Shown here piece by piece: positions 1 through 64,000 of a stretch of 64,000 bases of DNA. Position 1 is the stretch's first letter. Every line of letters starts with the position of its first letter. Made by a program: the position numbers and the translations under genes. This stretch comes from Rhizobium sp. SL42 (GTDB taxonomy: Bacteria > Pseudomonadota > Alphaproteobacteria > Rhizobiales > Rhizobiaceae): the NCBI RefSeq assembly GCF_021729845.1, contig NZ_CP063398.1, positions 558,001 through 622,000 on the forward strand. Direction: 5' to 3'. The notes below the pieces were generated by a model. That model did no database searches. It was not told where the DNA came from and was given only the letters and a program-made list of their open reading frames with translations.

Positions 1-488
1 TCGATACCGGTGATCCACGATAGGCTCCTTGCACGCCAGTTTCCCCGGCGATCCGGTGTCAGGAGATTTTCAAACAGGCCGTCAGCGATTTTGAGTTCAT
101 CCGCCGTCGCTTGAAATATAAACTCGGAGGGAATGGCTTCAGCGTAGAACCGCTCAAGCGATTCCATGATCGCCCCCACCGCCGCGCCCGCCATCCAAAG
201 GCCCCGCCCGAGTGAAGTGACTTCAGAGAGGGCCGCGGGTCGCACGGTTTGAACGACCGGCAGGCCGATCCGGTCCAGTCCGGTCAGATCCCCCAGCCGG
301 GTTATGCGCGCGCGACGACAGAGCGGCAGTATCTTGCGCAAGCATTGATTGGTCTCTTCGCGATCTGGGCGTGGCGTTAGGGATTTGTGCAGGTTTGACA
401 CCACGGCACAGTGAAGACGCGCAAGCATCTCGTCACGGTCTGACGGACCGTTCGCTTCCGGGTGCGTGAGATCAAGATTGACCTGCAA
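1..488 (-). CDS. YcaO-domain protein, N-terminal part (cut by window edge)
   Basis: About 162 codons of a YcaO-family protein are visible and the 3' end lies beyond base 1. The stretch TRLGDLTGLDRIGLPVVQTV followed by RP, then a glycine-rich helix and MESLERFYAE, matches the N-terminal part of the YcaO ATP-binding fold. YcaO enzymes phosphorylate backbone amides to make azol(in)e or thioamide peptides, or act with TfuA. The likely start is TTG at 488-486, because AGGAG lies 7 bases upstream and a stop in this frame lies just before it; ATG at 432 or so is the alternative. The start overlaps the end of the cyclase-ATPase gene, implying translational coupling. The partner (TfuA, dehydrogenase or precursor peptide) would be outside the window. 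Family call is strong; product is unknown. Confidence 0.8.
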   Translation of the reverse strand, partial: MQVNLDLTHPEANGPSDRDEMLARLHCAVVSNLHKSLTPRPDREETNQCLRKILPLCRRARITRLGDLTGLDRIGLPVVQTVRPAALSEVTSLGRGLWMAGAAVGAIMESLERFYAEAIPSEFIFQATADELKIADGLFENLLTPDRRGNWRARSLSWITGI

Positions 489-3400
489 AGCCTAGCTCCT
501 GAATGGAACGTCTCGCCCGCCTTAGAAGCGCCTTGGCGCCTTGGCGCTCGGCAATTTCCATGGCGGAGCGAAGGTCAGCCGCAACGGGCTCCTTGGTGGT
601 ATTGAGCCGCGCATGAAGAACGGCGCGGCGGCGGTAAAGCTCGGCCAGCCAATAGGCATGCCCGGTCTCCCTGGCCTTTTCGATTGCGTCGTTCGTGACC
701 TCGACCGCCCGCTCGAATTTGCCCGCAAGACCGAACAGGGTGGCCTGCATGTAGAGATAGATGGGAAGATCTGCGACGGCACCTAGGCTTCTCAGGTGCG
801 ACAGCCCTTCGCTGAACATCGCATGCCCACTGTCGAGGTCTTCGCTATGGGCATGAGCCCATCCGGCAAAGAGCAGCGCCAGACCGGACAACGACTGCAT
901 ATCGTGAAACTTCGCGAAATCGGCCATTCTCCCGGCAATTTCGGCAAGACGCCCATAGTCATCTCGATAAAACGCCGACACCGCTTCCGTATCCAGCGAG
1001 TGCGCCTTGCTTGGCGCGTGTGATATCCGGTCTGCGAAAGCGACCATCTTCGAAAGAGATGTGTCCGAGGCTTTCGATTGCCCCGTCAGCCAAAGCGAAA
1101 GAGTAAGTTGGCCGAGGCCGCACACTTTTGCGTCATGGCCACCAAACAACGTGCGGCTGGTCCTTGCAGATTGCTCTTCGTAAAGCGCCAGCCCCGCCTT
1201 GATCGCTGACTGGGTCTCCTGATGGTTGCCGAGGTTGAAATCGATGGCCCAGATGCAATGGTTGACCTGCAGCTTGATCTCCGGATCGTCCACCCCGGCC
1301 AACATTGCCTGCACCTGCAGTGCACGATCATGCATGACGCGAAAATCAGATCCTGTCAGCCACCATCCCCAATAGATGGGAAACCATCTGGATTGGTCCT
1401 CCAACGGCTGCCGACGGGCTATGTTTACGCCATTTTCATAGAGCGTACGTGCCGGCAGCGAGTTCTGTCCGACAAGGCCGGTGAGGATGGGACCGAGTAA
1501 AGTCAACGCAGCCAGTTGATAAGGCTCGATTGCTTGTTTCTCCCCCATGCGATCGCACAACGCCAGGGCGTGCTCCAGATAGTTGCGCGCCTCTATCATC
1601 GCCGATCGGCTGGAACTCTCCCTGCCTGCCGCGGTATAAAGATCGATTGCATTTTCAAGCAGCCCCCCACGTTCCGCATGCTCTGCCAGCGTTCCGGTAT
1701 CCATCCACGAGGCCATCGGGCGGTCTTGACTGACTGCCGCGAACAGGCGCCGATGCAATGCCTGCTGTTGCTTGCGCAAGAGCGTTTTATATATGGTCTC
1801 CTGGATCAGAGCGTGTCGGAAACCGTAGGCGACATGCCCACGTGTCCTGACCCGCATCAGGAACCCCGCATCGCTCAGGGTATCGGCGGCCTTGGCCAGG
1901 GAGGCCTTGCTCAGCCCTGGCAACAGGGCGCGAAGTAGTTGCAGCGTGAACCGGTTGCCCGCAACAGCTCCCGCCCGGGCCACGTCTCTAGACGTGCCCA
2001 GCTCGTTCAGGCGCGCATTCAGAATTTCCTCGAATGCAGACAGGTGGCTGGGGGTAACGTCCTGCGACAGGCTCATCGTGTCCGGGTCGACATTCTCCGA
2101 GATCCATTGGCCGATTTGCTCGATAAAGAGCGGAACGCCGCCGGATATCCGCTCGATGACGTCATAGAGCCCGGGAAGCATGGCTTGGCGCTGCTCCGGC
2201 CATCGCGCCTCTATTGCCATTCGGGTTTCGTATCGATCAAGCGGACGCAGGATCAGACGCGTGAGGGTGGCCTCGTCCAGCCAGTCTATCCCGGCCCCGA
2301 GACGTGAGGTCACGACGAGGAGGATCGGAAATTGGCCCACAACCCGAGCCGCTTCCACCAGCAGGTCCTTCGAGGTCGGATCGATCCAGTGGATGTCTTC
2401 GACGGCCACCACGATTGGCCCGTTCGCGCATAATGCGGCAAGCACGCGAAACACGGCGCGATGCGCCTTGTCCCGGATGGCTTTGGGGTCGATATCGGCG
2501 AGGGTCTGATTTTGTCCCAGGGCGCCGAGCAAATGAGAGAATGTTTCTATCGTTTCTGCGTCACGAATGCCGTTTCGTTCGAAGGCGGCCGCCACAGCCG
2601 AAGTCGACAGACCGGGTTCGTCGTCATGTCCAGAGGCAGCGCCAGTGAATGTGTTCAACAAGGGGTGGAGTGTCGCGCGATGTCCCCCGGGCAGGCATTG
2701 AAAGAAAAACAGTCCCGATCGCTGGTCGCGAGTGATCTTTCGAACCTCTCGCAAAAGGCGCGACTTTCCGATGCCTGCGTCGCCCTCGAGCAGCAGTATT
2801 TCGCCGCCCTTGGTGTGAACTCGTTCCCAGCAAGCGGCGATGCTGCTCAACTCGCTTTCACGGCCAATGAAGGGACCATCGAGACTACCGAACGCGTAGA
2901 ACCGGTTGACATCGATCTTGTGTCCGAGTGCACGCCAAACCTTTTCCGGGTCAGCGAAACCCTTTAGCTCCTTTGTGCCTTCGAACACGAAAGCGTGTGA
3001 CCTGCCTGCCAGATTGCGCGTGTCCTCCGAAACAAGGACCGTGTCGGGTGCAGCGATCTCTTGCAGACGGGTGGCTATGGCCAGTGCCGCAGCAGCAACC
3101 GGTTCGCCCTGCGTCTCCTGAATCAGCGCGACAGACGTCGCGATACCCACACGAACGTGCAGATCGTCACGCAAGGCGTCCCGGCCCACGCGGGCGCAGC
3201 CTTCGACGATTCCGAGACCGGCACGAATGGCGAGCGATGCCGCATCCTTCGCACCCAGGTCATTTGGAAACAGTGCCACTCCACCGTCGCCGGCCTCAAG
3301 CAGCATCACGCCCGAATGCGCGATGACAGACTGTTTCGCCGCATGCTGAAATGCAGCGATCAGTTCCTGATAGTGTTCGATGTCGAGCAACTGGAGAAGT

Positions 3401-3531
3401 CTCGTCGAACCGATGAGATCATAACAAAGGGCGGTCACGATTCTCCGCTCGCCGCCATGTTCGAAGGGGCGCCCCTTGCCAAGCGAAGGTTTTGTCAGTT
3501 GTCGTGGATTGTTGCCCCGATTTTCGAGCAT
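472..3531 (-). CDS. Class III nucleotide cyclase-like domain fused to STAND/AAA ATPase
   Basis: The protein has 1019 residues. Residues about 30-200 form a class III adenylate/guanylate cyclase homology domain with metal-binding Asp38 (DLIGST) and Asp82 (AGDGG) and the ELKGF motif near 188. The transition-state Asn of the usual N-x3-R motif appears to be Ala151 (AIATR), so cyclase activity may be weak or lost. Residues about 220-500 are a STAND-type ATPase with Walker A EGDAGIGKS near 249-257 and Walker B VAVEDIHWID near 375. The rest is alpha-helical, TPR-like repeat sequence. No membrane segment or DNA-binding domain is visible. This architecture is known for large signalling ATPases, sometimes next to YcaO genes, as here. 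I infer a regulatory role for the coupled YcaO gene. Confidence 0.8.
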   Translation of the reverse strand: MLENRGNNPRQLTKPSLGKGRPFEHGGERRIVTALCYDLIGSTRLLQLLDIEHYQELIAAFQHAAKQSVIAHSGVMLLEAGDGGVALFPNDLGAKDAASLAIRAGLGIVEGCARVGRDALRDDLHVRVGIATSVALIQETQGEPVAAAALAIATRLQEIAAPDTVLVSEDTRNLAGRSHAFVFEGTKELKGFADPEKVWRALGHKIDVNRFYAFGSLDGPFIGRESELSSIAACWERVHTKGGEILLLEGDAGIGKSRLLREVRKITRDQRSGLFFFQCLPGGHRATLHPLLNTFTGAASGHDDEPGLSTSAVAAAFERNGIRDAETIETFSHLLGALGQNQTLADIDPKAIRDKAHRAVFRVLAALCANGPIVVAVEDIHWIDPTSKDLLVEAARVVGQFPILLVVTSRLGAGIDWLDEATLTRLILRPLDRYETRMAIEARWPEQRQAMLPGLYDVIERISGGVPLFIEQIGQWISENVDPDTMSLSQDVTPSHLSAFEEILNARLNELGTSRDVARAGAVAGNRFTLQLLRALLPGLSKASLAKAADTLSDAGFLMRVRTRGHVAYGFRHALIQETIYKTLLRKQQQALHRRLFAAVSQDRPMASWMDTGTLAEHAERGGLLENAIDLYTAAGRESSSRSAMIEARNYLEHALALCDRMGEKQAIEPYQLAALTLLGPILTGLVGQNSLPARTLYENGVNIARRQPLEDQSRWFPIYWGWWLTGSDFRVMHDRALQVQAMLAGVDDPEIKLQVNHCIWAIDFNLGNHQETQSAIKAGLALYEEQSARTSRTLFGGHDAKVCGLGQLTLSLWLTGQSKASDTSLSKMVAFADRISHAPSKAHSLDTEAVSAFYRDDYGRLAEIAGRMADFAKFHDMQSLSGLALLFAGWAHAHSEDLDSGHAMFSEGLSHLRSLGAVADLPIYLYMQATLFGLAGKFERAVEVTNDAIEKARETGHAYWLAELYRRRAVLHARLNTTKEPVAADLRSAMEIAERQGAKALLRRARRSIQELGFAGQS

Positions 3532-3749
3532 CCGCCACTCCTACGGCTCGCCTGCATTCCGGACCCAGAATATATAGCATATGCGATGGCTGTTCGCGTA
3601 GTGGACCCCAGTTGCTCTAGGGACGCCTTTGCGACTTTGGCTTGTTGCTACGATACAATGCCAGAGGTCAGCGAAGGTCGCATATGACAAATCCGGCCAA
3701 CCTCACCTTTGGCGGCCCACTGATGACCCGCTATCTGTACCGGCGGACT

Positions 3750-4643
3750 TCAGCAACCCCGCCGGTACTCGCCCGGCGTTTGGCCAAATTTTCGCCTGAA
3801 CGCCCTGGCGAACGCCGCCTGTGAAGAGAAACGGCAGGCGAAGGCGATCTCGACGAGCGACATTTCTGATGAAGCCAGCAGAGCCAATGCGCGATTGATC
3901 CTGCGGCTCCCGATATAACTGTTCGGGCTTTCACCAACCGCCGCCCTGAACGCCCTCGCGAAGTGATACCGGCTCAGACACGCGACCGACGCAATCTCGG
4001 TGACGGTCAGATCGGTTTCGAGATTGTCCTCTATGTAGTCCTGGACACGCTTGAGCCGCCGTTGATCCAATGCACCGACTATTCCGCTACCCTGGCTCTC
4101 TATGCGGTGATCTGTATAACTACCGCAGATATGCGTTACCAGGACACTCGCGAGATATTCCATCAAGAGCGAACCGCCAGCGGTCTCTTCCCTCAACTCG
4201 CCGAGTATGCGTAGGCAAATCTGTCGGACGAACTCGTCGTCGAGCCCGGCTCTATAGAGGTTTTCATCGAAAACGACAGGACGCGATGCCAGCGCGGACA
4301 GCGCCTCGATCTGATTGTCGGGAATGTATACATGCAAGACTTCCGGAATCGCCTCGGTCAGCCGGATCTGGTCCTCGTTGACGCCCTTGGGACATAGCCA
4401 GAGCGTTCCGGATCGGCTCGGCGTCGATTGAAATCGTCCGTTGCCTCGTCGCTCGACCGTTCCGCCGCCCGTCCCACGAACAGCAAAGGTTATTTCCGTC
4501 TGCTTCGAGCAGATATCCGGGATTTCACATGCGGGATGCGTCCGCAACTCCGCGGCCAATCCACTCCAACCTCGTTGCTGGGACGTCGCGAGCAAACCTG
4601 CATCGGGAAATTTCTGAACGCCGTGGTCGTAAAGAGATGTCAT
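3750..4643 (-). CDS. AraC family transcriptional regulator
   Basis: This 297-residue protein has two C-terminal helix-turn-helix units: LTVTEIASVACLSRYHFARA near 208-227, and MSLVEIAFACRFSSQAAFAR near 258-277 followed by FRRKFGQTPGEYRR. These are diagnostic of AraC/XylS regulators. The N-terminal 190 residues look like a cupin-type sensor domain, but I see no specific ligand motif. It is transcribed divergently from the winged-helix ATPase regulator at 4998, so the shared 354-base spacer probably holds both promoters. The target is unknown; the neighbouring regulator or the stress operon downstream of it is plausible. Confidence 0.88.
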   Translation of the reverse strand: MTSLYDHGVQKFPDAGLLATSQQRGWSGLAAELRTHPACEIPDICSKQTEITFAVRGTGGGTVERRGNGRFQSTPSRSGTLWLCPKGVNEDQIRLTEAIPEVLHVYIPDNQIEALSALASRPVVFDENLYRAGLDDEFVRQICLRILGELREETAGGSLLMEYLASVLVTHICGSYTDHRIESQGSGIVGALDQRRLKRVQDYIEDNLETDLTVTEIASVACLSRYHFARAFRAAVGESPNSYIGSRRINRALALLASSEMSLVEIAFACRFSSQAAFARAFRRKFGQTPGEYRRGC

Positions 4644-4997
4644 TGCAGCCGCCCGCGCATAGTCTTGCCCTCAATGTTGTATGATCAGCATCGGCCTGAA
4701 ATCAAGAAAACAGCACACAAGGTAAAAACCTCGGCACAGCCAGACAAGACGTTTGCGATGCCTGCGTCAATGCTGTTGGCTGAAACAGGTAGCGGGAATT
4801 GGCCCGCGCGCAGAAAGTTGCAACGCGAGGCATCCGGAATGCCAGCGGAGCTGCTTCGTTCGTTCGTCACCTTGTTCCAGTAATTGCAATGGTGTTAGCT
4901 AAGCGCATTGAAACCTGAAGTATAAGAATTTCGAATGTTATTAAGGGCGTGTCGCGGCACAATGTGACCAACGACAATTTTAAGTGATGTCGCTGGA
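4644..4997. promoter_or_regulatory. Divergent intergenic region between two regulators
   Basis: This 354-base spacer separates the AraC gene from the winged-helix ATPase regulator. It becomes AT-rich over its last 100 bases, which suits a promoter for the rightward gene. I found no convincing long palindrome, RNA gene or small protein; the short open frames that cross it have no recognisable sequence. Confidence 0.4.
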
Positions 4998-7733
4998 GTG
5001 GCGAGGTTGGAAGAGGAATTTTATTTTGCGCCGTTTTCAATTGTGCCCGCCAGGCGAAGCCTGATGCGGAACGGCGCGGTCGTTCCTTTGGGAAGCCGGG
5101 CCACGGACATCCTCCTTTTCCTCGTCGCGCATCCCGGTGAACTGAAAACCAACCAGGAGATCGTAAATCACGTCTGGCCAGACACGTATGTCGATGATGC
5201 CAATCTGCGTGTGCATGTGTCGACCTTGAGGAAAACTCTTGGCGACACGAAGGCCGAACCCCGCTTCGTGGCGAATGTCCCGGGTCGCGGCTACACTTTC
5301 ATCGCCCGGGTAGAGCGCCGGTCGCACCTCTCACCGACCGACCCCCCATTCACCCGCATGTCACGCGACACGGATCCGCTGCGCGTAATCGGCCGCGATG
5401 ACAGCATTGAGATCATCCTGTCGCAACTGGACAAAGGCCGGCTCGTCACAGTGACGGGTCCAGGCGGGATCGGCAAGTCCACCGTGGCGAGAGCGGTCGC
5501 TGCGAGATCGTCCGGGTTGTTTGAGATTGTCGTTGTAGAATTGTCCGAAATCGTTTCCGGCGACCTCGTGCCGACGGTTGTCGCATCCGCGCTCGGTGTC
5601 AAATCGAGGACCGACGACATACTGGATTCAATATGCTCGACGCTGGAAGCCACGCCGACAATGGTTGTCCTGGACGGATGCGAGCATCTGATCGAGGATG
5701 CGACGAAATTCGTCGAAACCGTCCTGCAGCGCACGCGGTCGGTCCGGTTCCTGGCCACTAGTCGCGAACCACTCCGGGCAAGCGGCGAGCGCGTCCACCG
5801 TCTCCTGCCCCTCGACACCCCGGCTGCCAATGTAACCGCAGAGGAGGCGCTCAGTTTTCCGGCCGTTCAGCTTTTCGTCGAGCGGGCCGATGCCTGCCTG
5901 GGCGGCTACGAACTGACCGAGGATGATGCACCTACCGTCATTGACATCTGCAACCGGCTCGACGGGATTGCCCTGGCCATCGAACTGGCCGCCGGCCGGC
6001 TTGAATCCATGGGAATAGCGTCGCTAGGCAAGTCCCTGAACGACAGCTTCAAGGTGCTCAGCCGCGGAAGACGGACAGCCTTGCCCAGACACCAGACGCT
6101 CAGCGCGGCCCTGGACTGGAGCTACATGTTGCTGAATCCCAATGAACAGCGCGCACTGATCGAACTCTCGGTCTTCCGGGGCCGGTTCTCGATAGACGCT
6201 GCCCAGGCGGTTTTGACCGGCGACGCCTACGACCTTCTGGCGGCACTGGTAGCCAAGTCGCTGGTGGTTCTGGAGACCGGCGCAACCGAACCATCCTACC
6301 GTTTGCTCGACACGACACGCATATATGCTTCCGCAAAGCTTGTGGAATCCGGTGAATTCGATTGTGCCATGGGCAGGTTCGGCAACTACCTGTGCGATTT
6401 GTTCGAGGCATCCGCGTCGGAAATGCACACGCATGCCACCGACGAGGTCGTGCGTGATTTCGGCTATCTCATACCCAGTCTGCGCGCGTGTCTGGACTGG
6501 GCACTGCTCGAGAACGGCGAAAGGCTCCTCGGCGCGAGGATAACGGTCGCGGCGTTACCACTGTTTTTCAAACTGTCGCTGTATGACGAATGTATCGCCG
6601 CGGTCACGTCATCGATCGGCTACCTCGATGCCAACCCCGACATCGACGAGGCGAGCAGAATGAAACTCTACACGGCGCTGGGATGGCCGCAGATGATAGC
6701 CGCCGATGCCCCGGGGCGAGGTGTCGAAGCCTGGACGGCATCCGCTCGCATCGCCGAGAAACTGGGAGATGTCGATCATCAACTGCGATCCATCTGGGGG
6801 CTTTGGGTGGACACGATCAACAGGGCGGAGCCGACGACCGCACTCGGCTTGACGCTGCAGTTTGCAGAAACGGCAACCATGTCACCCGATCCCGCCGATA
6901 TTCTGATCGGCCACCGAATGAAAGGTGCGACCCTTCACTGGCTGGGTCGCCATGCAGAGGCTGCCGATTGCCTGAGTACCATGCTGGCAGAATACGACGG
7001 CCTGCCATCGGCCGGGCATGCGATCCGATTTCAGTTTGACCAGAGCGTGACCGCCAGAATCCTGCTTTCACGGTGCAAATGGTTTCTCGGAAGCGAGCAG
7101 GAGGCCAAGGACGATGTGGTGGCGACGCTCAAATATGCTGAGAGCATCGGCCATTATGCGTCCATGACCAACGCTCTCGCCGAGGCTGCCTGCCCGCTGG
7201 CCCTCATGTCCGGCGACGATCAACTGGCTGCTCACTATATCGCGATGCTGCGAGACCACACGAAGACCACGATGCTCGACGTCTGGCGCACCTATGCGGA
7301 TTGTTTCGAGGCCGAGCTCGCACGAAGAAATGGCGACAATCAGGCCTGCCTGCGACAGCTTCGACACGGGCTTCAGTCGCTCCGCAAGGCGGGGTTCATC
7401 CTGTTCGAGTCAATGTTCGTGGTGACCAAGGCACGGGCGTTATCCGGGCTCGGCCGCAATTCAGAGGCCGTCGTGATCCTTGATGCCGCCCTGCAGAAAA
7501 GCAAGGCTTCCGGCGAGGCATGGTACCTTCCTGAACTGCACCGGGCGAAGGCGAACATACACCTACAGATGGCGGACATGGGGGACGCGAAACTCAACTT
7601 CGACATCGCGGAGCGCACGGCCAGCGCCGCCGGCGCCATCGCTTTGGCCCGGTTTGTCGAACGAGACCTGGCTGGATCCCGCGCAATGACAGAATTGCAA
7701 AAGTCGCCGGTTTACACGGATTTACAACTCTAA
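4998..7733 (+). CDS. Winged-helix (OmpR-type) regulator fused to STAND ATPase
   Basis: The protein has 911 residues. Residues 5-105 are a Trans_reg_C winged helix (LGSRATDILLFLVAHPGELK, then PGRGYTFIA), which binds DNA. Residues about 130-400 are an NB-ARC/AAA-like nucleotide-binding module with Walker A TGPGGIGKST at 153-162 and a Walker-B-like MVVLDGCEHL. The C-terminal half is helical repeat sequence, probably TPR-like. The start used is GTG at 4998; TTG at 5007 is an alternative. There is no receiver domain, so this is not a two-component regulator. Such one-component signal-transduction ATPases often control adjacent genes. Here the whole 7786-17566 stress or redox set lies immediately downstream on the same strand, making it the obvious candidate target (inference). 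Confidence 0.82.
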   Translation: MARLEEEFYFAPFSIVPARRSLMRNGAVVPLGSRATDILLFLVAHPGELKTNQEIVNHVWPDTYVDDANLRVHVSTLRKTLGDTKAEPRFVANVPGRGYTFIARVERRSHLSPTDPPFTRMSRDTDPLRVIGRDDSIEIILSQLDKGRLVTVTGPGGIGKSTVARAVAARSSGLFEIVVVELSEIVSGDLVPTVVASALGVKSRTDDILDSICSTLEATPTMVVLDGCEHLIEDATKFVETVLQRTRSVRFLATSREPLRASGERVHRLLPLDTPAANVTAEEALSFPAVQLFVERADACLGGYELTEDDAPTVIDICNRLDGIALAIELAAGRLESMGIASLGKSLNDSFKVLSRGRRTALPRHQTLSAALDWSYMLLNPNEQRALIELSVFRGRFSIDAAQAVLTGDAYDLLAALVAKSLVVLETGATEPSYRLLDTTRIYASAKLVESGEFDCAMGRFGNYLCDLFEASASEMHTHATDEVVRDFGYLIPSLRACLDWALLENGERLLGARITVAALPLFFKLSLYDECIAAVTSSIGYLDANPDIDEASRMKLYTALGWPQMIAADAPGRGVEAWTASARIAEKLGDVDHQLRSIWGLWVDTINRAEPTTALGLTLQFAETATMSPDPADILIGHRMKGATLHWLGRHAEAADCLSTMLAEYDGLPSAGHAIRFQFDQSVTARILLSRCKWFLGSEQEAKDDVVATLKYAESIGHYASMTNALAEAACPLALMSGDDQLAAHYIAMLRDHTKTTMLDVWRTYADCFEAELARRNGDNQACLRQLRHGLQSLRKAGFILFESMFVVTKARALSGLGRNSEAVVILDAALQKSKASGEAWYLPELHRAKANIHLQMADMGDAKLNFDIAERTASAAGAIALARFVERDLAGSRAMTELQKSPVYTDLQL

Positions 7734-7785
7734 ACTCGCTTCCATCCTTTGGGCGCGGCATTGTGGCGTCGAAGAGGAGAGTGCC

Positions 7786-8325
7786 ATGCAAGGCAGCCAG
7801 CCGATCCGATATCTGGTCATTCTTTCAACGGATGAAAGTGGCGACGTATCGGCTGGCGCTGTTACACTCGGTCGAATTGCAGCGCCTTACTATTTCTTCA
7901 AGGACCAAGGCGCGGAGGTTGTCCTTGCCACGTTGACGGGCGGCTATCCCTGCCTTCCCGACTACAGAGAGACAGACACGCACGAAAAGAGCCTTCGTCG
8001 TTTCCTCCTCGACAGGGCGGCAAGGGACGAACTTGCCGACACACTGGCCGCAGACCAAATCGTCGCGGAAGATTTCGACGCGGCCCTCTGCCTGGGATTA
8101 TCGGGCGCTCTCTGGGGGAACTGCACCAACAGCGTGACCGCCATACTCACAACGCTTCTGGAGAACGGCAAGCCCGTTGCCGTCATCCCCGGCAAGGCTG
8201 TAGCGATTGCTCCTCACGGCGCCGGCGAGGGGCTGTTGATTTTCGGCGATTCAGACAACGCACCGATCATGGCAGCGCATGCCCTTGCGGCGATCGTGAC
8301 GCAACGACGCAGCCACGTCGCTTGA
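7786..8325 (+). CDS. DJ-1/PfpI-like protein lacking the nucleophilic cysteine
   Basis: This 179-residue protein has the DJ-1/PfpI layout: beta strand RYLVILST, aromatic [26 protein letters not shown] where family members have a GGHG-type loop, and [16 protein letters not shown] where the nucleophile elbow (usually AVCHGPAAL) should be. The elbow Cys is missing (Ile134/Pro135 region), and the GGHG loop is degenerate (LGLSGALWG). Family members include Hsp31 glyoxalases and chaperones, but this copy cannot use Cys catalysis at that site. It is the first gene of the downstream stress cluster, 52 bases after the regulator. A non-catalytic, binding or chaperone role is inferred. Confidence 0.7.
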
Positions 8326-8333
8326 CACCTATC

Positions 8334-8349
8334 ACGCCAAAATCGGCGT
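8334..8349 (+). terminator. Small hairpin after the DJ-1-like gene
   Basis: ACGCC (8334-8338) and GGCGT (8345-8349) pair around a six-base loop, followed by TT. It is short, so it is either a weak terminator or an intercistronic processing stem. Confidence 0.35.
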
Positions 8350-8434
8350 TTGCATCAATTTACGACGCTTTACTCGCCATTCGAATGCAGCCCGGGCAAC
8401 GTCACGGCATCGAAGGCAGCGGTTGGAGGACACC

Positions 8435-9412
8435 ATGAACGAACGCTCAGCAGCATCCACCTTTGGGATCACCCGGCGTGATGTCATTCTGTCCGCCGGT
8501 ATTGCGATCACTGCCCTGGCGCTCCCGAGACTGGGGGCGGCCTCAACCCAAGCTTCTGCCAACCAATCGGAGAACGAAATCATGTCATTCGTGAAAACAC
8601 AGGACGGCACGCAAATCTACTACAAGGACTGGGGTCCAAAGGAGGCGCAACCGATCGTCTTCCACCATGGCTGGCCGCTCAGCGCCGACGATTGGGACGG
8701 ACAGATGATGTACTTCCTCGACAAGGGCTACCGCGTCATCGCGCACGATCGTCGAGGCCATGGCCGCTCCACCCAGACCTGGACCGGCAATGAGATGGAT
8801 ACCTATGCCGCCGATGTCGCAGCGCTCACCGATGCCCTCGACCTCAAGGACGCGGTTCATATCGGCCATTCGACAGGCGGCGGTGAAGTGGCACACTATG
8901 TTGCCCGCGCCAAACCCGGCCGGGTCAGCAAAGCCATTCTCATTGGAGCCGTCCCGCCGATCATGGTAAAGTCGGACAAGAATCCGGGTGGCTTGCCGAT
9001 CGAGGTCTTCGATGGTTTCAGGGCGGCGCTGGTCGCCAACCGCGCGCAGTTCTTTCTCGACGTCCCGGCCGGCCCATTCTACGGCTACAACCGACCAGGC
9101 GCGAAAGTCAGCCAGGGCGTTATCGAGAACTGGTGGCGACAGGGCATGGCCGGTGGTGCGAAGGCGCATTACGACTGCATCAAGGCGTTTTCGGAAACCG
9201 ACTTCACCGACGACCTGAAGGCCATCACCGTTCCGACGCTGGTGATGCATGGCGACGACGACCAGATCGTCCCCTATGCGGATTCAGCGCCGCTGTCGGT
9301 AAAGCTTCTGAAAAACGGCACCCTTAAGACCTATGCCGGGCTGCCTCACGGGCTGTGCACCACGCATCCAGAGATCGTCAATCCCGATCTTCTCGCCTTC
9401 ATCAAGAGCTAG
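8435..9412 (+). CDS. Tat-exported alpha/beta hydrolase (non-heme chloroperoxidase/esterase type)
   Basis: The protein has 325 residues from ATG 8435, chosen because GGAGGA lies just upstream. Residues 1-40 carry a twin-arginine signal (TRRDVIL, then a hydrophobic run ending LGAAS), so the enzyme is probably exported folded. The hydrolase core shows the oxyanion HHGW, the nucleophile elbow GHSTGG (Ser146), the acid in HGDDDQIVP near 275, and His304 in LPHGL. The sequence pattern is that of cofactor-free haloperoxidases/perhydrolases, which are esterases that can make peracids. An internal ATG (MSFVKTQDG, residue 50) could give a cytoplasmic form. It lies in a run with catalase and other redox genes. 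Substrate unknown. Confidence 0.85.
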
Positions 9413-9431
9413 TCGCTCACCAGTTCAAGCA

Positions 9432-9457
9432 GTGGCGCATCTGAGAAGATGCGCCAC
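9432..9457 (+). terminator. Perfect 11-bp hairpin between hydrolase and DUF4126 genes
   Basis: GTGGCGCATCT (9432-9442) pairs perfectly with AGATGCGCCAC (9447-9457) around a GAGA tetraloop. No T tract follows, so this may be an intercistronic stem or attenuator rather than a strong terminator. Confidence 0.6.
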
Positions 9458-9480
9458 GCCAGGTCATCACAGGGGAAAAC

Positions 9481-9942
9481 ATGATGATAGTCTTTGCGCT
9501 TTTGATCGGTATCGTTGCAGGATTGCGTGCGATGACGGCCCCGGCGGCCATCGCCTGGGCCGCAAGTCTTGGATGGATCGACATCTCCCAGACACCGCTT
9601 GCCTTTATGGGCTACAGGTGGACACCCTGGATATTGTCCGTGCTGGCAATCGGCGAGTTGATCAGCGATCAGCTCCCGAGTACACCCTCCCGGAAGGTGC
9701 CGGTCCAGTTCGGAACACGCATCGTGACAGGCGGCCTTTCAGGCGCCGCCATCGGAGCAGCGGGCGGGTCGCTCGTGCTGGGACTGGTCGCCGGGATCAT
9801 CGGCGCGGTCATCGGCACCTACGGCGGCGCGACGGTTCGTGCCCGACTTGCCGCCTCCTTCGGCCGCGACCTCCCGGCCGCCCTCATCGAAGACGTGATC
9901 GCTGTCGGTGGCGCCCTCCTTATCGTCTCGGCCGTGTCATGA
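9481..9942 (+). CDS. DUF4126-like small membrane protein
   Basis: This 153-residue, very hydrophobic and glycine-rich protein has about four membrane segments. Recognisable features are LLIGIVAGLRAMTAPAAIAW at the N-terminus and a central PSRKVP loop followed by a glycine-rich pair of helices, as in DUF4126-type proteins. Its TGA overlaps the ATG of the next gene (ATGA at 9939-9942), so it is translationally coupled to the flavin disulfide reductase. Function is unknown; coupling suggests a membrane partner of a redox enzyme. Confidence 0.7.
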   Translation: MMIVFALLIGIVAGLRAMTAPAAIAWAASLGWIDISQTPLAFMGYRWTPWILSVLAIGELISDQLPSTPSRKVPVQFGTRIVTGGLSGAAIGAAGGSLVLGLVAGIIGAVIGTYGGATVRARLAASFGRDLPAALIEDVIAVGGALLIVSAVS

Positions 9943-11303
9943 AGGAGTTCGACGCCATCTTCATCGGCGCGGGACAGGCTGGACCGTTTCTAGCAGCCCG
10001 GATGGCCTCGGCAGGGCGCAAGGTCGCGCTGGTCGAGCGGAAGTATCTCGGCGGCACCTGCGTCAATGCCGGCTGCATGCCGACGAAGACGCTCGTTGCC
10101 AGCGCCAGGGCCGCCCAGGTCACCCGCAGCGCCTCGGCCTATGGCGTCTTGATCCCCGGTGAAATCGGGATCGACATGAAGGTGGTGCATGGCCGGGCCG
10201 AAAAGGTGACACAGGATGCCCGCCAGGGTCTTGAGACGTGGTTCGATGGCCTCGACAGCATGACCGTGATCTACGGCCAGGGGCGGTTCGAAGACCCGAA
10301 TACGGTTGTGGTCAATGGCGAGAGGCTTATTGCACCACAGATATTCATCAACGTTGGAGCGCGTCCGTCCATTCCGGACTATCATGGCCTTCAGGATGTG
10401 CCGTACCTGACAAGCACGTCGATCATCCAGTTGACCGAAGTCCCCCGCCACCTGGTGGTGATTGGTGGCAGCTATATCGGGCTGGAGTTTGCGCAAATAT
10501 ACCGCCGTTTCGGCGCAATGGTTACGGTCGTTGAGCGCGGCACGCATCTCGCCTCCCGTGAAGACGTGGACATTTCCGATGCGATCGCCGACATCATCCG
10601 TGCGGAGGGCATCAACGTCCAGACGGAAGCAACCGGATTATCATTCCGCAAAGCCGCAGACGGTATCGAAGTGACGACGAACAGTGGAACCGTCATCGCC
10701 AGTCATATACTCGTCGCGACGGGGAGACGGCCGAATACCGATGACCTTGGCCTTGAGACGACGGGCGTAGAGACGGATGAGAAAGGCTTCATCCTCGTCG
10801 ATGACAGTCTTTCCACCAATGTCCCCGGCATCTGGGCGCTGGGCGATTGCAACGGACATGGCGCGTTTACGCATACATCCTACAACGATTTTGAGATCGT
10901 CGCCGCCAACCTGCTCGACGGAGCCGATCGCAAACTCAGTGATCGCATTCCTGCCTATGCGCTGTACATCGATCCGCCGCTCGGTCGGGTCGGCATGACG
11001 GAGCGTCAGGCGAGAGCTTCCGGGCGGCCGATCCTGGTCTCGACACGGCCGATGACCCGTATCGGCCGGGCCGTCGAAAAAGGCGAAACCCAGGGCATGA
11101 TGAAGATCATCGCGGACGCCGGAACGCAGCAGATACTCGGCGCCGCTTTTCTCGGCATCGAAGGCGACGAAGCGATTCACGGCATCATCGACGCCATGAA
11201 TGCACGCACCCCCTACCCGACCCTACAATGGTCGGTGCCCATCCATCCGACCGTGTCGGAAATCTTGCCTACGCTTATCGGTGATCTCCGGGCGGTCTCT
11301 TGA
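9939..11303 (+). CDS. FAD-dependent pyridine nucleotide-disulfide oxidoreductase (mercuric reductase-like)
   Basis: The protein has 454 residues from ATG 9939. The N-terminal FAD fold starts FDAIFIGAGQAGP. The redox-active disulfide motif GGTCVNAGCMPTK is intact near residues 40-52. A second Rossmann motif (LVVIGGSYIGLEFA) binds NAD(P)H, and GIWALGDC is the second FAD contact. The C-terminal dimerisation domain ends with WSVPIHPTVSE, which contains the His that usually activates the thiolate. It belongs to the lipoamide dehydrogenase/mercuric reductase/glutathione reductase class. There is no N-terminal heavy-metal domain and no C-terminal vicinal Cys pair, so mercury reduction is not supported. 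Context suggests oxidative or electrophile stress. Confidence 0.88.
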   Translation: MKEFDAIFIGAGQAGPFLAARMASAGRKVALVERKYLGGTCVNAGCMPTKTLVASARAAQVTRSASAYGVLIPGEIGIDMKVVHGRAEKVTQDARQGLETWFDGLDSMTVIYGQGRFEDPNTVVVNGERLIAPQIFINVGARPSIPDYHGLQDVPYLTSTSIIQLTEVPRHLVVIGGSYIGLEFAQIYRRFGAMVTVVERGTHLASREDVDISDAIADIIRAEGINVQTEATGLSFRKAADGIEVTTNSGTVIASHILVATGRRPNTDDLGLETTGVETDEKGFILVDDSLSTNVPGIWALGDCNGHGAFTHTSYNDFEIVAANLLDGADRKLSDRIPAYALYIDPPLGRVGMTERQARASGRPILVSTRPMTRIGRAVEKGETQGMMKIIADAGTQQILGAAFLGIEGDEAIHGIIDAMNARTPYPTLQWSVPIHPTVSEILPTLIGDLRAVS

Positions 11304-11367
11304 GCCGAGCCCCGGAAAGCGAAGTGCATCCCTGTCGGAGCTGTGTTGGTCCCGCAGGCTACAGGTA

Positions 11368-11388
11368 AGGAAGGACAAGGTCCTTCCT
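11368..11388 (+). terminator. Perfect 9-bp hairpin after the disulfide reductase gene
   Basis: AGGAAGGAC (11368-11376) pairs with GTCCTTCCT (11380-11388) around a three-base loop, with extra ACAGG/CCTGT pairing possible outside it. It lies in the 160-base gap before the cysteine hydrolase gene; no T tract follows. Confidence 0.5.
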
Positions 11389-11463
11389 GTCGTCAATCTC
11401 GCAACAGCTTCCACGAGCGGCACCCGCCGCGCGAGCGGCAGCGCAATGGATAAAGGAAAAGCC

Positions 11464-12027
11464 ATGAGCAAGAGAGCTTTGATCGTTGTCGATATCCAGA
11501 ACGACTACTTTCCCGGTGGAAAATGGACATTGGCAGGCGTGGAGGCCGCAGCACGCAACGCGGCGCGCCTGATCGCCGATGCCCGGTCGGCGGGAGATCT
11601 CGTCGTCCACATCCGGCACGAATTCCCGACTGCCGACGCCCCCTTCTTCCAGCCAGGTTCGGAGGGTGCAGCACTTCACCCAAGCGTCATCAATCTGGAT
11701 ACCGAACATGTGGTGCTCAAACACCAGATCAACTCCTACCGCGACACTGATCTCAAGCAACATCTAGATACACACGGTATCGAAGAGGTCGTCGTCTGCG
11801 GCAACATGAGCCACATGTGCGTCGATGCCATCACCCGCGCCTCGGCCGACTTCGGCTATCCCGTCACCGTGATCCATGACGCATGCGCGTCACGCGATCT
11901 CGAATTCAACGGTGTCACCGTCCCGGCCAATCTCGCCCATGCGGCGTTCATGTCGGCCCTTGGCTTCGCCTATGCGCGCATGATGTCGACAGACGAATAT
12001 CTCGGATCAGCTGCGAAGGCGGCCTGA
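11464..12027 (+). CDS. Isochorismatase-like cysteine hydrolase
   Basis: The protein has 187 residues from ATG 11464 (AAAGGA upstream; ATG 11446 is an in-frame alternative). The catalytic triad of the family is visible: Asp10 in VVDIQNDYF, Lys86 in VVLKHQINSY, and nucleophilic Cys119 in GNMSHMCVDA. The family includes nicotinamidases, isochorismatases and N-carbamoyl amidases. The metal-ligand pattern of nicotinamidases is not obvious, so I do not assign the substrate. It lies between the disulfide reductase and catalase genes and shares their orientation. Confidence 0.87.
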   Translation: MSKRALIVVDIQNDYFPGGKWTLAGVEAAARNAARLIADARSAGDLVVHIRHEFPTADAPFFQPGSEGAALHPSVINLDTEHVVLKHQINSYRDTDLKQHLDTHGIEEVVVCGNMSHMCVDAITRASADFGYPVTVIHDACASRDLEFNGVTVPANLAHAAFMSALGFAYARMMSTDEYLGSAAKAA

Positions 12028-12032
12028 CGCTC

Positions 12033-12057
12033 GCGGACGGCAGTGATTGCCGTCCGC
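12033..12057 (+). terminator. Perfect 10-bp hairpin between cysteine hydrolase and catalase genes
   Basis: GCGGACGGCA (12033-12042) pairs with TGCCGTCCGC (12048-12057) around the loop GTGAT. It sits right between the upstream stop codon and the catalase ribosome-binding site. Confidence 0.6.
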
Positions 12058-12088
12058 CCATTTCCGCCAAAACATGAAGGGGACCGCA

Positions 12089-13540
12089 ATGAGGCAAAGC
12101 CTTACCCATGCCAACGGTGCACCCGTCACCGACAACCTGAACATACAGACGGCGGGTCCTCGCGGCCCTGCGCTTCTCCAGGACATCTGGCTTATCGAGA
12201 AGCTCGCCCATTTCGACCGCGAAGTCATTCCCGAGCGGCGTATGCATGCCAAGGGGTCCGGAGCCTGCGGCACGTTTACCGTCACGGGCGATATCTCCCA
12301 TTTCACGAAGGCAAGACTGTTCAGCGAGATTGGCAAGCAGACGTCGGCATTCGTCCGTTTTTCGACGGTCGCCGGCGAAAGGGGTGCTGCCGACGCAGAG
12401 CGGGATATCCGGGGTTTCGCGGTCAAGCTCTATACCGAAGAGGGTAATTGGGACATCGTCGGCAACAATACTCCCGTCTTCTTCTTTCGCGACCCACTAC
12501 GCTTTCCCGACCTCAACCACGCGGTCAAACGCGACCCGCGCACGGGCATGCGCAGCGCAAACAACAATTGGGATTTCTGGACGCTTCTTCCGGAAGCGCT
12601 GCATCAGGTCACTATCGTCATGAGCGACCGCGGCACCCCGAAATCCTACCGCACGATGCATGGCTTCGGGTCGCACACCTTCAGTTTCATCAACGCCGCC
12701 AACGAGCGCGTCTGGGTCAAATTCCATTTTTGCAGCCAGCAGGGCATTCACAATCTCACCGACGAAGATGCTGCGGCAATCATCGGCGATGACCGGGAAA
12801 GCCACCAGCGCGATCTGTATGAGGCCATCGAAGCCGGCGACTTCCCGCGATGGACGCTCTGCGTGCAGGTGATGACGGAGGAGCAGGCGCGCGATCACAG
12901 ACACAACCCGTTTGACCTGACCAAGGTCTGGCCCCATGGAGACTATCCGCTCATCGAGGTCGGCATACTGGAACTCAACCGGAACCCGGACAATGTCTTT
13001 GCGGAAGTGGAACAGGCGGCGTTCAGCCCCGCCAATGTCGTCCCCGGGGTCGGCTTTTCACCGGATCGCATGCTGCAGGCCCGGCTGTTTTCCTATGGCG
13101 ACGCTCAGCGCTACCGCCTCGGCGTCAATTACAACCACATACCGGTCAACGCGCCGAAATGCCCGTTCCATTCCTTCCACCGCGACGGCGCGATGCGGAC
13201 CGACGGAAATCTGGGGTCCACGCTTCACTACTTCCCGAACTCCCAGGCGGAATGGGAAACGAGACCGGGCATGGCCGAACCACCAATGCCGACGGGCGAC
13301 TACGCCGCGCATTACGACCATCGGGTCGATGATGACCACTTCGAACAGCCAGGCGACCTGTTCAGGCTGATGTCGCCGAAGCAACAGCAGGCATTGTTCG
13401 ACAACACCGCCCGCTCGATTTCGGGAGCGGATCTGAAGATCAAGGAACGCCACATTGCCAACTGCACGCGGGCCGATCCGCGCTACGGCGCGGGTGTGGC
13501 GGCAGCAATCGGCATTTTGGCCGCACAGGCGGCGGAATAG
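12089..13540 (+). CDS. Monofunctional heme catalase (small-subunit type)
   Basis: The protein has 483 residues from ATG 12089, with AAGGGG seven bases upstream; in-frame ATG 12074 is less likely. It converts hydrogen peroxide to water and oxygen. Distal His53 (RMHAKGSGA), Asn126 ([12 protein letters not shown]) and the proximal heme Tyr in [13 protein letters not shown] are all present, as is the [14 protein letters not shown] helix region. The length fits clade 3 small-subunit catalases, which lack the C-terminal flavodoxin-like domain. No signal peptide is seen. It anchors the oxidative-stress reading of this gene cluster. Confidence 0.96.
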
Positions 13541-13549
13541 GAGAACAAG

Positions 13550-14347
13550 ATGGCAAAGGGAACGGCATTGATCACCGGAGCGTCTTCGGGCATCGGAGCG
13601 GTTTATGCGGAGAAGCTGGCAGGTCGAGGCTTCGATCTCGTCATCGTCGCACGCGACGTCGAACGGCTGGCGATCCTATCGAAACGGCTGGCGCAGGAGC
13701 ATGGGGTCTCTGTCGCCGCGCTGCCTGCCGACCTGTCTCGTAGCGCCGACCTAGCTAAGGTCACGGCAAAATTGCAGGGCGACGACTCCCTGCGGATGCT
13801 CGTCAACTGTGCGGGAATCGGACCGAAGGGCCCGGCTCTGACCGCTGAGCCCGAAAGGCTGTCGGACATGGTTTACCTCAACGTCGATGTCCTACATACC
13901 CTGACGACCGTAGCCGCCAGGATTTTCGCCGATCGGGGAGAAGGCGCGATCATCAACATCGCCTCGGTCGTCGCGCTGATGCCGGAACATTTCAATGCGA
14001 CCTATGTCGCAAGCAAGGCTTTCGTGCTCGCATTGACCGAGGCGCTGGAAGTGGAACTCAAGCCGAAAGGCGTCCGCATTCAGGCGGTCCTGCCCGGCTT
14101 CACGCGCACGGAAATCTTCGACCGCGCCGGCATCGACATCAATGCGATCCCGCAGGACATGATGATGGATGCTGCCGAGATGGTGGATGCCGCCCTTGCG
14201 GGCTTCGATCAGGGGGAAATCGTGACCATCCCCTCGCTTGCGGATGTCACCCTCTGGCAAAAATACGTGGAAGCCAGGGGAACACTGGCGCCGCACCTGT
14301 CGCTTAAACATGCCGCGGGGCGCTATGCGATTGGGCAGCGCCCATGA
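13550..14347 (+). CDS. Short-chain dehydrogenase/reductase
   Basis: This 265-residue classical SDR has the cofactor motif TGASSGIG at 9-16, NCAG near 86-89, catalytic Ser139 and the Y152-x3-K156 pair (TYVASK). Arg35 (VARD) after the second strand suggests NADP(H) preference. The start codon follows the catalase stop by nine bases, and its TGA overlaps the ATG of the next membrane-protein gene (ATGA), so catalase, SDR and membrane protein are probably one transcript. Substrate unknown. Confidence 0.92.
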   Translation: MAKGTALITGASSGIGAVYAEKLAGRGFDLVIVARDVERLAILSKRLAQEHGVSVAALPADLSRSADLAKVTAKLQGDDSLRMLVNCAGIGPKGPALTAEPERLSDMVYLNVDVLHTLTTVAARIFADRGEGAIINIASVVALMPEHFNATYVASKAFVLALTEALEVELKPKGVRIQAVLPGFTRTEIFDRAGIDINAIPQDMMMDAAEMVDAALAGFDQGEIVTIPSLADVTLWQKYVEARGTLAPHLSLKHAAGRYAIGQRP

Positions 14348-15483
14348 CCCGGAGAGATACGGTCTTCCGGGTAGCAGCCTTCGCATCGACATTGACGGTT
14401 GCCTCCCCGGCAATCGCCCATGTCAAATGGTTCGCCCCCTATATCATCGGCGCTCCGCCGCAACCGATCTCGACCGTGCTCGCCGATCCGTGGTTCTGGA
14501 TCGGTATTGCGCTGGTCGTGGTCTTCTTCGTTCTGGCGCGCCTGGTCGAGATCAGTCCGTTGGGCGCACGTGTTCACGACGGGCTGGACCGTATCTCCGG
14601 ACCATTGTGGAACAGGCTGGATGACTATGTCCGCGTGACCGTCGGTGCATTTTTCGTGGCGATCTTCTCGGTCGGCGGCGTATACCTGACACCCGATCTC
14701 AAGACCCCGGCGGAATGGGTGTCATGGCTGCAGCTCCTGATCGCCGCCTGCATCTTCTCGCGCAAGACCATGCCGTTGGCGGGCATCGGCATTCTGGCAC
14801 TTTGGTTCCTGGCGATCCGTGACTATGACCTGTTCCACCTGTTCGATTATCTGGCGCTGGGTACGGGGGTCGCCGCCTATCTGATCCTCGAGCCGTCGAA
14901 GAACGAGACATGGAGATCGCATCGCTTTGAGGCTTTGCGTTGGGGTCTCGCCATCGCCCTGATGTGGTCGAGCCTCGAAAAATTCGCCTATCCCGACTGG
15001 TTCTATCCGCTTGTCGTCGAGAAGCCGTTCCTGACCTTCGGCATGCCACGGGATGTGTTCATCCCGATGGCAGGTGTCGCTGAATTCACCATGGGCTTCG
15101 GCCTCCTCTGGACTCCCTTGATCCGTCGTCTGTCGGCGATCGCGCTGATCGTGATCTTCACGGCAGCAGTGTGGCCGTTCGGGCGGGTCGATCTCATCGG
15201 ACATGGCCTGATCATGGCTATCCTGGTGGCTGTCGCCTGTGATCAATGCCGCGTCACAAGGTTCCTGCCCTCACTCAAGGTCCACCTTCCGGCAATCCCT
15301 GGAGGGATCGCCAGCGCCTTGGTGGTCTTTGCGACCGCCTACTGGGGCCTGCATCTCGCCTTTTACGGAGCCGAAGGATTTACGGGCCCGGCAACTGCCG
15401 AGAGGGCAACACATTCGCACAATGCCGAGCAACCGCATGGGCCGATATCGGACACGGGTATCGGCGCACCGCCAACCAAATGA
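14344..15483 (+). CDS. Polytopic membrane protein with signal-like N-terminus
   Basis: This 379-residue protein begins with a twin-arginine-like leader (TRRDTVFRVAAFASTLTVAS, PAIA) and then has about eight hydrophobic membrane segments, including a run near residues 50-68 and several between 100 and 325. The C-terminal 35 residues are hydrophilic and His-rich. Charged residues in the membrane part (LRWGLAIALMWSSLEKFAYP) are reminiscent of DoxX-like membrane proteins, but I do not recognise a definite family. The start overlaps the SDR stop by four bases, indicating coupling. A quinone- or redox-linked membrane role is only a guess. Confidence 0.6.
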   Translation: MTRRDTVFRVAAFASTLTVASPAIAHVKWFAPYIIGAPPQPISTVLADPWFWIGIALVVVFFVLARLVEISPLGARVHDGLDRISGPLWNRLDDYVRVTVGAFFVAIFSVGGVYLTPDLKTPAEWVSWLQLLIAACIFSRKTMPLAGIGILALWFLAIRDYDLFHLFDYLALGTGVAAYLILEPSKNETWRSHRFEALRWGLAIALMWSSLEKFAYPDWFYPLVVEKPFLTFGMPRDVFIPMAGVAEFTMGFGLLWTPLIRRLSAIALIVIFTAAVWPFGRVDLIGHGLIMAILVAVACDQCRVTRFLPSLKVHLPAIPGGIASALVVFATAYWGLHLAFYGAEGFTGPATAERATHSHNAEQPHGPISDTGIGAPPTK

Positions 15484-15499
15484 AGTCTCAGACCATCTC

Positions 15500-15536
15500 T
15501 TGACATGGATAGGAGTCCTATACATATTAGATCCAT
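15500..15536 (+). promoter_or_regulatory. Promoter with palindromic operator before the marR gene
   Basis: TTGACA (15500-15505) and CATATT (15523-15528) are 17 bases apart, a sigma-70-like arrangement. Between them lies the perfect inverted repeat ATAGGA-G-TCCTAT (15509-15521), and a second repeat ATGGAT/ATCCAT (15505-15510 and 15531-15536) brackets it. A repressor bound here would occlude RNA polymerase, which fits MarR autoregulation. The predicted transcript start falls at or next to ATG 15535, so the message may be leaderless. Confidence 0.55.
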
Positions 15537-16179
15537 GGAAACGCCCAGCAACCCAACGTCTGTTAACCACCGCATTCGCGAAGGACTTTCGCGGATCGCC
15601 ATGGCCATGCGGACAGATGACTGGACCCGCGCCAAGACAAGCGGCGTGAACCCGACACAACTCGCCATTCTGGAATTGCTGGAAGGGCGAACGGACGGAC
15701 TGGGCGTGAAGGAGATCGCCGCAAACCTGAGGGTCTCGCAACCCACAGCCACCGACTCCATCGCGGCGCTTGGACGCAAGGGCTGCGTGACCAAACGCGG
15801 TGGCGAAACCGACAAGCGCGCCGTCAATGTCGGCATCACGCCCGAAGGACTTTCGGTGCTTGAGGTTGGCAGGTCGTCGCAAAGCGTCGCCGAACAATCG
15901 GTAGATGCCCTGGCCGACCGCGAACAAGAAGATCTGCTGGTCACACTGGTCAAGATGATCAGACATCTTCAAGAGATCGACGCGATCCCGATTCAACGCA
16001 TGTGCGCCAGCTGCCGGTATTTCGCGCCATTCATCCATTCGGATGCGGCAAAACCGCATCACTGCAATTTCGTCAACGCGGCATTCGGACAGCGGGATAT
16101 CCGCATAGACTGTCGGGAACACGAGACCGCCGACCCTGCGTCACGGGCAGCCACCTGGGACGCGTTTCAACAGGGCTAG
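15535..16179 (+). CDS. MarR family regulator with cysteine/histidine-rich C-terminal extension
   Basis: The protein has 214 residues from ATG 15535; ATG 15505 would add ten residues but overlaps the predicted -35 box. Residues 55-100 are a MarR winged helix (LGVKEIAANLRVSQPTATDS, then KRGGETDKRAV for the wing). Beyond the usual MarR length, residues 155-200 contain four cysteines (C157-x2-C160, C177, C193) with nearby histidines (H168, H175, H176, H196). This spacing could bind zinc or an iron-sulfur cluster, or form disulfides. With catalase and other redox genes around it, a redox- or metal-sensing repressor is a reasonable inference. Confidence 0.8.
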   Translation: METPSNPTSVNHRIREGLSRIAMAMRTDDWTRAKTSGVNPTQLAILELLEGRTDGLGVKEIAANLRVSQPTATDSIAALGRKGCVTKRGGETDKRAVNVGITPEGLSVLEVGRSSQSVAEQSVDALADREQEDLLVTLVKMIRHLQEIDAIPIQRMCASCRYFAPFIHSDAAKPHHCNFVNAAFGQRDIRIDCREHETADPASRAATWDAFQQG

Positions 16180-16223
16180 TTTGCAACCCCTCCAGGCTAT
16201 GGAGACAAGAGGAGAACATCGAA

Positions 16224-16940
16224 ATGACCAGGATATCTGCAGCCGGCGCGCTTCTCGCCGGAACGGCCTCGCTATGGCTGTCAACAGCCAGCGCGCACTC
16301 GATCAAGGCCGACCCTTCGCAAGCCGTACAGGCTTCGTTCGACATCATCGAGACGACGATCGCCACCAAGGGCGATTCCGCCGTCTTTACAACTCGCGTC
16401 CGCGGGGAAGCTGGCGCTGACAAGCCAGCGGCAACCGGCAAATTCGAAGGATCGGACGTCTATGCCTATGTCTGGCCGACATCGCTCAACAGCGGCGAGA
16501 TAGGCTTCGGCAAGGATCAGGGCATCGTCGCACTCGCCGTCACCTTCCATCCCGATTTCGACGATGCAGCCAAGGGCGGCAAGAATCGCGACATCTGGCA
16601 TCCCCACTGGGTGGTTCTGGCCGAGGACAAGGCCTGTGGCGGCGGTCTGAAGGTCATCGACATCCCCGAAGGCACAAAGCCGAAGGTTCCGGAAACCTGG
16701 CCGGGCGTGCCTCTGCTGATCGACAGTCCCGAATACCCGACGACGTTCCGCGGTGATGCCGTGGACGTCACGATCCCGCTGTCGTTGATCGGCGGCATCA
16801 ACGGCGCATCCTATGACGGGGTGACTGCCGGCCTCAAGGTCAACGGCAATTTGCACGCACCGCTTCTGTGCGTCAGCAACGTATTCAAGGTCGCTTCCGG
16901 CAACCTCAGCCTTCCCGGCAAGGTGATGCCTTCCAAGTGA
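16224..16940 (+). CDS. Secreted protein of unknown function
   Basis: The protein has 238 residues from ATG 16224, preceded by GAGGAGAA. The N-terminus (TRISAAGALLAGTASLWLST, ASA) is a clear Sec signal peptide. The mature part is a mixed beta protein with WPTSLNSGEIGFG, HPHWVVLAEDKACGGG and a late Cys in LLCVSNVFKV, so one disulfide (CGGG to LLC) is possible in the periplasm. I do not recognise a family. It follows the marR gene by 44 bases and precedes the AhpD-like gene, all on the same strand, so co-regulation by the MarR protein is plausible. Confidence 0.65.
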   Translation: MTRISAAGALLAGTASLWLSTASAHSIKADPSQAVQASFDIIETTIATKGDSAVFTTRVRGEAGADKPAATGKFEGSDVYAYVWPTSLNSGEIGFGKDQGIVALAVTFHPDFDDAAKGGKNRDIWHPHWVVLAEDKACGGGLKVIDIPEGTKPKVPETWPGVPLLIDSPEYPTTFRGDAVDVTIPLSLIGGINGASYDGVTAGLKVNGNLHAPLLCVSNVFKVASGNLSLPGKVMPSK

Positions 16941-17017
16941 CTTGAATTGCGCGGGTCCGCCGACAGCCATCGACGAACCCGCATATTCCCCCCTCCAGGC
17001 TAATAGAGAGAAAGAAC

Positions 17018-17566
17018 ATGTCCAGAATTACACTTATCGAACCGACCAATGCAACAGGCGAGACATCGCAACAGCTTGCCCAGATCAAGTCCGCCTTCGG
17101 AATGGTCCCGAACATGTTCAAGGCGGCGGCCAATTCGCCCGCAGCCTTGAACAGCCTGTGGGGTGCATTTGGCGCGCTCGGCAGCGGCCGCCTCGGCGCC
17201 AAGCTGGGTGAACAGATTGCCGTTGCCATCGCCGATCGCAACAATTGCAACTATTGCCTCGCCGCCCATACGGGTCTTGGCCGCAAGGCAGGTGCGACTG
17301 GCCAGGAGATGGCCGACGCCCAGGCTGGCCGCTCGACCGATCCTCGAACCGCCGCCGCTCTCACCTTCGCGATTGCAGTGGTGGACAAGCGCGCAGGGAT
17401 CGAAACGTCCGATGTCAGTGCCTTGCGATCGGCTGGTTTCGACGACGAGGAAATCGTCGAGATCGTCGCACACATCGCGCTGAACCTGTTTACCAACTAC
17501 CTGAACGTCGCCCTCGACGTGCCGGTCGACTTTCCAGGTGTGAAGCTTACGCGCGCAGCGGCCTGA
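17018..17566 (+). CDS. AhpD/carboxymuconolactone decarboxylase-like protein
   Basis: This 182-residue all-helical protein has the family signature NNCNYCLAAH near residues 70-79, in which the C-x2-C plus downstream His forms the AhpD-like peroxidase or thiol site. The second half (AALTFAIAVVDKRAGI, then FDDEEIVEIVAHIALNLFTN) matches peroxidase-related CMD enzymes. It probably acts as a thiol-dependent alkylhydroperoxidase or redox partner in the cytoplasm. It is the last gene of the co-directional stress cluster and is followed by two hairpins. Confidence 0.88.
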   Translation: MSRITLIEPTNATGETSQQLAQIKSAFGMVPNMFKAAANSPAALNSLWGAFGALGSGRLGAKLGEQIAVAIADRNNCNYCLAAHTGLGRKAGATGQEMADAQAGRSTDPRTAAALTFAIAVVDKRAGIETSDVSALRSAGFDDEEIVEIVAHIALNLFTNYLNVALDVPVDFPGVKLTRAAA

Positions 17567-17568
17567 GT

Positions 17569-17646
17569 CCCTGAGGTTTCAGGGAAAGCCGCAAACCTGC
17601 TCTCGGTTAAACCCGTCGATGGCGGCCCGTGGATGAACGGGCCGCC
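17569..17646 (+). terminator. Tandem hairpins ending the stress gene cluster
   Basis: CCCTGA/TCAGGG (17569-17574, 17579-17584) is followed by the perfect 10-bp stem GGCGGCCCGT/ACGGGCCGCC (17621-17630, 17637-17646) with loop GGATGA. No T tract is present. The stems separate the AhpD-like gene from the iron-regulated sigma gene. From 17647 to 17876 I see nothing else that is interpretable. Confidence 0.6.
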
Positions 17647-17876
17647 GCTCGCCGCAATAGCAGCCAAAACCAACCGGCGGACGAACTGGAGGCGGCGGCC
17701 GCTGAGACAGCCTTGCCAAGGGAGGCCGCGATATCATGATAGGCTGCATCCTGATGCTGAGCCCAGGAATAGCGCATATATGGATCCGCACACCTTTTTC
17801 ACCACGACCTAACCGTATGACGAGCGGGATTCCCTGTCCGCCGAAACACGATGTCATCCATAGACCGATGATAACT

Positions 17877-17891
17877 TGACATTTCTATTCA
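17877..17891 (+). promoter_or_regulatory. IRO box (TGA-N9-TCA) before the ECF sigma gene
   Basis: TGA at 17877-17879 and TCA at 17889-17891 are exactly nine bases apart in an AT-rich stretch about 97 bases before the sigma start. This is the published pattern of the rhizobial RirA repressor site. Two more copies lie at 19612 and 39587, all in front of iron-type genes. RirA binding is inferred. Confidence 0.6.
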
Positions 17892-17987
17892 TATTTATTC
17901 AAACGATGATATCTCCTCGCTCGCCGCCAGGTGGTGCGAATTGTTGTGTCGCATCCTTTCTTTGCAATCATGCTATTTGAGCCGATC

Positions 17988-18497
17988 ATGGTCACTGTAA
18001 AAAAAGATGCCCGGTATGAAGTGTACCTGAAGGCACGCAAGGCCCTGATCGACTATGCCACGCCGATTACCGGCTCCCGCGAGGACGCTGAGGATATTGT
18101 ACAGGATGCGTTTCTGAAGTTTGTGCCGGAAGACAGCGAAGGGCCAACGCCTCCGAAGGCCTATCTGTTTCGCATCGTTCGCAACCTGTCTTTCAATAAA
18201 AGGCGCAGGCGCAAGCTTGAGACGAAGGATGAGCCGGACGACATTCCATGGTGGGCCTGGCCGCAAAGCCGCCCGTCACCGGAGGCGGACCTCGTGCTGC
18301 AGCAGCAGATAAAGCTGGTGGCTCAGGTCATGGAGCAATTGCCGGATCGCGAACGCGCGGTCATGGAGATGTACCGCTTCGAAAAAATGACGCTGCAGGA
18401 GATCGCTGATCGGCTGGCGATTTCTGTTGCCACCGCGCACCGCTTGCTAAGTGCAGCCATGCGCCGCCTCCGGGACGAGACAAGGGATGTCTTGTGA
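17988..18497 (+). CDS. FecI-like ECF sigma factor
   Basis: The protein has 169 residues from ATG 17988; GTG 17931 and ATG 17970 are in-frame alternatives, but the family N-terminus fits 17988. Region 2 is ARKALIDYATPITGSREDAE followed by DIVQDAFLKF, and region 4 is LPDRERAVMEMYRFEKMTLQ followed by EIADRLAISVATAHRLL. It should direct RNA polymerase to the hemophore receptor or transport genes once the paired FecR-like protein relays a signal from the TonB receptor, as in FecI/HasI systems. Its TGA overlaps the GTG of the anti-sigma gene. An IRO box upstream indicates iron repression. Confidence 0.9.
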   Translation: MVTVKKDARYEVYLKARKALIDYATPITGSREDAEDIVQDAFLKFVPEDSEGPTPPKAYLFRIVRNLSFNKRRRRKLETKDEPDDIPWWAWPQSRPSPEADLVLQQQIKLVAQVMEQLPDRERAVMEMYRFEKMTLQEIADRLAISVATAHRLLSAAMRRLRDETRDVL

Positions 18498-19606
18498 CGG
18501 AAAAAATCCCGCTCAATGCAAATTCTGTGAAAGAATTACCCGGCTCGCGTGTTTATGCAGATAATGCATTTGAAACTACACAATCGCCAGGACTGACAAG
18601 GCCGGCCCAGATGACCTCCGAACCACGCAACAACCGATCTCTCCTGTTTGAGGAAGCCAGCGAATGGCTGATCCGTATCCGGGAAAATCCACAATCCGCC
18701 GATACACGGGCGACGTTCGAGGCCTGGCGGCGGACCTCTTCGGATCATGAACAGGCTTGGAGCGATCTCTGTCGTCTATGGAGCGCCACGGGAAAGGCCG
18801 AGCCGTTCTATCGTCCGCTTGCCCAATCAAGCAAGCCCAAGGCGCCGAAGGCAATGCGGTTGCCGGTATTTTCCCTTCCCCGGCTTGCGACGGCGCTGGC
18901 GATTGTGTGCGTCAGCGCACTCGCTGTCTTCTTTGCGGCCCCCTCCCTGATGATCCGATTGTCCGCAGATCACGTGACGACGACTGCGGAGATCCAGACC
19001 ATCCGGCTGGAGGATGGCAGCACGGTGCAACTTGCGCCCGAGAGTGCCCTGCGCATCGAATTCCACGACGGTGTCCGGCAGGTCGTGCTTGTGCGCGGTG
19101 AAGCATTCTTCGACGTCGCCAAGGATACAAACCGGAAATTCAAGGTCGTTGCGGGCGGCACCGAGGTCGAAGTGCTCGGCACCGCCTTCGATGTTCATGT
19201 CACCGAGGCGTCGACAACGGTCTCCGTTGCCCGCGGCTCGGTCTCGGCATTTGCCAGAAACGCTTCGCCACCTTCGTCAAACAACATGCTTGCACCGGGC
19301 GACGCCATCGAGATCGACGAGCGGACGGGCATTGCGACCAGGACGCTTGTTGCGGCAGACGACGTCGGCTCGTGGCGTCAAGGCAGGTTGGTGGTCAGCA
19401 ATGCGACCATAGCCTCGGTGGTGGACGTCATCCGGCACTACGACAGCGCGTGGATCACGCTTGCGGATACTTCGCTCGGCGAACAGAGGGTGACGGGTAT
19501 CTACGACCTCAAATCCCCCGAACTCGCACTCGGGGCGCTGGTCGATCCATTCGGCGGCAGGGTCAGAAACTTCGGCAGCTCCGTCAGGGTCATAAGCCGC
19601 CATTAA
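18494..19606 (+). CDS. FecR-like anti-sigma/signal transducer
   Basis: This 370-residue protein starts at GTG 18494 and overlaps the sigma gene by four bases. The N-terminal cytoplasmic domain (FEEASEWLIRIRENPQSADT, then FEAWRRTSSDHEQAW) binds the sigma factor. One membrane helix follows at about 120-145 (LPRLATALAIVCVSALAVFF). The periplasmic FecR domain includes IRLEDGSTVQLAPESALRIE and GEAFFDVAKD. The last 80 residues resemble an STN-like fold (VTGIYDLKSPELALGALVDP). It would contact the signalling domain of the downstream receptor, completing a cell-surface signalling trio. Confidence 0.9.
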   Translation: MTEKIPLNANSVKELPGSRVYADNAFETTQSPGLTRPAQMTSEPRNNRSLLFEEASEWLIRIRENPQSADTRATFEAWRRTSSDHEQAWSDLCRLWSATGKAEPFYRPLAQSSKPKAPKAMRLPVFSLPRLATALAIVCVSALAVFFAAPSLMIRLSADHVTTTAEIQTIRLEDGSTVQLAPESALRIEFHDGVRQVVLVRGEAFFDVAKDTNRKFKVVAGGTEVEVLGTAFDVHVTEASTTVSVARGSVSAFARNASPPSSNNMLAPGDAIEIDERTGIATRTLVAADDVGSWRQGRLVVSNATIASVVDVIRHYDSAWITLADTSLGEQRVTGIYDLKSPELALGALVDPFGGRVRNFGSSVRVISRH

Positions 19607-19611
19607 AAATA

Positions 19612-19626
19612 TGATAATAATAATCA
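19612..19626 (+). promoter_or_regulatory. IRO box (TGA-N9-TCA) before hasR
   Basis: TGA (19612-19614) and TCA (19624-19626) flank nine A/T bases (TAATAATAA), 111 bases before the receptor start. It is the second RirA-type site of the has cluster, so hasR may be transcribed separately under direct iron control. Confidence 0.6.
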
Positions 19627-19736
19627 AGATTTAGCACAAAAGCGAAAAACCTACTGAAAATATCGGCTTATCGATGTGTCTTTCTGTCAGCAAACCGGTT
19701 CGACCGGTGTGCCAAGGCAGGAGAGGCAGTGGGTAA

Positions 19737-22568
19737 ATGGTACAACGAGTAGCTTTGAGGCGACATCCTTCCCCAAAGGGCAGAGCCGGGAAAATTGGGT
19801 TTCTTTTGAGTTCGGTCGCCCTCGGCACCGTCATGCTCTGCGGACAGGGGCAGGCGCAAACGGCCGTTCCCGCCGTAGGCCAGCAGTCGCACCAAACGGA
19901 TATGCGCGATTTCGATATTACAGGTCAGCCGCTGTCAGGAGCGCTGGCCGCATTCAACCGCCAGTCCGGCATCCAGGTGAGCCAGGCCTCTGGCACAGCA
20001 GCGAATGTCACTGTCAATGCCGTCAGGGGACGCATGACGCCGCAGGCCGCTCTCACGACCATGCTTTCCGGCACAGGCATACCCTTCCGGTTTACCGGCA
20101 ACCGGGCCGTGGTGATCGGCGCCAGCCAGAACGGCAGCGAAGCCACCAATTCCGCGGACGATGGATCTACGGTCCTTGAAACCATCACTGTTGCCGGAGG
20201 CCGCGGCACGGCCACGACCGGTTCCGGCTATCAGGGTACGCCCGACTGGGTCTACGAGACACCGAGCAGTCTCAGCGTGGTTGGCCGCGAAGCAATACAG
20301 GCGGCCGGCGTTCGCAACACCCGTGATGTCTTCAACCGGATATCCGGTGTCTATGCCGGCGAAGGCAATGGAAGCTTTCCGACGGTGTCGCCGAATATTC
20401 GCGGCCTGCAGGATTCCGGCCGTGTCGTCGTCTCGATCGATGGCGCACGTCAGAATGCCCAGCGCGGCGCCGGTTTCGGTGGTGGCAACTACATCTCCAA
20501 CTCGGGCCAGGCCTTTGTCGACAGCGCATTCATCCGTGCCGTCGAAGTGGAAAAGAGAACGTCCGCGACGTCCGGCAGTGCCGGTTCGCTTGGCGGCAAG
20601 GTCGAATTCCAGACGGTCGGTGCGGACGACCTGATTGCCGACGGCAGAACCTGGGGTGTCGAGACGAATACCTCGACCGGCACGAACAACTATTATTTTC
20701 AGGGCTCTGTTCTCGGAGCGACCCGGCTTGGCGAGACGCCATTCTCACTGACCGGCGGCTTCAGCAGTTCCAATCTCGGTGAATATGCGATCGGCCGAAA
20801 CGGCGATTCGGCAACCACCGAAACCAACATGAAGAACCTGCTCGGTCGCAGCAACTGGAGCTCGCTGTTCAAGCTGGAAGGGGATTTCGGCGATGTACAG
20901 ACATCGCTGTCCTGGATGCATCAGGACAACTCCTTCCTTTACGGATCGTCCGGTGGCGCGAGCCTCAACCATGAGGACGCGCGCAACGACAGCGTTACGG
21001 CCAAATTCGCCTGGGATCCGGAATCCGCGCTGATCGATATGAAGGGCCTGCTGTGGCTCAACGATTCCATGACAAATGAGGTGCGCGAGGCACGCACGAA
21101 CGAGGCGCCTGAAACCTCGATCGACATGGGGACAAAAAGTTTCGGGGCTTCGCTGGAGAATACCAGCGAGCTGGATACCATCGCCGGACCGCTCACCCTG
21201 AACTACGGCGCCGAGGCATTTCGCGACATCGCCAACTCGTCTGCCTATAGCGAAACGATTGCGGCCGAGCCTGACATCGCCAGCAGCTATACCGCTTTCA
21301 GCCCTCCAGGCCGGCGCGACATGGCGAGCATCTTTCTCAACGGAACGCTGGAGCCGACGGATTGGGTCAGCGTTTCTGCCGGGATACGCTATGACTGGTC
21401 ACGATTGAAGGGGACCACCAGCTATTTCAATCGCCGGGTAACCACAGTGATCACTCCCGCCCGTGTTGCGCAGGCAGTCACCACATGGGGTGCCTGGGGC
21501 CAGATCTACGATGTCACCAACTACACGTTTCGCACGGCTGTTTGCACAACAGGCATCAATCCAAACACCGGTCTCGCGGTGAATAACGTACTACGGACCC
21601 GCACATGCAATGCGTTGAACGCAGCCGGCGAAATGATCGATGGCCTTTGGTACGTGGCCGGCGACATCGTCCCTGCGACACAAGAACCCCCAGTTGAAGA
21701 CTTTCCGGAATACGAAGTCGACATCGACCGCATCGACAGTGCCTGGCTGCCATCGGCTACCATAGAATTCAAGCCGGTAGACTGGTTCCGGCCGTATGCC
21801 AGCTATTCCGAAAGCTACCGCCCCCCTACCATTCTCGAGGCGTTTCTCAGCGGCGGCACGCCCAGCGACGACATTGGCATCACCTATGCTCCAAACGAAC
21901 ATCTTCGCTCCGAAACCGCTGAGACCTATGAGATCGGCACCAATATCAGCCTGGACGATGTGCTGACCGGAGGAGACTCTCTTCGCGTGAAGGCCGCAGT
22001 CTTCTACCGAGAAATCGAGGACTTCATCGTGATGGGTGACATCTACACGTCCGAAGTCAGCAGCCGGACATATAGAAGCTTCGTCAATGTCGACGGCACG
22101 ACCCGCATGAAGGGCATCGAACTGGAAGGCAACTACGACACAGGCGCGTTCTGGCTGGGCGGCACGGCCACCTTGCTGGATACCAAATGGCCGACCAAGA
22201 CCGAGATCTTCTCGAACGGCAGCCAGACCACCACAGGCGACATCTTTGCGACGTCAGGCAACGTGCCGCCGAAGATGAAGCTGACCCTGGATGGCGGCAT
22301 GCGCTTTCTCGATGAACGGCTCTCTCTCGGCGCACGCGTCAATCACGTCAGTCCCAATCAGGGCAGGACCTACGATTCCGACGGTGACCTGACCGAAGCA
22401 TCAGACCGCTACACCACGGTGGATCTTTACGGCTCGTTCAATGTGACCGATGCGGCAACGCTGCGGTTTGCGGTCAACAACGTCACCGATCGGAACTACC
22501 TCCCGGCAGGCGGCGACTATACCGCTCCAGGCCGTACCTTCATCGCAACACTGAAGATGAAGTTCTAA
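19737..22568 (+). CDS. hasR: TonB-dependent outer-membrane receptor with STN signalling domain, HasR-like
   Basis: The protein has 943 residues. A long signal peptide ends near GQAQT (residue 41), and residues about 55-125 form the STN/secretin-N signalling domain (RDFDITGQPLSGALAAFNRQ). The plug domain follows (DVFNRISGVYAGEGN, RVVVSIDGARQNAQRG) and then a 22-strand-type barrel ending in a terminal Phe (FIATLKMKF). The plug wording and the adjacent hemophore and exporter genes favour a HasR heme/hemophore receptor. A FRAP-like YRPP motif is followed by NEHLRSE where NPNL is typical; the only His in that loop region is the one in NEHL, so canonical heme ligation is uncertain. Energy would come from TonB encoded elsewhere. 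Confidence 0.82.
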   Translation: MVQRVALRRHPSPKGRAGKIGFLLSSVALGTVMLCGQGQAQTAVPAVGQQSHQTDMRDFDITGQPLSGALAAFNRQSGIQVSQASGTAANVTVNAVRGRMTPQAALTTMLSGTGIPFRFTGNRAVVIGASQNGSEATNSADDGSTVLETITVAGGRGTATTGSGYQGTPDWVYETPSSLSVVGREAIQAAGVRNTRDVFNRISGVYAGEGNGSFPTVSPNIRGLQDSGRVVVSIDGARQNAQRGAGFGGGNYISNSGQAFVDSAFIRAVEVEKRTSATSGSAGSLGGKVEFQTVGADDLIADGRTWGVETNTSTGTNNYYFQGSVLGATRLGETPFSLTGGFSSSNLGEYAIGRNGDSATTETNMKNLLGRSNWSSLFKLEGDFGDVQTSLSWMHQDNSFLYGSSGGASLNHEDARNDSVTAKFAWDPESALIDMKGLLWLNDSMTNEVREARTNEAPETSIDMGTKSFGASLENTSELDTIAGPLTLNYGAEAFRDIANSSAYSETIAAEPDIASSYTAFSPPGRRDMASIFLNGTLEPTDWVSVSAGIRYDWSRLKGTTSYFNRRVTTVITPARVAQAVTTWGAWGQIYDVTNYTFRTAVCTTGINPNTGLAVNNVLRTRTCNALNAAGEMIDGLWYVAGDIVPATQEPPVEDFPEYEVDIDRIDSAWLPSATIEFKPVDWFRPYASYSESYRPPTILEAFLSGGTPSDDIGITYAPNEHLRSETAETYEIGTNISLDDVLTGGDSLRVKAAVFYREIEDFIVMGDIYTSEVSSRTYRSFVNVDGTTRMKGIELEGNYDTGAFWLGGTATLLDTKWPTKTEIFSNGSQTTTGDIFATSGNVPPKMKLTLDGGMRFLDERLSLGARVNHVSPNQGRTYDSDGDLTEASDRYTTVDLYGSFNVTDAATLRFAVNNVTDRNYLPAGGDYTAPGRTFIATLKMKF

Positions 22569-22613
22569 CGCTTCCCTTATCGCGCGGCTTAGCAGCAGCG
22601 CCGACCAGAAATT

Positions 22614-22669
22614 CCCCGGGCCAGGGTGATGGCCTGACCCGGGGATACAATGTCCGGACGATCGTCCGG
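22614..22669 (+). promoter_or_regulatory. Hairpin plus 16-bp palindrome between hasR and hasA
   Basis: CCCCGGGCCAGG (22614-22625) pairs with CCTGACCCGGGG (22633-22644), 11 of 12 bases, with a seven-base loop. Right after it lies the perfect palindrome CCGGACGATCGTCCGG (22654-22669). These stems could stabilise or process the mRNA so that hasA is made in excess over hasR; partial termination is also possible. Confidence 0.55.
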
Positions 22670-22702
22670 GCCAATGTCAACAGCCACTCAAGGAGAAACC
22701 CC

Positions 22703-23425
22703 ATGGCTGCAGTCATCCAACTTAGCTCCGCCTCCGCCAATATGGAAGGCTACCTCAACGGTTGGACGAGCGGTTACAGCTCGACCTATGGCGCATTTTG
22801 GGACGAGGGTAACGGCCTGGTCACCAATCCGCTCGCAACGACCGTCTACGAACAATGGGGCAACGGCTCCACAGGCGGCAACGGCATCTACATGGAAGGC
22901 GAATTCCAGTATTCCCGCGGCAACCTGACCGGCACCGTCGACAGCATCACGCTCGGCACAGGCTTCAGCCAGTCTGCATCTACCGGCTTCAGCGTCTCGG
23001 CCGATCTCGTGATCACGCCGGACAGCACTTTCCCGAGTGCCAGCCAGGATGTCTTCGATTGGGCGATCTACGATCTGACCGTCAACAGCTCGCTCGACAG
23101 CCTCTATGACTATCTGGCGGCCGTTGGCACCGAAGTTCGCGATACCGCCGCTTCCGATACCCTGGTTGGGTTCGGCGGCGCCGACACTTTCGTGTTCAGC
23201 TCCGGCAATGACATCGTCAAGGCAGGTCCGGCCGGCACTTATGGCTATCAGGACGGTGTAGACACGTTGGACGTTTCGGGATGGTACCTTTCCGATTTCA
23301 GCGAACTGACCTTCTCAAACCTTAACGGCAACGCCGTTATCGGAAACCAGTATACCAGTGACACCATCACACTGAATGGTGTTTCGTCCAGCGTCCTCGA
23401 CGCCTCCGACTTCCTGTTCGCCTAA
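22703..23425 (+). CDS. hasA: HasA-like secreted hemophore with RTX-like C-terminal tail
   Basis: This 240-residue protein has no N-terminal signal peptide, as expected for type I secretion. Residues 14-145 follow the HasA hemophore: EGYLNGWTSGYSSTYG at the start, EGEFQYSRGNLTGTVDSITL in the middle and SSLDSLYDYLAAVGTEV at the end. Tyr70 aligns with the heme-ligating Tyr75 of Serratia HasA. The loop carrying its partner His83 is deleted, the His32 position is not His, and the whole protein contains no His and no Cys. Residues 150-240 look like an RTX/serralysin-type C-terminal block (VGFGGADTFVFSSGNDIV) ending DASDFLFA, a typical type I export end. The gene sits between receptor and exporter genes. 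Heme binding by Tyr alone, or another ligand, is possible. Confidence 0.75.
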   Translation: MAAVIQLSSASANMEGYLNGWTSGYSSTYGAFWDEGNGLVTNPLATTVYEQWGNGSTGGNGIYMEGEFQYSRGNLTGTVDSITLGTGFSQSASTGFSVSADLVITPDSTFPSASQDVFDWAIYDLTVNSSLDSLYDYLAAVGTEVRDTAASDTLVGFGGADTFVFSSGNDIVKAGPAGTYGYQDGVDTLDVSGWYLSDFSELTFSNLNGNAVIGNQYTSDTITLNGVSSSVLDASDFLFA

Positions 23426-23435
23426 GGGTAACAAA

Positions 23436-23466
23436 GGTCGCGCGCACAGCTCTTGTGCGCGCGACC
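23436..23466 (+). terminator. Perfect 13-bp hairpin between hasA and hasD
   Basis: GGTCGCGCGCACA (23436-23448) pairs with TGTGCGCGCGACC (23454-23466) around loop GCTCT, between the hemophore stop and the exporter start. It resembles the attenuators that hold type I exporter expression below that of the secreted substrate. Confidence 0.7.
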
Positions 23467-23498
23467 ACTTCGTTTCAAACCAGGAGCGCGTCGACCGC

Positions 23499-25325
23499 AT
23501 GCAAACTGCAAATCGCACGGAACACGCCCCGGCGGGCAAGGCCTTGAAAATCAACGGGCCTCTGGCGGCCATTGCGCTGCTCAGTGGCGTCACCAACATT
23601 CTGGCGCTGACCTCGCCGCTCTTCATGCTGCAGGTCTATGACCGTGTTCTGTCAAGCGGCAGCATTCCCACGCTGGTCGGGCTCGCCGTCCTGGCCGCTA
23701 GCCTCTATGCCTTCCAAGCCCTGCTCGACATCATCCGGGCGCGTGTGCTGCTGCGGATCGGTGAAAAATTCGACCACCGTCTGTCACCACGCGTCTACCA
23801 TGCGGTGGTCCGTCTACCGCTCCTCACGCGGATGCCCGGAGACGGGCTCCAGCCATTGCGCGATCTCGACAATGTGCGCGGCTTTCTCTCCGGCAGTGGC
23901 CCGACCGCCTTCTTCGACCTGCCCTGGATGCCGCTCTATCTCGGCATCAGCTTTCTGTTCCACGTCTGGATCGGCGTCACCGCTCTTGCCGGTGCGATCA
24001 TGCTGGTCTCACTGACGATCCTGACCAATCTGATGTCCCGTCGGCCGATCCGCGAGGCGACCGCCGCCAACATGGCGCGCAACGGGCTTCTCGAAGCCAC
24101 CCGACGGAATGCCGAAATCGTCCACGCCATGGGCCTCGGCTCACGCACGGCGCTGCGCTGGCAGCAGGCCAATCTCGACTATCTCCACGCAAACAGGCAA
24201 TCCGGCGACGTGATGAACGGGCTCGGCAACCTGTCGCGCGCTTTGCGCATGATGCTGCAATCGGCTCTTCTCGGCGTCGGCGCCTGGCTGGTCATCAGCC
24301 AGGAGGCCACCGGCGGCGTGATGATCGCCAGTTCGATCATGATGGGCCGCGCACTGGCGCCGGTCGATGCGGCGATCACCGCCTGGAAGCCCTATCTGAT
24401 GGCGCGCCAGAGCTGGACACGGCTGCAGGAACTGCTGGCACGCGTTCCGCTGGACCCTCCCGTCCTGTCCTTGCCGCGGCCGCAAAGCGATCTCAGGGTC
24501 GATGCCCTGGCAGTCGCGCCGCCCGGCGAGAAAATCCCCACGCTCGCCGGCATCGCATTTGCCATCCAGGCCGGAAACGCCCTCGGGATCATCGGCCCTT
24601 CCGGTTCCGGCAAATCAACCCTGGCACGCGCACTCGTCGGCGCATGGCCACCGCTGGCAGGCAAGGTCCGGATCGATGGCGCCAGCCTAGACCAATGGAA
24701 CCGGGAGGAACTCGGCCCCCATATCGGCTACCTGCCCCAGGGTGTCGAACTCTTCGACGGGACGATTGCCGAAAACATCGCAAGGCTGGAGGCACAGCCG
24801 AATTCCGAAGCCATCGTTGCCGCCGCCCGGACAGCCGGTGCGCATGAGATGATCTTGCGGATGGAGCATGGCTACGACACCCGGATCGGCGAAGGCGGGT
24901 CGGCGCTGTCTGCCGGACAGCGCCAGCGCATCGGTCTCGCACGCGCCCTCTACAATGATCCGTTTCTGGTGATCCTCGACGAGCCGAATGCCAATCTGGA
25001 CGCTGAAGGCGAAGCCGCCGTCGTGAAAGCGATTGCCTCGGTGCGTGCGCGCAAGGGCATTGCCGTCGTCGTCGCCCACCGCCCGAGCGCGATCGGGGCC
25101 GTGGATTTCATCTTGATGGTCGAGGCAGGCCGGCAAAAGGCCTTTGGCCCGCGTGAAAAGGTTCTGGCCGAAGTCCTGCAGGCACTCCCGCCGGCGGTTC
25201 GTCCCTATCAGCCGGCTCCTTACGGCATCTCGCCCCTGCGGGTCGTCGCCTCACCCGGCAGCGCCCTCCAGGCAGAACACACCTACCCGACCGCCAAACA
25301 GGGAGATGCCGATGTCACTCCATGA
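23499..25325 (+). CDS. hasD: Type I secretion ABC exporter (permease-ATPase), HasD/PrtD-like
   Basis: The protein has 608 residues from ATG 23499. The N-terminal half holds about six membrane helices (SGVTNILALTSPLFMLQVYD is typical of PrtD/HasD exporters, and there is no C39 peptidase-like domain). The ATPase half has Walker A IIGPSGSGKST, signature LSAGQRQRIGLAR, Walker B FLVILDEPNANLD and switch His in VVVAHRPSA. It exports the adjacent hemophore across the inner membrane together with the HlyD-type adaptor. Its end overlaps the next start by 14 bases. An outer-membrane TolC-like component is not in the window. Confidence 0.92.
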   Translation: MQTANRTEHAPAGKALKINGPLAAIALLSGVTNILALTSPLFMLQVYDRVLSSGSIPTLVGLAVLAASLYAFQALLDIIRARVLLRIGEKFDHRLSPRVYHAVVRLPLLTRMPGDGLQPLRDLDNVRGFLSGSGPTAFFDLPWMPLYLGISFLFHVWIGVTALAGAIMLVSLTILTNLMSRRPIREATAANMARNGLLEATRRNAEIVHAMGLGSRTALRWQQANLDYLHANRQSGDVMNGLGNLSRALRMMLQSALLGVGAWLVISQEATGGVMIASSIMMGRALAPVDAAITAWKPYLMARQSWTRLQELLARVPLDPPVLSLPRPQSDLRVDALAVAPPGEKIPTLAGIAFAIQAGNALGIIGPSGSGKSTLARALVGAWPPLAGKVRIDGASLDQWNREELGPHIGYLPQGVELFDGTIAENIARLEAQPNSEAIVAAARTAGAHEMILRMEHGYDTRIGEGGSALSAGQRQRIGLARALYNDPFLVILDEPNANLDAEGEAAVVKAIASVRARKGIAVVVAHRPSAIGAVDFILMVEAGRQKAFGPREKVLAEVLQALPPAVRPYQPAPYGISPLRVVASPGSALQAEHTYPTAKQGDADVTP

Positions 25326-26631
25326 CATGGACTTTGCCGTCAGCCGCTCGATCCGTCGCCATATGCGCCTCGGGCTCCTCGCCTGCCTGCTGCTGGTCGG
25401 TGGCGCCGGTGCCTGGGCGGCCGTGACGAACCTGTCGGGTGCCGTCGTTGCCAGCGGCCATTTCGTGGTCGACAGCTATCTGAAAACGGTCCAGCATCCG
25501 CAAGGCGGTGTGGTCGGGGAAATTCTGGTGCGCGAAGGCGACAGCGTTGCCGCAGGCCAGGTGGTGATGCGTCTCGATGCCACTCAGGCCAGGGCCAATC
25601 TCGATATGGTGCGCAAGCGGCTGGATGAGCTGCTTGCCCGGCAGGCCCGATTGCAGGCGGAACGAGACGACCTGCAGCAAATCGCCTTTCCGGTTGCCTT
25701 GTTGGAGGGCCAGCGCCAGGGACAGGTGGAAGTGGCCGCCGCTATCGACAGCGAAACGCGGCTGTTCGAGTTCCGCCGGGCCTCGCGCGAGGGGCAGAAG
25801 GCACAGCTCGGCGAGCGCATCCTGCAATATGGCCATGAAATCGAGGGACTGCGCGCGCAGGAAGCCGCCTATCGCGAGGGAAGCGAGGTCTTGCGCGGTG
25901 AAATTTCGCTACTTGCGGACCTGCGCAAGCAAGGTGCGGTTTCCGACCAGCGCCTCAACGGCCTGAAGACCGAGCTTGCGACATTCGGCGGCGAACTAGG
26001 CGAAAAGATCGCCTATCAGGCGCAGATTGCCGGTCGGATTACCGAAACCCGGCTCGCCATGCTGCAGATCGACCAGGACCTGAAGACCGAAGTCGGCAGG
26101 GAACTGCGCGAGGTACAGGGCGATATCGGCGAATATGTCGAACGCAAGATCGCATCGGAGGACCAGCTCAAGCGGATCGATATCATCACACCGCAATCGG
26201 GCGTGGTGCATCAACTGGCGGTTCACACGGTTGGCGGGGTGGTGACGCCGGCAGAACCCATCATGCTGATCGTGCCGAAAAGCGACCGGCTTTCCGTCGA
26301 GATACGCATCTCGCCCAAGGACATCGATCAGGTGCAGCCGGGTCAGAAAGCCATGATCCGCCTGTCGGCCTTCAATCAGCGAACAACTCCGGAATTCAGT
26401 GGCCATGTCAGCCGCGTGGCGGCGGATCTGACCTCCGACGAAAAGACAGGGCTTTCCTATTATCTGGTGCGGCTTTCGGTCGATGCCGGCAAAGAAGCTG
26501 AGCTTGCCGGATTGGCACTTGTGCCGGGCATGCCGGCCGAGGTTTTCGTCCAGACCGGCAAACGATCCGCTTTGTCCTATCTCGTCAAACCGCTGAGCGA
26601 CCAGATCACCCGCGCCTTCCGCGAGCAGTAG
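25312..26631 (+). CDS. hasE: HlyD/HasE-type membrane fusion protein of type I secretion
   Basis: The protein has 439 residues from ATG 25312, chosen over ATG 25306 because GGGAG is then correctly spaced. It has one N-terminal membrane helix (LGLLACLLLVGGAGAWAAV), a lipoyl-like segment (VQHPQGGVVGEILVREGDSV), long coiled-coil helices at about 90-290, and a beta-barrel ending (DIITPQSGVVHQLAVHTVGG). This is the classic PrtE/HasE/HlyD adaptor that links the inner-membrane ABC exporter to TolC. It closes the has operon; convergent gabD remnants follow after 99 bases. Confidence 0.92.
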   Translation: MSLHDMDFAVSRSIRRHMRLGLLACLLLVGGAGAWAAVTNLSGAVVASGHFVVDSYLKTVQHPQGGVVGEILVREGDSVAAGQVVMRLDATQARANLDMVRKRLDELLARQARLQAERDDLQQIAFPVALLEGQRQGQVEVAAAIDSETRLFEFRRASREGQKAQLGERILQYGHEIEGLRAQEAAYREGSEVLRGEISLLADLRKQGAVSDQRLNGLKTELATFGGELGEKIAYQAQIAGRITETRLAMLQIDQDLKTEVGRELREVQGDIGEYVERKIASEDQLKRIDIITPQSGVVHQLAVHTVGGVVTPAEPIMLIVPKSDRLSVEIRISPKDIDQVQPGQKAMIRLSAFNQRTTPEFSGHVSRVAADLTSDEKTGLSYYLVRLSVDAGKEAELAGLALVPGMPAEVFVQTGKRSALSYLVKPLSDQITRAFREQ

Positions 26632-26730
26632 CAGGTTCAGTTCGAAACCCCTGAGCTTGTCGCTTTGCGGCAATCAATACCGTCCACAGTTGGAAACATA
26701 CATCCGCGGATCAAATTGTGAGGCGTGGTG

Positions 26731-27996
26731 TTATGCATCGACCTGCAGGCACAGGTACTTCACCTCCACATAGTCCTCGATTCCGTATTTCGAACCCTCT
26801 CGGCCCTGGCCGGATTGCTTAATCCCGCCGAAGGGGGCGACTTCGGTGGAGATCAGGCCGGTGTTGATGCCGACCATGCCATATTCCAGCGCCTCGGCGA
26901 CCCGGAACACACGGCTCAGGTCCTTGGCATAGAAATAGGAGGCAAGGCCGAACTCGGTGTCATTCGCCATCGCGATCACTTCCTCCTCCGTCTCGAAGCG
27001 GAAGAGCGGCGCGACCGGGCCGAAAGTCTCCTCTTTCGCGACCTGCATGGCAGAGGTCACGCCGGTCAGGATCGTGGGTTCGAAGAACAGCCCACCGCGC
27101 GCATCGCGCTTGCCGCCGACGGCAATGGCGCCGCCCTTGGCCAGAGCGTCGGCGATATGTTCCTCGACCTTCTGCACCGCCTTTTCGGTGATCAGGGGAC
27201 CGGCAACGACACCATCCTCGAAGCCATCGCCCACCTTCATGGCCGAAACCCTTGCCGCCAGCTTTTCGGCGAAGGCATCATAGACGCCCGCCTGCACGTA
27301 AAGCCGGTTGGCGCAGACACACGTCTGGCCATTGTTGCGATATTTCGAAACCATTGCGCCTTCGACGGCCGCATCCAGGTCTGCATCGTCAAAGACGATG
27401 AAAGGTGCATTACCGCCAAGCTCCAGGCCGAGCTTCATGATCTGCTCGGCACCCTGGCGCATCAGGATCTTCCCGACGCCTGTCGAGCCGGTGAAGGTCA
27501 GTTTGCGCACCTTCTCGTTTTCGGTGAATTCCAGACCGATATCGGCCGACTTTCGTGACGTGACGACACTGAAGACACCGGCGGGAAGGCCAGCGCGCTC
27601 GGCCAGCACCGCAAGCGAAAGCGCCGAGAGCGGCGTTTCGGCCGCCGGTTTCGACACCATGGCGCAGCCTGCGGCAATCGCGGGGGCGAACTTGCGGGCC
27701 AGCATGGCATTGAGGAAATTCCATGGGATGATCGATGCTACGACACCGATCGGTTGTTTGAGGACGATCAGGCGCTTGTCCTGCTGGTGGCCGGGAATGG
27801 TATCGCCGTAAACGCGCTTGGCCTCTTCACCGAACCATTCGACATAGGCTGCGCCATAGAGGATTTCGCCCTTGGCCTCGGCCAGCGGCTTGCCCATTTC
27901 CATGGTCAGGATCGCCGCCAGATCATCGGCATTGGCGATCATCAGATCGTAGAGCTTGCGCAGCACTGCGGCGCGCTCCTTGCCGGTTTTCTTCGC
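26731..27996 (-). pseudogene. gabD: 5'-truncated succinate-semialdehyde dehydrogenase (gabD) remnant
   Basis: About 421 codons of an NAD(P)-dependent aldehyde dehydrogenase remain, beginning AKKTGKERAA at the junction, where intact GabD proteins have roughly 60-70 more N-terminal residues. Active-site motifs are intact: GLELGGNAPFIVFDDAD (general base Glu), GQTCVCANR (nucleophile Cys) and KEETFGPVAP. GabD oxidises succinate semialdehyde to succinate. The missing N-terminus carries part of the cofactor fold, so a GTG-started product (27966) is unlikely to be active. The loss is abrupt: IS3 transposase sequence begins within about five bases of the break. Confidence 0.85.
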
Positions 27997-27997
27997 T

Positions 27998-28245
27998 CAG
28001 AGCCGACGCGGTAACTGCCATGATAAAGCAGTGGCTGAAAGCTTCTTCAATCTTCTCAAGCGGGAGCGGATACGTCGCAAAGTTTACCGTTCACGCGATG
28101 AAGCTCGCCAGGACGTGTTCAACTACATCGAAATGTTCTACAACCCGAAACGCAAGCACGTCAGGAACGGGATGCTATCGCCGTCGAGTTCGAACGCTTG
28201 CAGAAAACGTAACCCGAGGGTGTCTATGAAACTCGGGGCTATTCA
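27998..28245 (+). mobile_element. IS3-family transposase (OrfB) C-terminal remnant
   Basis: From 28001 the frame reads SRRGNCHDKAVAESFFNLLK and continues to YIEMFYNPKRKHVRNGMLSP, the C-terminal end of an IS3-type OrfB integrase that includes the final catalytic Glu (AESF). The 5' part of the element, including the first two Asp residues, is absent. A single-base loss near 28180 shifts the frame; in the other frame VEFERLQKT and a stop follow, as in intact elements. The terminal repeat region probably ends near 28245 (CGGGGCTATTCA). The element is dead and marks a recombination or deletion breakpoint with gabD. Confidence 0.85.
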
Positions 28246-28851
28246 GACCGGTAGACACTCGTCACTTGCATATTTATCAAGCACAGGCTGCAGAGGCTGA
28301 TCTGGCCGCATTCCAGTTCACGGATGACGTGACAGCAAAGCCGCTCTGGATCAGCAACTGGATGTTCGCATACTTGCGGGCGAGCGTACGAGGACGCGCG
28401 ACGGCACGCCCAAAGTGACCTTGCAGCTCGTTCTGATCTTGATCCGGTTGACTGGTTTGCCGGCAGCAGATCGGGTGAACTCGGTCGCGAGGTCGATGTC
28501 ACGAAGGATCCTGCCACAGCGATCGTCGAAGGTTGCGCCTACCCTGATCAGTTCAACTCGCCGTCGAGCGCAGCAGCAATTGTATGCCAAGCTGCCGCTC
28601 CAGTGATCGGATCTGCCCGCTGAGCAGCGCCAGGGAAATTTTCATCAAAATGCCGTCCGTTAGAAATGCGGCTCCCCAGCGGCATTTATGAAATAGTGCA
28701 GGTGACGCAACTCCAGAAAAATCCTCCGGGAAGTCAGTCGGAGAAAGCAACCAAATTCATGATTTCCGTCGTATGAAGCAGTTCAAAACATCACTTTTGG
28801 TCTTCCTACAGCGACTTTCTCAGATTGCCGGATATCGCCAGCAGCCGGTCT
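28246..28851. other. Decayed intergenic DNA with gene scraps
   Basis: No intact gene is visible in these 606 bases. On the minus strand around 28560-28640 the reading GQIRSLERQLGIQLLLRS resembles the recognition helix region of a LysR-type regulator, stopped soon after. Minus-strand frames around 28330-28520 read like a protein interrupted by frameshifts (LATEFTRSAAGKPV, then ARKYANIQLLIQSGFAVTSS). These look like rubbish left by the IS3-associated rearrangement. Confidence 0.45.
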
Positions 28852-29835
28852 CTATCTCCTGAACCTGTGCTCCTTCGACGTATCCGGTGTTGCCCAAACC
28901 AATTCACCGGACTGGAGGGTGCTGTCGCCCGGCGTACGGGCAACCATCTCACCAAGGCCGTCAACATTGAAATAGACGAGCGCGTCCGCCCCAAGCCGCT
29001 CGACATGGCGGATCCTGCCGCTCCAGCGACCGCTCTCAGATGACAGCGTCAAGTCTTCCGGCCGTATGCCGTAGGTCTTGCATCCCAGGCCTTCGGCCGC
29101 CGCTCCTGTGTAAAGGTTCATCTTGGGACTTCCGATGAACCCGGCAACGAAAGGCGTCGCCGGCCTGTTGTAGAGATCCATCGGACTGCCGACCTGCTCG
29201 ATGCGGCCGCCGTTCAGAACCACGATCTTGTCGGCCATGGTCATCGCTTCGACCTGATCGTGCGTGACATAGATCATCGTCGCTTCAAGGCGCTTGTGCA
29301 GGTCGGTGATCTCAAGCCGCATCTGCCCGCGAAGAGACGCATCGAGGTTCGACAGCGGTTCGTCGAACAGGAACACCTGCGGATTGCGCACGATAGCACG
29401 CCCGATGGCGACACGTTGGCGCTGGCCGCCGGAAAGCGCCTTCGGCTTTCTATCCAGCAGATGTGTCAATTGCAGCGATCCTGCCGCCTCCTTAACCTTC
29501 GCCGCGATCTCCGCCTTGGGGCGTCCCGCAAGTGACAGGCCGAAGCCGATATTCTCCGCCACCGTCATGTGCGGATAAAGCGCATAGGACTGGAACACCA
29601 TGGCGATGCCCCGCTGTGACGGCTCCGCATAGGTCACATCCTTGCCGCCGATTGTCAGCACGCCAGAGGTCACATCCTCCAGCCCTGCGATCATCCGCAG
29701 CAAGGTCGACTTGCCACAACCCGAGGGGCCGACAAAGACCACAAATTCTCCCGGGCGGACATCAAGATCGATGCCCTTGATGATCTCCAGCGCGCCAAAA
29801 CTCTTGCGGATGTCCTTCAGTTGAACGCCTGACAT
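28852..29835 (-). CDS. Sugar ABC transporter ATP-binding protein (MalK/UgpC type)
   Basis: This 327-residue ATPase of the carbohydrate CUT1 class has Walker [13 protein letters not shown]-loop [14 protein letters not shown], signature [13 protein letters not shown], Walker [14 protein letters not shown] and switch THDQVEAMT. The C-terminal TOBE-like domain ([12 protein letters not shown]) is somewhat shorter than in typical 360-residue members. It follows the two permease genes with a four-base gap and energises the importer at 29840-32893. Confidence 0.93.
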
Positions 29836-29839
29836 ACAC

Positions 29840-30667
29840 CTAGCCTTTCACACCACCGGCGGTCATGCCGGCAACGATCTGTCGATTGAAGAAAATGAAG
29901 ACGATGAGCGGGGGGATCGTCACGAGAAGGATGTTCATGAAGAGCAGATTGTACTGGCTCGAATACATGCTCTGGAAATTATAGAGTGTCAGCTGTACCG
30001 TTACGTTCTCCTTGCCCGGCAGGTAGTAGAGTGGGTTCGTGAAATCGTTGAAGATGGCAATCGACTGCACGACGATATTGGTCACCGTCACCGGCTTCAA
30101 AAGCGGCATCACCACCCGGAAGAAGATCTGCCACGGTTTTACGCCATCGATCAGCGCGGCCTCATCGAGATCGCGCGGAATGGTGCTGATGAACGAGCGG
30201 TAGAGGAGCGTCGAGAAGGAGAGATTGTAGGCGACCTGGATCAGCACCATGCCGGTCATCGTCTTGAACAGGCCAATCGACTGCAGGAGCCCGATGGTCG
30301 GCACCACGGCCGGCGGCATCATCAGCCCGATCAGCACCGCCACCTGCGCGACCCCGTTCCAGCGGGAGCGCCGCCGCTGCATCACATAACCCACCATCGC
30401 CGAGAGCACGACGAGGATCGCTACGGAAAACACAGTTATGACGGTCGAATTGAAATAGGCGAGCAGCAGCTGGTAGTTGCGCGCCTCGACGACCGCAACG
30501 AGGTTATCCCAGAGCAGCCATTCCTTGGGCAACAGGAAGTTCAGCCGCGATGCCTCGGAGCGGGACTTGACCGCCTGCAGTGCAATGAACAGAAACGGCA
30601 CGATGAAGATGACGGCTGCGATCGCAAGCGAAATACCGCCGACGACGATGGGACGATAACGCCTCAT
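29840..30667 (-). CDS. Carbohydrate ABC transporter permease (MalG type)
   Basis: This 275-residue inner-membrane protein has about six helices. The EAA loop contacting the ATPase is [20 protein letters not shown], following DLDEAAL. A signal-anchor-like first helix ([20 protein letters not shown]) and the late [17 protein letters not shown] end are typical of MalG-class permeases. Its start overlaps the end of the partner permease gene by four bases. Confidence 0.92.
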
Positions 30668-31542
30668 TGATCGATCTCCCGGCGATTGAACATGGCGGTC
30701 AACGGCACCATGATCGCGGCGATCAGGGCAAAGAGGATGACATTGCCTGCCGTCGAAAGCCCGTAGAACCCGGCCTGATACTGCTTGTAGATTACCGAGG
30801 CGACGACATCGGAAGAAAAACCCGGGCCGCCGCGCGTCATCGCCCAGATCAGGTCGAAGGAACGCAGCCCGCCGATCAGCGAAAGCGTGATCACCGTGAT
30901 CGTCGCTGGCTGCACCAGCGGCAGGGTGATCCGCCGGAACTGCTGCATCCTTGTTGCGCCATCGATGCGAGAGGCTTCGTAGTAATCCGGGCTGATGGCG
31001 GCAAGGCCCGCGATAAAGATCAGGGTCGCCAGCCCAACACCCTTCCAGAGATCGACAAGCGCCACGGAAAACAAGGCAAGTGCAGGATCGGTCAGCCAGC
31101 CCGGTCCGTCGATGCCGATGGCTTCCAGCGCCACATTGATGATGCCACGTGTCGGATGCATCATGACGGTAAAGGTGATGCCGATACCGATGGTCGAGAC
31201 CAGAACGGGGAAGAAGACCACGGTGCGCAGAAAGCCGCGGGCGATCAGATTGCTGGTTAGCAGCACGGCGAGCAGCAGACCGAAGATGGTTTTCAGGCCG
31301 GAAGTCATGACCGCATAGATCAGCGTGTTGATCAGTCCCTGCACCAGGAACGGCTCGGAAAAGAACTGACGAAAGTTTTCAAGACCGATGAACTCAGCCG
31401 TCATCAGATCCCAGCGCGTCAGGCTGTACCAGAAGGACGTGGCTGTCGGCAGGAGGAAGAAAACGCCATAAATGACCGCTGCCGGCAGAAAGAACCACAG
31501 CGGGTATGGGGATTTGCGTTTCGGTCTTATTGCCTCGACCAT
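30664..31542 (-). CDS. Sugar ABC transporter permease (MalF type)
   Basis: The protein has 292 residues, with the start set at ATG 31542 because GGAGG sits just upstream; the frame is open further but without a plausible start. Six membrane helices and the EAA loop (YYEASRIDGATRMQQFRRIT) identify a MalF-like partner of the next permease. It lies between the binding-protein gene and the second permease gene, in the usual CUT1 order. Confidence 0.92.
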   Translation of the reverse strand: MVEAIRPKRKSPYPLWFFLPAAVIYGVFFLLPTATSFWYSLTRWDLMTAEFIGLENFRQFFSEPFLVQGLINTLIYAVMTSGLKTIFGLLLAVLLTSNLIARGFLRTVVFFPVLVSTIGIGITFTVMMHPTRGIINVALEAIGIDGPGWLTDPALALFSVALVDLWKGVGLATLIFIAGLAAISPDYYEASRIDGATRMQQFRRITLPLVQPATITVITLSLIGGLRSFDLIWAMTRGGPGFSSDVVASVIYKQYQAGFYGLSTAGNVILFALIAAIMVPLTAMFNRREIDQ

Positions 31543-31612
31543 GGGGCCTCCTTCCACGGCATGGGGGACCGCCCGCTGTTGCGGGCGGCTTGTTCTTGCA
31601 ACGCGCGGGAAC

Positions 31613-32893
31613 TCACCAGTTCGGAATGCCGAGTTGCTTGGCCTGCTTGCGCACATCCTCGTCATAGAGAGCAGCCGCTTCCGCGGCCGGGCGCATGCCG
31701 GAGCCGACTTCGACGGTGATCTGCTCCAGTGCCGGCCCCTTGATCGGCGACAGGAATTCGAGCGCCGGCGCGGTCTTGCCGTCCCTGAAGTAAGGCAGCA
31801 TGTCGCTGATCGCGGCCGGAACGTCCGCCGGCAGATCGCAGCCGTCGATCAGCGGCGGCCCCTGCACGGTGTTGACAGCCATGATCGCCTTGCAGCCATC
31901 GACGCTGCCGACGAAATCGGCAAATTTCCTCGCCGCCTCGGGATTGGATGTGGTCTTCGGGATATAGACCGCCGGCGGCATCCAGACGGTGAGGCCGTTG
32001 TTTGCTGCATCGTCGCCCGGCTGGGCGAAGAAGCCGACATCCGCCATCTCATCCGGATAGTTCTGCTTCAGGGCGCCGATGGCAAAGGACAGCATCGGAT
32101 AGTGCGCCGCCTCCCCGGTCGCCACCATGCGCAGGCCGTCGTCATAGGTGCCGGCACCGAAATCCTCGTTCAGCAAGCCCTTGTCGTGCACGTCCTGCAG
32201 ACGTTCGAAGCCTTTGACGGCCGCAGGGGTGGTCGCGTATTTCGCCTTGTTGGCCGTGTAGTCGGCCGCGAAATTCGGCACCTGAGCCTGCAGGTTGTAA
32301 TAGTCCGCCAGCACGAAAAGCTGCGATGTCCAGGTGTCGCGATAGGTCTGGGCAACAGCGACCTTGCCGGCCGCCTTGACCTTTTCGTTGTTGGCCATGA
32401 ACTCGGCCCAGGTTTTGGGAGGCGCTAAGCCAAGCTCGGAATAGATTTTCTTGTTGTAGAAGATGCCCCCAGCCATGGTCGTGCCATAGGGCACGCCATA
32501 AACCTTGCTGTCTGCGGAAACGACCGACTTGAAACCATCGGCAACCTTCCCCTGTGACGGCAGGTCGCTCAAATCCAGCAGCGAACTTTCTGGCTTCAGT
32601 GCCTGCAGAAGCGAACCGGAATTATAGAGAAACACGTCGGTCATTTCGCCGGTCGCAAGCCGGGTCTTGACGATGTTGTCGCCCTCGCCGCCGCCTGGAC
32701 GTTGCTCGACCTCGACCGTCACATCGGGATGCTTTTCTGAATAGGCAGTCGCGAGCGCTTCGGCGGCCGCCACAGAGTCTGTGTTGTTATCGACCAGAAA
32801 GGTGAGCGTTGTATCGGCAAAAGCCGTGCCCGACAGCAGAAGCGCCGTCAGGGCCGTTGCAGCGGTCAGTTTCGTCTTCATACGCAGTGTCAT
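31613..32893 (-). CDS. Sugar ABC transporter solute-binding protein
   Basis: This 426-residue periplasmic protein starts with a clear Sec signal (LTAATALTALLLSGTAFA) and continues as a family 1 extracellular solute-binding protein (TLTFLVDNNTDSVAAAEALA; YGVPYGTTMAGGIFYNKKIY). GGAGGAGG precedes the ATG. The adjacent alpha-L-rhamnosidase gene suggests a rhamnose-containing glycoside as ligand; this is an inference from context. Confidence 0.92.
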   Translation of the reverse strand: MTLRMKTKLTAATALTALLLSGTAFADTTLTFLVDNNTDSVAAAEALATAYSEKHPDVTVEVEQRPGGGEGDNIVKTRLATGEMTDVFLYNSGSLLQALKPESSLLDLSDLPSQGKVADGFKSVVSADSKVYGVPYGTTMAGGIFYNKKIYSELGLAPPKTWAEFMANNEKVKAAGKVAVAQTYRDTWTSQLFVLADYYNLQAQVPNFAADYTANKAKYATTPAAVKGFERLQDVHDKGLLNEDFGAGTYDDGLRMVATGEAAHYPMLSFAIGALKQNYPDEMADVGFFAQPGDDAANNGLTVWMPPAVYIPKTTSNPEAARKFADFVGSVDGCKAIMAVNTVQGPPLIDGCDLPADVPAAISDMLPYFRDGKTAPALEFLSPIKGPALEQITVEVGSGMRPAAEAAALYDEDVRKQAKQLGIPNW

Positions 32894-32935
32894 GATGTTC
32901 CTCCTCCGAACAGTAAGACGACACGATGGAATGCA

Positions 32936-35257
32936 CTAGTTGCCTTTCGAAATCTCAAAGGTGATCAGATGGCGGCCGGCCGCCATCAGGGTTTCGCCAT
33001 TAATTGGCTTGCCGTCCAGCACCGGATTGACATACCGCGCTGTCGGCACGAACAGTCCCTCGCAGCCTTCGGGAAGGCTGACTCTGTATTCGACCATGCT
33101 ATTGGCAATCGTCCATGAGGCCTCGATGCGGCCCTTGGCGCTCTCATGCCAGGCCGAGACAGGATTGAGCCTTTCGAGCGGCGTCGGCGAAATCCTTACA
33201 CGGGTGAATCCCGGATGTTCGGGATCAGGTGAGACACCCGCGACACTCTCGAACAGCCACTGGCAAACAGCACCATAGGAATAGTGGTTGTAGCTGTTCA
33301 TGTCGGGATCGTAGATCGTCCCGTCCGGCGCCATGGAATCCCAGCGCTCCCAGATCGTGGTCGCGCCCTGCTTCACCTGATAGAGCCAGCCCGGCACCTC
33401 TTCCTGCAGGAAGACTTTTTCGGCCAGATCGTCCATGCCAAGCTTGGTCAGCGACGGCAGAAGCGCCGGCGTGCCGATAAAGCCGGTTCCGATCTTGTAG
33501 TCCGCATCCTCGACGACACGCCGGAAATGGCCTTTCGCTGCCTCGAAATGCTCGGCCGGTACGAGGTCGTTGAGGAAAGCGAGTGCGTACGATGTCTGGT
33601 CATTATGGGCGAGACGACCGGACGGCGAGATGAATTCGAAGGCGAAGGCAGTGCGGATTTCGGCCGCCCGACGCTCCATCGTCTGCCGCAAGTCGTTACG
33701 CCCCAGCACCCCGGCGATACACGCCAAAAGCTCGGTCGAGATGAAGTGATAGAGGGTCGCGGCGCAATCGTCGGCGATGGTCGGCCGCGGTTTGCGATTG
33801 TCACCGACCGGCTGCAACCAGTCGCCGAAGGTGAAACCACGATCACCCCAATGCGGCGGCGGGCGTACGATCGGCCCGTCCGAGATCGACCAGAGGAAAT
33901 CCACCCAGCGCACCATGGCATCGAAGCACTCGTCGAGCACAGCGCGGTCGCCATAATGGGTATAGAGAACCCACGGAATGATGACGATGGCATCACCCCA
34001 GCCGGTCGAGCCGGCATAACCCGGAAAATGCTCCGGATGCAGCCGCGTCGGGTCCGGCGATACATGCGGGATCGCGCCATCCGGCCGCTGATCGGCCATC
34101 ACGTCGCGCAGATACTTGCGCAGGAAATCCTCGGCATCTGCCAGCCAGCAGGCGGTCGGCGCAAAGACCTGCGCGTCGCCGGTCCAGCCGAGACGCTCAT
34201 CGCGCTGCGGGCAATCGGTCGGCACCTCGATGAAGTTGCCGCGCTGCGACCAGACGGTGTTGAGAACCAGCCGGTTGACCAGACTGGAGCCACTTTCGAA
34301 GCCGCCCTTGATCTCGGCAACCGAGGTGATCGGCACGGAAGCGATCGAAACGATCTCCGCCTCGCCCGTGATCGTCAGGCGGGCATAACGATAGCCCTGG
34401 AAGGTGAAGTAAGGCGCGTAGGTCTCATCGCCCTCGCCTGCAAGCGTATAATGGGTTTCGGCAACGGCCGTACGGTAGTTACGATTGTCGAAATAGCGAC
34501 TGGGACCAAGCACTTCCGAATGCTCGACACGCACCTGCGCACCTGCCTTGCCCCGTACCGTATAGCGCACATAGCCGCCGACATTCTGGCCGAAATCATA
34601 GACCAGACGCCCCTCGGCATCGCGCCATTGCTCAAGCGGAGCAAGCGCCGGAAGCTCGCGCACTGCCGCCGCTTCATGGGCGACGAGCAGCGCCTTGTCG
34701 AAGGCGATGGCTTCTGCGCCATGCGTCTCCGCAAGTCCGATCCGTGCGTCAAAAATCTCGCCGAAATAGATGCCCGACTTCACGACCGGCAGTTTACCGC
34801 TCTTCCAGCTCGCATCGGTCGAAAGCAGCGTGCGTCCGCCAGACACCAGCTCGGCAATCGCGGCGATCCGGTCGCCCCAGCAGTTGGGAATGGCGTTGAC
34901 ACCCCACATGATCGGCGAGCGATACCAGCCATCCGCCAGCCAGATCTCGATGCGGTTTTCTCCGGCAACGAGAAGCGGCGCGACATCATAACGCTGAAAG
35001 GCGATGCGATGGTCGTAATTGGTCCAGCCGGGCGTCAGCAGGTCTTCACCGACACGCTTGCCGTTGATGAAACAGCGATAGAGCCCCTGCGCAGAAATGA
35101 AGAGATCTACGGCAGCCGGCACAGCCTCCTGCGCAAACGTCTTCGAAACAAAACTTGCAGGACGACCGACGCCCTCATCCGACAACGGCGCGATCATCTC
35201 CGCAGCCCAGTTGCGCTGCGTCAGCCCCTTGCGGCTGGCGGTGGCGTGCATGTTCAT
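32936..35257 (-). CDS. GH78 alpha-L-rhamnosidase
   Basis: This 773-residue protein has the bacterial alpha-L-rhamnosidase order: an N-terminal carbohydrate-binding beta domain (LFISAQGLYRCFINGKRVGE), a second beta domain (YDFGQNVGGYVRYTVRGKAG), the (alpha/alpha)6 catalytic barrel with PTDCPQRDERLGWTGDAQVF, the catalytic-acid region and GATTIWERWDS, then a C-terminal beta domain. It releases L-rhamnose from glycosides. No signal peptide is seen, so it is probably cytoplasmic and acts after import by the neighbouring ABC system. GGAGG precedes the start. It is first in the minus-strand operon and diverges from the LacI gene. Confidence 0.93.
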   Translation of the reverse strand: MNMHATASRKGLTQRNWAAEMIAPLSDEGVGRPASFVSKTFAQEAVPAAVDLFISAQGLYRCFINGKRVGEDLLTPGWTNYDHRIAFQRYDVAPLLVAGENRIEIWLADGWYRSPIMWGVNAIPNCWGDRIAAIAELVSGGRTLLSTDASWKSGKLPVVKSGIYFGEIFDARIGLAETHGAEAIAFDKALLVAHEAAAVRELPALAPLEQWRDAEGRLVYDFGQNVGGYVRYTVRGKAGAQVRVEHSEVLGPSRYFDNRNYRTAVAETHYTLAGEGDETYAPYFTFQGYRYARLTITGEAEIVSIASVPITSVAEIKGGFESGSSLVNRLVLNTVWSQRGNFIEVPTDCPQRDERLGWTGDAQVFAPTACWLADAEDFLRKYLRDVMADQRPDGAIPHVSPDPTRLHPEHFPGYAGSTGWGDAIVIIPWVLYTHYGDRAVLDECFDAMVRWVDFLWSISDGPIVRPPPHWGDRGFTFGDWLQPVGDNRKPRPTIADDCAATLYHFISTELLACIAGVLGRNDLRQTMERRAAEIRTAFAFEFISPSGRLAHNDQTSYALAFLNDLVPAEHFEAAKGHFRRVVEDADYKIGTGFIGTPALLPSLTKLGMDDLAEKVFLQEEVPGWLYQVKQGATTIWERWDSMAPDGTIYDPDMNSYNHYSYGAVCQWLFESVAGVSPDPEHPGFTRVRISPTPLERLNPVSAWHESAKGRIEASWTIANSMVEYRVSLPEGCEGLFVPTARYVNPVLDGKPINGETLMAAGRHLITFEISKGN

Positions 35258-35278
35258 GATGTCCTCCCTGACGTCGTG

Positions 35279-35306
35279 TAGAACGTTCTATGTGTAACGT
35301 TCTACA
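35279..35306. promoter_or_regulatory. Paired LacI-type operators (AACGTT cores)
   Basis: TAGAACGTTCTA (35279-35290) is a perfect palindrome, and TGTGTAACGTTCTACA (35291-35306) is a near-palindrome with the same AACGTT core, 14 bases centre to centre. Both lie between the divergent rhamnosidase and LacI genes. A central CG flanked by symmetric arms is typical of LacI-family sites. Confidence 0.65.
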
Positions 35307-35384
35307 TTTTTTGTCGGCACGCAATAGAAATTTCGCACGGCATCTGCCATGGTGGTCGTAGCAATTGAAAAATCGGGGAAAATA

Positions 35385-36467
35385 ATGTCCGAGAGAGACG
35401 AGACGGCAATAACCGGCGGCCGCGTGACCATCCGCACGGTCGCCGCCCGTGCCGGGGTGTCCGTTGCCGCCGTCTCCAAGGTCCTGCGCAATGCATATGG
35501 GGTGAGCGAAGCACTGCGCGGCAGGGTCGAAGCCGCAATCGAAGCGCTTGGCTACAGGCCTTCCCGGGCAGCACGCGGACTTCGCGGCCGCACCTTTACC
35601 ATCGGCCTGCTGCTGGTCGATATCCGCAACCCCTTCCTTCCGGAAATCATCGACGGAGTGAACGGAATCCTCGCTCCGTCGCACTACCGCGCCATGATCG
35701 GCGTCAGCGAGGCACGGATACAGCTGGAAACATCGCTGATCGAATCGATGATCGACTACAAGATGGACGGCCTGATCCTGATTGCTCCGCGCCTGCCCTC
35801 CGAGGTCATCGCGCGGTTCGCCGCCCAGATCCCGATCGTTGCCATCGGCTATCATGATCCGGAGGCGAAAGATTTCGACACGGTGAACTGCGACGACCAG
35901 CGAGGTGCCGCTATTGCCGTTCAGGCATTTGTCGAACGCGGCTACAACAGGATCAGCATGCTGACCCTTGGCTCACGGGAAGGACACAGCGTCTCGGTGG
36001 TGCGCCAGCGCGAGATTGGCTATCGTCAGGCGATGGAGGCGGCCGGCTTTGCCGATGCAATCGACATCCATAGTGTCGCCGTCGCATCGCCGGAACGAGA
36101 GGAAAGCCTTAAAGCCTTTCTGCTCCGGCCTGATCGCCCCGAGGCCGTCTTCTGCTGGAGTGACCTCGACGCCATAACGCTTTTGAACATGGCGTCCGAG
36201 ATGAAGGTCCGGGTTCCGGAAGATCTTGCTGTGATCGGTTATGACAACTCGCCCACCGCCGCCCTCAGCCTTGTCGATTTGGCCAGTATCGATCAGTCTG
36301 GCCGCGCCCTTGGCGTACTTGCAACCGAAACGCTCCTGTCGCGCATAGAGGGTCGCGTGCAGCCAATGGCGCTTAAAACCAATCCGATCCTTGTCGCTCG
36401 TCGTAGCCTTTGCGAAACAAGAGCGCTCCAACATCGGCCTTCCGCTGTGAAGGGTGAATGCGCTTGA
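35385..36467 (+). CDS. LacI family regulator of the rhamnoside operon
   Basis: The protein has 360 residues from ATG 35385 (GGGGA seven bases upstream). The N-terminal HTH reads TIRTVAARAGVSVAAVSKVL, followed by a hinge helix (YRPSRAARGLRGR). The periplasmic-binding-protein-like sensor domain fills the rest (IGLLLVDIRNPFLPEIIDG, LAVIGYDNSPTAALSLVDLA). It diverges from the rhamnosidase and ABC importer operon and probably binds the AACGTT palindromes as a repressor released by the sugar. Confidence 0.92.
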   Translation: MSERDETAITGGRVTIRTVAARAGVSVAAVSKVLRNAYGVSEALRGRVEAAIEALGYRPSRAARGLRGRTFTIGLLLVDIRNPFLPEIIDGVNGILAPSHYRAMIGVSEARIQLETSLIESMIDYKMDGLILIAPRLPSEVIARFAAQIPIVAIGYHDPEAKDFDTVNCDDQRGAAIAVQAFVERGYNRISMLTLGSREGHSVSVVRQREIGYRQAMEAAGFADAIDIHSVAVASPEREESLKAFLLRPDRPEAVFCWSDLDAITLLNMASEMKVRVPEDLAVIGYDNSPTAALSLVDLASIDQSGRALGVLATETLLSRIEGRVQPMALKTNPILVARRSLCETRALQHRPSAVKGECA

Positions 36468-36481
36468 GACAATGTGAACCG

Positions 36482-36507
36482 GAACAGGATCGATCGAACT
36501 CCTGTTC
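36482..36507 (+). terminator. Hairpin after the LacI gene
   Basis: GAACAGGA (36482-36489) pairs perfectly with TCCTGTTC (36500-36507), 15 bases after the LacI stop, with a ten-base loop. A short T-containing stretch follows. It is probably the 3' end of the regulator transcript. Confidence 0.5.
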
Positions 36508-36679
36508 ATCACGCATGATTGTTTGGCTGCCGCCAATCGATCACTCAGCGCTCATGGAATGCAGATGACACCGAGACAGGCATATCTGGAATTATTTCTT
36601 CTAGGAGCAATTTTCGTGACAAGTCCAAGCACTCTGCAGCATCAGGTGTTGACCTCATGACCATCCGCAGGATCAAGTC

Positions 36680-37420
36680 CTATCGGCTCCTAAACGACGG
36701 TGCGTATGTGAAGGCGCCATCACCCTCGAACAACGCCTTGCGGACCTCGACGCCATAAAGCCTCGCCAGGCTTGCCTCCGACACAATGCGAGCAGTCGGG
36801 CCGAAGTCGAACTCGTTGCTGCCATACATCAACAGAACGTCGCTTGCGATTTCCAGCGCATGTTGGGGAGAATGGGTGGTGAACAGCACGGTCATGCCAT
36901 GTTGGCGCGACAGCCGGTCCAACACCGAGATCACCACGGCCTGATTGTGATAGTCGAGTGCGGAACAGGGTTCGTCAAGGATCAGCACCTGGCATTCCGA
37001 CACAAGCGCCTGGGCGATGATGACAAGCTGCCTCTGGCCGCCGCTCAGCGCATTGAAGGAGCGCTCTGCCAGATGATTGATGCCAAGCATGGAGAGCTGG
37101 TTATGCACGGCGTCGTAGTCAAGGCGCTGGGGCGTACCGAACAAGCCAACCTGACGCGCGCGGCCCATCAACACGATATCGGTCACCGAGTAGTCGAAAG
37201 CGACGTCGAAGAGTTGCGGTACATAGCCGATACGGGCACGGCAATGCACTTCACCCCGGCTCGGTGCCACCAGGCCGGCGATCGTGTTGATCAGGCTGGT
37301 CTTGCCGACACCATTCGCGCCGAGGATTGCCACAACGCTGCCGGTGGAAATGGCAAGGTCATATCCTTCGAGGATCGGGCGGCCGCCTCGCTCCACGGAC
37401 AAATCGCGCACCTCAATCAC
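36680..37420 (-). CDS. Iron/siderophore-class ABC transporter ATPase (first cassette)
   Basis: The protein has 246 residues from GTG 37420, where GGGAGG lies upstream and the start overlaps the permease end by eight bases. Walker A ILGANGVGKTS, signature LSGGQRQLVIIAQ, Walker B QVLILDEPCSALD and switch TTHSPQHA are present. The relatives are FecE/FhuC/BtuD ATPases. It is the last gene of a minus-strand operon with permease and binding protein. Its C-terminus (YGVEVRKALFEGDGAFTYAP) resembles that of the ATPase at 43198 (YGVPMRWVEVTGPTGETRRA). Confidence 0.92.
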   Translation of the reverse strand: MIEVRDLSVERGGRPILEGYDLAISTGSVVAILGANGVGKTSLINTIAGLVAPSRGEVHCRARIGYVPQLFDVAFDYSVTDIVLMGRARQVGLFGTPQRLDYDAVHNQLSMLGINHLAERSFNALSGGQRQLVIIAQALVSECQVLILDEPCSALDYHNQAVVISVLDRLSRQHGMTVLFTTHSPQHALEIASDVLLMYGSNEFDFGPTARIVSEASLARLYGVEVRKALFEGDGAFTYAPSFRSR

Positions 37421-38477
37421 TCTTCCAGCCTCCCTTGCTCTGCATGCGTCGCAAGAGGACGGCAAAGACCGGAACGCCGATCAGCGACGTGATGATGCCG
37501 ACCGGGATTTCGGCCGTCGACACCGTTCGCGCGATATTGTCGACCAGCAGCATGTAGATTGCCCCGAGCAGAATGGAGACCGGCAGCAACCGGCCATGGT
37601 CGGGTCCGGAAATGGCCCGCGCCACATGTGGGATGACCAGTCCAACCCACCCGATAATCCCGCAACAGGCCACCACGCCGGCCGAGATGACAGCGGTTGC
37701 GCCGAGCACGGCCCATTGAACCGTCGCGACCGGAGATCCAAGCGCCCGCGCCTTCTCCTCGCCAAGCGAGATGATGTTGATTTGGAAACGCATGAGATAG
37801 ATCACCGCCAGAGCCGGGACCATCACGACCGCCATGAGCAACAGGTCTTCATAGTTTGTCGATGCCAGGCTGCCCATCAGCCAATAGGTAATGGCCGGCA
37901 GTTTCTGGTGCGGATCGGCAAGCAATTTCACGATCGATATAGCCGAGCCGAAGAAGGCCGAAATGATGACCCCAGCCAGCACGAGCGCCAAGACGGACGT
38001 CCTTCCGCGGGAACTTGCCAGCACCTTGACGATCATCACGCTTGCCAGTCCGAAGAGGAATGCAATCGCAAGAAGACCGTAGCCAAAAATCCCTGACAGG
38101 ATGGCGAGCGTTCCGCCGAAGCCGGCGCCGCTCGTGACGCCGATGATGTTCGGATCAACCAGTGGATTGCGAAACAGGCCCTGCAAAGCGGCGCCCGACG
38201 CCGCAAGCCCGGCGCCAACCAGCACGGCGGCCAGGATACGAGGCAGCCGTACGAGTTCCACGACCTGTTCCTCCAGCACCGTCCAGTCTGGATTGCGCAC
38301 CGGTATGAGATTGTCGGCAAGGATACGGATGACCTTGAGCACATCAAGGTCGTAACGCCCGATGGTGATGGAAACGAGGGTCAAGGCGACGAGCGCTGTA
38401 AACAGCACCAGCGTGGCGGGTATTGCGCTCCCGCCGCGCTGCCTTGAAATTGTCTCGCTGGTCGAGGCCACAGACAC
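37413..38477 (-). CDS. FecCD-family ABC permease (first cassette)
   Basis: This 354-residue inner-membrane protein has about ten helices and the BtuC/FecCD hallmarks: VRLPRILAAVLVGAGLAASG, ALQGLFRNPLVDPNIIGVTS, then GWVGLVIPHVARAISGPDH near the C-terminus. It starts at GTG 38477, overlapping the last base of the binding-protein stop. A single FecCD gene implies a homodimeric channel. It is 50-60% similar by eye in motif blocks to the permease at 42149. Confidence 0.93.
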   Translation of the reverse strand: MSVASTSETISRQRGGSAIPATLVLFTALVALTLVSITIGRYDLDVLKVIRILADNLIPVRNPDWTVLEEQVVELVRLPRILAAVLVGAGLAASGAALQGLFRNPLVDPNIIGVTSGAGFGGTLAILSGIFGYGLLAIAFLFGLASVMIVKVLASSRGRTSVLALVLAGVIISAFFGSAISIVKLLADPHQKLPAITYWLMGSLASTNYEDLLLMAVVMVPALAVIYLMRFQINIISLGEEKARALGSPVATVQWAVLGATAVISAGVVACCGIIGWVGLVIPHVARAISGPDHGRLLPVSILLGAIYMLLVDNIARTVSTAEIPVGIITSLIGVPVFAVLLRRMQSKGGWKSD

Positions 38478-39541
38478 TATTCGAACAGGGCTGCGTATCC
38501 GGGAGCCTGGCTATTTGCCTCCAGCTCAAGAATACGGTTGATGAGCGCTTCGTCCGGTTCACGACCGTAGATCGTCACGTAGGCATCGCGAACAGTCTTG
38601 CGGAAGTCTTCGTCGATCGGACCCATCTCCGGATGAGCAACCATGGCAAGCCATACCGCCGAGAGGAACAGTTCCGGGGAATCCGGCGAGGCGTTGAACT
38701 TCGGGACCTTGTAGACGCGTTTGTTCTTCACCGCGTCCATACCTGAAAGCAAGGGATGCGCATAGAAATCGGACGGGTTGAGCGTCACGGCCTGGGCCGG
38801 AATGATGATCATGTCGGGGTTCCAGGTGAAGAGCTGCTCCACATCGACATTCTTCCACCATTCGCCGCTGTCATCTGCTGCGAGGTTCTTGATTCCGCTC
38901 AGGGAAAAGTCCTGCGAGGGATTGGCAACGACCTGGATCTGGTCGCCGAGCTTCTCGATGTAGACGAGGCTGACTTGCTTGTCGTCCGCCAGTTCGCCGA
39001 ATTTTGCCTTCATCGCCGCGTTGGAATCATAATGGAGCTTGAGCGTCGCTTCTGCCCGTTCCGGATGACCGGAGATGATGCCGCTCATGGTGATGTAGTC
39101 AAGGCGCTGCTGTTCCGAGCAGCATCCCCAAGCCGCAACCTTGAGGCCGACACGCTCCAGCGGCTCGATGAGGTCCGGGTTGTGCATGGCCTGGATCACC
39201 AGCTGCGGGTTCGTTGCCAGTATCGCCTCGACATTGGGGGCGAAGCCATCGCGGGCGGCCGTACCGTCGAGCTCAAGCAATTCGGGAATGAGATCCGCAT
39301 AGACGAACTTCTTCATACGAGCGATCGAATCCGCATTCACCGCAACCATGTGATCAGTCGTACGATCCGCCGAATAGTAGATGAACGGCGCTGCCCGGAT
39401 GATCGTCGCAATCCGCTCAGGAGGCGCTGCCAACTCGATCTTCTGCCCGCGGTGATCCTCAAAGCTGATCGGTTTATCACCGGCGTGTGCGGCCGAAACC
39501 GCCAGCATTGCCGCCAAGCCTGTAAAAATCGCCGTCTTCAT
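38477..39541 (-). CDS. Iron-complex-type solute-binding protein (first cassette)
   Basis: This 354-residue protein has a signal peptide (TAIFTGLAAMLAVSAAHA) and a class III (BtuF/FecB) fold: PPERIATIIRAAPFIYYSAD, LIPELLELDGTAARDGFAPN, EQLFTWNPDMIIIPAQAV. The cargo is probably an iron or metal complex; the IRO box in the divergent promoter (39587-39601) supports iron control. Notable are a CC pair (AAWGCCSEQQR) near residue 140 and two Trp in GEWWKNVD. It diverges from the unknown two-domain gene at 39648. Confidence 0.9.
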   Translation of the reverse strand: MKTAIFTGLAAMLAVSAAHAGDKPISFEDHRGQKIELAAPPERIATIIRAAPFIYYSADRTTDHMVAVNADSIARMKKFVYADLIPELLELDGTAARDGFAPNVEAILATNPQLVIQAMHNPDLIEPLERVGLKVAAWGCCSEQQRLDYITMSGIISGHPERAEATLKLHYDSNAAMKAKFGELADDKQVSLVYIEKLGDQIQVVANPSQDFSLSGIKNLAADDSGEWWKNVDVEQLFTWNPDMIIIPAQAVTLNPSDFYAHPLLSGMDAVKNKRVYKVPKFNASPDSPELFLSAVWLAMVAHPEMGPIDEDFRKTVRDAYVTIYGREPDEALINRILELEANSQAPGYAALFE

Positions 39542-39586
39542 GATCTTCGCCCCAGATTGTTTTGTCGCGGAGCTGATATGATATAT

Positions 39587-39601
39587 TGACTATTTATGTC
39601 A
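39587..39601. promoter_or_regulatory. IRO box (TGA-N9-TCA) in the divergent promoter
   Basis: TGA (39587-39589) and TCA (39599-39601) are nine bases apart inside a larger inverted repeat TTGAC-N7-GTCAA (39586-39602). It lies between the binding-protein gene and the two-domain unknown gene and could repress both in iron-rich conditions. A small repeat TGCCAC/GTGGCA follows at 39614-39627. Confidence 0.62.
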
Positions 39602-39647
39602 AGTTTAGATATCTGCCACCTGTGGCAGGCTGAAAACTGGACGGTAC

Positions 39648-41012
39648 ATGCAAAAGATAGGTTATGTGACGTGGGGCAACGCCGCGCAGGTGCGCAGCTT
39701 CCAGGACTTTGCCCATCTGCTCGACGACATGCTGTATCTTCGCGAACTCGATCGGCACGATCTCGGTGCATATTCTGCCATCATCATCCCGGATGTAATG
39801 GATTGCGTGGAATTGAGAGCGCACGCCCGGCAATTGAACGACTATGTCCGCAATGGCGGCTTTCTCATCGTTTTTTCGATCCGCGACGTCGAGAACATCA
39901 TTGATGTGGTCAAGCTCAAATGGCAGCCAGTGAACGCACGGGATTGGCTCTGGTGGACGCGCCCCAATCCCTATCTCGAGGTCCGGCAGCCGGAGCCTCG
40001 GCATCCGATCTGCGACGCCATTTCACTTGCCGACATGAGCTGGCACTGGATGGGAGCACTGGAGAAACATCCCGACGCCGAGCACATTCTGACCCTTGAC
40101 GACGACAGCCTCAGCCTCTTCATGGACTTCCGAAATCTCCAAGGCGGCGGTCGGCTGATGGTGACCACGCTCGATCCGCACGGCCACAACGGCGAGCGTT
40201 TCATGCCCGCCACCACACGCTTTCTCGAAGCATTCTATCCATGGCTCAATGGCGAACTCGGCATCAACCGGGAAAGAAACACGTTTAGCCTTACATATCT
40301 GCGGGCTCTCGACAGCACCTGGGACTGGGAACCGCCGGGTCTGGCCGAAACCTTCGAGGGAACCGGCGTCACCCTTCGCTACCACGCTCTCTACGATCTC
40401 GACGACACCGTACTGCGGGACTCCAATTTCATCTACATACCTAACAACACGGACGAGATCTTCCTGCGCAGCAGGGCAACTGACTTTCTAGCCTTCCTGG
40501 AACGCGGTGGGCATCTCATCCTGTCGAGCCAGCCGGCCATCCCATGGCTGCCATTCATGTCGACGTTTCGCGCCGTGGCACCGCGCCCGTTCACCAACCT
40601 GAAGGTACGCGTTCGACACGACCCACTCGGCTTCTTCTCGAATGTGAGCGACGAATTCGACGGCTGGCAGGGGATTTTCGGTCAGTACGCGCGCGGCTGG
40701 ACGGACATGCCAGAGGGCGCCATCTGGTTGACAGATGTGGGACCTACGGACGACCCGAAACCGGCGGACTGGCTGTGGAAATACCCGACCTCCAACGACA
40801 AGGGGGGCTACGTGTTCATGCACAACGGCGACAGCATCGTGCGGTATCCAGATCATGGGCCGCACGGCCCCTGTCTGTTGCGCGACATCTGCAACGGCAT
40901 CATTGCCGCCGAGGGCAAAATCTCGAAGCCGGAAAGACCATCTTATCCAAACCTGTCCTGGGGCATATGCGACTGTCATCGCCAACAGCGCTTCCTGGCA
41001 GCGGCGCGCTAG
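39648..41012 (+). CDS. Two-domain protein of unknown function, domain order B-A
   Basis: This 454-residue soluble protein has no signal peptide or membrane segment. Residues about 1-200 form one alpha/beta, amidotransferase-like domain (SAIIIPDVMDC, LNDYVRNGGFLIVFS) ending LDPHGHNGERFMPATTRFL. Residues about 240-420 form a second (FIYIPNNTDE, FLAFLERGGHLILSS, then PADWLWKYPTSNDKGGYVFM). Both halves match the protein at 43953-45263, but there the order is reversed (its 236-430 matches 1-200 here; its 1-195 matches 240-420 here). No catalytic Cys-His-Glu triad is evident. It diverges from one metal ABC importer and lies 49 bases before the second, so a role in processing or sensing the imported complex is inferred. 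Confidence 0.7.
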   Translation: MQKIGYVTWGNAAQVRSFQDFAHLLDDMLYLRELDRHDLGAYSAIIIPDVMDCVELRAHARQLNDYVRNGGFLIVFSIRDVENIIDVVKLKWQPVNARDWLWWTRPNPYLEVRQPEPRHPICDAISLADMSWHWMGALEKHPDAEHILTLDDDSLSLFMDFRNLQGGGRLMVTTLDPHGHNGERFMPATTRFLEAFYPWLNGELGINRERNTFSLTYLRALDSTWDWEPPGLAETFEGTGVTLRYHALYDLDDTVLRDSNFIYIPNNTDEIFLRSRATDFLAFLERGGHLILSSQPAIPWLPFMSTFRAVAPRPFTNLKVRVRHDPLGFFSNVSDEFDGWQGIFGQYARGWTDMPEGAIWLTDVGPTDDPKPADWLWKYPTSNDKGGYVFMHNGDSIVRYPDHGPHGPCLLRDICNGIIAAEGKISKPERPSYPNLSWGICDCHRQQRFLAAAR

Positions 41013-41061
41013 TGCGCTATTCGCCGAGGAAACTAGACAATCTACTTTTTGGAGACATTCA

Positions 41062-42147
41062 ATGACCATCCGATTTCCTATCGCCCTGGCGGGAGTAGTC
41101 CTCGCCATACTTGCATCAATCCCAGCGCGCGCCGACCCAATTACCATCAATGACCATGAAGGTAGGACCGTAACGCTGGCAAAGCCGGTCGAGCGGATCG
41201 CCTCGATCCCGATCCCGATGGCCTCCACCATCATCGCCATGGACGGCGGAACCTCCAAGCTCGTCGGCATGAACCCGACCGCCAAATCGGCGATCGTCGA
41301 GGGTGTGCTGGGCAAGATCTTCCCCGAGGCCAAGGACATTCCCTCCGACATCACCGCGCCGAACTTCATTCCCAATGTCGAGGAACTGGCGGCCACCAAT
41401 CCGGAACTGGTGATCCAGTGGGCCGATCGCGGCCCGGACCTGGTCGATCCGATCGTCAATGCCGGCCTCAACGCGCTTCTGATCTCCTACGGCTCGGAAG
41501 AAAAGACCAAGCAGTACCAGGCCATGGTGGCGACCGCGATGGGCAAGCCCGAGCGCGCCGAGATGATCAATGGCTGGCGCGACCAGGTGGCCGCCGAAAT
41601 GGCCGCGAAGTCGAAGGATATTCCGGCCGACAAGAAGCCACGTATCCTTTATCTCGGCCGCGCGCTGGAAAGCCTCACGGCCTCCGGCGACAAGGGCAAT
41701 TATGCAGCCTTCTACGTCAATCTGGCCGGCGCCGTCTCGGTTTCGGCCGATCTCGAGGGCCAGGGCACGACGATCAGCCCCGAGCAGATCGCCGAGTGGA
41801 ACCCGGACGTCATTCTCCTCAACAGTTTCGAAGCCAAGCTCGGCCTTGAGCGCATCTATGACGATCCGATCCTGTCGCTGACCAAGGCCGCCCAGGACAA
41901 GCGCGTCTACAAGATGCCGCTCGGCGGCTATCGCTGGGATCCGCCGAACCAGGAAAGCCCGCTGACCTGGATGTGGCTCGCCAATCTCATGCATCCCGAC
42001 ATCTTCCAGTACGACCTGCGCGCAGAGATGAAAAAGGCCTACAAGACGCTCTACGACTACGACCTGACCGACGAGGACATCGACGGCATCCTGTGGATCG
42101 GCATGCAGGGCGACGCCACCGACTACGCCCAGTTCAAGGCGAAGTAG
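41062..42147 (+). CDS. Iron-complex-type solute-binding protein (second cassette)
   Basis: The protein has 361 residues from ATG 41062 (GGAG eight bases upstream). A signal peptide (IALAGVVLAILASIPARA) precedes a BtuF/FecB-type fold: TINDHEGRTVTLAKPVERIA, VEELAATNPELVIQWADRG, AEWNPDVILLNSFEAKLG, YRWDPPNQESPLTWMWLA. The last segment is typical of a subgroup of metal-complex binders that differs from classical siderophore binders. Compared with the first cassette it shares fold but little direct identity. It begins a run of five tightly packed genes. Confidence 0.9.
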   Translation: MTIRFPIALAGVVLAILASIPARADPITINDHEGRTVTLAKPVERIASIPIPMASTIIAMDGGTSKLVGMNPTAKSAIVEGVLGKIFPEAKDIPSDITAPNFIPNVEELAATNPELVIQWADRGPDLVDPIVNAGLNALLISYGSEEKTKQYQAMVATAMGKPERAEMINGWRDQVAAEMAAKSKDIPADKKPRILYLGRALESLTASGDKGNYAAFYVNLAGAVSVSADLEGQGTTISPEQIAEWNPDVILLNSFEAKLGLERIYDDPILSLTKAAQDKRVYKMPLGGYRWDPPNQESPLTWMWLANLMHPDIFQYDLRAEMKKAYKTLYDYDLTDEDIDGILWIGMQGDATDYAQFKAK

Positions 42148-42148
42148 G

Positions 42149-43201
42149 ATGGCGATGGCGGCGGCGGAAAGCGGGCGTAAGAGCCTGATCGGCGTCAGGA
42201 TCGGCGCCTTCGGCCTGATGGCGCTGGCGCTTGTCGCCGCCATGCTGTTTTCGATCGGCGCCGGGCGTTTTTCCGTCGACGTGCCTCGGATCGGCGAAAT
42301 CCTGCTGGCGGCGGTCATGAACCCCGACGCCGCGCCGAGCCAGATGGACGAGCGCATCGTGCTTTTGGTGCGGCTGCCGCGCGTTCTGCTGGCGGCGCTG
42401 TCGGGCGCGGCGCTCGCCGTCGGTGGTGCTGCGCTGCAGGGCGTGTTCCGCAATCCGCTGGTCTCGCCGCAGGTGCTGGGCATCAGCCAGGGGGCCGCCT
42501 TCGGCGGCGCGCTCGCCATCCTGTTCGGCTATTCCGGCTTCATCCTGCTTGGCATGGCCTTCCTGCTCGGCCTGTCGGCGCTGGTCATGGTCGGGCTTCT
42601 CGCCCGCATCAACGGCCGCACCGAGGTGATCACGGTGATCCTCGCCGGCATGATCGTCGGCGCGCTGTTTGCCGCGCTGGTCTCGGTCGTGCAGTTCGTC
42701 GCCGATCCCAACACCTCGCTGCCGGCGATCGTCTACTGGCTGATGGGCTCGTTCTCGACCGCCACCTGGCCACGCCTGTGGCTCGCCGTTCCGGGCATGG
42801 GACTTGGCCTCTTCGCCGTCTGGATGTTGCGCTACCGGCTCAACCTTCTGGCGCTCGAGGAACAGGAGGCCCGGTCGCTCGGCGTCAATCCCGACCGCGA
42901 GCGCTGGTACATCTTCGTCGCCATTTCGCTGATGACCGGCACATCGGTGGCGGTGGCCGGCATTATCGGCTGGATCGGCCTCGTCGTGCCGCATGCCGCG
43001 CGCATCCTCGTCGGCGAGGACCACCGCGTGCTGATCCCCGCCTCGGCCCTGCTGGGCGCGGCATACCTGACACTGATCGACACCATGGCCCGCACGCTGA
43101 CGGCGGCCGAGATTCCGCTCGGCGTGCTGACCGCGCTGGTCGGCGCGCCGGTGTTCGGCACCCTGCTGCGCCGCCATTTCAAGGAGACCAGCCGGACATG
43201 A
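42149..43201 (+). CDS. FecCD-family ABC permease (second cassette)
   Basis: This 350-residue protein has about ten membrane helices. Family blocks are VRLPRVLLAALSGAALAVGG, ALQGVFRNPLVSPQVLGISQ, FSTATWPRLWLAVPGMGLGL and GWIGLVVPHAARILVGEDHR. It starts one base after the binding-protein stop, and its TGA overlaps the ATPase ATG. The DNA here is visibly richer in G and C at third positions than in the first cassette. Confidence 0.93.
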   Translation: MAMAAAESGRKSLIGVRIGAFGLMALALVAAMLFSIGAGRFSVDVPRIGEILLAAVMNPDAAPSQMDERIVLLVRLPRVLLAALSGAALAVGGAALQGVFRNPLVSPQVLGISQGAAFGGALAILFGYSGFILLGMAFLLGLSALVMVGLLARINGRTEVITVILAGMIVGALFAALVSVVQFVADPNTSLPAIVYWLMGSFSTATWPRLWLAVPGMGLGLFAVWMLRYRLNLLALEEQEARSLGVNPDRERWYIFVAISLMTGTSVAVAGIIGWIGLVVPHAARILVGEDHRVLIPASALLGAAYLTLIDTMARTLTAAEIPLGVLTALVGAPVFGTLLRRHFKETSRT

Positions 43202-43956
43202 TCGGCCTTGACGACGCTTCCGTCTCCTTCGGTGCCCGCCCCCTGTTTTCCGGCATCAGCTTCACCGTGCCGGTCGGCCGGTCGATGGCGGTGCTCGGCC
43301 CCAACGGGCGCGGCAAGACCACGCTTTTGCGCGCCCTGCTCGGCTTCCAGCCGCTGGCGAAGGGTCGCCGCAGCGCGCCGAAAATCGCAGGATACGTGCC
43401 GCAGCACGGCGCCTCTCAGGCCAAGCTTTCCGGGCTCGACGTGGTGGTGATGGGCCGGGCGGCACGGCTCGGGCTGTTCGGCCAGCCCTCGGCCGAGGAT
43501 CGCGCGGCGGCGGCGGAGGCGCTGGTCGAGGTCGGCGCCTGCCATCTCGCCGAGCTTCGCTACGACCGCATGTCCGGCGGGCAGCGGCAGATGGTGCTGA
43601 TCGCGCGGGCCATCGCCACCGGTTCGCCGGCGCTGGTGTTCGACGAGCCGACCTCGGCGCTCGATCTCGGCAACCAGTCGCGCACGCTGGAACTCCTGAA
43701 CACGCTCAGGCTGCGCCGCGACAAGGCCATCCTGTTCACCACCCACGACCCCAACCATGCGCTGGCGGCGGCCGACGACGTTCTCCTGATGATGCCGGGC
43801 GGGCGCGAGATGCACGGGACCGTCGCCGACATGATCGAGCCCGACAAGCTTTCCGAGCTTTACGGCGTGCCGATGCGCTGGGTGGAGGTCACCGGACCGA
43901 CGGGCGAGACGCGCCGGGCAATCCTGCCGGCCTTCGCCGGAATAGAGGCAGCATGA
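43198..43956 (+). CDS. Iron/siderophore-class ABC transporter ATPase (second cassette)
   Basis: The protein has 252 residues from ATG 43198 (four-base overlap with the permease). Walker A is LGPNGRGKTT, with Arg where Ala is more usual; signature MSGGQRQMVLIARA, Walker B LVFDEPTSALDLG and switch TTHDPNHA are present. Its stop overlaps the start of the two-domain unknown gene (ATGA), so all five genes of this cassette are translationally linked. Confidence 0.93.
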   Translation: MIGLDDASVSFGARPLFSGISFTVPVGRSMAVLGPNGRGKTTLLRALLGFQPLAKGRRSAPKIAGYVPQHGASQAKLSGLDVVVMGRAARLGLFGQPSAEDRAAAAEALVEVGACHLAELRYDRMSGGQRQMVLIARAIATGSPALVFDEPTSALDLGNQSRTLELLNTLRLRRDKAILFTTHDPNHALAAADDVLLMMPGGREMHGTVADMIEPDKLSELYGVPMRWVEVTGPTGETRRAILPAFAGIEAA

Positions 43957-45263
43957 GTACGATCTATCTGAAATCCACCTATGAGGCTCCGTCCGAGGCG
44001 GTGAAGGCGGCCGCCGCCGAGGGTTTTGTGACGATCGTCGAGCAGTCGGCGCTGAACGCCGACATGCTTCTGGCCCACAAGGGCCTGATCACCGGCAACC
44101 AGCTCGACCAGAACGCCATGGCGCTGATGCGCGAGGCGCTCGCCGCCTTCCTCGAAGCCGGCGGGCGCTGGTTCTTCAACGGCCACATGGTGCGGCCGCT
44201 GGTCGACGGCATGGCCCAGTACCGGCCGATCGAGGCGCCGAAGCGCGCCGATTTCGACCTCGCCTCGGTCAATTCCCATCCGGTATTTGCCGGTATCGAC
44301 CTTTCGAAACTCGAGACCAACAAGGGCGTTGCCGGCTTTTACGGCCGGGGCTGCAATCCGCTGCCCGAGGGCGCGGTCGCGGTCAACGGCCTGGGCGCGG
44401 CGAAGGTGCCGGTCGACTGGGTCTGGGCGCGTCCAAAGGGTGGGCGGATCTTTTCCCATGCCGGCAATGATCTTGGCTCGATGGGGCTCGAATGGAAGCT
44501 TTCGGGCGAGCTGACGCGCCGCATGATCGACTGGACCCGCGGCGGCACATGCCTCGACCCCTGGCCCGGTTCGCCCGCGTCACCGGCGGCCGACCTGCCG
44601 CTTTCCGCCTCCGAAACCTATGGCGGCATGCGCATGTCGAGCCACACCGGACGGCGTATCGTCGCGCCATCCTGCGGCACCCATTACCATATCCGCAGCC
44701 TTGAAGGGCCGCGCTACACCGCGGCCTTCGACGTGATCTGCGCGCCCGAACAGCTCGCCGACATCCTTCGGCCAGACGACATTCTCTGGGTTCCGTGCCG
44801 CACGCCGGCGCAGCGCATGATCGCCCAGAAGCCCGTGATCGCCCGCCACCTGGCGGCCGGCGGAACGGTGGTGGCGCTCGGCGAAAGCCAGTCAGATCTC
44901 TGGCTGCCGCATGTCGACTTTACCGGCACGCCGACGAACTGGTGGTGGTGGCTCGATCCGGCCGCCGATCTCGGCGTGCGCGTGACCGAAGTCGCCGCCC
45001 GCCATCCGCTGATGGCCGGGATCGGCGACCGGCAGGCGACCTGGCACCTGCACGGCTGGTTCGTGCCGCCGGACGGCGCCACGGTTCTCGCCCGCGATGG
45101 AGACGGCCGGGCGATCCTCTACGAGGACAAGGTCTCGACCAAAGGCACGATGATCCTCTCCTCGCTTGATCCGATGTTCCACCACGGTTCGCACTTCATG
45201 CCGGCCACGACCTTTTTCCTCGACTGTTTCGTACCCAACCTGAAAGCCTTCGCAGATGTCTAA
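43953..45263 (+). CDS. Two-domain protein of unknown function, domain order A-B
   Basis: This 436-residue soluble protein is related to the one at 39648 but with the two domains in the opposite order. Residues 1-195 (FLEAGGRWFFNGHMVRPLVD, VPVDWVWARPKGGRIFSHAG) correspond to the C-terminal half of that protein. Residues 236-430 (HLAAGGTVVALGESQSDLWL, then LDPMFHHGSHFMPATTFFL) correspond to its N-terminal half. The fold suggests paired amidotransferase-like alpha/beta domains without an obvious catalytic triad. It overlaps the ATPase gene by four bases and the FmdE-like gene by eight, so it is part of the transport operon. Confidence 0.72.
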   Translation: MSTIYLKSTYEAPSEAVKAAAAEGFVTIVEQSALNADMLLAHKGLITGNQLDQNAMALMREALAAFLEAGGRWFFNGHMVRPLVDGMAQYRPIEAPKRADFDLASVNSHPVFAGIDLSKLETNKGVAGFYGRGCNPLPEGAVAVNGLGAAKVPVDWVWARPKGGRIFSHAGNDLGSMGLEWKLSGELTRRMIDWTRGGTCLDPWPGSPASPAADLPLSASETYGGMRMSSHTGRRIVAPSCGTHYHIRSLEGPRYTAAFDVICAPEQLADILRPDDILWVPCRTPAQRMIAQKPVIARHLAAGGTVVALGESQSDLWLPHVDFTGTPTNWWWWLDPAADLGVRVTEVAARHPLMAGIGDRQATWHLHGWFVPPDGATVLARDGDGRAILYEDKVSTKGTMILSSLDPMFHHGSHFMPATTFFLDCFVPNLKAFADV

Positions 45264-45765
45264 CGTCATTACCGTGCTCGACAACGGCCACCCGATCAGC
45301 TTCACCTTCGACAACATCAACGCCTATCACGGCGGCGGTTTTCCCGGTGGTGTCGCGCATGCGTTGAAGGCGATGCAGGCGGCGTTTCCGCTCCTCTCCG
45401 ACACGCCGCTGGAACGGCGCGAGGTGACGATCGTGACCGCGTTTTCCGGTCCCGGCGGCCGCGATGCGCTGGAAATGGTGACCCGGGCGCTGACCGAGGG
45501 ACGGCTGACCGTCGACAAGTCGATCAGCGACCATCCCGGCCCTTACGTGTTCCGTTTCAGCTATCGCGGCCGCACCGCCGAAGCCGTGATCAAGCCGGGA
45601 CACGTGAAGGAGGAATTCGTCACGCTCGGCGCCAAGCAGGACAAGACCCCCGACGAGATCGCCCGTCACGAGGAACTGAAGGCCGAAATGGCCTATCGCC
45701 TGCTGCCACTCGCAGCAGAGCAGATTTACAACGCGTCTGTTATCACGCAACAGGTCGTGCCGTAG
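45256..45765 (+). CDS. FmdE-like domain protein
   Basis: This 169-residue protein has NAYHGGGFPGGVAHALKAM at 22-40, matching the helix that in FmdE-family proteins reads roughly FHGH-x-CPG-x2-LGYRA. The second half (TIVTAFSGPGGRDALEMVTR; YVFRFSYRGRTAEAVIKPG) fits the rest of that domain. FmdE was named from methanogen formylmethanofuran dehydrogenase operons, but most bacterial members have unknown roles. The Cys of the HxCPG motif is Phe here, and there is no C-terminal zinc ribbon. It overlaps the two-domain gene by eight bases and ends the cassette. Confidence 0.65.
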   Translation: MSNVITVLDNGHPISFTFDNINAYHGGGFPGGVAHALKAMQAAFPLLSDTPLERREVTIVTAFSGPGGRDALEMVTRALTEGRLTVDKSISDHPGPYVFRFSYRGRTAEAVIKPGHVKEEFVTLGAKQDKTPDEIARHEELKAEMAYRLLPLAAEQIYNASVITQQVVP

Positions 45766-45915
45766 TCTGATAGCAGCGGGCGATCATCACTGCGATAAGA
45801 GTGGTCAGGCTCGGAAGCAAGCCGGAATGCACGTTGTGTCGCCCCCGCAGGAAACGACCCATGTCGCTGCCGAAGATTGCCAGGCTTCGAACAGCACACC
45901 AGGCAAAGCCATCGT

Positions 45916-47028
45916 TCAGAGTTCGACCCAGGACCGACGTTCCGCTGATTGCGCAGTGGCATGCACGATGCGTTCGATTTCCAACCCGGTATCGAAGTCG
46001 ATCACATGCGCTGCCTTGTCGCCATCAATCAGGCGCAGCAGTTCGCGGCATTCGATCACCTTCAGTTCGTTGAAGCCCAGGCCGTGGCCCGGTGCCGGGA
46101 TGAATTGCTGATAGGGCGGGTGCGCTGGGGCTGCCAGCAGGGTGCGATAACCCTGAGTGTCGCTGCGATCCTTCCGCGTGAAGACCTGCAGTTCGTTCAT
46201 GCGTTCCTGATCGAACAGGATCGAGCCTTCCGAACCGAAAATCTGGACGGCGATGCGACCCTTGCGGCCCCAGGCGGAGCGGTTGACCATGAGCACGCCG
46301 GAAGCGCCGTTTTCGGTGCGAAACAGAGCCTGGGAAATATCATGGTTCTCAACCGCGCGACGGCCACCGCCGGCTGCGGGACGGTCCTCGTAAGGCTTGG
46401 CCATGTCGGCGACGACGGAGGTGATCCTGCCATGTAGCACCGTCAGCAGCGACAGCGGGTGGACGGCAAAGTCGTCCAGGGCGCCATAGCCTGACGTGGC
46501 GGCACTCTTCCAGTAGAAGGCCTCGTCCGGATCGGCCATATAGTCTTCATCCATCTCAAGACGGATGTGGTTCACGGTGCCGATTTCACCCTCGGCGATC
46601 AGCCGGCTTGCCTGGCGCATCATCGGGTTCTGGATGTAGTTGTAGCCGAGGATCGCCGTCTTTCCGGATGCCTGCGCCGCATCCCGCATCCGTGTTGCAT
46701 CCTCAAGCGAGGTCGCCATCGGCTTTTCGCACCAGACATGCTTGCCCGCTTCAAGGGCGGCGATCGCCATTTCGGCGTGAAACTGGTTCGGTGCGGCGAT
46801 CGAGATCACATCGATATCAGGGTCGGCCACGAGGTCGCGCCAGTTTCCGGTGCCGCGGTCAAAGGCGAAGGCCTTGGCATGGCGGCTTGCCAATTCCTCG
46901 GTCGCATCGGCGAGCGCCACAAGGCGCGGCCGCTCCACGTCGCCGAAGACGGTTGCCACCGAGTTCCAGGCCATGGCGTGGCACTTGCCCATGTAACCCG
47001 AACCGATCAGTCCTATTCCCAATCCCAT
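45916..47028 (-). CDS. Gfo/Idh/MocA family oxidoreductase
   Basis: This 370-residue NAD(P)-dependent dehydrogenase has the Rossmann motif GIGLIGSGYMGKCHA and the family lysine in WCEKPMATS. The C-terminal half has a long beta sheet with FGSEGSILFDQERMNELQVF and PGHGLGFNELKVIECRELLR. GGAGGAAG precedes the ATG. It lies downstream of folD on the same strand, and MocA of rhizopine clusters belongs to this family, so oxidation of an inosamine or inositol derivative is likely. It is longer than the inositol dehydrogenase at 58495 and clearly a different subfamily. Confidence 0.9.
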   Translation of the reverse strand: MGLGIGLIGSGYMGKCHAMAWNSVATVFGDVERPRLVALADATEELASRHAKAFAFDRGTGNWRDLVADPDIDVISIAAPNQFHAEMAIAALEAGKHVWCEKPMATSLEDATRMRDAAQASGKTAILGYNYIQNPMMRQASRLIAEGEIGTVNHIRLEMDEDYMADPDEAFYWKSAATSGYGALDDFAVHPLSLLTVLHGRITSVVADMAKPYEDRPAAGGGRRAVENHDISQALFRTENGASGVLMVNRSAWGRKGRIAVQIFGSEGSILFDQERMNELQVFTRKDRSDTQGYRTLLAAPAHPPYQQFIPAPGHGLGFNELKVIECRELLRLIDGDKAAHVIDFDTGLEIERIVHATAQSAERRSWVEL

Positions 47029-47067
47029 GTCTTCCTCCGCTTGCAGCAGTCGATTTCGAAAATTCCG

Positions 47068-47967
47068 TCAGAACGCCGGCGCGTCTTCGCCGGCGCGGCG
47101 ATAGGCAGCGATGACCGTATTCGCCATGAGCATGGCAATGGTCATCGGGCCGACGCCGCCGGGAACCGGCGAGATGGCACCGGAGACCGGCCGGCATTCG
47201 GCAAAGGCGACATCACCGACCAGCTTGAACTTGCCCTCGCCCTTTTCCGGCGCATCGACGCGGTTGATGCCGACATCGATCACGGTCGCACCCGGCTTCA
47301 GCCAGTCGGCTTTCACCATTTCCGGACGGCCGACGGCTGCGACCAGGATATCCGCCTGACGGGCGAGCGCCGGCAGGTCGCGGCTTTTCGAATGGCCGAT
47401 CGTGACGGTGGCGTTCGCGTTCAGCAGAAGCTGCGCCATCGGCTTGCCGAACAGGTTGGAGCGGCCGATGACCAGTGCGTTCAGACCGGACAGGTCCTTG
47501 CCATGGATCTGGCGCACCAGGATCATGGCGCCGGCCGGCGTGCAGGAGATCAGACCGGTCGCAAGATCGCCGGTTGCCAGCTTGCCGGCATTGACGATGT
47601 GCAGCCCGTCGACATCCTTTTCCGGCAGGATCGACTGGATCACGCTGTCGCTGTCGAGCGGTTTGGGCAGCGGCAGTTGCACAAGGATGCCGTCGATTTC
47701 GGGATCGGCATTGAGCGAAGCAACCAGTGCCATCAGATCGGCTTGCGCGGTCTCGGCCGGCAGGGTGTGCTGGATCGAGTTGAAGCCGCATTGCTTGGCC
47801 ATGCGGCTCTTTGCGCCGACATAGGCATGGCTTGCCGGATCATCGCCGACGATCACCACGGCAAGCCCCGGCTTGCGGTGGCCGCGCGCCTGAAGGTCCG
47901 TCGCCGCTGAAGTTACCGCTTCGACCACGGAGGCGGCCGCTGCCTTTCCATCGATTACGGTTGCCAC
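47068..47967 (-). CDS. folD: FolD: methylenetetrahydrofolate dehydrogenase/methenyl-THF cyclohydrolase
   Basis: The protein has 299 residues from GTG 47967. Family blocks are [20 protein letters not shown] (catalytic Lys in YVGAKSRM), [39 protein letters not shown], the cofactor site [21 protein letters not shown] and [19 protein letters not shown]. It converts methylene-THF to 10-formyl-THF. Its start lies five bases after the purU stop, so the two are co-transcribed. As this looks like an accessory copy inside a moc-type island, it probably handles the one-carbon unit released by O-demethylation. Confidence 0.96.
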
Positions 47968-47971
47968 GGCG

Positions 47972-48856
47972 TCACCCCATGCGCTCGGAAGCATAGGAAC
48001 CCGGGCTTGCCGGGAAGACGACGGTCCGGTTGCCGTTGATGAAGGTGCGGTGGTGGATATGGGCATGGATGGCGCGGGCCAGCACCTGGCTTTCGACGTC
48101 ACGGCCGATCGAGACATAGTCTTCGGCCGACTGCGCATGGGTGATGCGGGCGACGTCCTGCTCGATGATCGGGCCTTCGTCGAGATCGGCGGTGACGTAA
48201 TGGGCCGTGGCGCCGATCAGCTTCACGCCGCGCTCGAAGGCCTGCTTGTAGGGGTTGGCGCCCTTGAACGACGGCAGGAAGGAGTGGTGGATGTTGATGA
48301 TCCGGCCGGACATCTTGCGGCACATGTCGTCGGACAGGACCTGCATGTAGCGGGCAAGCACGATGAGTTCGGTGCCGGTCTGCTCGACAATGCCCATGAT
48401 GCGGGCTTCGGCCTCGGGCTTGTTGGCCTTGGTGACGGGAATGTGGTGGAAGGGAATGTCGTGATTGACGACGACCTTCTGGTAATCGAAGTGGTTGGAG
48501 ACGACGCCGACGATGTCGATCGGCAGGGCGCCGATCTTCCAGCGATAGAGCAGGTCGTTGAGGCAGTGACCGAAGCGCGAGACCATCAGCAGGACCTTCT
48601 CGCGTCTTGCGGCGTCGTAGAGGTTCCAGGTCATGCCGAAGGCTTCGGCGACGGTGGCAAAGCCCTTTTCGAGGCTGGCCTGGCTGGCGCTTTCCTCGGA
48701 GATGAAGGAGACGCGCATGAAGAACTGGCCGGTATGGAGGTCGTCGAACTGGGATGAGTCGACGATGTTGCAGCCCTCGGCGGCGAGATAGCCGGAGATC
48801 GCCGCGACAATGCCGCGCGTGGACTTGCAGGATACGGTCAATACATAGGGCTTCAT
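47972..48856 (-). CDS. purU: PurU: formyltetrahydrofolate deformylase
   Basis: The protein has 294 residues, start set at ATG 48856 (GAGAG six bases upstream; ATG 48862 is also possible). An N-terminal ACT-like domain ([20 protein letters not shown]) is followed by the formyltransferase-like hydrolase domain ([60 protein letters not shown]). It hydrolyses 10-formyl-THF to formate and THF. It heads the purU-folD-oxidoreductase transcript, separated from the ABC operon by a hairpin. Confidence 0.96.
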
Positions 48857-48916
48857 GGTCATCTCTCGATAGGTCCGTGACGGGTCAGGTCAGATTGTCT
48901 TGTGGCATGAAGAGGA

Positions 48917-48952
48917 GAGGCGGCGCCGGTTCCCCCGAACCTGCACCGCCTC
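48917..48952 (-). terminator. Hairpin ending the rhizopine-type ABC operon
   Basis: GAGGCGG (48917-48923) pairs with CCGCCTC (48946-48952), and inside it GGTTC (48928-48932) pairs with GAACC (48937-48941). It lies just after the permease stop on the minus strand and before purU, separating the two transcripts. Confidence 0.6.
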
Positions 48953-48970
48953 ATGCGCCTGGGAGGTAGT

Positions 48971-50053
48971 TCAGGCGCGGGACTTCTTGCGCTGGCGATG
49001 CACGTCGATGACGACGGCCGCAACGATGATCGCGCCCTTGACGATTTCCTGGTAGTAGGCGCCGACCTTCAGGAAGGTGAAGCCGGAGGTCACCACGCCG
49101 AGGATGATCGTGCCGATGACGGTTCCGGTGATCCGGCCGATGCCGCCCGAGAGCGACGTGCCGCCGATGACGGCTGCGGCGATTGCATCGAGTTCGAACG
49201 AGACGCCCATGTTGGGCTGGCCCGACTGGGCACGGGCAGCCAGCATGACGCCTGCCAGACCGGAGAGAAGGCCGGCGACCGCATAGACCTTGATCAGGTG
49301 CTTGCCGATATCGATGCCGGAGACGCGTGCCGCCTGGCTGTTGGCGCCGATCGCATAGGTGAATTTGCCGTAGCGGGTATGCGACAAGGCAATGTGGAAG
49401 ATGATCGCAACCACGAAGAAGACGATCACCGTTCGCGGCACCGGGAAGCCCCAGACCTCGAAGCTCTGGCCAAGCCAGGCGAAGTTCTCGTTCAGGAGCG
49501 CAACCGGCTGGCCTTCGGTATACCATTTTGCCAGGCCTCGGACCGAGACCATCATGCCGAGCGTGGCGATGAAGGGCGGGATACCGGTCTTCGCGATCAG
49601 CACGCCGTTCAGGTAACCGAGCAGGCCGCCGAGCAAAAGGCCAACCAGCAAGGGCCAGATCGGGCTGGAATCGATGAACCAGTTCAGGCCGAAGGCGGCA
49701 TATTCCGGTTGCAGGAAGACCGCGCGGGCATTGAGCGACGTCTGCGCGAAGCTTGCCGCCACCATGGCGATGAAGCCGACCATGGATCCGGAAGAGAGAT
49801 CGACACCGCCGGTGATGATGACCTGGGTCACGCCGACGGCGATGATGCCGGTCACGGCAACCTGCAGGACGATGATCGACAGGCGCTGCTTGTTGGCAAG
49901 GAAGCTTTCGCCGACGAGGTACCAGCCAAGGACTTCGAAGACCAGGGCAATCCCGATCAGGACGACCAGGATCGAGAATTCAGGCGGCAGACGGCGGACC
50001 TTTTTCAGGCCCGTCTTGGACGTCTCGCCGAGTTCGTTGATGGCATCTGACAT
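48971..50053 (-). CDS. RbsC-type sugar ABC permease
   Basis: This 360-residue inner-membrane protein has about ten helices and the monosaccharide-permease blocks VGVTQVIITGGVDLSSGSMV, PFIATLGMMVSVRGLAKWYT, AIGANSQAARVSGIDI and GGTSLSGGIGRITGTVIGTI. GGGAGG precedes the ATG. It works with the ATPase and binding protein immediately upstream. Cargo is inferred from context to be an inositol, inosamine or rhizopine-like compound. Confidence 0.93.
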   Translation of the reverse strand: MSDAINELGETSKTGLKKVRRLPPEFSILVVLIGIALVFEVLGWYLVGESFLANKQRLSIIVLQVAVTGIIAVGVTQVIITGGVDLSSGSMVGFIAMVAASFAQTSLNARAVFLQPEYAAFGLNWFIDSSPIWPLLVGLLLGGLLGYLNGVLIAKTGIPPFIATLGMMVSVRGLAKWYTEGQPVALLNENFAWLGQSFEVWGFPVPRTVIVFFVVAIIFHIALSHTRYGKFTYAIGANSQAARVSGIDIGKHLIKVYAVAGLLSGLAGVMLAARAQSGQPNMGVSFELDAIAAAVIGGTSLSGGIGRITGTVIGTIILGVVTSGFTFLKVGAYYQEIVKGAIIVAAVVIDVHRQRKKSRA

Positions 50054-50074
50054 GATTTCCTCCCGGCTGTGTCG

Positions 50075-51628
50075 TCAATGCGACGCCAGCTCCATAATCT
50101 TCACTTGATCGGCCTCGGCCCTGTCCAGGATGCCGGTGACGCGTCCTTCATGCAGCACGACGATGCGATCGCTCATGCCGAGCACTTCCGGCATCTCCGA
50201 GGAGATCATGATGATCGCGACGCCCTGTCCCGCCAGCTGCGAGATCAGGCGGTGGATTTCCGCCTTAGCCCCGACATCGATGCCGCGCGTGGGCTCGTCG
50301 AGGATCAGGATCTTCGGATTGGTCATCAGCCAGCGGCAGATCAGCACCTTCTGCTGGTTGCCGCCCGACAGGTTGATGATCGGCTCGCGCATGTCCGGCG
50401 TGCGGACGCGCAGTCGGTTGGCCATGTCGGACGCTTCCTTCTGAAGCTTGTCCTGCTGGACGAAACCGAACTTGGTATAGCCTTGCTGGAGCACCGCCAT
50501 CTGGGCGTTTTCCTGGATGTCGAGCAGCAGGAAACAGCCGGTTTCCTTGCGATCTTCGGTCAGGAAGGCCATTCCGTGGCTCATGGCAATGGAGGGCGAG
50601 GAAACGTCCACCTGCTTGCCGAAAAGTTCGATCGTGCCGGCATCGGCAGGGGTGACACCAAAGATCGTCTCGGCGACATTCGAGCGACCGGAGCCGACCA
50701 GTCCGGCAAAGCCGACGATTTCTCCGGCGCGAACCTCGAAGGACACGTCGCGGAAGACGCCGTTCAGTGTCAGGCCTTTCGCCGCCAGCACGACCTCGCC
50801 GATCTTTGCCGGTTCCTTCGGGAACATCTGGGTGATTTCACGGCCGACCATCATGCGAATGATGTCGTCGCGGGTGACGTCGGATGAGTTGCAGGTAGCA
50901 ATGTACTTGCCATCGCGGAAGACGGAAAACTCGTCGGCAATCTCGAAGAGTTCGTTCATCTTGTGGGTGATATAGATGATGCCCTTACCCTCTTCGCGAA
51001 GGGCGCGGATGATCCGGAAGAGATGGTTCACTTCCTTGTCGGTCAGGGCCGACGTCGGTTCGTCCATGATCAGAACGTCGGAATCGAAGGAAACAGCCTT
51101 TGCGATCTCGACCATCTGGCGGCTCGCGACGCTGAGTGTGCCCACCTTGATTTCCGGGTCGATGTCGATGTCGAGACGGGCAAACAGCGCCTCTGTACGG
51201 CGGTTCATCTCGGCATGGTCGATCAGCCCGAAGCGGCCGATCGGTTCGCGGCCGATCCAGATGTTTTCCGAAACGGTCATCGGCGCCATCAGGTTCAGTT
51301 CCTGATGGATCATGGCAATGCCGTTCTGCAGGGCGTCGAGCGGGTTCTTCAGGCGGATCTCGCTGCCGCGCAGGCGGAAGCTGCCGCTATCCGGCGTGTA
51401 GATGCCAGCCAATATCTTCATCAGCGTCGACTTGCCGGCGCCATTTTCGCCCATCAGGGCGTGTACGGTGCCGCGGCGAAGCTTCAGCTGGACATCGTCA
51501 AGGGCGACGACGCCCGGAAACTCCTTGCGGACATCCGTGACCTCGAGCAGGTATTCACTTTGTGGAACGGCTCCGCTCTGCCTGACCGCCAGCATGGTCT
51601 GCGGGCTGATCGCTTGTGATCGCACCAT
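50075..51628 (-). CDS. RbsA-type sugar ABC ATPase (duplicated ABC domain)
   Basis: The protein has 517 residues from ATG 51628 (AGGAG upstream; the frame is open further). The first ABC module has Walker [11 protein letters not shown] and [16 protein letters not shown]. The second has the degenerate Walker A expected in this class ([11 protein letters not shown]), signature [13 protein letters not shown] and [13 protein letters not shown]. This is the fused-ATPase class that drives ribose, xylose, inositol and related importers. It lies between binding-protein and permease genes. Confidence 0.95.
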
Positions 51629-51699
51629 TAGGTGTACTCCTCCCCGGAAAGATCGGTTCGCCGCCACCTCCAATGGCGGCGAACCGGATTGGCATTCTA

Positions 51700-52623
51700 T
51701 CAGTTCTTGGTGACGAACTGGTCCATGTTTTCAGGCGTGACCAGCTGGAACGGGATCCAGACCTTGGCGTCGACCTTTTCGCCCTTGGCGAGCTTGATGG
51801 CGGCATCCACGGCGCCGGCACCCTGGCCGAAGGCATCCTGGAAGACGGTCACATCGAGGTCACCGGCCTTCATGTAGGCAAGCGCTTCCTGGGTCGCGTC
51901 GATACCTGCGACGACGACATCCTTCATGTCCCAACCAGCGGACTTCATGGCATTGATCGCGCCGATCGCCATGTTGTCGTTGTTGGCGATGACGGCGGCG
52001 GGCTTGTGGCCTGCTGCGATCCAGTTGGTCATCAGGTCCTGTGCCTTGACCGGATCCCAGACTGCGGTCTGCTCGTCGAGGATCTTCATGCCGGCGCATT
52101 CCGGCGTGGCGATCACGTCGTGGATGTCCTTGGTGCGCTGGACGGCAGCCTGGTTGGCAAGGTCGCCGACCATGACGAGGATGTCGCCCTTGCCGCCGAG
52201 GATGCGGCAGACTTCCTTGGTTTCCAGCGTGCCGGAATCCACTTCGTTCGATGCGACGAATGCGCCCTTCGGACCCAGTGCATCTACGTCAGCCGGCTGA
52301 CGGTTGACGTAGACGATCGGGATGCCGGCGTCATTGGCCAGCTTCGTCATCGGTGCCGTTGCCGACGTGTCGACAGCGTTGACGATGATGGCATCAACCT
52401 TGGCGGCGATGAAGTTCTGAATCTGCGACAGCTGCTTCTGCACGTCGTCATCGGCGATTTCGATCTGGACCGGCTGGCTCGCATCGCCTGCCGACTTTTC
52501 GATGCCCTTGCGCAGAACGGTCAGGAAGGTGTCCGAATTCGCCATCGAGACGCCGATGTCGCCAGCATAGGCGGAAACGGACGTCATCAGCGCGATCGTC
52601 GTGCCGAGAATAAGCTTTTTCAT
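51700..52623 (-). CDS. mocB: Sugar/inosamine periplasmic binding protein (MocB/RbsB-like)
   Basis: The protein has 307 residues from ATG 52623 (GGAGG upstream). A signal peptide ([17 protein letters not shown]) precedes a family 4 (RbsB-type) binding fold: [80 protein letters not shown]. The rhizopine-binding MocB proteins belong to this class, and the neighbouring mocDEF genes make that assignment attractive; myo-inositol is the main alternative ligand. Confidence 0.85.
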
Positions 52624-52752
52624 GTTTTCTCCTCCACTTTGGGTGTCCGGTGCACCCGAAAAATCCCGGAGCCTCATCCAATTCGGTGAGGTGAGCTCGC
52701 AACGCCCTTCTCCCAAAGGCGCATGGAATAAACAAATCCATATTCGAGTTAC

Positions 52753-52768
52753 TGGAATATTTATTCCA
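52753..52768 (-). promoter_or_regulatory. Palindromic operator upstream of the binding-protein gene
   Basis: TGGAATA (52753-52759) and TATTCCA (52762-52768) form a perfect inverted repeat with a two-base centre, 130 bases before the binding-protein start. A looser ATGGA-N9-TCCAT repeat lies beside it (about 52726-52744). This is a candidate site for the LacI regulator at 53783. Confidence 0.5.
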
Positions 52769-52805
52769 TTTTAAGGGCGTGTCAATGTGAATCTCGGCCG
52801 GGTCC

Positions 52806-53621
52806 TCAGCCGAGTTTCTGCAGGATGAAATCGATGCTTACGCGCGCCGCCGTTGCGGGGTCCGCATCGCGTGCGGCGTCTGCGGCGAAGGGCTCGAAGG
52901 AAAACGGCCCGGCATAGCCGGCGGCCAGGAGGCTACGGATCTGGCCGACATTGTCGAGCCTGTCATTCTGCGTGACCATGACCCGGTGCGGGTCGCGCAT
53001 GTCGTCGATGCCGACGGTCTCGTCGTCGACACCGGAGATATGCACAAGGCCGGTCAGTTCGGGAAAGATTTCCGGCTCGCCTGCCAGGACATGGTGGAAT
53101 GTGTCATGCACCAGCTTGAAGCGGCCAGCGCTGGAAATGGCGGCGATTGCCTCGGCCGCTTCCTTCTTCGAGCGCAGCGAACAGATCTGGAAGCCGAGCG
53201 GCTCGACCAGTCCGATCAGACCGGCCCGTTCGAGAATGGGTGCAAGCGCCGCAATGGCGGTGCGCAGGTTTGCCTGTCGCTCGCCATCCGCCTGGCCGCT
53301 GCCATCGTTGACGGGGACCAGAACCAGCGCCTTGGCACCGCAGGCGGCTGCATAGGCTGCGAGTTCTTTTGCTTCCGCCTCGCGTTCGGGTGTCCATTCG
53401 TTGAAGCGCTGCAGGGCATTGATCGAAATGATCTCGGCCCGGCCAGCGGCCGCTTCGGCGCGGATCGTTTCCGGGGCGGTTCCGTCAAGGATGGCGTTGC
53501 CGGCGAGGTCGTTGCGGATCTCGAATTGATGGACGCCGATTGCGGCGCCGGCCTTGATCAGGTCTGCAAAGGAAAGCGTAGGCGCAACCATATGGTTGAG
53601 CGCAAAAGTGGGGGCCGCCAT
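52806..53621 (-). CDS. mocC: TIM-barrel sugar isomerase/epimerase-like protein (MocC/IolE-like)
   Basis: This 271-residue protein is a xylose-isomerase-like TIM barrel: FALNHMVAPTLSFADLIKAG at the start, EIISINALQRFNEW, GLVEPLGFQICSL (metal Glu), FKLVHDTFHHVLAGEPEIFP (metal Asp and His) and GPFSFEPFA (metal Glu). The family includes inosose dehydratase IolE, inosose isomerase IolI and MocC of rhizopine clusters. It is upstream of the transporter genes on the same strand and presumably acts on a keto-inositol intermediate. GGAG lies before the ATG. Confidence 0.82.
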   Translation of the reverse strand: MAAPTFALNHMVAPTLSFADLIKAGAAIGVHQFEIRNDLAGNAILDGTAPETIRAEAAAGRAEIISINALQRFNEWTPEREAEAKELAAYAAACGAKALVLVPVNDGSGQADGERQANLRTAIAALAPILERAGLIGLVEPLGFQICSLRSKKEAAEAIAAISSAGRFKLVHDTFHHVLAGEPEIFPELTGLVHISGVDDETVGIDDMRDPHRVMVTQNDRLDNVGQIRSLLAAGYAGPFSFEPFAADAARDADPATAARVSIDFILQKLG

Positions 53622-53782
53622 GGATGTCTCCAGAATGATGTTGTTCCGGGCGGCTCTATCCTCCCGCCTCGTGGGGGAAGGTCATCAGGTTTCATGGCGA
53701 TCGTCAAAGTCGAACTGTCGTCATTCTCTTTCATTTATGAGAGATTTTGCAAATAATCATGATGCGATTATTTCATTCCATA

Positions 53783-54814
53783 TTAAATATTTTCTGGAAC
53801 GTACATTTCAAACGGAAGAAAGGTCTGGCCGGGGACGGTAGCCGGTCCGTTCTCGATGGCGGCCACCATCAGGCGCACGAGTTCGCGGCAGAGATGCTGC
53901 AGCGGCGTGTGGATGGCGACAGTTACGATGTCGTCGGCCAGGGCCGCACGGGAATCAGCTGTCAGTTCGTTGACCGCAACGACATACTTGCCCGCGGCGT
54001 TTTCTTCCCTGAGTGCGGAAATCGCCCCCTCCATGCCGCCGCCTGCCACATAGAAGCCGACAAGGTCTGGATGGCGCTGGATCAGATCGATCGTCGCCTC
54101 ATGGGTGATCTCACCGCTGTCGAGATTGACGAAGCTGTCTAGCACCTCGAATTCCGGAGCACATTCACGAAAAAAGGAGCGGAAGCCGATTTCGCGCAGT
54201 TCGTGACCGTTGAAACGATGGCTGCCGACGAAGACGGCGACCTTGCCGGGCCGTTTGGCCGCCTTGGTGATCATCCAGGCAGCCGTGCGGCCGGCTTTCC
54301 TGTTGTTGACTCCGACATAGCCTTCGCGCACGCCGGTGGCAAAATCCGTCAGCAGCGAGAACACGGGGATGTTTCTCGCCTTCAGGTCCTCCACCACTGC
54401 CGTGATGGCGGGGTAGTCGGGAGAGACCATGGCGACCGCATGGCAGCGTGCGCCAACATCCTTCAGTTTCTCCGAGCGTTCGGCCGGAGTCTGGCTGGAG
54501 GAATACTCGATCTGGGCGATACCACGAATTTCGGCGTAATTTTCAACCGCATTTTCCAGTTCCCGGGCAAAGGCCCGATAGAAAGGCTGGTCGGGCTTTT
54601 GCAGCACGAAACCGAGCCTGTATTGCGGCTGGCCTTCAAAGACGCGTTGCCGCAACAGGCTGACGGCATGGAAGCCGATGTCGCTCGCCGCCTGATATAC
54701 CCGTCGTGCCGTATCCTCCCGCACCTTGTGGCGCCCATTCAGGACGCGGTCCACCGTGGCGACGCTGACATTTGCGGCCTTGGCGAGATCGGCAATGGTT
54801 GGTCTCGTTCCCAT
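53783..54814 (-). CDS. LacI family regulator of the moc-type island
   Basis: This 343-residue protein has an N-terminal HTH (TIADLAKAANVSVATVDRVL, then NGRHKVREDT). The sensor domain (YRLGFVLQKPDQPFYRAFAR; VGVNNRKAGRTAAWMI; GFYVAGGGMEGAISALREEN) resembles those of sugar- or inositol-responsive members that end without the usual strict repressor hinge. It diverges from mocD and lies upstream of mocC, well placed to control both arms of the island. Described rhizopine clusters use a GntR/MocR-type regulator, so this control differs. Confidence 0.9.
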   Translation of the reverse strand: MGTRPTIADLAKAANVSVATVDRVLNGRHKVREDTARRVYQAASDIGFHAVSLLRQRVFEGQPQYRLGFVLQKPDQPFYRAFARELENAVENYAEIRGIAQIEYSSSQTPAERSEKLKDVGARCHAVAMVSPDYPAITAVVEDLKARNIPVFSLLTDFATGVREGYVGVNNRKAGRTAAWMITKAAKRPGKVAVFVGSHRFNGHELREIGFRSFFRECAPEFEVLDSFVNLDSGEITHEATIDLIQRHPDLVGFYVAGGGMEGAISALREENAAGKYVVAVNELTADSRAALADDIVTVAIHTPLQHLCRELVRLMVAAIENGPATVPGQTFLPFEMYVPENI

Positions 54815-54838
54815 GAAAACTCCTCTCGATGAGGTAAG

Positions 54839-54885
54839 TTATCATAAAATGGATCGAAAATGATATAGTTTGATAGAATATATCA
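54839..54885. promoter_or_regulatory. TGATA repeats in the divergent LacI-mocD promoter
   Basis: TGATATA (54861-54867) and TATATCA (54879-54885) form an inverted repeat; ATGATAT (54860-54866) also pairs with TTATCAT (54839-54845). The region is AT-rich and contains the likely promoters of both genes. It is a candidate operator cluster. Confidence 0.45.
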
Positions 54886-54977
54886 TGCGCCTATTGAGGT
54901 CGGGAAAAAGTGTGCTCATCCTTTGGCATCCGTCAAGACGACGTGGGACCGGTGTCCCTTGGGAGCAGGAGGAGAGC

Positions 54978-56069
54978 ATGGCGAGGATGGCGACAAAGCG
55001 TGACTACAGTCTTTTGGGTCGCGATGCGCAGGCAGCGGTGGCCAATGGCCTGTCGGCTGCGGAGTGGTATCATACCGACGTGCCGCGCAAGCAAATGAAG
55101 GAGCTGATGAAGCGGGAAGATGGCCCGGCCATGCGCGATACTGCGATCTGGCTCGGCTCCATGCTCGTCTTTGGCGGCCTCGGTATCTATTTCTGGGGCA
55201 GCCTCTGGGCTATCCCCTTCTTCCTGGCCTATGGCGTGCTCTACGGTTCTGCCTCCGACAGCCGCTGGCACGAATGCAGCCATGGCACGGCCTTCAAGAC
55301 GATGTGGATGAACACCGTCGTCTACCAGATCGCCTGCTTCATGATCATGCGCAATCCCGTGACCTGGCGCTGGAGCCATACGCGACATCACACCGACACC
55401 GTAATTGTCGGACGCGACCCGGAAATCGCCGTCATGCGTCCGCCGGATCTTCTGCGGCTAATCCTCAATTTCTTCGGCCTGCTCGATGCCTGGCACGCCA
55501 TGATAGACATGGTCCGCAATGCCTTCGGCGTGATCAGCGCAGAAGAGAAGACTTTCATTCCGGAAAGCGAGCAGCCCAAGGCAATCCAAGCCGCCCGCAT
55601 CTGGCTCGCGATCTATATCGCGACCGTAGCCCTCGCGGTCTACCTGGGTTCGATCCTGCCTCTGATGCTCATTGGCCTACCACGTCTCTATGGCGCCTGG
55701 CACCATGTCATGACCGGCCTGTTGCAGCATGGCGGCCTTGCGGACAACGTGATCGATCATCGGCTGAACAGCCGCACAGTCTACATGAACCCGATCAGCC
55801 GGTTCATCTACTGGAACATGAACTACCACGTTGAGCATCACATGTTCCCGATGGTGCCTTATCACGCCCTGCCGAGACTGCACGCGATGATCAAGGACGA
55901 CCTGCCGGCGCCGAACCTGTCAATCCTCGACGGCTACCGTGAAATGATCCCGGCTTTCCTGCGCCAGCTCCGCAACGAGGATTACTTCCTTAGACGGGAA
56001 CTGCCGTCGACAGCGAAGCCCTATCGCGAAGACTTCCACGGCGAAGTCATGGCACCGGCCGCCGAATAA
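54978..56069 (+). CDS. mocD: MocD-like membrane di-iron oxygenase (fatty acid desaturase family)
   Basis: The protein has 363 residues from ATG 54978 (AGGAGGAG upstream). The three His boxes that bind two irons are present: HECSH (98-102), HTRHH (134-138) and HVEHH (284-288). Hydrophobic pairs near 55-95 and 205-235 anchor it in the membrane. In rhizopine catabolism MocD is the terminal oxygenase that, with ferredoxin MocE and reductase MocF, O-demethylates 3-O-methyl-scyllo-inosamine. The same three-gene order occurs here, so the assignment is strong by context; another alkyl or methyl substrate remains possible. Confidence 0.87.
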   Translation: MARMATKRDYSLLGRDAQAAVANGLSAAEWYHTDVPRKQMKELMKREDGPAMRDTAIWLGSMLVFGGLGIYFWGSLWAIPFFLAYGVLYGSASDSRWHECSHGTAFKTMWMNTVVYQIACFMIMRNPVTWRWSHTRHHTDTVIVGRDPEIAVMRPPDLLRLILNFFGLLDAWHAMIDMVRNAFGVISAEEKTFIPESEQPKAIQAARIWLAIYIATVALAVYLGSILPLMLIGLPRLYGAWHHVMTGLLQHGGLADNVIDHRLNSRTVYMNPISRFIYWNMNYHVEHHMFPMVPYHALPRLHAMIKDDLPAPNLSILDGYREMIPAFLRQLRNEDYFLRRELPSTAKPYREDFHGEVMAPAAE

Positions 56070-56115
56070 CGCCGGTCGGCAAACACGAAAATCGAATTTT
56101 GGGGAGGAGAACCCG

Positions 56116-56430
56116 ATGAGCAACTGGATCGACATCTGCGACAAGGACGAGATCGACGAAGAGGACGTCATCCGCTTCGACCACGCCGGCAAGAGCTTTG
56201 CCGTCTATCGTAGCCCGGAAGACAGCTTCCACGCGACGGACGGTCATTGCACGCATGAGCACGTTCATCTGGCGGACGGCCTGGTGATGGACGACATCAT
56301 CGAATGTCCGAAACACAATGGCCGTTTCAACTACAAGACCGGCGAGGCAAAGGGGGCTCCCGTCTGCATCAATCTGAAGACCTATCCGGTCAAGGTCGAA
56401 GGCGGTCGCGTCTTCATCCAGGTCGGCTGA
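56116..56430 (+). CDS. mocE: MocE-like Rieske ferredoxin
   Basis: This 104-residue protein has the Rieske [2Fe-2S] ligands C45-x-H47 (CTHEHVHLADG) and C64-x2-H67 (CPKHNGRFN), the spacing of bacterial Rieske ferredoxins. GGGGAGGAG precedes the ATG. It passes electrons from the flavoprotein at 56432, whose start is one base past this stop, to the oxygenase MocD. Confidence 0.93.
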   Translation: MSNWIDICDKDEIDEEDVIRFDHAGKSFAVYRSPEDSFHATDGHCTHEHVHLADGLVMDDIIECPKHNGRFNYKTGEAKGAPVCINLKTYPVKVEGGRVFIQVG

Positions 56431-56431
56431 G

Positions 56432-57652
56432 ATGGGCACCTCTGGCATGGTGATCATTGGGGCCGGCGAGGCGGGCGTGCGCGCGGCCTTTGCTCTCCGC
56501 GAGCAGGGCTATCAGGCAACCGTCACGCTGATCGGTGACGAGCCGCATCTCCCTTACGAACGTCCACCCCTGTCCAAGCCGGGAGCTGAGGCTGATGCCG
56601 TGCGGGCCATTGCCGCGGAAGACCGGTTTTTGGAGGCAGGCATCACGTTTCTTCGGGGCCAGAAGGTTACCTCCATCGACCCAGGCGCTCACACGTTCGC
56701 CCTCGATGGTGAGAATCCGCGGGACTACGACCGGCTGCTTTTGGTGACCGGTGCCTCGCCACGCATGGTTCCGGGTCTTCACCGGAGTGATCGTGTCCAC
56801 GTCCTGCGAACAATCGAGGATGCCGGGGCCATCCGGCGTCATATGCGCAAAGGCAGCCATCTTGCCATTCTCGGAGGCGGCTTCATCGGACTGGAGCTGG
56901 CGGCGATGGGACGGATGCTCGGCGCCGATGTCACGCTGATCGAAGTACAACCCCGCGTCCTGATGCGCGGCGTTCCGGAGACACTGGCCGCTACACTCCA
57001 GGCGCGGCACGCCGCAGAAGGTGTCGAGTTGATCTGCGGTGTCGGCATCAATTCCATCACGGACGACGAGACTTCCGTTTCGATCACGCTCGCTGACGGT
57101 CGCCGGATCGAGGCCGATGCCTTGGTGGTCGGCATCGGTGCCCAGCCCAACACGGCGCTCGCTGCGGAGGCTGGGCTGGCCATCGAAAACGGCATTGCGG
57201 TGGATCATCATCTTTGCACGAGCGATCCGGATATCTTTGCCGCCGGTGACTGCTGCTCTTTCCCGATCGCAGCATATGGCGGCCGGCGCGCGAGACTTGA
57301 ATCCTGGCGCAATGCGCAAGAGCAGGGCAATGTCGCCGCGGCAAACATGTTGGGCAAGGCGGAAATCTTCGAGGCCGTGCCCTGGTTCTGGTCCGATCAA
57401 TACGACTTGACCCTGCAAGTGGCTGGCCTTGCTGACAGCGCCGCGTCCACCGTGCGCCGCGCGCTCTCATCGGAGGCCGAAATTCTCTTTCACCTTGATG
57501 GTGAGGGACGATTGCTGGCGGCAAGCGGCTTGGGTCCAGGGGGCTCCGTAGCGCGCGATATCCGTCTTGCCGAGATGCTGATCGCGAGGCGGGTCCACCC
57601 GGACCCGGCGGCGCTTGCCGACCCTTCCGTCAAACTGAAATCCCTTTTGTAG
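56432..57652 (+). CDS. mocF: MocF-like ferredoxin reductase (FAD)
   Basis: This 406-residue protein has an N-terminal FAD site (MVIIGAGEAGVRAAFALREQ), a second Rossmann motif for NAD(P)H (HLAILGGGFIGLELAAMGRM) and the ATG-like FAD contact DIFAAGDCCSFP, followed by a reductase C-terminal domain. It belongs to the BphA4/rhodocoxin reductase class. It directly follows the Rieske gene and completes the MocDEF electron chain NAD(P)H - FAD - 2Fe-2S - di-iron. Confidence 0.93.
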   Translation: MGTSGMVIIGAGEAGVRAAFALREQGYQATVTLIGDEPHLPYERPPLSKPGAEADAVRAIAAEDRFLEAGITFLRGQKVTSIDPGAHTFALDGENPRDYDRLLLVTGASPRMVPGLHRSDRVHVLRTIEDAGAIRRHMRKGSHLAILGGGFIGLELAAMGRMLGADVTLIEVQPRVLMRGVPETLAATLQARHAAEGVELICGVGINSITDDETSVSITLADGRRIEADALVVGIGAQPNTALAAEAGLAIENGIAVDHHLCTSDPDIFAAGDCCSFPIAAYGGRRARLESWRNAQEQGNVAAANMLGKAEIFEAVPWFWSDQYDLTLQVAGLADSAASTVRRALSSEAEILFHLDGEGRLLAASGLGPGGSVARDIRLAEMLIARRVHPDPAALADPSVKLKSLL

Positions 57653-57677
57653 GCGCAGGGCGCCAGAGGACAATCCC

Positions 57678-58472
57678 ATGAAATCCAACCGTCCCACCGT
57701 CGCCGACATTCTGGCACTCAAGGGCAAGCGGCAATTGAGCATGCTGCGTGTCGTCACGCTGGAAGAGGCAGAAGCCGCGGAGAAGGCCGGCATCGAAATG
57801 GTTTCGGTGCCGCCGGCCCTGCTCGGCCCCGCTTTCCGCGAGGCGGCTCCCACCGTCTTTGCCGTGCCAGGCCTTGAATATGGAGACTACGTCACTGCGG
57901 AGGAATACCTCCGCGCCGCCTTCCAGGCGATGCGCGCAGGCGGTGACGCCGTCTATTGCGCAGCAAGCCTCGGCATAATCCGCCGGCTGCGCGACGAAGG
58001 CATTCCGGTCTGCAGCCATGTCGGCCTCATCCCCTCCAAGGCGACATGGACAGGGGGCTTCAAGGCTGTCGGCAAGACGGCCGAAAGTGCGCTGGCGATC
58101 TGGATGGCTGTGCAGGCGCTCGAGGAAGCCGGTGCTTTCGCTGCCGAGATCGAGGTGGTTCCGGCCGAAATTGCCTCCCTGATCAGCGCAAGGACCTCGC
58201 TCTTCATGATCGCAATGGGCGCCGGCGCCGGCTGCGATGCGCAATACCTCTTCGCCGATGACGTGCTTGGCCAGACCCGCGGGCATGTCCCGCGCCATGC
58301 CAAGACCTATCGCAATTTCGCGGCCGAGTTCAGCCGCCTTCAGGAAGAGCGGATTGCCGCCTTCCGGGAGTTCCGCGAGGACGTCGACCGCGGCGCCTAT
58401 CCCGCAGATCGGCACAATGTCGGCGTGCCGGCCGACGAACTCGCCCGCTTCCGCACCATGATCAACGGCTGA
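57678..58472 (+). CDS. PanB-like protein (ketopantoate hydroxymethyltransferase family) with altered metal site
   Basis: This 264-residue TIM barrel is related to PanB, which adds a hydroxymethyl group from methylene-THF to a 2-oxoacid. Matching blocks are GIPVCSHVGLIPSKATWTGG, ALEEAGAFAAEIEVVPAEIA (catalytic Glu159) and GAGAGCDAQYLFADDVLG. The Mg-binding Asp of the GDSLG motif (VPPALLGP here), the second Asp (VFAVPGLEYGD here) and the KLEG Glu region (YCAASLG here) are not conserved. It is therefore probably not a pantothenate enzyme. Its place between mocF and the inositol dehydrogenase gene suggests a reaction in the same pathway, possibly cleavage or transfer of a one-carbon unit. Confidence 0.78.
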   Translation: MKSNRPTVADILALKGKRQLSMLRVVTLEEAEAAEKAGIEMVSVPPALLGPAFREAAPTVFAVPGLEYGDYVTAEEYLRAAFQAMRAGGDAVYCAASLGIIRRLRDEGIPVCSHVGLIPSKATWTGGFKAVGKTAESALAIWMAVQALEEAGAFAAEIEVVPAEIASLISARTSLFMIAMGAGAGCDAQYLFADDVLGQTRGHVPRHAKTYRNFAAEFSRLQEERIAAFREFREDVDRGAYPADRHNVGVPADELARFRTMING

Positions 58473-58494
58473 TCAAGCCACAGGAGACCAGACC

Positions 58495-59490
58495 ATGTCA
58501 GTGAATTTTGCCCTTCTAGGTGCGGGCCGGATCGGCCGCGTCCATGCCAAGGCCGTCAGCAGCAATCCAGACGCGCGGCTTCTCGCCGTGGCCGATGCCT
58601 TTCCGGCTGCGGCCCAGTCGATTGCGGCTCAATATGGCGCAGAGGTTCGCACTATCGAGGAAATCGAGGCTGCGCGTGACATTGACGCCGTGATCATCTG
58701 CACACCGACAGACACGCACGCGGATCTGATCGAGCGATTTGCCCGGGCCGGCAAGGCGATCTTCTGCGAGAAGCCCGTCGATCTGGATGTCGAGCGGGTA
58801 AGGGCCTGCATCAGCGTGGTCAAGCAGACTGGCGCCAAGCTGATGGTCGGTTTCAATCGCCGCTTCGATCCACACTTTATGGCGGTCAAGCAGGCGATCG
58901 ACGACGGCAGGATCGGCAAGGTCGAGATGATCACCATTACATCGCGTGACCCAGGTCCGCCGCCCCTCGACTACATCGGCCGTTCCGGTGGCATTTTTCG
59001 AGACATGACAATCCATGATTTCGACATGGCCCGCTTCCTGCTCGATGGCGAGGTAATCGCGTCTGTCTCCGCGCATGCCGCCGTTCTCGTCGATCCCGCT
59101 ATCGGCGCCGCTGGCGACTATGACAGCGTGACCGTCGTCCTGGAGACCGCGAGCGGCCGGCAAGCGGTGATCTCCAATTCCCGCCGCGCCACCTACGGCT
59201 ATGACCAGCGCATCGAAGTACATGGCTCCAAGGGCTCGGCATCCGCAGAAAACCAGCGCCCGATCTCGATCGAGGTCGCGACAGCCGAGGGCTACACCCG
59301 CCCGCCCCTGCACGATTTCTTCATGACACGCTACACCGAGGCCTACGCCAACGAGATCGCAAGCTTCATCGCGGCCTTAGAAAGCAGTGCCGCCATGTCG
59401 CCGAGCGGGGAAGACGGATTACGCGCTTTGGAGCTCGCGGACGCAGCGTTGGAAAGTGTGCGGTCCGGAAAACGGGTAAGTCTCGTTTGA
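58495..59490 (+). CDS. idhA: Inositol 2-dehydrogenase (IolG/IdhA-like)
   Basis: This 331-residue Gfo/Idh family enzyme has NAD motif LLGAGRIGRVHAKAV and catalytic Lys in FCEKPVDLD. The substrate-side residues typical of myo-inositol 2-dehydrogenase are present: FNRRFDPHF, SGGIFRDMTIHDFDMARFLL (Asp-x3-His) and SRRATYGYDQRIEVHGSKG. It oxidises an inositol or scyllo-inosamine-derived inositol to an inosose. It ends the plus-strand operon mocD-mocE-mocF-panB-like-idhA; AGGAG precedes the ATG. Confidence 0.93.
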   Translation: MSVNFALLGAGRIGRVHAKAVSSNPDARLLAVADAFPAAAQSIAAQYGAEVRTIEEIEAARDIDAVIICTPTDTHADLIERFARAGKAIFCEKPVDLDVERVRACISVVKQTGAKLMVGFNRRFDPHFMAVKQAIDDGRIGKVEMITITSRDPGPPPLDYIGRSGGIFRDMTIHDFDMARFLLDGEVIASVSAHAAVLVDPAIGAAGDYDSVTVVLETASGRQAVISNSRRATYGYDQRIEVHGSKGSASAENQRPISIEVATAEGYTRPPLHDFFMTRYTEAYANEIASFIAALESSAAMSPSGEDGLRALELADAALESVRSGKRVSLV

Positions 59491-59882
59491 CAGACGGACC
59501 AAAAGACCAACGAACTTGCGCGCTCTTCCCGGGCCAGCCTCGTTGACCGCTGTAGCGCTGTCTATTTCACCACGGCTACTGCGGATCTGCGTCACCGAAA
59601 AAGGAAGACTTCCGATGGATTGCGGACACACATCGCGCTTTTGGACTGTTCCGCCGGTGTCAAAACCCGGTGAGGCCTTATACCCTCACGTCCAAAAGGA
59701 AGGCACGGCATCGATTTGAAGCTGCACGACGCAAACGCCGGCCGCCCGGGGCAATGGCGCTCACCCACTTGCCATCACGGCCGCATTTGTGGGTGAGCGC
59801 GTTGGGCCAATTATGCCAATCTTTCTGGCGGGGCAGACAAGATTTCCGCCTGACGCGCTGTCGGAGTTCGTATGAAAGCCGG
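59491..59882. other. Non-coding spacer with a perfect 12-bp inverted repeat
   Basis: I recognise no protein in these 392 bases. GCGCTCACCCAC (59757-59768) and GTGGGTGAGCGC (59789-59800) pair perfectly with a 20-base loop, about 270 bases after the idhA stop. It could end the operon transcript or be a recombination relic next to the ftsZ fragment. Confidence 0.4.
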
Positions 59883-60287
59883 ATGAAACTTCAAGCCAGC
59901 GACATGGCCCAACCGGTCAGGGATATGGGCCGAGCCATCATGGCGACCGGCGTAGCCTCAGGGTTGGGTCGCGCGACAGAAGCGGCAAAGGCTGCCGTTG
60001 AGAACCCGCTCTTCAATGGAACAAGCCTCCGAGATGCCAAGGGCCTGCTCGTGTCGATCTCAGCCGCTCGAGAGTTGACATTGCTCGAGGTCGACGAGGC
60101 CGCGGGTTACATCCGCAACCAAGTCAACGGGGATACCGATATGATCCTGGGCGCAAATCTGGATGACACCCTCGGCAACAACCTGCGGGTCTCGATCATC
60201 GCTTCAGGCCTCAATGCGCCGGCGGAGGTGGTTGTCTTGGCAGACCATGTAAAGCGGCGTTCTGCGGTGCATGAAACGGTTTCATGA
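59883..60287 (+). pseudogene. ftsZ: ftsZ C-terminal-domain fragment
   Basis: From about 59900 the frame reads PVRDMGRAIMATGVASGLGR, AVENPLFNGTSLRDAKGLLV and DMILGANLDDTLGNNLRVSI. This is the segment after helix H7 of FtsZ, including the co-catalytic-loop neighbourhood and the C-terminal subdomain. The whole GTP-binding N-terminal domain (GGGTGTG motif) and the conserved C-terminal tail are missing; after IIASGL the sequence becomes unrelated. It cannot be a functional FtsZ. An extended open frame upstream (from about 59670) is not ftsZ-like. Confidence 0.75.
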
Positions 60288-60633
60288 GAGCAGGCACCTT
60301 GCGAACATATTGAGGAAAAGAATGTTGAACCGGCTTTTGGAACGGTGGGAACATGGGAAGAAGCGTTCACTGCATTGTCGATTTCCACGGCGAGTATATG
60401 AGGACTGATGAATCGGCTCCTCAGGCTAGCCTCAACCGAGCTTGTTGTGGAAATGCGACGCAACCGGACAGGCACGAGCGCTGCCGCCGCGACTGATCCA
60501 TATAGTATTTAGTATTCGCTGGGGGCTCGGGCTAACCGCAGTTTGGTCGTTCGACATATACGCGAAGACGGTCAGGATTTGCCCTTCTTCGTCGTAACGG
60601 ACAGATCCACCGCGACACGTCTCGCATCGGCGA
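60288..60633. other. Spacer without a recognisable gene
   Basis: These 346 bases between the ftsZ fragment and the solute-binding-protein stop hold only short, featureless frames (for example a 34-codon one starting ATG 60408). No RNA gene or strong hairpin was seen. Confidence 0.35.
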
Positions 60634-61707
60634 TCAATAGCCCGACTTGATCTTCTCGAACTCCGCGATCATGCGCTGACGCAGTTCTGTCGGCATCGGC
60701 GACTGGAAAAGGGTGCTGGCAGTGAATTTGTCGATGTCGGCAAACCCCTTGTCTGCCATGATCTTGGGATCGACTGCCGCCATGCCCTTCGCGTTGGAAT
60801 GCCCGTAACCCCAGCTTTCCACCATATAGCTGCTGATGGCGGGGTCGGTGATGGCGTTGAGGAAGCCGTATTGCTGTTCCTCGCTGCCGGCTCCACCCTT
60901 CAGCCGCACATAGCCACACACCCAGGTGGAAATGCCTTCCGTGGTATTCTTGTTCATGGCGACCGCAACGCCATCGGCAGCAAGTGTCGTCGCCGTCTCG
61001 TTCCACGCCCAGGCCAGATCGACCTCACCGCCCGCCATGGCTTGGCTGAGGTCGGTGTTGTCCGTCCAGTAGAGCCGAACATTCTGGTGTACGGCGCGCA
61101 GGAAGTCTGATGCCTGCTTGAACTGCTCATCCGTGAGCGTGGTCCAGTCTTTCATCCCGATCGCCAGGCTCGCCAGGGCATAGGCATCGTCGACATTGTC
61201 GCCGATCGAAACACGATCCTTGAACTTCGGATCGGCGAAGGCCTTGAGCGACGTGACATCCTCCGGCTTCACCGTATCTGTGCGATAGGTGAGAACCGTA
61301 TTCCCCCATTCGAAGGGCAGAAAATAGGCCGTACCATCATCGGCCGTCATCAACCCCTTCATCGCCTTGATGCCGGGCAGGACGTCGTTCCAATTGGCCA
61401 GCTTGGACGTATCGAGCGGCTCCAGCAGGCCTGCGTCTCGCCATTTCGAAACGCTTTGCGAACAGGGATGGGCGAGGTCTGCGGTGAAACCGGAGCGCAG
61501 CTTCTGGAAGGCCTCCTCTTCGTCGCCGAAGAAGGAGAAGTCGGGCTCGCTGCCAAACTTCTCCGTATAGGTTGGATGGAAAGCGGGATCCTCATAGCCG
61601 GCCCAGTCGAACACGACGATGTTGTCGGCCGCAGCCGCGGCGAGCGCGACGCTCGCCAGGAGACCGGAAAGCAGGACGGACAGTCGTAATGCAGTTTTGG
61701 GCTTCAT
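60634..61707 (-). CDS. Polyamine-type ABC solute-binding protein (PotD/PotF-like)
   Basis: This 357-residue protein has a Sec signal (ALRLSVLLSGLLASVALAAA) and the PotD fold: NIVVFDWAGYEDPAFHPTYT, DLAHPCSQSVSKWRDAGLLE, YFLPFEWGNTVLTYRTDTV, AWAWNETATTLAADGVAVAM. GGAG precedes the ATG. No permease or ATPase genes adjoin it, so the rest of the importer is elsewhere or it acts alone. The neighbours are a BetI-like regulator and a divergent FAD oxidoreductase, which suggests uptake and oxidation of an amine. Confidence 0.9.
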   Translation of the reverse strand: MKPKTALRLSVLLSGLLASVALAAAAADNIVVFDWAGYEDPAFHPTYTEKFGSEPDFSFFGDEEEAFQKLRSGFTADLAHPCSQSVSKWRDAGLLEPLDTSKLANWNDVLPGIKAMKGLMTADDGTAYFLPFEWGNTVLTYRTDTVKPEDVTSLKAFADPKFKDRVSIGDNVDDAYALASLAIGMKDWTTLTDEQFKQASDFLRAVHQNVRLYWTDNTDLSQAMAGGEVDLAWAWNETATTLAADGVAVAMNKNTTEGISTWVCGYVRLKGGAGSEEQQYGFLNAITDPAISSYMVESWGYGHSNAKGMAAVDPKIMADKGFADIDKFTASTLFQSPMPTELRQRMIAEFEKIKSGY

Positions 61708-61730
61708 GCCGATCTCCTTGGTCTCTGTTG

Positions 61731-62399
61731 CTATGTCGGGTCGGGCCCCTCGCGGGTCATGTGCCGCGGAAAAAGTCCGACGAGGAATTCAATAGCCGCT
61801 GCATGCGCCGCATCGCGCGTCAGCCCGTCGTTCATCATGAGGCGCCACCAAAGGCCCTCGAGTGTTGCGCACAGCGCAAGCGTCGTGGCTTTCGGTTCAA
61901 AGGTGTATCCGGCTTCCGCCTTCAGTGCCGTAACGATATCCTCGAACAGCTGCTGATACTTGGCATCCCGCGCACCGCAGAGTGCCTGATAGGTCGGTCG
62001 CGACTTCGCCTCGCCCCAGAAGGCACACCAGGCCGCGAGCTTTCGCCGCGTGGTAAGCTTGCGATCGAAATCCGCAGCGACAAGCGCCCAGAGCTTGGCT
62101 GCGGGCGGTGGGTCGGCTTTCTCGTAGGCCCCCATCCAATGGCCGGCATATTCATCCGCCATGAACTGAAGCGTGGCGATGAGAAGCCGCTCCTTGCTTT
62201 CGAAATGGAAATTCACGATGCCGCGCGACAGTCCGGCTCCATCGGCCACATTGGCGAGCGTCGTTTCCGCATAACCACGTTTTGCCAGCGAATCGATCGT
62301 CGCCTCGATGAGCTGTTGCTGGCGGGTTTCCTTGGAAGCCTTGCGGCCCTTCTTGTCGCCGGGAACTCCCGCTTCGGGGAGGGCGTCTATCGACTTCAT
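61731..62399 (-). CDS. TetR/BetI-like regulator
   Basis: The protein has 222 residues from ATG 62399 (upstream ATG 62447 is less likely). The HTH is in LIEATIDSLAKRGYAETTLA NVADGAGLSRGIVNFHF, with the C-terminal BetI-like domain (WCAFWGEAKSRPTYQALCGA; LEGLWWRLMMNDGLTRDAAH). BetI represses choline-glycine betaine genes; this relative probably senses another amine. It precedes the binding-protein gene by 23 bases and diverges from the FAD oxidoreductase. Confidence 0.9.
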   Translation of the reverse strand: MKSIDALPEAGVPGDKKGRKASKETRQQQLIEATIDSLAKRGYAETTLANVADGAGLSRGIVNFHFESKERLLIATLQFMADEYAGHWMGAYEKADPPPAAKLWALVAADFDRKLTTRRKLAAWCAFWGEAKSRPTYQALCGARDAKYQQLFEDIVTALKAEAGYTFEPKATTLALCATLEGLWWRLMMNDGLTRDAAHAAAIEFLVGLFPRHMTREGPDPT

Positions 62400-62663
62400 G
62401 CTCTGGGTCCAGTTCCGAACGTATCTGTCCGCGTGCTCAGGCATCATCGCCGTGCACCCGGTTCATCAGCTTTGAGATGAGCGCGACGTCAGCCGTCACT
62501 GTCAAGGACCTTCTTGCAAATGATGCGCGTGGACAGAGACTGGAACACCCGACCGTCCGGCCTGCCCTTTCCCCATGGATGCCCCACGAAACCCTCAGCC
62601 ATTCTGACCTTCCCTTTGTCCACATCAGAGTAGCTCATTCTCACAACTTTGCAACAAACTTGC

Positions 62664-62677
62664 TGAATGTTCATTCA
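62664..62677. promoter_or_regulatory. Palindromic operator between the BetI-like and FAD oxidoreductase genes
   Basis: TGAATG (62664-62669) and CATTCA (62672-62677) form a perfect inverted repeat with centre TT, and further CATTC units follow at about 62693 and 62704. The site is in the AT-rich part of the 340-base divergent spacer (62400-62739) and suits a TetR dimer. Nothing else is recognisable in that spacer. Confidence 0.55.
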
Positions 62678-62739
62678 ATATAGATGGACAAGCATTCGTT
62701 TTTCATTCACTTTTGGTGAAACGCATGATTGGGGGCAAC

Positions 62740-64000
62740 ATGAAGACCCATGACGTGGTGATGATCGGCGGCGGTCACAACGGCCTCGTTGCCGCCTGCT
62801 ATTTGCAGAGGGCCGGCCTCGATGTCCTGGTGCTTGAAAAGAACGACTGGGTAGGAGGAGCGGCCACCAGCCGCGAGCTGACGCCCGGATTTGTCTATTC
62901 CAACTGCTCCTATGTCTGCTCACTTTTCCGGCCGGAAATCATGCGTGATCTCGAACTGCCGAAACATGGGCTACAGATCATCTCCTATGAGGGCGGTGCG
63001 GTCTTCACCCGTGACGGCGACTATCTGGCCTCCTACCGGGATCACGACAGCCACCGGCGCGAATTCGCTCGCTGGTCGAAGCGCGATGCGGAGGCCTATG
63101 AGCGCTATGCCCGCGACGTGACGCGCCAGTGCCGCTTTATCCAGCCTCTGCTGATGCGGACGGCACCGGATCCCTTTTCCTTCAAGCCGCGCGACATCGG
63201 CGAACTTCTGTTTCTCGCCAGGCGCTTCGGGGACTTTTCGGCCGCAGAGATGGCTGCGACGCTTCGCTTTTGGACCATGTCCATCTCGGATTTCCTAGAC
63301 GAGTACTTCGAGACCGATGTGGTCAAGGCCTATCTCGCCCTTTCCGGCATCATCGGCACCGCGCTCGGGCCGATGTCGCCCGGCACGGCTTACGTGCTGC
63401 TGCATCACTACATGGGGGAAGTCGACGGATCGGTCGGCGCCTGGGGCTATGCCCGCGGCGGCATGGGGGCGATCAGCCGGGCGCTTGCCAGTTCTTTCCA
63501 GGCCTCCGGCGGCACGATCCGCACCGGCGCCGATGTCGACAAGGTACTGACACGCGGCGGCGAAGCGACGGGCGTGGTGCTGGCCGATGGCGAGGAAGTG
63601 CGCGGCCGGACGATCGTCTCCAATGCCGATGTCAAACGGACCTTCCTCAAGCTCGTGGAGGAAAAGGACCTGCCCGAACGCTTCGTGCACCGGGTCCGCC
63701 ACTTCAAGATGCGCGGCTCGTCGGGCAAGCTCAACATCGCCCTCGACAGCCTGCCGGAATTTCCGGCCCTGCCGCAGGGCTCCACCTGTATTCGCGGCGA
63801 CATGCATTTCACCGACAGCGTGGAGCGCATGGAACGGGCCTATGACGACTGGAAGGACGGGCGCTGGTCGACAGATCCTTTTATCGACATGATGATCCCG
63901 ACCACGCTCGATCCGACCATGGCGCCGCCGGGCAAGCATTTCATGAGCTGCTTCGTGCAGTACTGTCCGCCGAAGGTTGAAGGACGCGACTGGACGGATG
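62740..64000 (+). CDS. FAD-dependent oxidoreductase, phytoene-dehydrogenase-like (3' end beyond window)
   Basis: 420 codons are visible from ATG 62740 (in-frame ATG 62725 is an alternative). The dinucleotide-binding motif is VVMIGGGHNGLVAACYLQRA, followed by VLEKNDWVGGAATSRELTPG, the hallmark of CrtI-like NAD(P)/FAD amine or carotenoid oxidoreductases (PYROXD2-like). The segment GAWGYARGGMGAISRALASS and the FAD-contact strand (IRTGADVDKVL) agree. No carotenoid genes are nearby; an amine substrate is more likely given the polyamine-type binding protein and BetI-like regulator alongside. The reading frame is still open at base 64000. Confidence 0.87.
   Translation, partial: MKTHDVVMIGGGHNGLVAACYLQRAGLDVLVLEKNDWVGGAATSRELTPGFVYSNCSYVCSLFRPEIMRDLELPKHGLQIISYEGGAVFTRDGDYLASYRDHDSHRREFARWSKRDAEAYERYARDVTRQCRFIQPLLMRTAPDPFSFKPRDIGELLFLARRFGDFSAAEMAATLRFWTMSISDFLDEYFETDVVKAYLALSGIIGTALGPMSPGTAYVLLHHYMGEVDGSVGAWGYARGGMGAISRALASSFQASGGTIRTGADVDKVLTRGGEATGVVLADGEEVRGRTIVSNADVKRTFLKLVEEKDLPERFVHRVRHFKMRGSSGKLNIALDSLPEFPALPQGSTCIRGDMHFTDSVERMERAYDDWKDGRWSTDPFIDMMIPTTLDPTMAPPGKHFMSCFVQYCPPKVEGRDWTD

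Follow-up and report, generated by a model that had tools for sequence, protein, structure and literature searches.

Cytoplasmic iron release from imported chelates is known for a limited set of siderophores, and the cytosolic iron-release proteins of siderophore systems include FhuF, Fes and the SIP reductases. The chelates themselves can enter through metal-chelate importers of the FecBCD/BtuFCD type. Two importers of this kind were found in the window analysed here, a stretch of 64 kb from Rhizobium sp. SL42, each beside a gene for a two-domain protein (A or B). As had been predicted, each flanking importer consists of a periplasmic binding protein (SBP), a FecCD permease and an ATPase. PF01032 and PF01497 were found over cut-off together with an ABC ATPase, which assigns both to the FecCD-type ABC importers; they are ordinary by binding protein and permease, and importer 1 also by its ATPase. 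No described importers with extra genes of the A or B type were found in the open-access literature.

Importer 1 is encoded on the minus strand by ATP1 (36680..37465; ABC_tran, 89.4 bits), FecCD1 (37413..38477; FecCD, 285 bits against a cut-off of 26.5) and SBP1 (38477..39541; Peripla_BP_2, 60.9 bits against a cut-off of 27.5). The listed TTG start of ATP1 is perhaps too far upstream. All following genes are on the plus strand. Protein A (454 aa) is divergent from importer 1, to which its lineage belongs; its gene shares a strand with importer 2 and is separated from the downstream SBP2 by 49 bp. Both details were absent from the original prediction, which had placed the two open reading frames correctly. 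Importer 2 comprises SBP2 (41062..42147; Peripla_BP_2, 64.8 bits, cut-off 27.5), FecCD2 (42149..43201; FecCD, 288 bits, cut-off 26.5) and ATP2 (43198..43956), recognised by its similarity of about 36–42% to ATP1 homologues. The reading frames of ATP2 and FecCD2 overlap by 4 bases. Protein B (436 aa) is indeed locked into this operon, with its start at 43953 overlapping the end of ATP2 at 43956 by 4 bases, and its end at 45263 overlapping the start of the next gene at 45256 by 8 bases. The latter gene (45256..45765) encodes a 169-aa FmdE-like accessory protein. By hydropathy, A and B are without the hydrophobic N-terminus seen in SBP1 and SBP2.

The swapped domain order of A and B proved real. 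We designate the half with the FMPATT motif as M and the half with the DWLW/HNGD motifs as W. Protein A thus has the order M-W, with M at residues 1–212 (39648..40283) and W at residues 213–454 (40284..41012), and protein B has the order W-M, with W at about residues 1–205 (43953..44567) and M at about residues 222–436 (44616..45263). The motif LDP-x2-H-x4-FMPATT-x-FL was present at residues 175–193 of A and 405–423 of B. In BLASTP, residues 45–201 of A matched residues 271–431 of B (29%, E 8e-15) and residues 251–397 of A matched residues 34–174 of B (26%, E 3e-11). Half profiles were built from 119 A-family and 106 B-family sequences of 400–500 aa, other lengths being dropped. Based on hhalign, the N-terminal half of A matched the C-terminal half of B with E 8.4e-32 over 196 columns, and the C-terminal half of A matched the N-terminal half of B with E 5.5e-15 over 172 columns, whereas the same-position pairs were far weaker (E 3.2e-3 and 1.3e-6), and the pairs within one protein gave E 9e-6 and 9e-4. 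Taken together, these values put the crossed match far above chance and indicate a weak core common to all four halves.

The two halves also form a fixed unit in other genomes, as had been proposed. The loci examined contained 74 adjacent M/W pairs, and the only unpaired pieces were two W fragments; in a survey with the M profile, W adjoined M in all three further genomes with M. Loci identical or nearly identical to others (L067, L093–L097) were dropped before the counts, and L116, identical to L040, was kept in the tree and removed from the 73-pair table of importer neighbours. Further alignments were filtered by length and identity, P0112 and P0113 were removed for their irregular reading, and L076 yielded nothing above 40 bits for either M or W. 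According to the tree, the M-W and W-M pairs are two lineages of opposite gene order (support 1.0). Most W-M pairs are separate genes (23 of 28), while the M-W pairs are mostly fused (43 of 46). The sole separate M-W pair that is neither damaged nor partial belongs to Devosia (L035), and its tree position is unsure: the remaining M-W pairs stand apart from it with a support of 0.188 in the concatenated tree and 0.975 in the W tree, and the M tree gives no such split. L045, read as two overlapping frames, and L075, in fragments, were left as found.

The W-M fusion arose once, in the clade containing B, since a single Fitch change over the 28 W-M leaves places the fused forms in one nested clade. 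The original prediction had assumed a natural permutation within one protein; what we find instead is two lineages of opposite order, in one of which (W-M) a single fusion occurred late against a background of separate genes. Circular permutation of one ancestral protein is not favoured, given the frequency of separate W and M genes and the single nested clade of the fused W-M forms, and it is not needed to explain the swapped order. The existence of two opposite fusions is natural evidence that the two halves act while touching each other.

Predicted models (pLDDT 91–92) and structure searches place a GATase1-like fold in every half of A and B; residues 428–454 of A were modelled with low confidence. 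ThuA (1t0b) aligned to the W half of A but to the M half of B, as expected if all the halves have one fold. Sequence searches against solved structures yielded no useful result, whether made with A, with B or with the M, A-family and FmdE-like profiles: the low-E matches of the M profile were designed TIM barrels, in which no stretch passed alone, and HpuA was found at E 0.14. In the M-W lineage, 45 columns are invariant among 101 sequences. The invariant motifs of the two halves are WHxxG and LDPxxHxGxxFMP in M and DW.W and HxG in W. In GATases, a His-Glu motif is located at about the place of the conserved C-terminal motif LDPxxHxGxxFMP, a correspondence of approximate position and not of aligned residues. 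The M-W lineage has no invariant Cys, the best Cys column reaching 71% of the 101 sequences. In the W-M lineage, C282 is invariant in 100 sequences; judged by the strand list of the model, by counts and by the topology known for the fold, its place would be after the third strand in the half and not the fourth.

It is possible, though in our estimation unlikely, that M-W is a cytosolic protein that binds or senses the imported ligand or free iron without catalysis and buffers or reports the cargo. A GATase1-like fold devoid of an invariant Cys in the M-W lineage would suit such a role, as would the top structural matches, several of which carry no description beyond GATase1-like or cytoplasmic protein, or are domains like the N-terminal one of IFT52. 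However, the invariant polar and aromatic residues in both halves are, in our judgement, more numerous than a scaffold would seem to need, and no recurrent regulator was noticed beside the M-W operons read, among the part of the neighbours that was identified.

The importers were strongly linked to M/W, with a FecCD permease within 5 kb of 59 of the 73 pairs, although FecCD genes number only 11 in the 5.17 Mb of the genome of the window. A nickel/peptide-type permease lay within 5 kb of 13 of the 73 pairs, two pairs counting for both types. Each M/W type pairs with its own importer lineage. The two importers had been called duplicated transporters, which holds loosely: compared with the other type in close relatives, the FecCD proteins are about 45% alike and the binding proteins about 29%. 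Their assignment to the vitamin B12 (BtuF/BtuC) class failed, as the best scores stayed below the NCBIfam equivalog cut-offs both for BtuC (236.6 of 461 and 208.2 of 334 bits) and for BtuF (24.4 and 16.4 of 234). Vitamin B12 or cobalt as riboswitch-controlled cargo was likewise rejected, as neither the window nor 15 related loci contained a cobalamin or NiCo riboswitch at gathering score; a vitamin B12 link for the window importers is thus not supported. Among solved relatives of the binding proteins, some are named for nickel and some for iron, and HI_1472 is also included; the nearest solved chain to SBP2 is 4ovk_A (E 1.9e-55).

Iron-type operators precede many of the FecBCD-linked operons. 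In Rhizobiales, Fur homologues became manganese regulators, and Irr and RirA are the main iron regulators, as stated in PMC8822346. Between the divergent SBP1 and A genes, a site resembling the RirA (IRO) box (TTGACTATTTATGTCAA, 39586..39602, no strand) contains TGA-N9-TCA and is the sole exact TTGAC-N7-GTCAA in the window. By the box definition given in PMC6386902 and PMC8822346, this operator is of the RirA regulon type, and binding of RirA is predicted. TGA-N9-TCA was found in all five aligned sequences, the window included, in a region 92% alike overall.

For the box counts in other genomes, the window and its clade (L033, L034, L036, L045) and L075 were excluded, and L084, L086 and L087 were left out of the W-M set. 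Outside Hyphomicrobiales, Fur-like boxes (up to 2 mismatches) stood before 9 of 10 M-W operon starts versus 0.57% of random same-locus windows, although the box counts are not independent trials, since the GC-rich Fur forms were added after some sites had been seen, the operon starts were chosen by hand and the loci are related. With the AT-rich Fur consensus alone, the count was 7 of 10. Among the 26 Hyphomicrobiales M-W operons, of which L061 and L073 are named Alphaproteobacteria only in their records and were placed by the tree, none had a Fur-like box; exact TGA-N9-TCA preceded 19, against 8.0% of random windows, and was absent before 7. In a held-out check, the operons of Rhizobium etli and of a Labrenzia plasmid were found to have the RirA box. 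Fur-like boxes preceded 4 of 10 starts of W-M operons with FecCD (against a pooled 0.35%), and none were found before the other six, before 7 Nik-linked and 2 NitT-linked W-M operons, or before the Methylosinus, Cupriavidus and Paenibacillus cellulosilyticus operons. For boxes of the Irr (ICE), Zur and Mur types, the matches were isolated and showed no pattern. These results support an iron link for the FecBCD-linked M/W forms, although iron could control an importer operon even if M/W themselves never contact it.

The neighbourhoods of the separate W-M pairs lead to the question of cargo. Permeases of the Nik/peptide family lay within 5 kb of 12 of these 23 pairs; the permeases and binding protein at L088 had nickel transporters as their best models, all below cut-off, and an NMT1-type binding protein adjoined the pair at L113. 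M/W therefore accompany at least three importer families (FecBCD, Nik/peptide and NitT/NMT1), and beside the pair of a haloarchaeon there is a fourth type, for which 2-aminoethylphosphonate transporters are the best models, none of them reaching its cut-off. This suggests that the cargo is perhaps not always iron. A broader alternative, namely that a complex of another metal (nickel, cobalt) or an organic molecule is imported, with the control by iron being incidental or confined to certain lineages, appears unlikely to us. It draws on the Nik- and NMT1-type neighbours and on the Nik-linked operons lacking a Fur-like box, but it conflicts with the boxes of Fur-like or RirA type that precede M-W operons in loci of Bacillota, Vibrio, Hyphomicrobiales and a Rhodospirillales-like group, with the negative riboswitch search and with the TonB receptors. 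The latter adjoin W-M pairs at L092, L123 and L128 and on a Methylosinus plasmid (L126), where two of the three have a siderophore-receptor annotation and PepSY_TM proteins are also nearby.

That M-W is a soluble regulatory importer subunit, docking on the ATPase and gating transport, is very improbable: a FecBCD ATPase gene lies directly beside M-W in 36 of 45 pairs (within 100 bp, same strand), with a 4-base overlap in several operons, but M/W accompany at least three importer families and a fourth type, as listed above, and five of the nine pairs placed otherwise are from the window's own clade, in which A is divergent from ATP1.

Based on the above results, we suggest that M and W make up a cytosolic receiver of two subunits that accepts iron complexes after their import, a GATase1-like pair acting as one unit; we consider the chances of this reading to be even. 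In its more general form, the M/W pair is probably a helper, so far undescribed, in the intracellular handling of iron compounds that have been imported, as indicated by the separate neighbouring M and W genes, which are mostly beside importers that often look iron-controlled. The following pathway may be proposed. A ferric chelate (a siderophore or similar) would enter through the FecBCD importer. M and W would jointly hold it in a putative site lined by their invariant residues and would dismantle it or strip its iron, replacing a reductase or esterase. In the W-M lineage, the FmdE-like protein may assist. In the window, A, SBP2, FecCD2, ATP2, B and the FmdE-like gene all run in one direction, so both importers could be switched by the RirA-like box that separates SBP1 from A. 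A wider version, in which M/W would be a protein kind of its own and a general intracellular receiver for imported metal complexes, attached to three or more ABC importer families of bacteria and a fourth in the haloarchaeon and releasing chelate iron by chemistry unlike that of known reductases and esterases, is offered tentatively, as a doubtful extension.

No described function of M/W was found in the open-access literature, and a description elsewhere is possible. The pair presents a new concrete candidate for iron release. In Pseudomonadota and Bacillota it adjoins importers, frequently with iron-type operators ahead of it; it is found in a haloarchaeon as well, so far with no connection to iron.

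Should the main reading be right, M/W would perform the same step as FhuF, Fes and the SIP reductases, to which we liken them by role only. The accessory protein can be compared with FmdE (PF02663). The 169-aa protein itself had no Pfam match, and none to FmdE at E 1; its relatives, which adjoin all five fused W-M pairs and lie within 5 kb of 8 of the 23 separate ones, approach FmdE in score but stay below the cut-off of 22.9 (18.3 bits at L080 and 22.2 bits at L126), with a match at E ≤ 1 in 4 of 10 family members. In the catalytic class I glutamine amidotransferases, such as the GMP synthase subunit and aminodeoxychorismate synthase, a nucleophile Cys is invariant, together with His and Glu; the M-W lineage has no invariant Cys and the W-M lineage has one, C282.

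A further comparison is with the ThuA/GATase1-like proteins (1t0b, 2gk3, 3soz, 3rht; Pfam ThuA, DUF4159 and DUF4350), although the Pfam scores of the window proteins and of the pieces tested were below cut-off. For ThuA (PF06283), A and B gave no match at E 1, and the best score in the 10 pieces tested was 15.0 bits against a gathering score of 33.4; PF06283 is present in the precomputed annotation of some homologues. For DUF4159 (PF13709), A scored 21.8 bits against a cut-off of 25.9 and B had no match; a link to this superfamily is likely, because several A-family homologues carry DUF4159 in their precomputed annotation. Unlike these proteins, M and W are paired domains of this kind, fused in two orders.

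Both open reading frames were found at the predicted positions, namely protein A at 39648-41012 and protein B at 43953-45263. In the naming used here, M carries LDPxxHxxxxFMPATT and W carries DWLW and HNGD, so that A is an M-W and B a W-M fusion. BLASTP of A against B gave two crossed alignments (29% and 26% identity, E 8e-15 and 3e-11). The similarity in opposite order, proposed in the original prediction, was confirmed by comparison of half profiles (built from 119 A-family and 106 B-family sequences), with E values of 8.4e-32 and 5.5e-15 for the crossed halves. The same-position halves matched at E 3.2e-3 and 1.3e-6, and the two halves within one protein at E 9e-6 (A) and 9e-4 (B).

The loci used contained 74 M/W pairs in which the two halves were either neighbours or fused. 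Of these, 43 were fused M-W, five fused W-M and 23 separate W-M; the remaining three were M-W pairs in two frames, L035 being separate and L045 and L075 being damaged or fragmentary. W occurred alone in two fragments (L074 and L077). In trees of 72 full pairs (among them the copy L116), M-W and W-M separated with a support of 1.0 for M and W together, M alone and W alone. The fused W-M proteins formed a single clade (1.0, 1.0 and 0.999, respectively), and the W-M part of the tree needed one change from an ancestral state of separate genes. Based on this split and the single W-M fusion clade, the apparent permutation is a gene pair existing in two orders, with fusion from each. The idea of a natural permutation within one protein is thus replaced, on the evidence of the trees and of the separate W and M genes, by two gene orders with a fusion in each. 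Partial M-W gene matches in Sinorhizobium and Rhizobium records (L074, L075, L076 and L077) are perhaps decayed copies.

The order-level survey gave matches in 20 of 297 genomes, 16 of which had the W-M pair. In 15 of these (all except SL42), the halves matched at separate places with W first, and W and M were two neighbouring frames in all 14 of the 15 for which 17.5-20 kb around the match was read. Matches were found in 7 of 385 genomes at class level (A profile) and in 4 of 398 at phylum level (M profile); all surveys began with a loose first look, so misses are possible. Protein searches returned 113 relatives of B, mostly full length (fused), 143 of A (120 listed) and 434 for the M profile, where all of the 120 matches listed were 202-213 aa long, that is, M alone. 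Since these searches were length-limited, they cannot say whether the fused or the separate form is commoner. One A-profile scan of genome contigs provided 45 loci, including Rhizobium, Ensifer, Shinella, Devosia, Rhodospirillaceae, Stappia, Roseibium and Acuticoccus, as well as Vibrio penaeicida, Paenibacillus, Brevibacillus and Solibacillus. The M/W feature is real and occurs in several phyla, though in few genomes per survey, and so far as the searches show it is apparently undescribed.

A FecCD permease lay within 5 kb of 59 of the 73 pairs counted (L116 left out), a Nik/peptide-family permease within 5 kb of 13, and neither type within that distance of three (the fragment L075, L111 and L113). 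L047 and L048 are counted under both types; the FecCD of L047 is part of the adjoining M-W operon, and the Nik-type match of L048 is 4.1 kb off on the opposite strand. One Nik-type neighbour is common to both L080 pairs. By type, FecCD was near 44/45 M-W, 5/5 fused W-M and 10/23 separate W-M pairs, and a Nik-type permease was near 12 of these 23. With 11 FecCD genes in the 5.17 Mb SL42 genome, a random gene would be that near one in roughly 3% of cases. In 36 of the 45 M-W pairs, the ATPase gene was at most 100 bp away on the same strand, in the row SBP-FecCD-ATPase-A. The nine others were the five of the window's clade, the second tandem copies of L065 and L069, the fragment L075 and L035, whose halves are separate. 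A and importer 1 (36680..39541 in the window) are divergently oriented in the window and in L033, L034 and L045; this importer is incompletely visible in L036. In the Bacillota loci L065 and L069 (10001-12637 in both), a tandem pair of M-W proteins stands behind a single FecBCD importer.

Among the other importers, nickel models scored best for the Nik-type neighbours of L088, all below cut-off, and the ABC ATPases at L111 and L113 were accompanied by a BPD_transp_1 permease or by an NMT1 binding protein. On a plasmid of the haloarchaeon Natribaculum luteum, the genes form the row SBP-W-M-permease-ATPase, the importer being nearest to 2-aminoethylphosphonate models, below cut-off. A Paenibacillus cellulosilyticus plasmid combines an FmdE-like gene, W and M with a peptide-type importer. 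On a Labrenzia plasmid (L124, 13421-14962), phnG and phnH closely follow an unnamed 516-bp gene ending the W-M operon. These two genes and the phosphonate-like importer of the archaeal L127 hint that there may be a phosphonate link.

The FmdE-like gene (45256..45765 in the window) adjoins all five fused W-M pairs and lies within 5 kb of 8/23 separate ones. Only four M-W pairs are near such a gene, all of the window's clade and each with a W-M operon alongside; the gene therefore belongs mainly to the W-M lineage. In L088 (10841-10937) and L089 (10637-10713), it is divergent from a W-M-NikBCA row. Both loci have a TGA-N9-TCA palindrome within 300 bp upstream of W, and behind the FmdE-like gene of L089 stands a ZnuA-type importer.

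TonB-dependent receptors adjoin the W-M pairs of L092, L123, L128 and L126. The row of L126 (Methylosinus plasmid), SBP-permease-ATPase-W-M-FmdE-like, has three such receptors and PepSY_TM proteins on its flanks; two of these receptors carry a siderophore receptor annotation. Fur-like boxes (at most two mismatches to any of three consensus forms, in the 300 bp before the operon) preceded 9/10 M-W operons outside Hyphomicrobiales, against 0.57% of random windows from the same loci. The AT-rich form alone accounted for 7/10, and the other two were found by the GC-rich form, which was added after some sites had been seen. Before W-M operons with FecCD, the box occurred at 4/10 starts (L112, L114, L115 and L123), compared with 0.35% of random windows when all tested W-M loci were pooled; it was absent before the Nik-linked (0/7), NitT-linked (0/2) and L047 (0/1) W-M operons.

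In the same 300 bp, no Fur-like box was found for the 26 M-W operons inside Hyphomicrobiales. According to PMC8822346, Rhizobiales have shifted from Fur to RirA and Irr; the RirA box is defined in PMC6386902 and PMC8822346. The exact box, TGA-N9-TCA, preceded 19/26 of the Hyphomicrobiales operons (against 8.0% of random windows), and the longer CTTGA-N9-TCAT, a form derived from the same data, 12/26 (against 0.25%). A Rhizobium etli plasmid operon from outside those data carries the longer form too. Outside Hyphomicrobiales, TGA-N9-TCA was present at 8/10 starts, at seven of them inside a Fur-like site; the motif is part of the Fur-like consensus. In the window, the candidate RirA box TTGACTATTTATGTCAA lies at 39586-39602, 44 bp from SBP1 (the binding protein gene of importer 1) and 45 bp from A. 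The SL42 genome has eight matches to Rrf2, the family of RirA, five of them over the cut-off. Among six further plasmid records, RirA boxes were found in R. etli and Labrenzia and a Fur-like site with three mismatches in Aliivibrio; neither box was found for the Methylosinus, Cupriavidus and P. cellulosilyticus operons.

By hydropathy, A and B lack the signal-like N-terminus that is present in the binding proteins, so M and W should be cytoplasmic. The invariant residues of M (A numbering: W132, H133, G136, D160, D176, P177, H180, F185, M186 and P187) and of W (D338, R349, G350, D374, W377, H392 and G394) suggest a common ligand site. Most likely, M and W would receive an imported ferric complex and release its iron. 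As the cargo, such an iron complex is more likely than vitamin B12.

A further row was observed at 18494-26628 in the window, formed by a FecR-like regulator, a TonB-dependent receptor of 943 aa, a protein of 240 aa and an ABC/HlyD pair of the type I secretion kind. The 240-aa protein had no Pfam match at E 1e-5, and a Fur-like sequence with one mismatch, TGATAATAATAATCA, stands before the receptor at 19612. This row is a candidate hemophore (Has)-like system.
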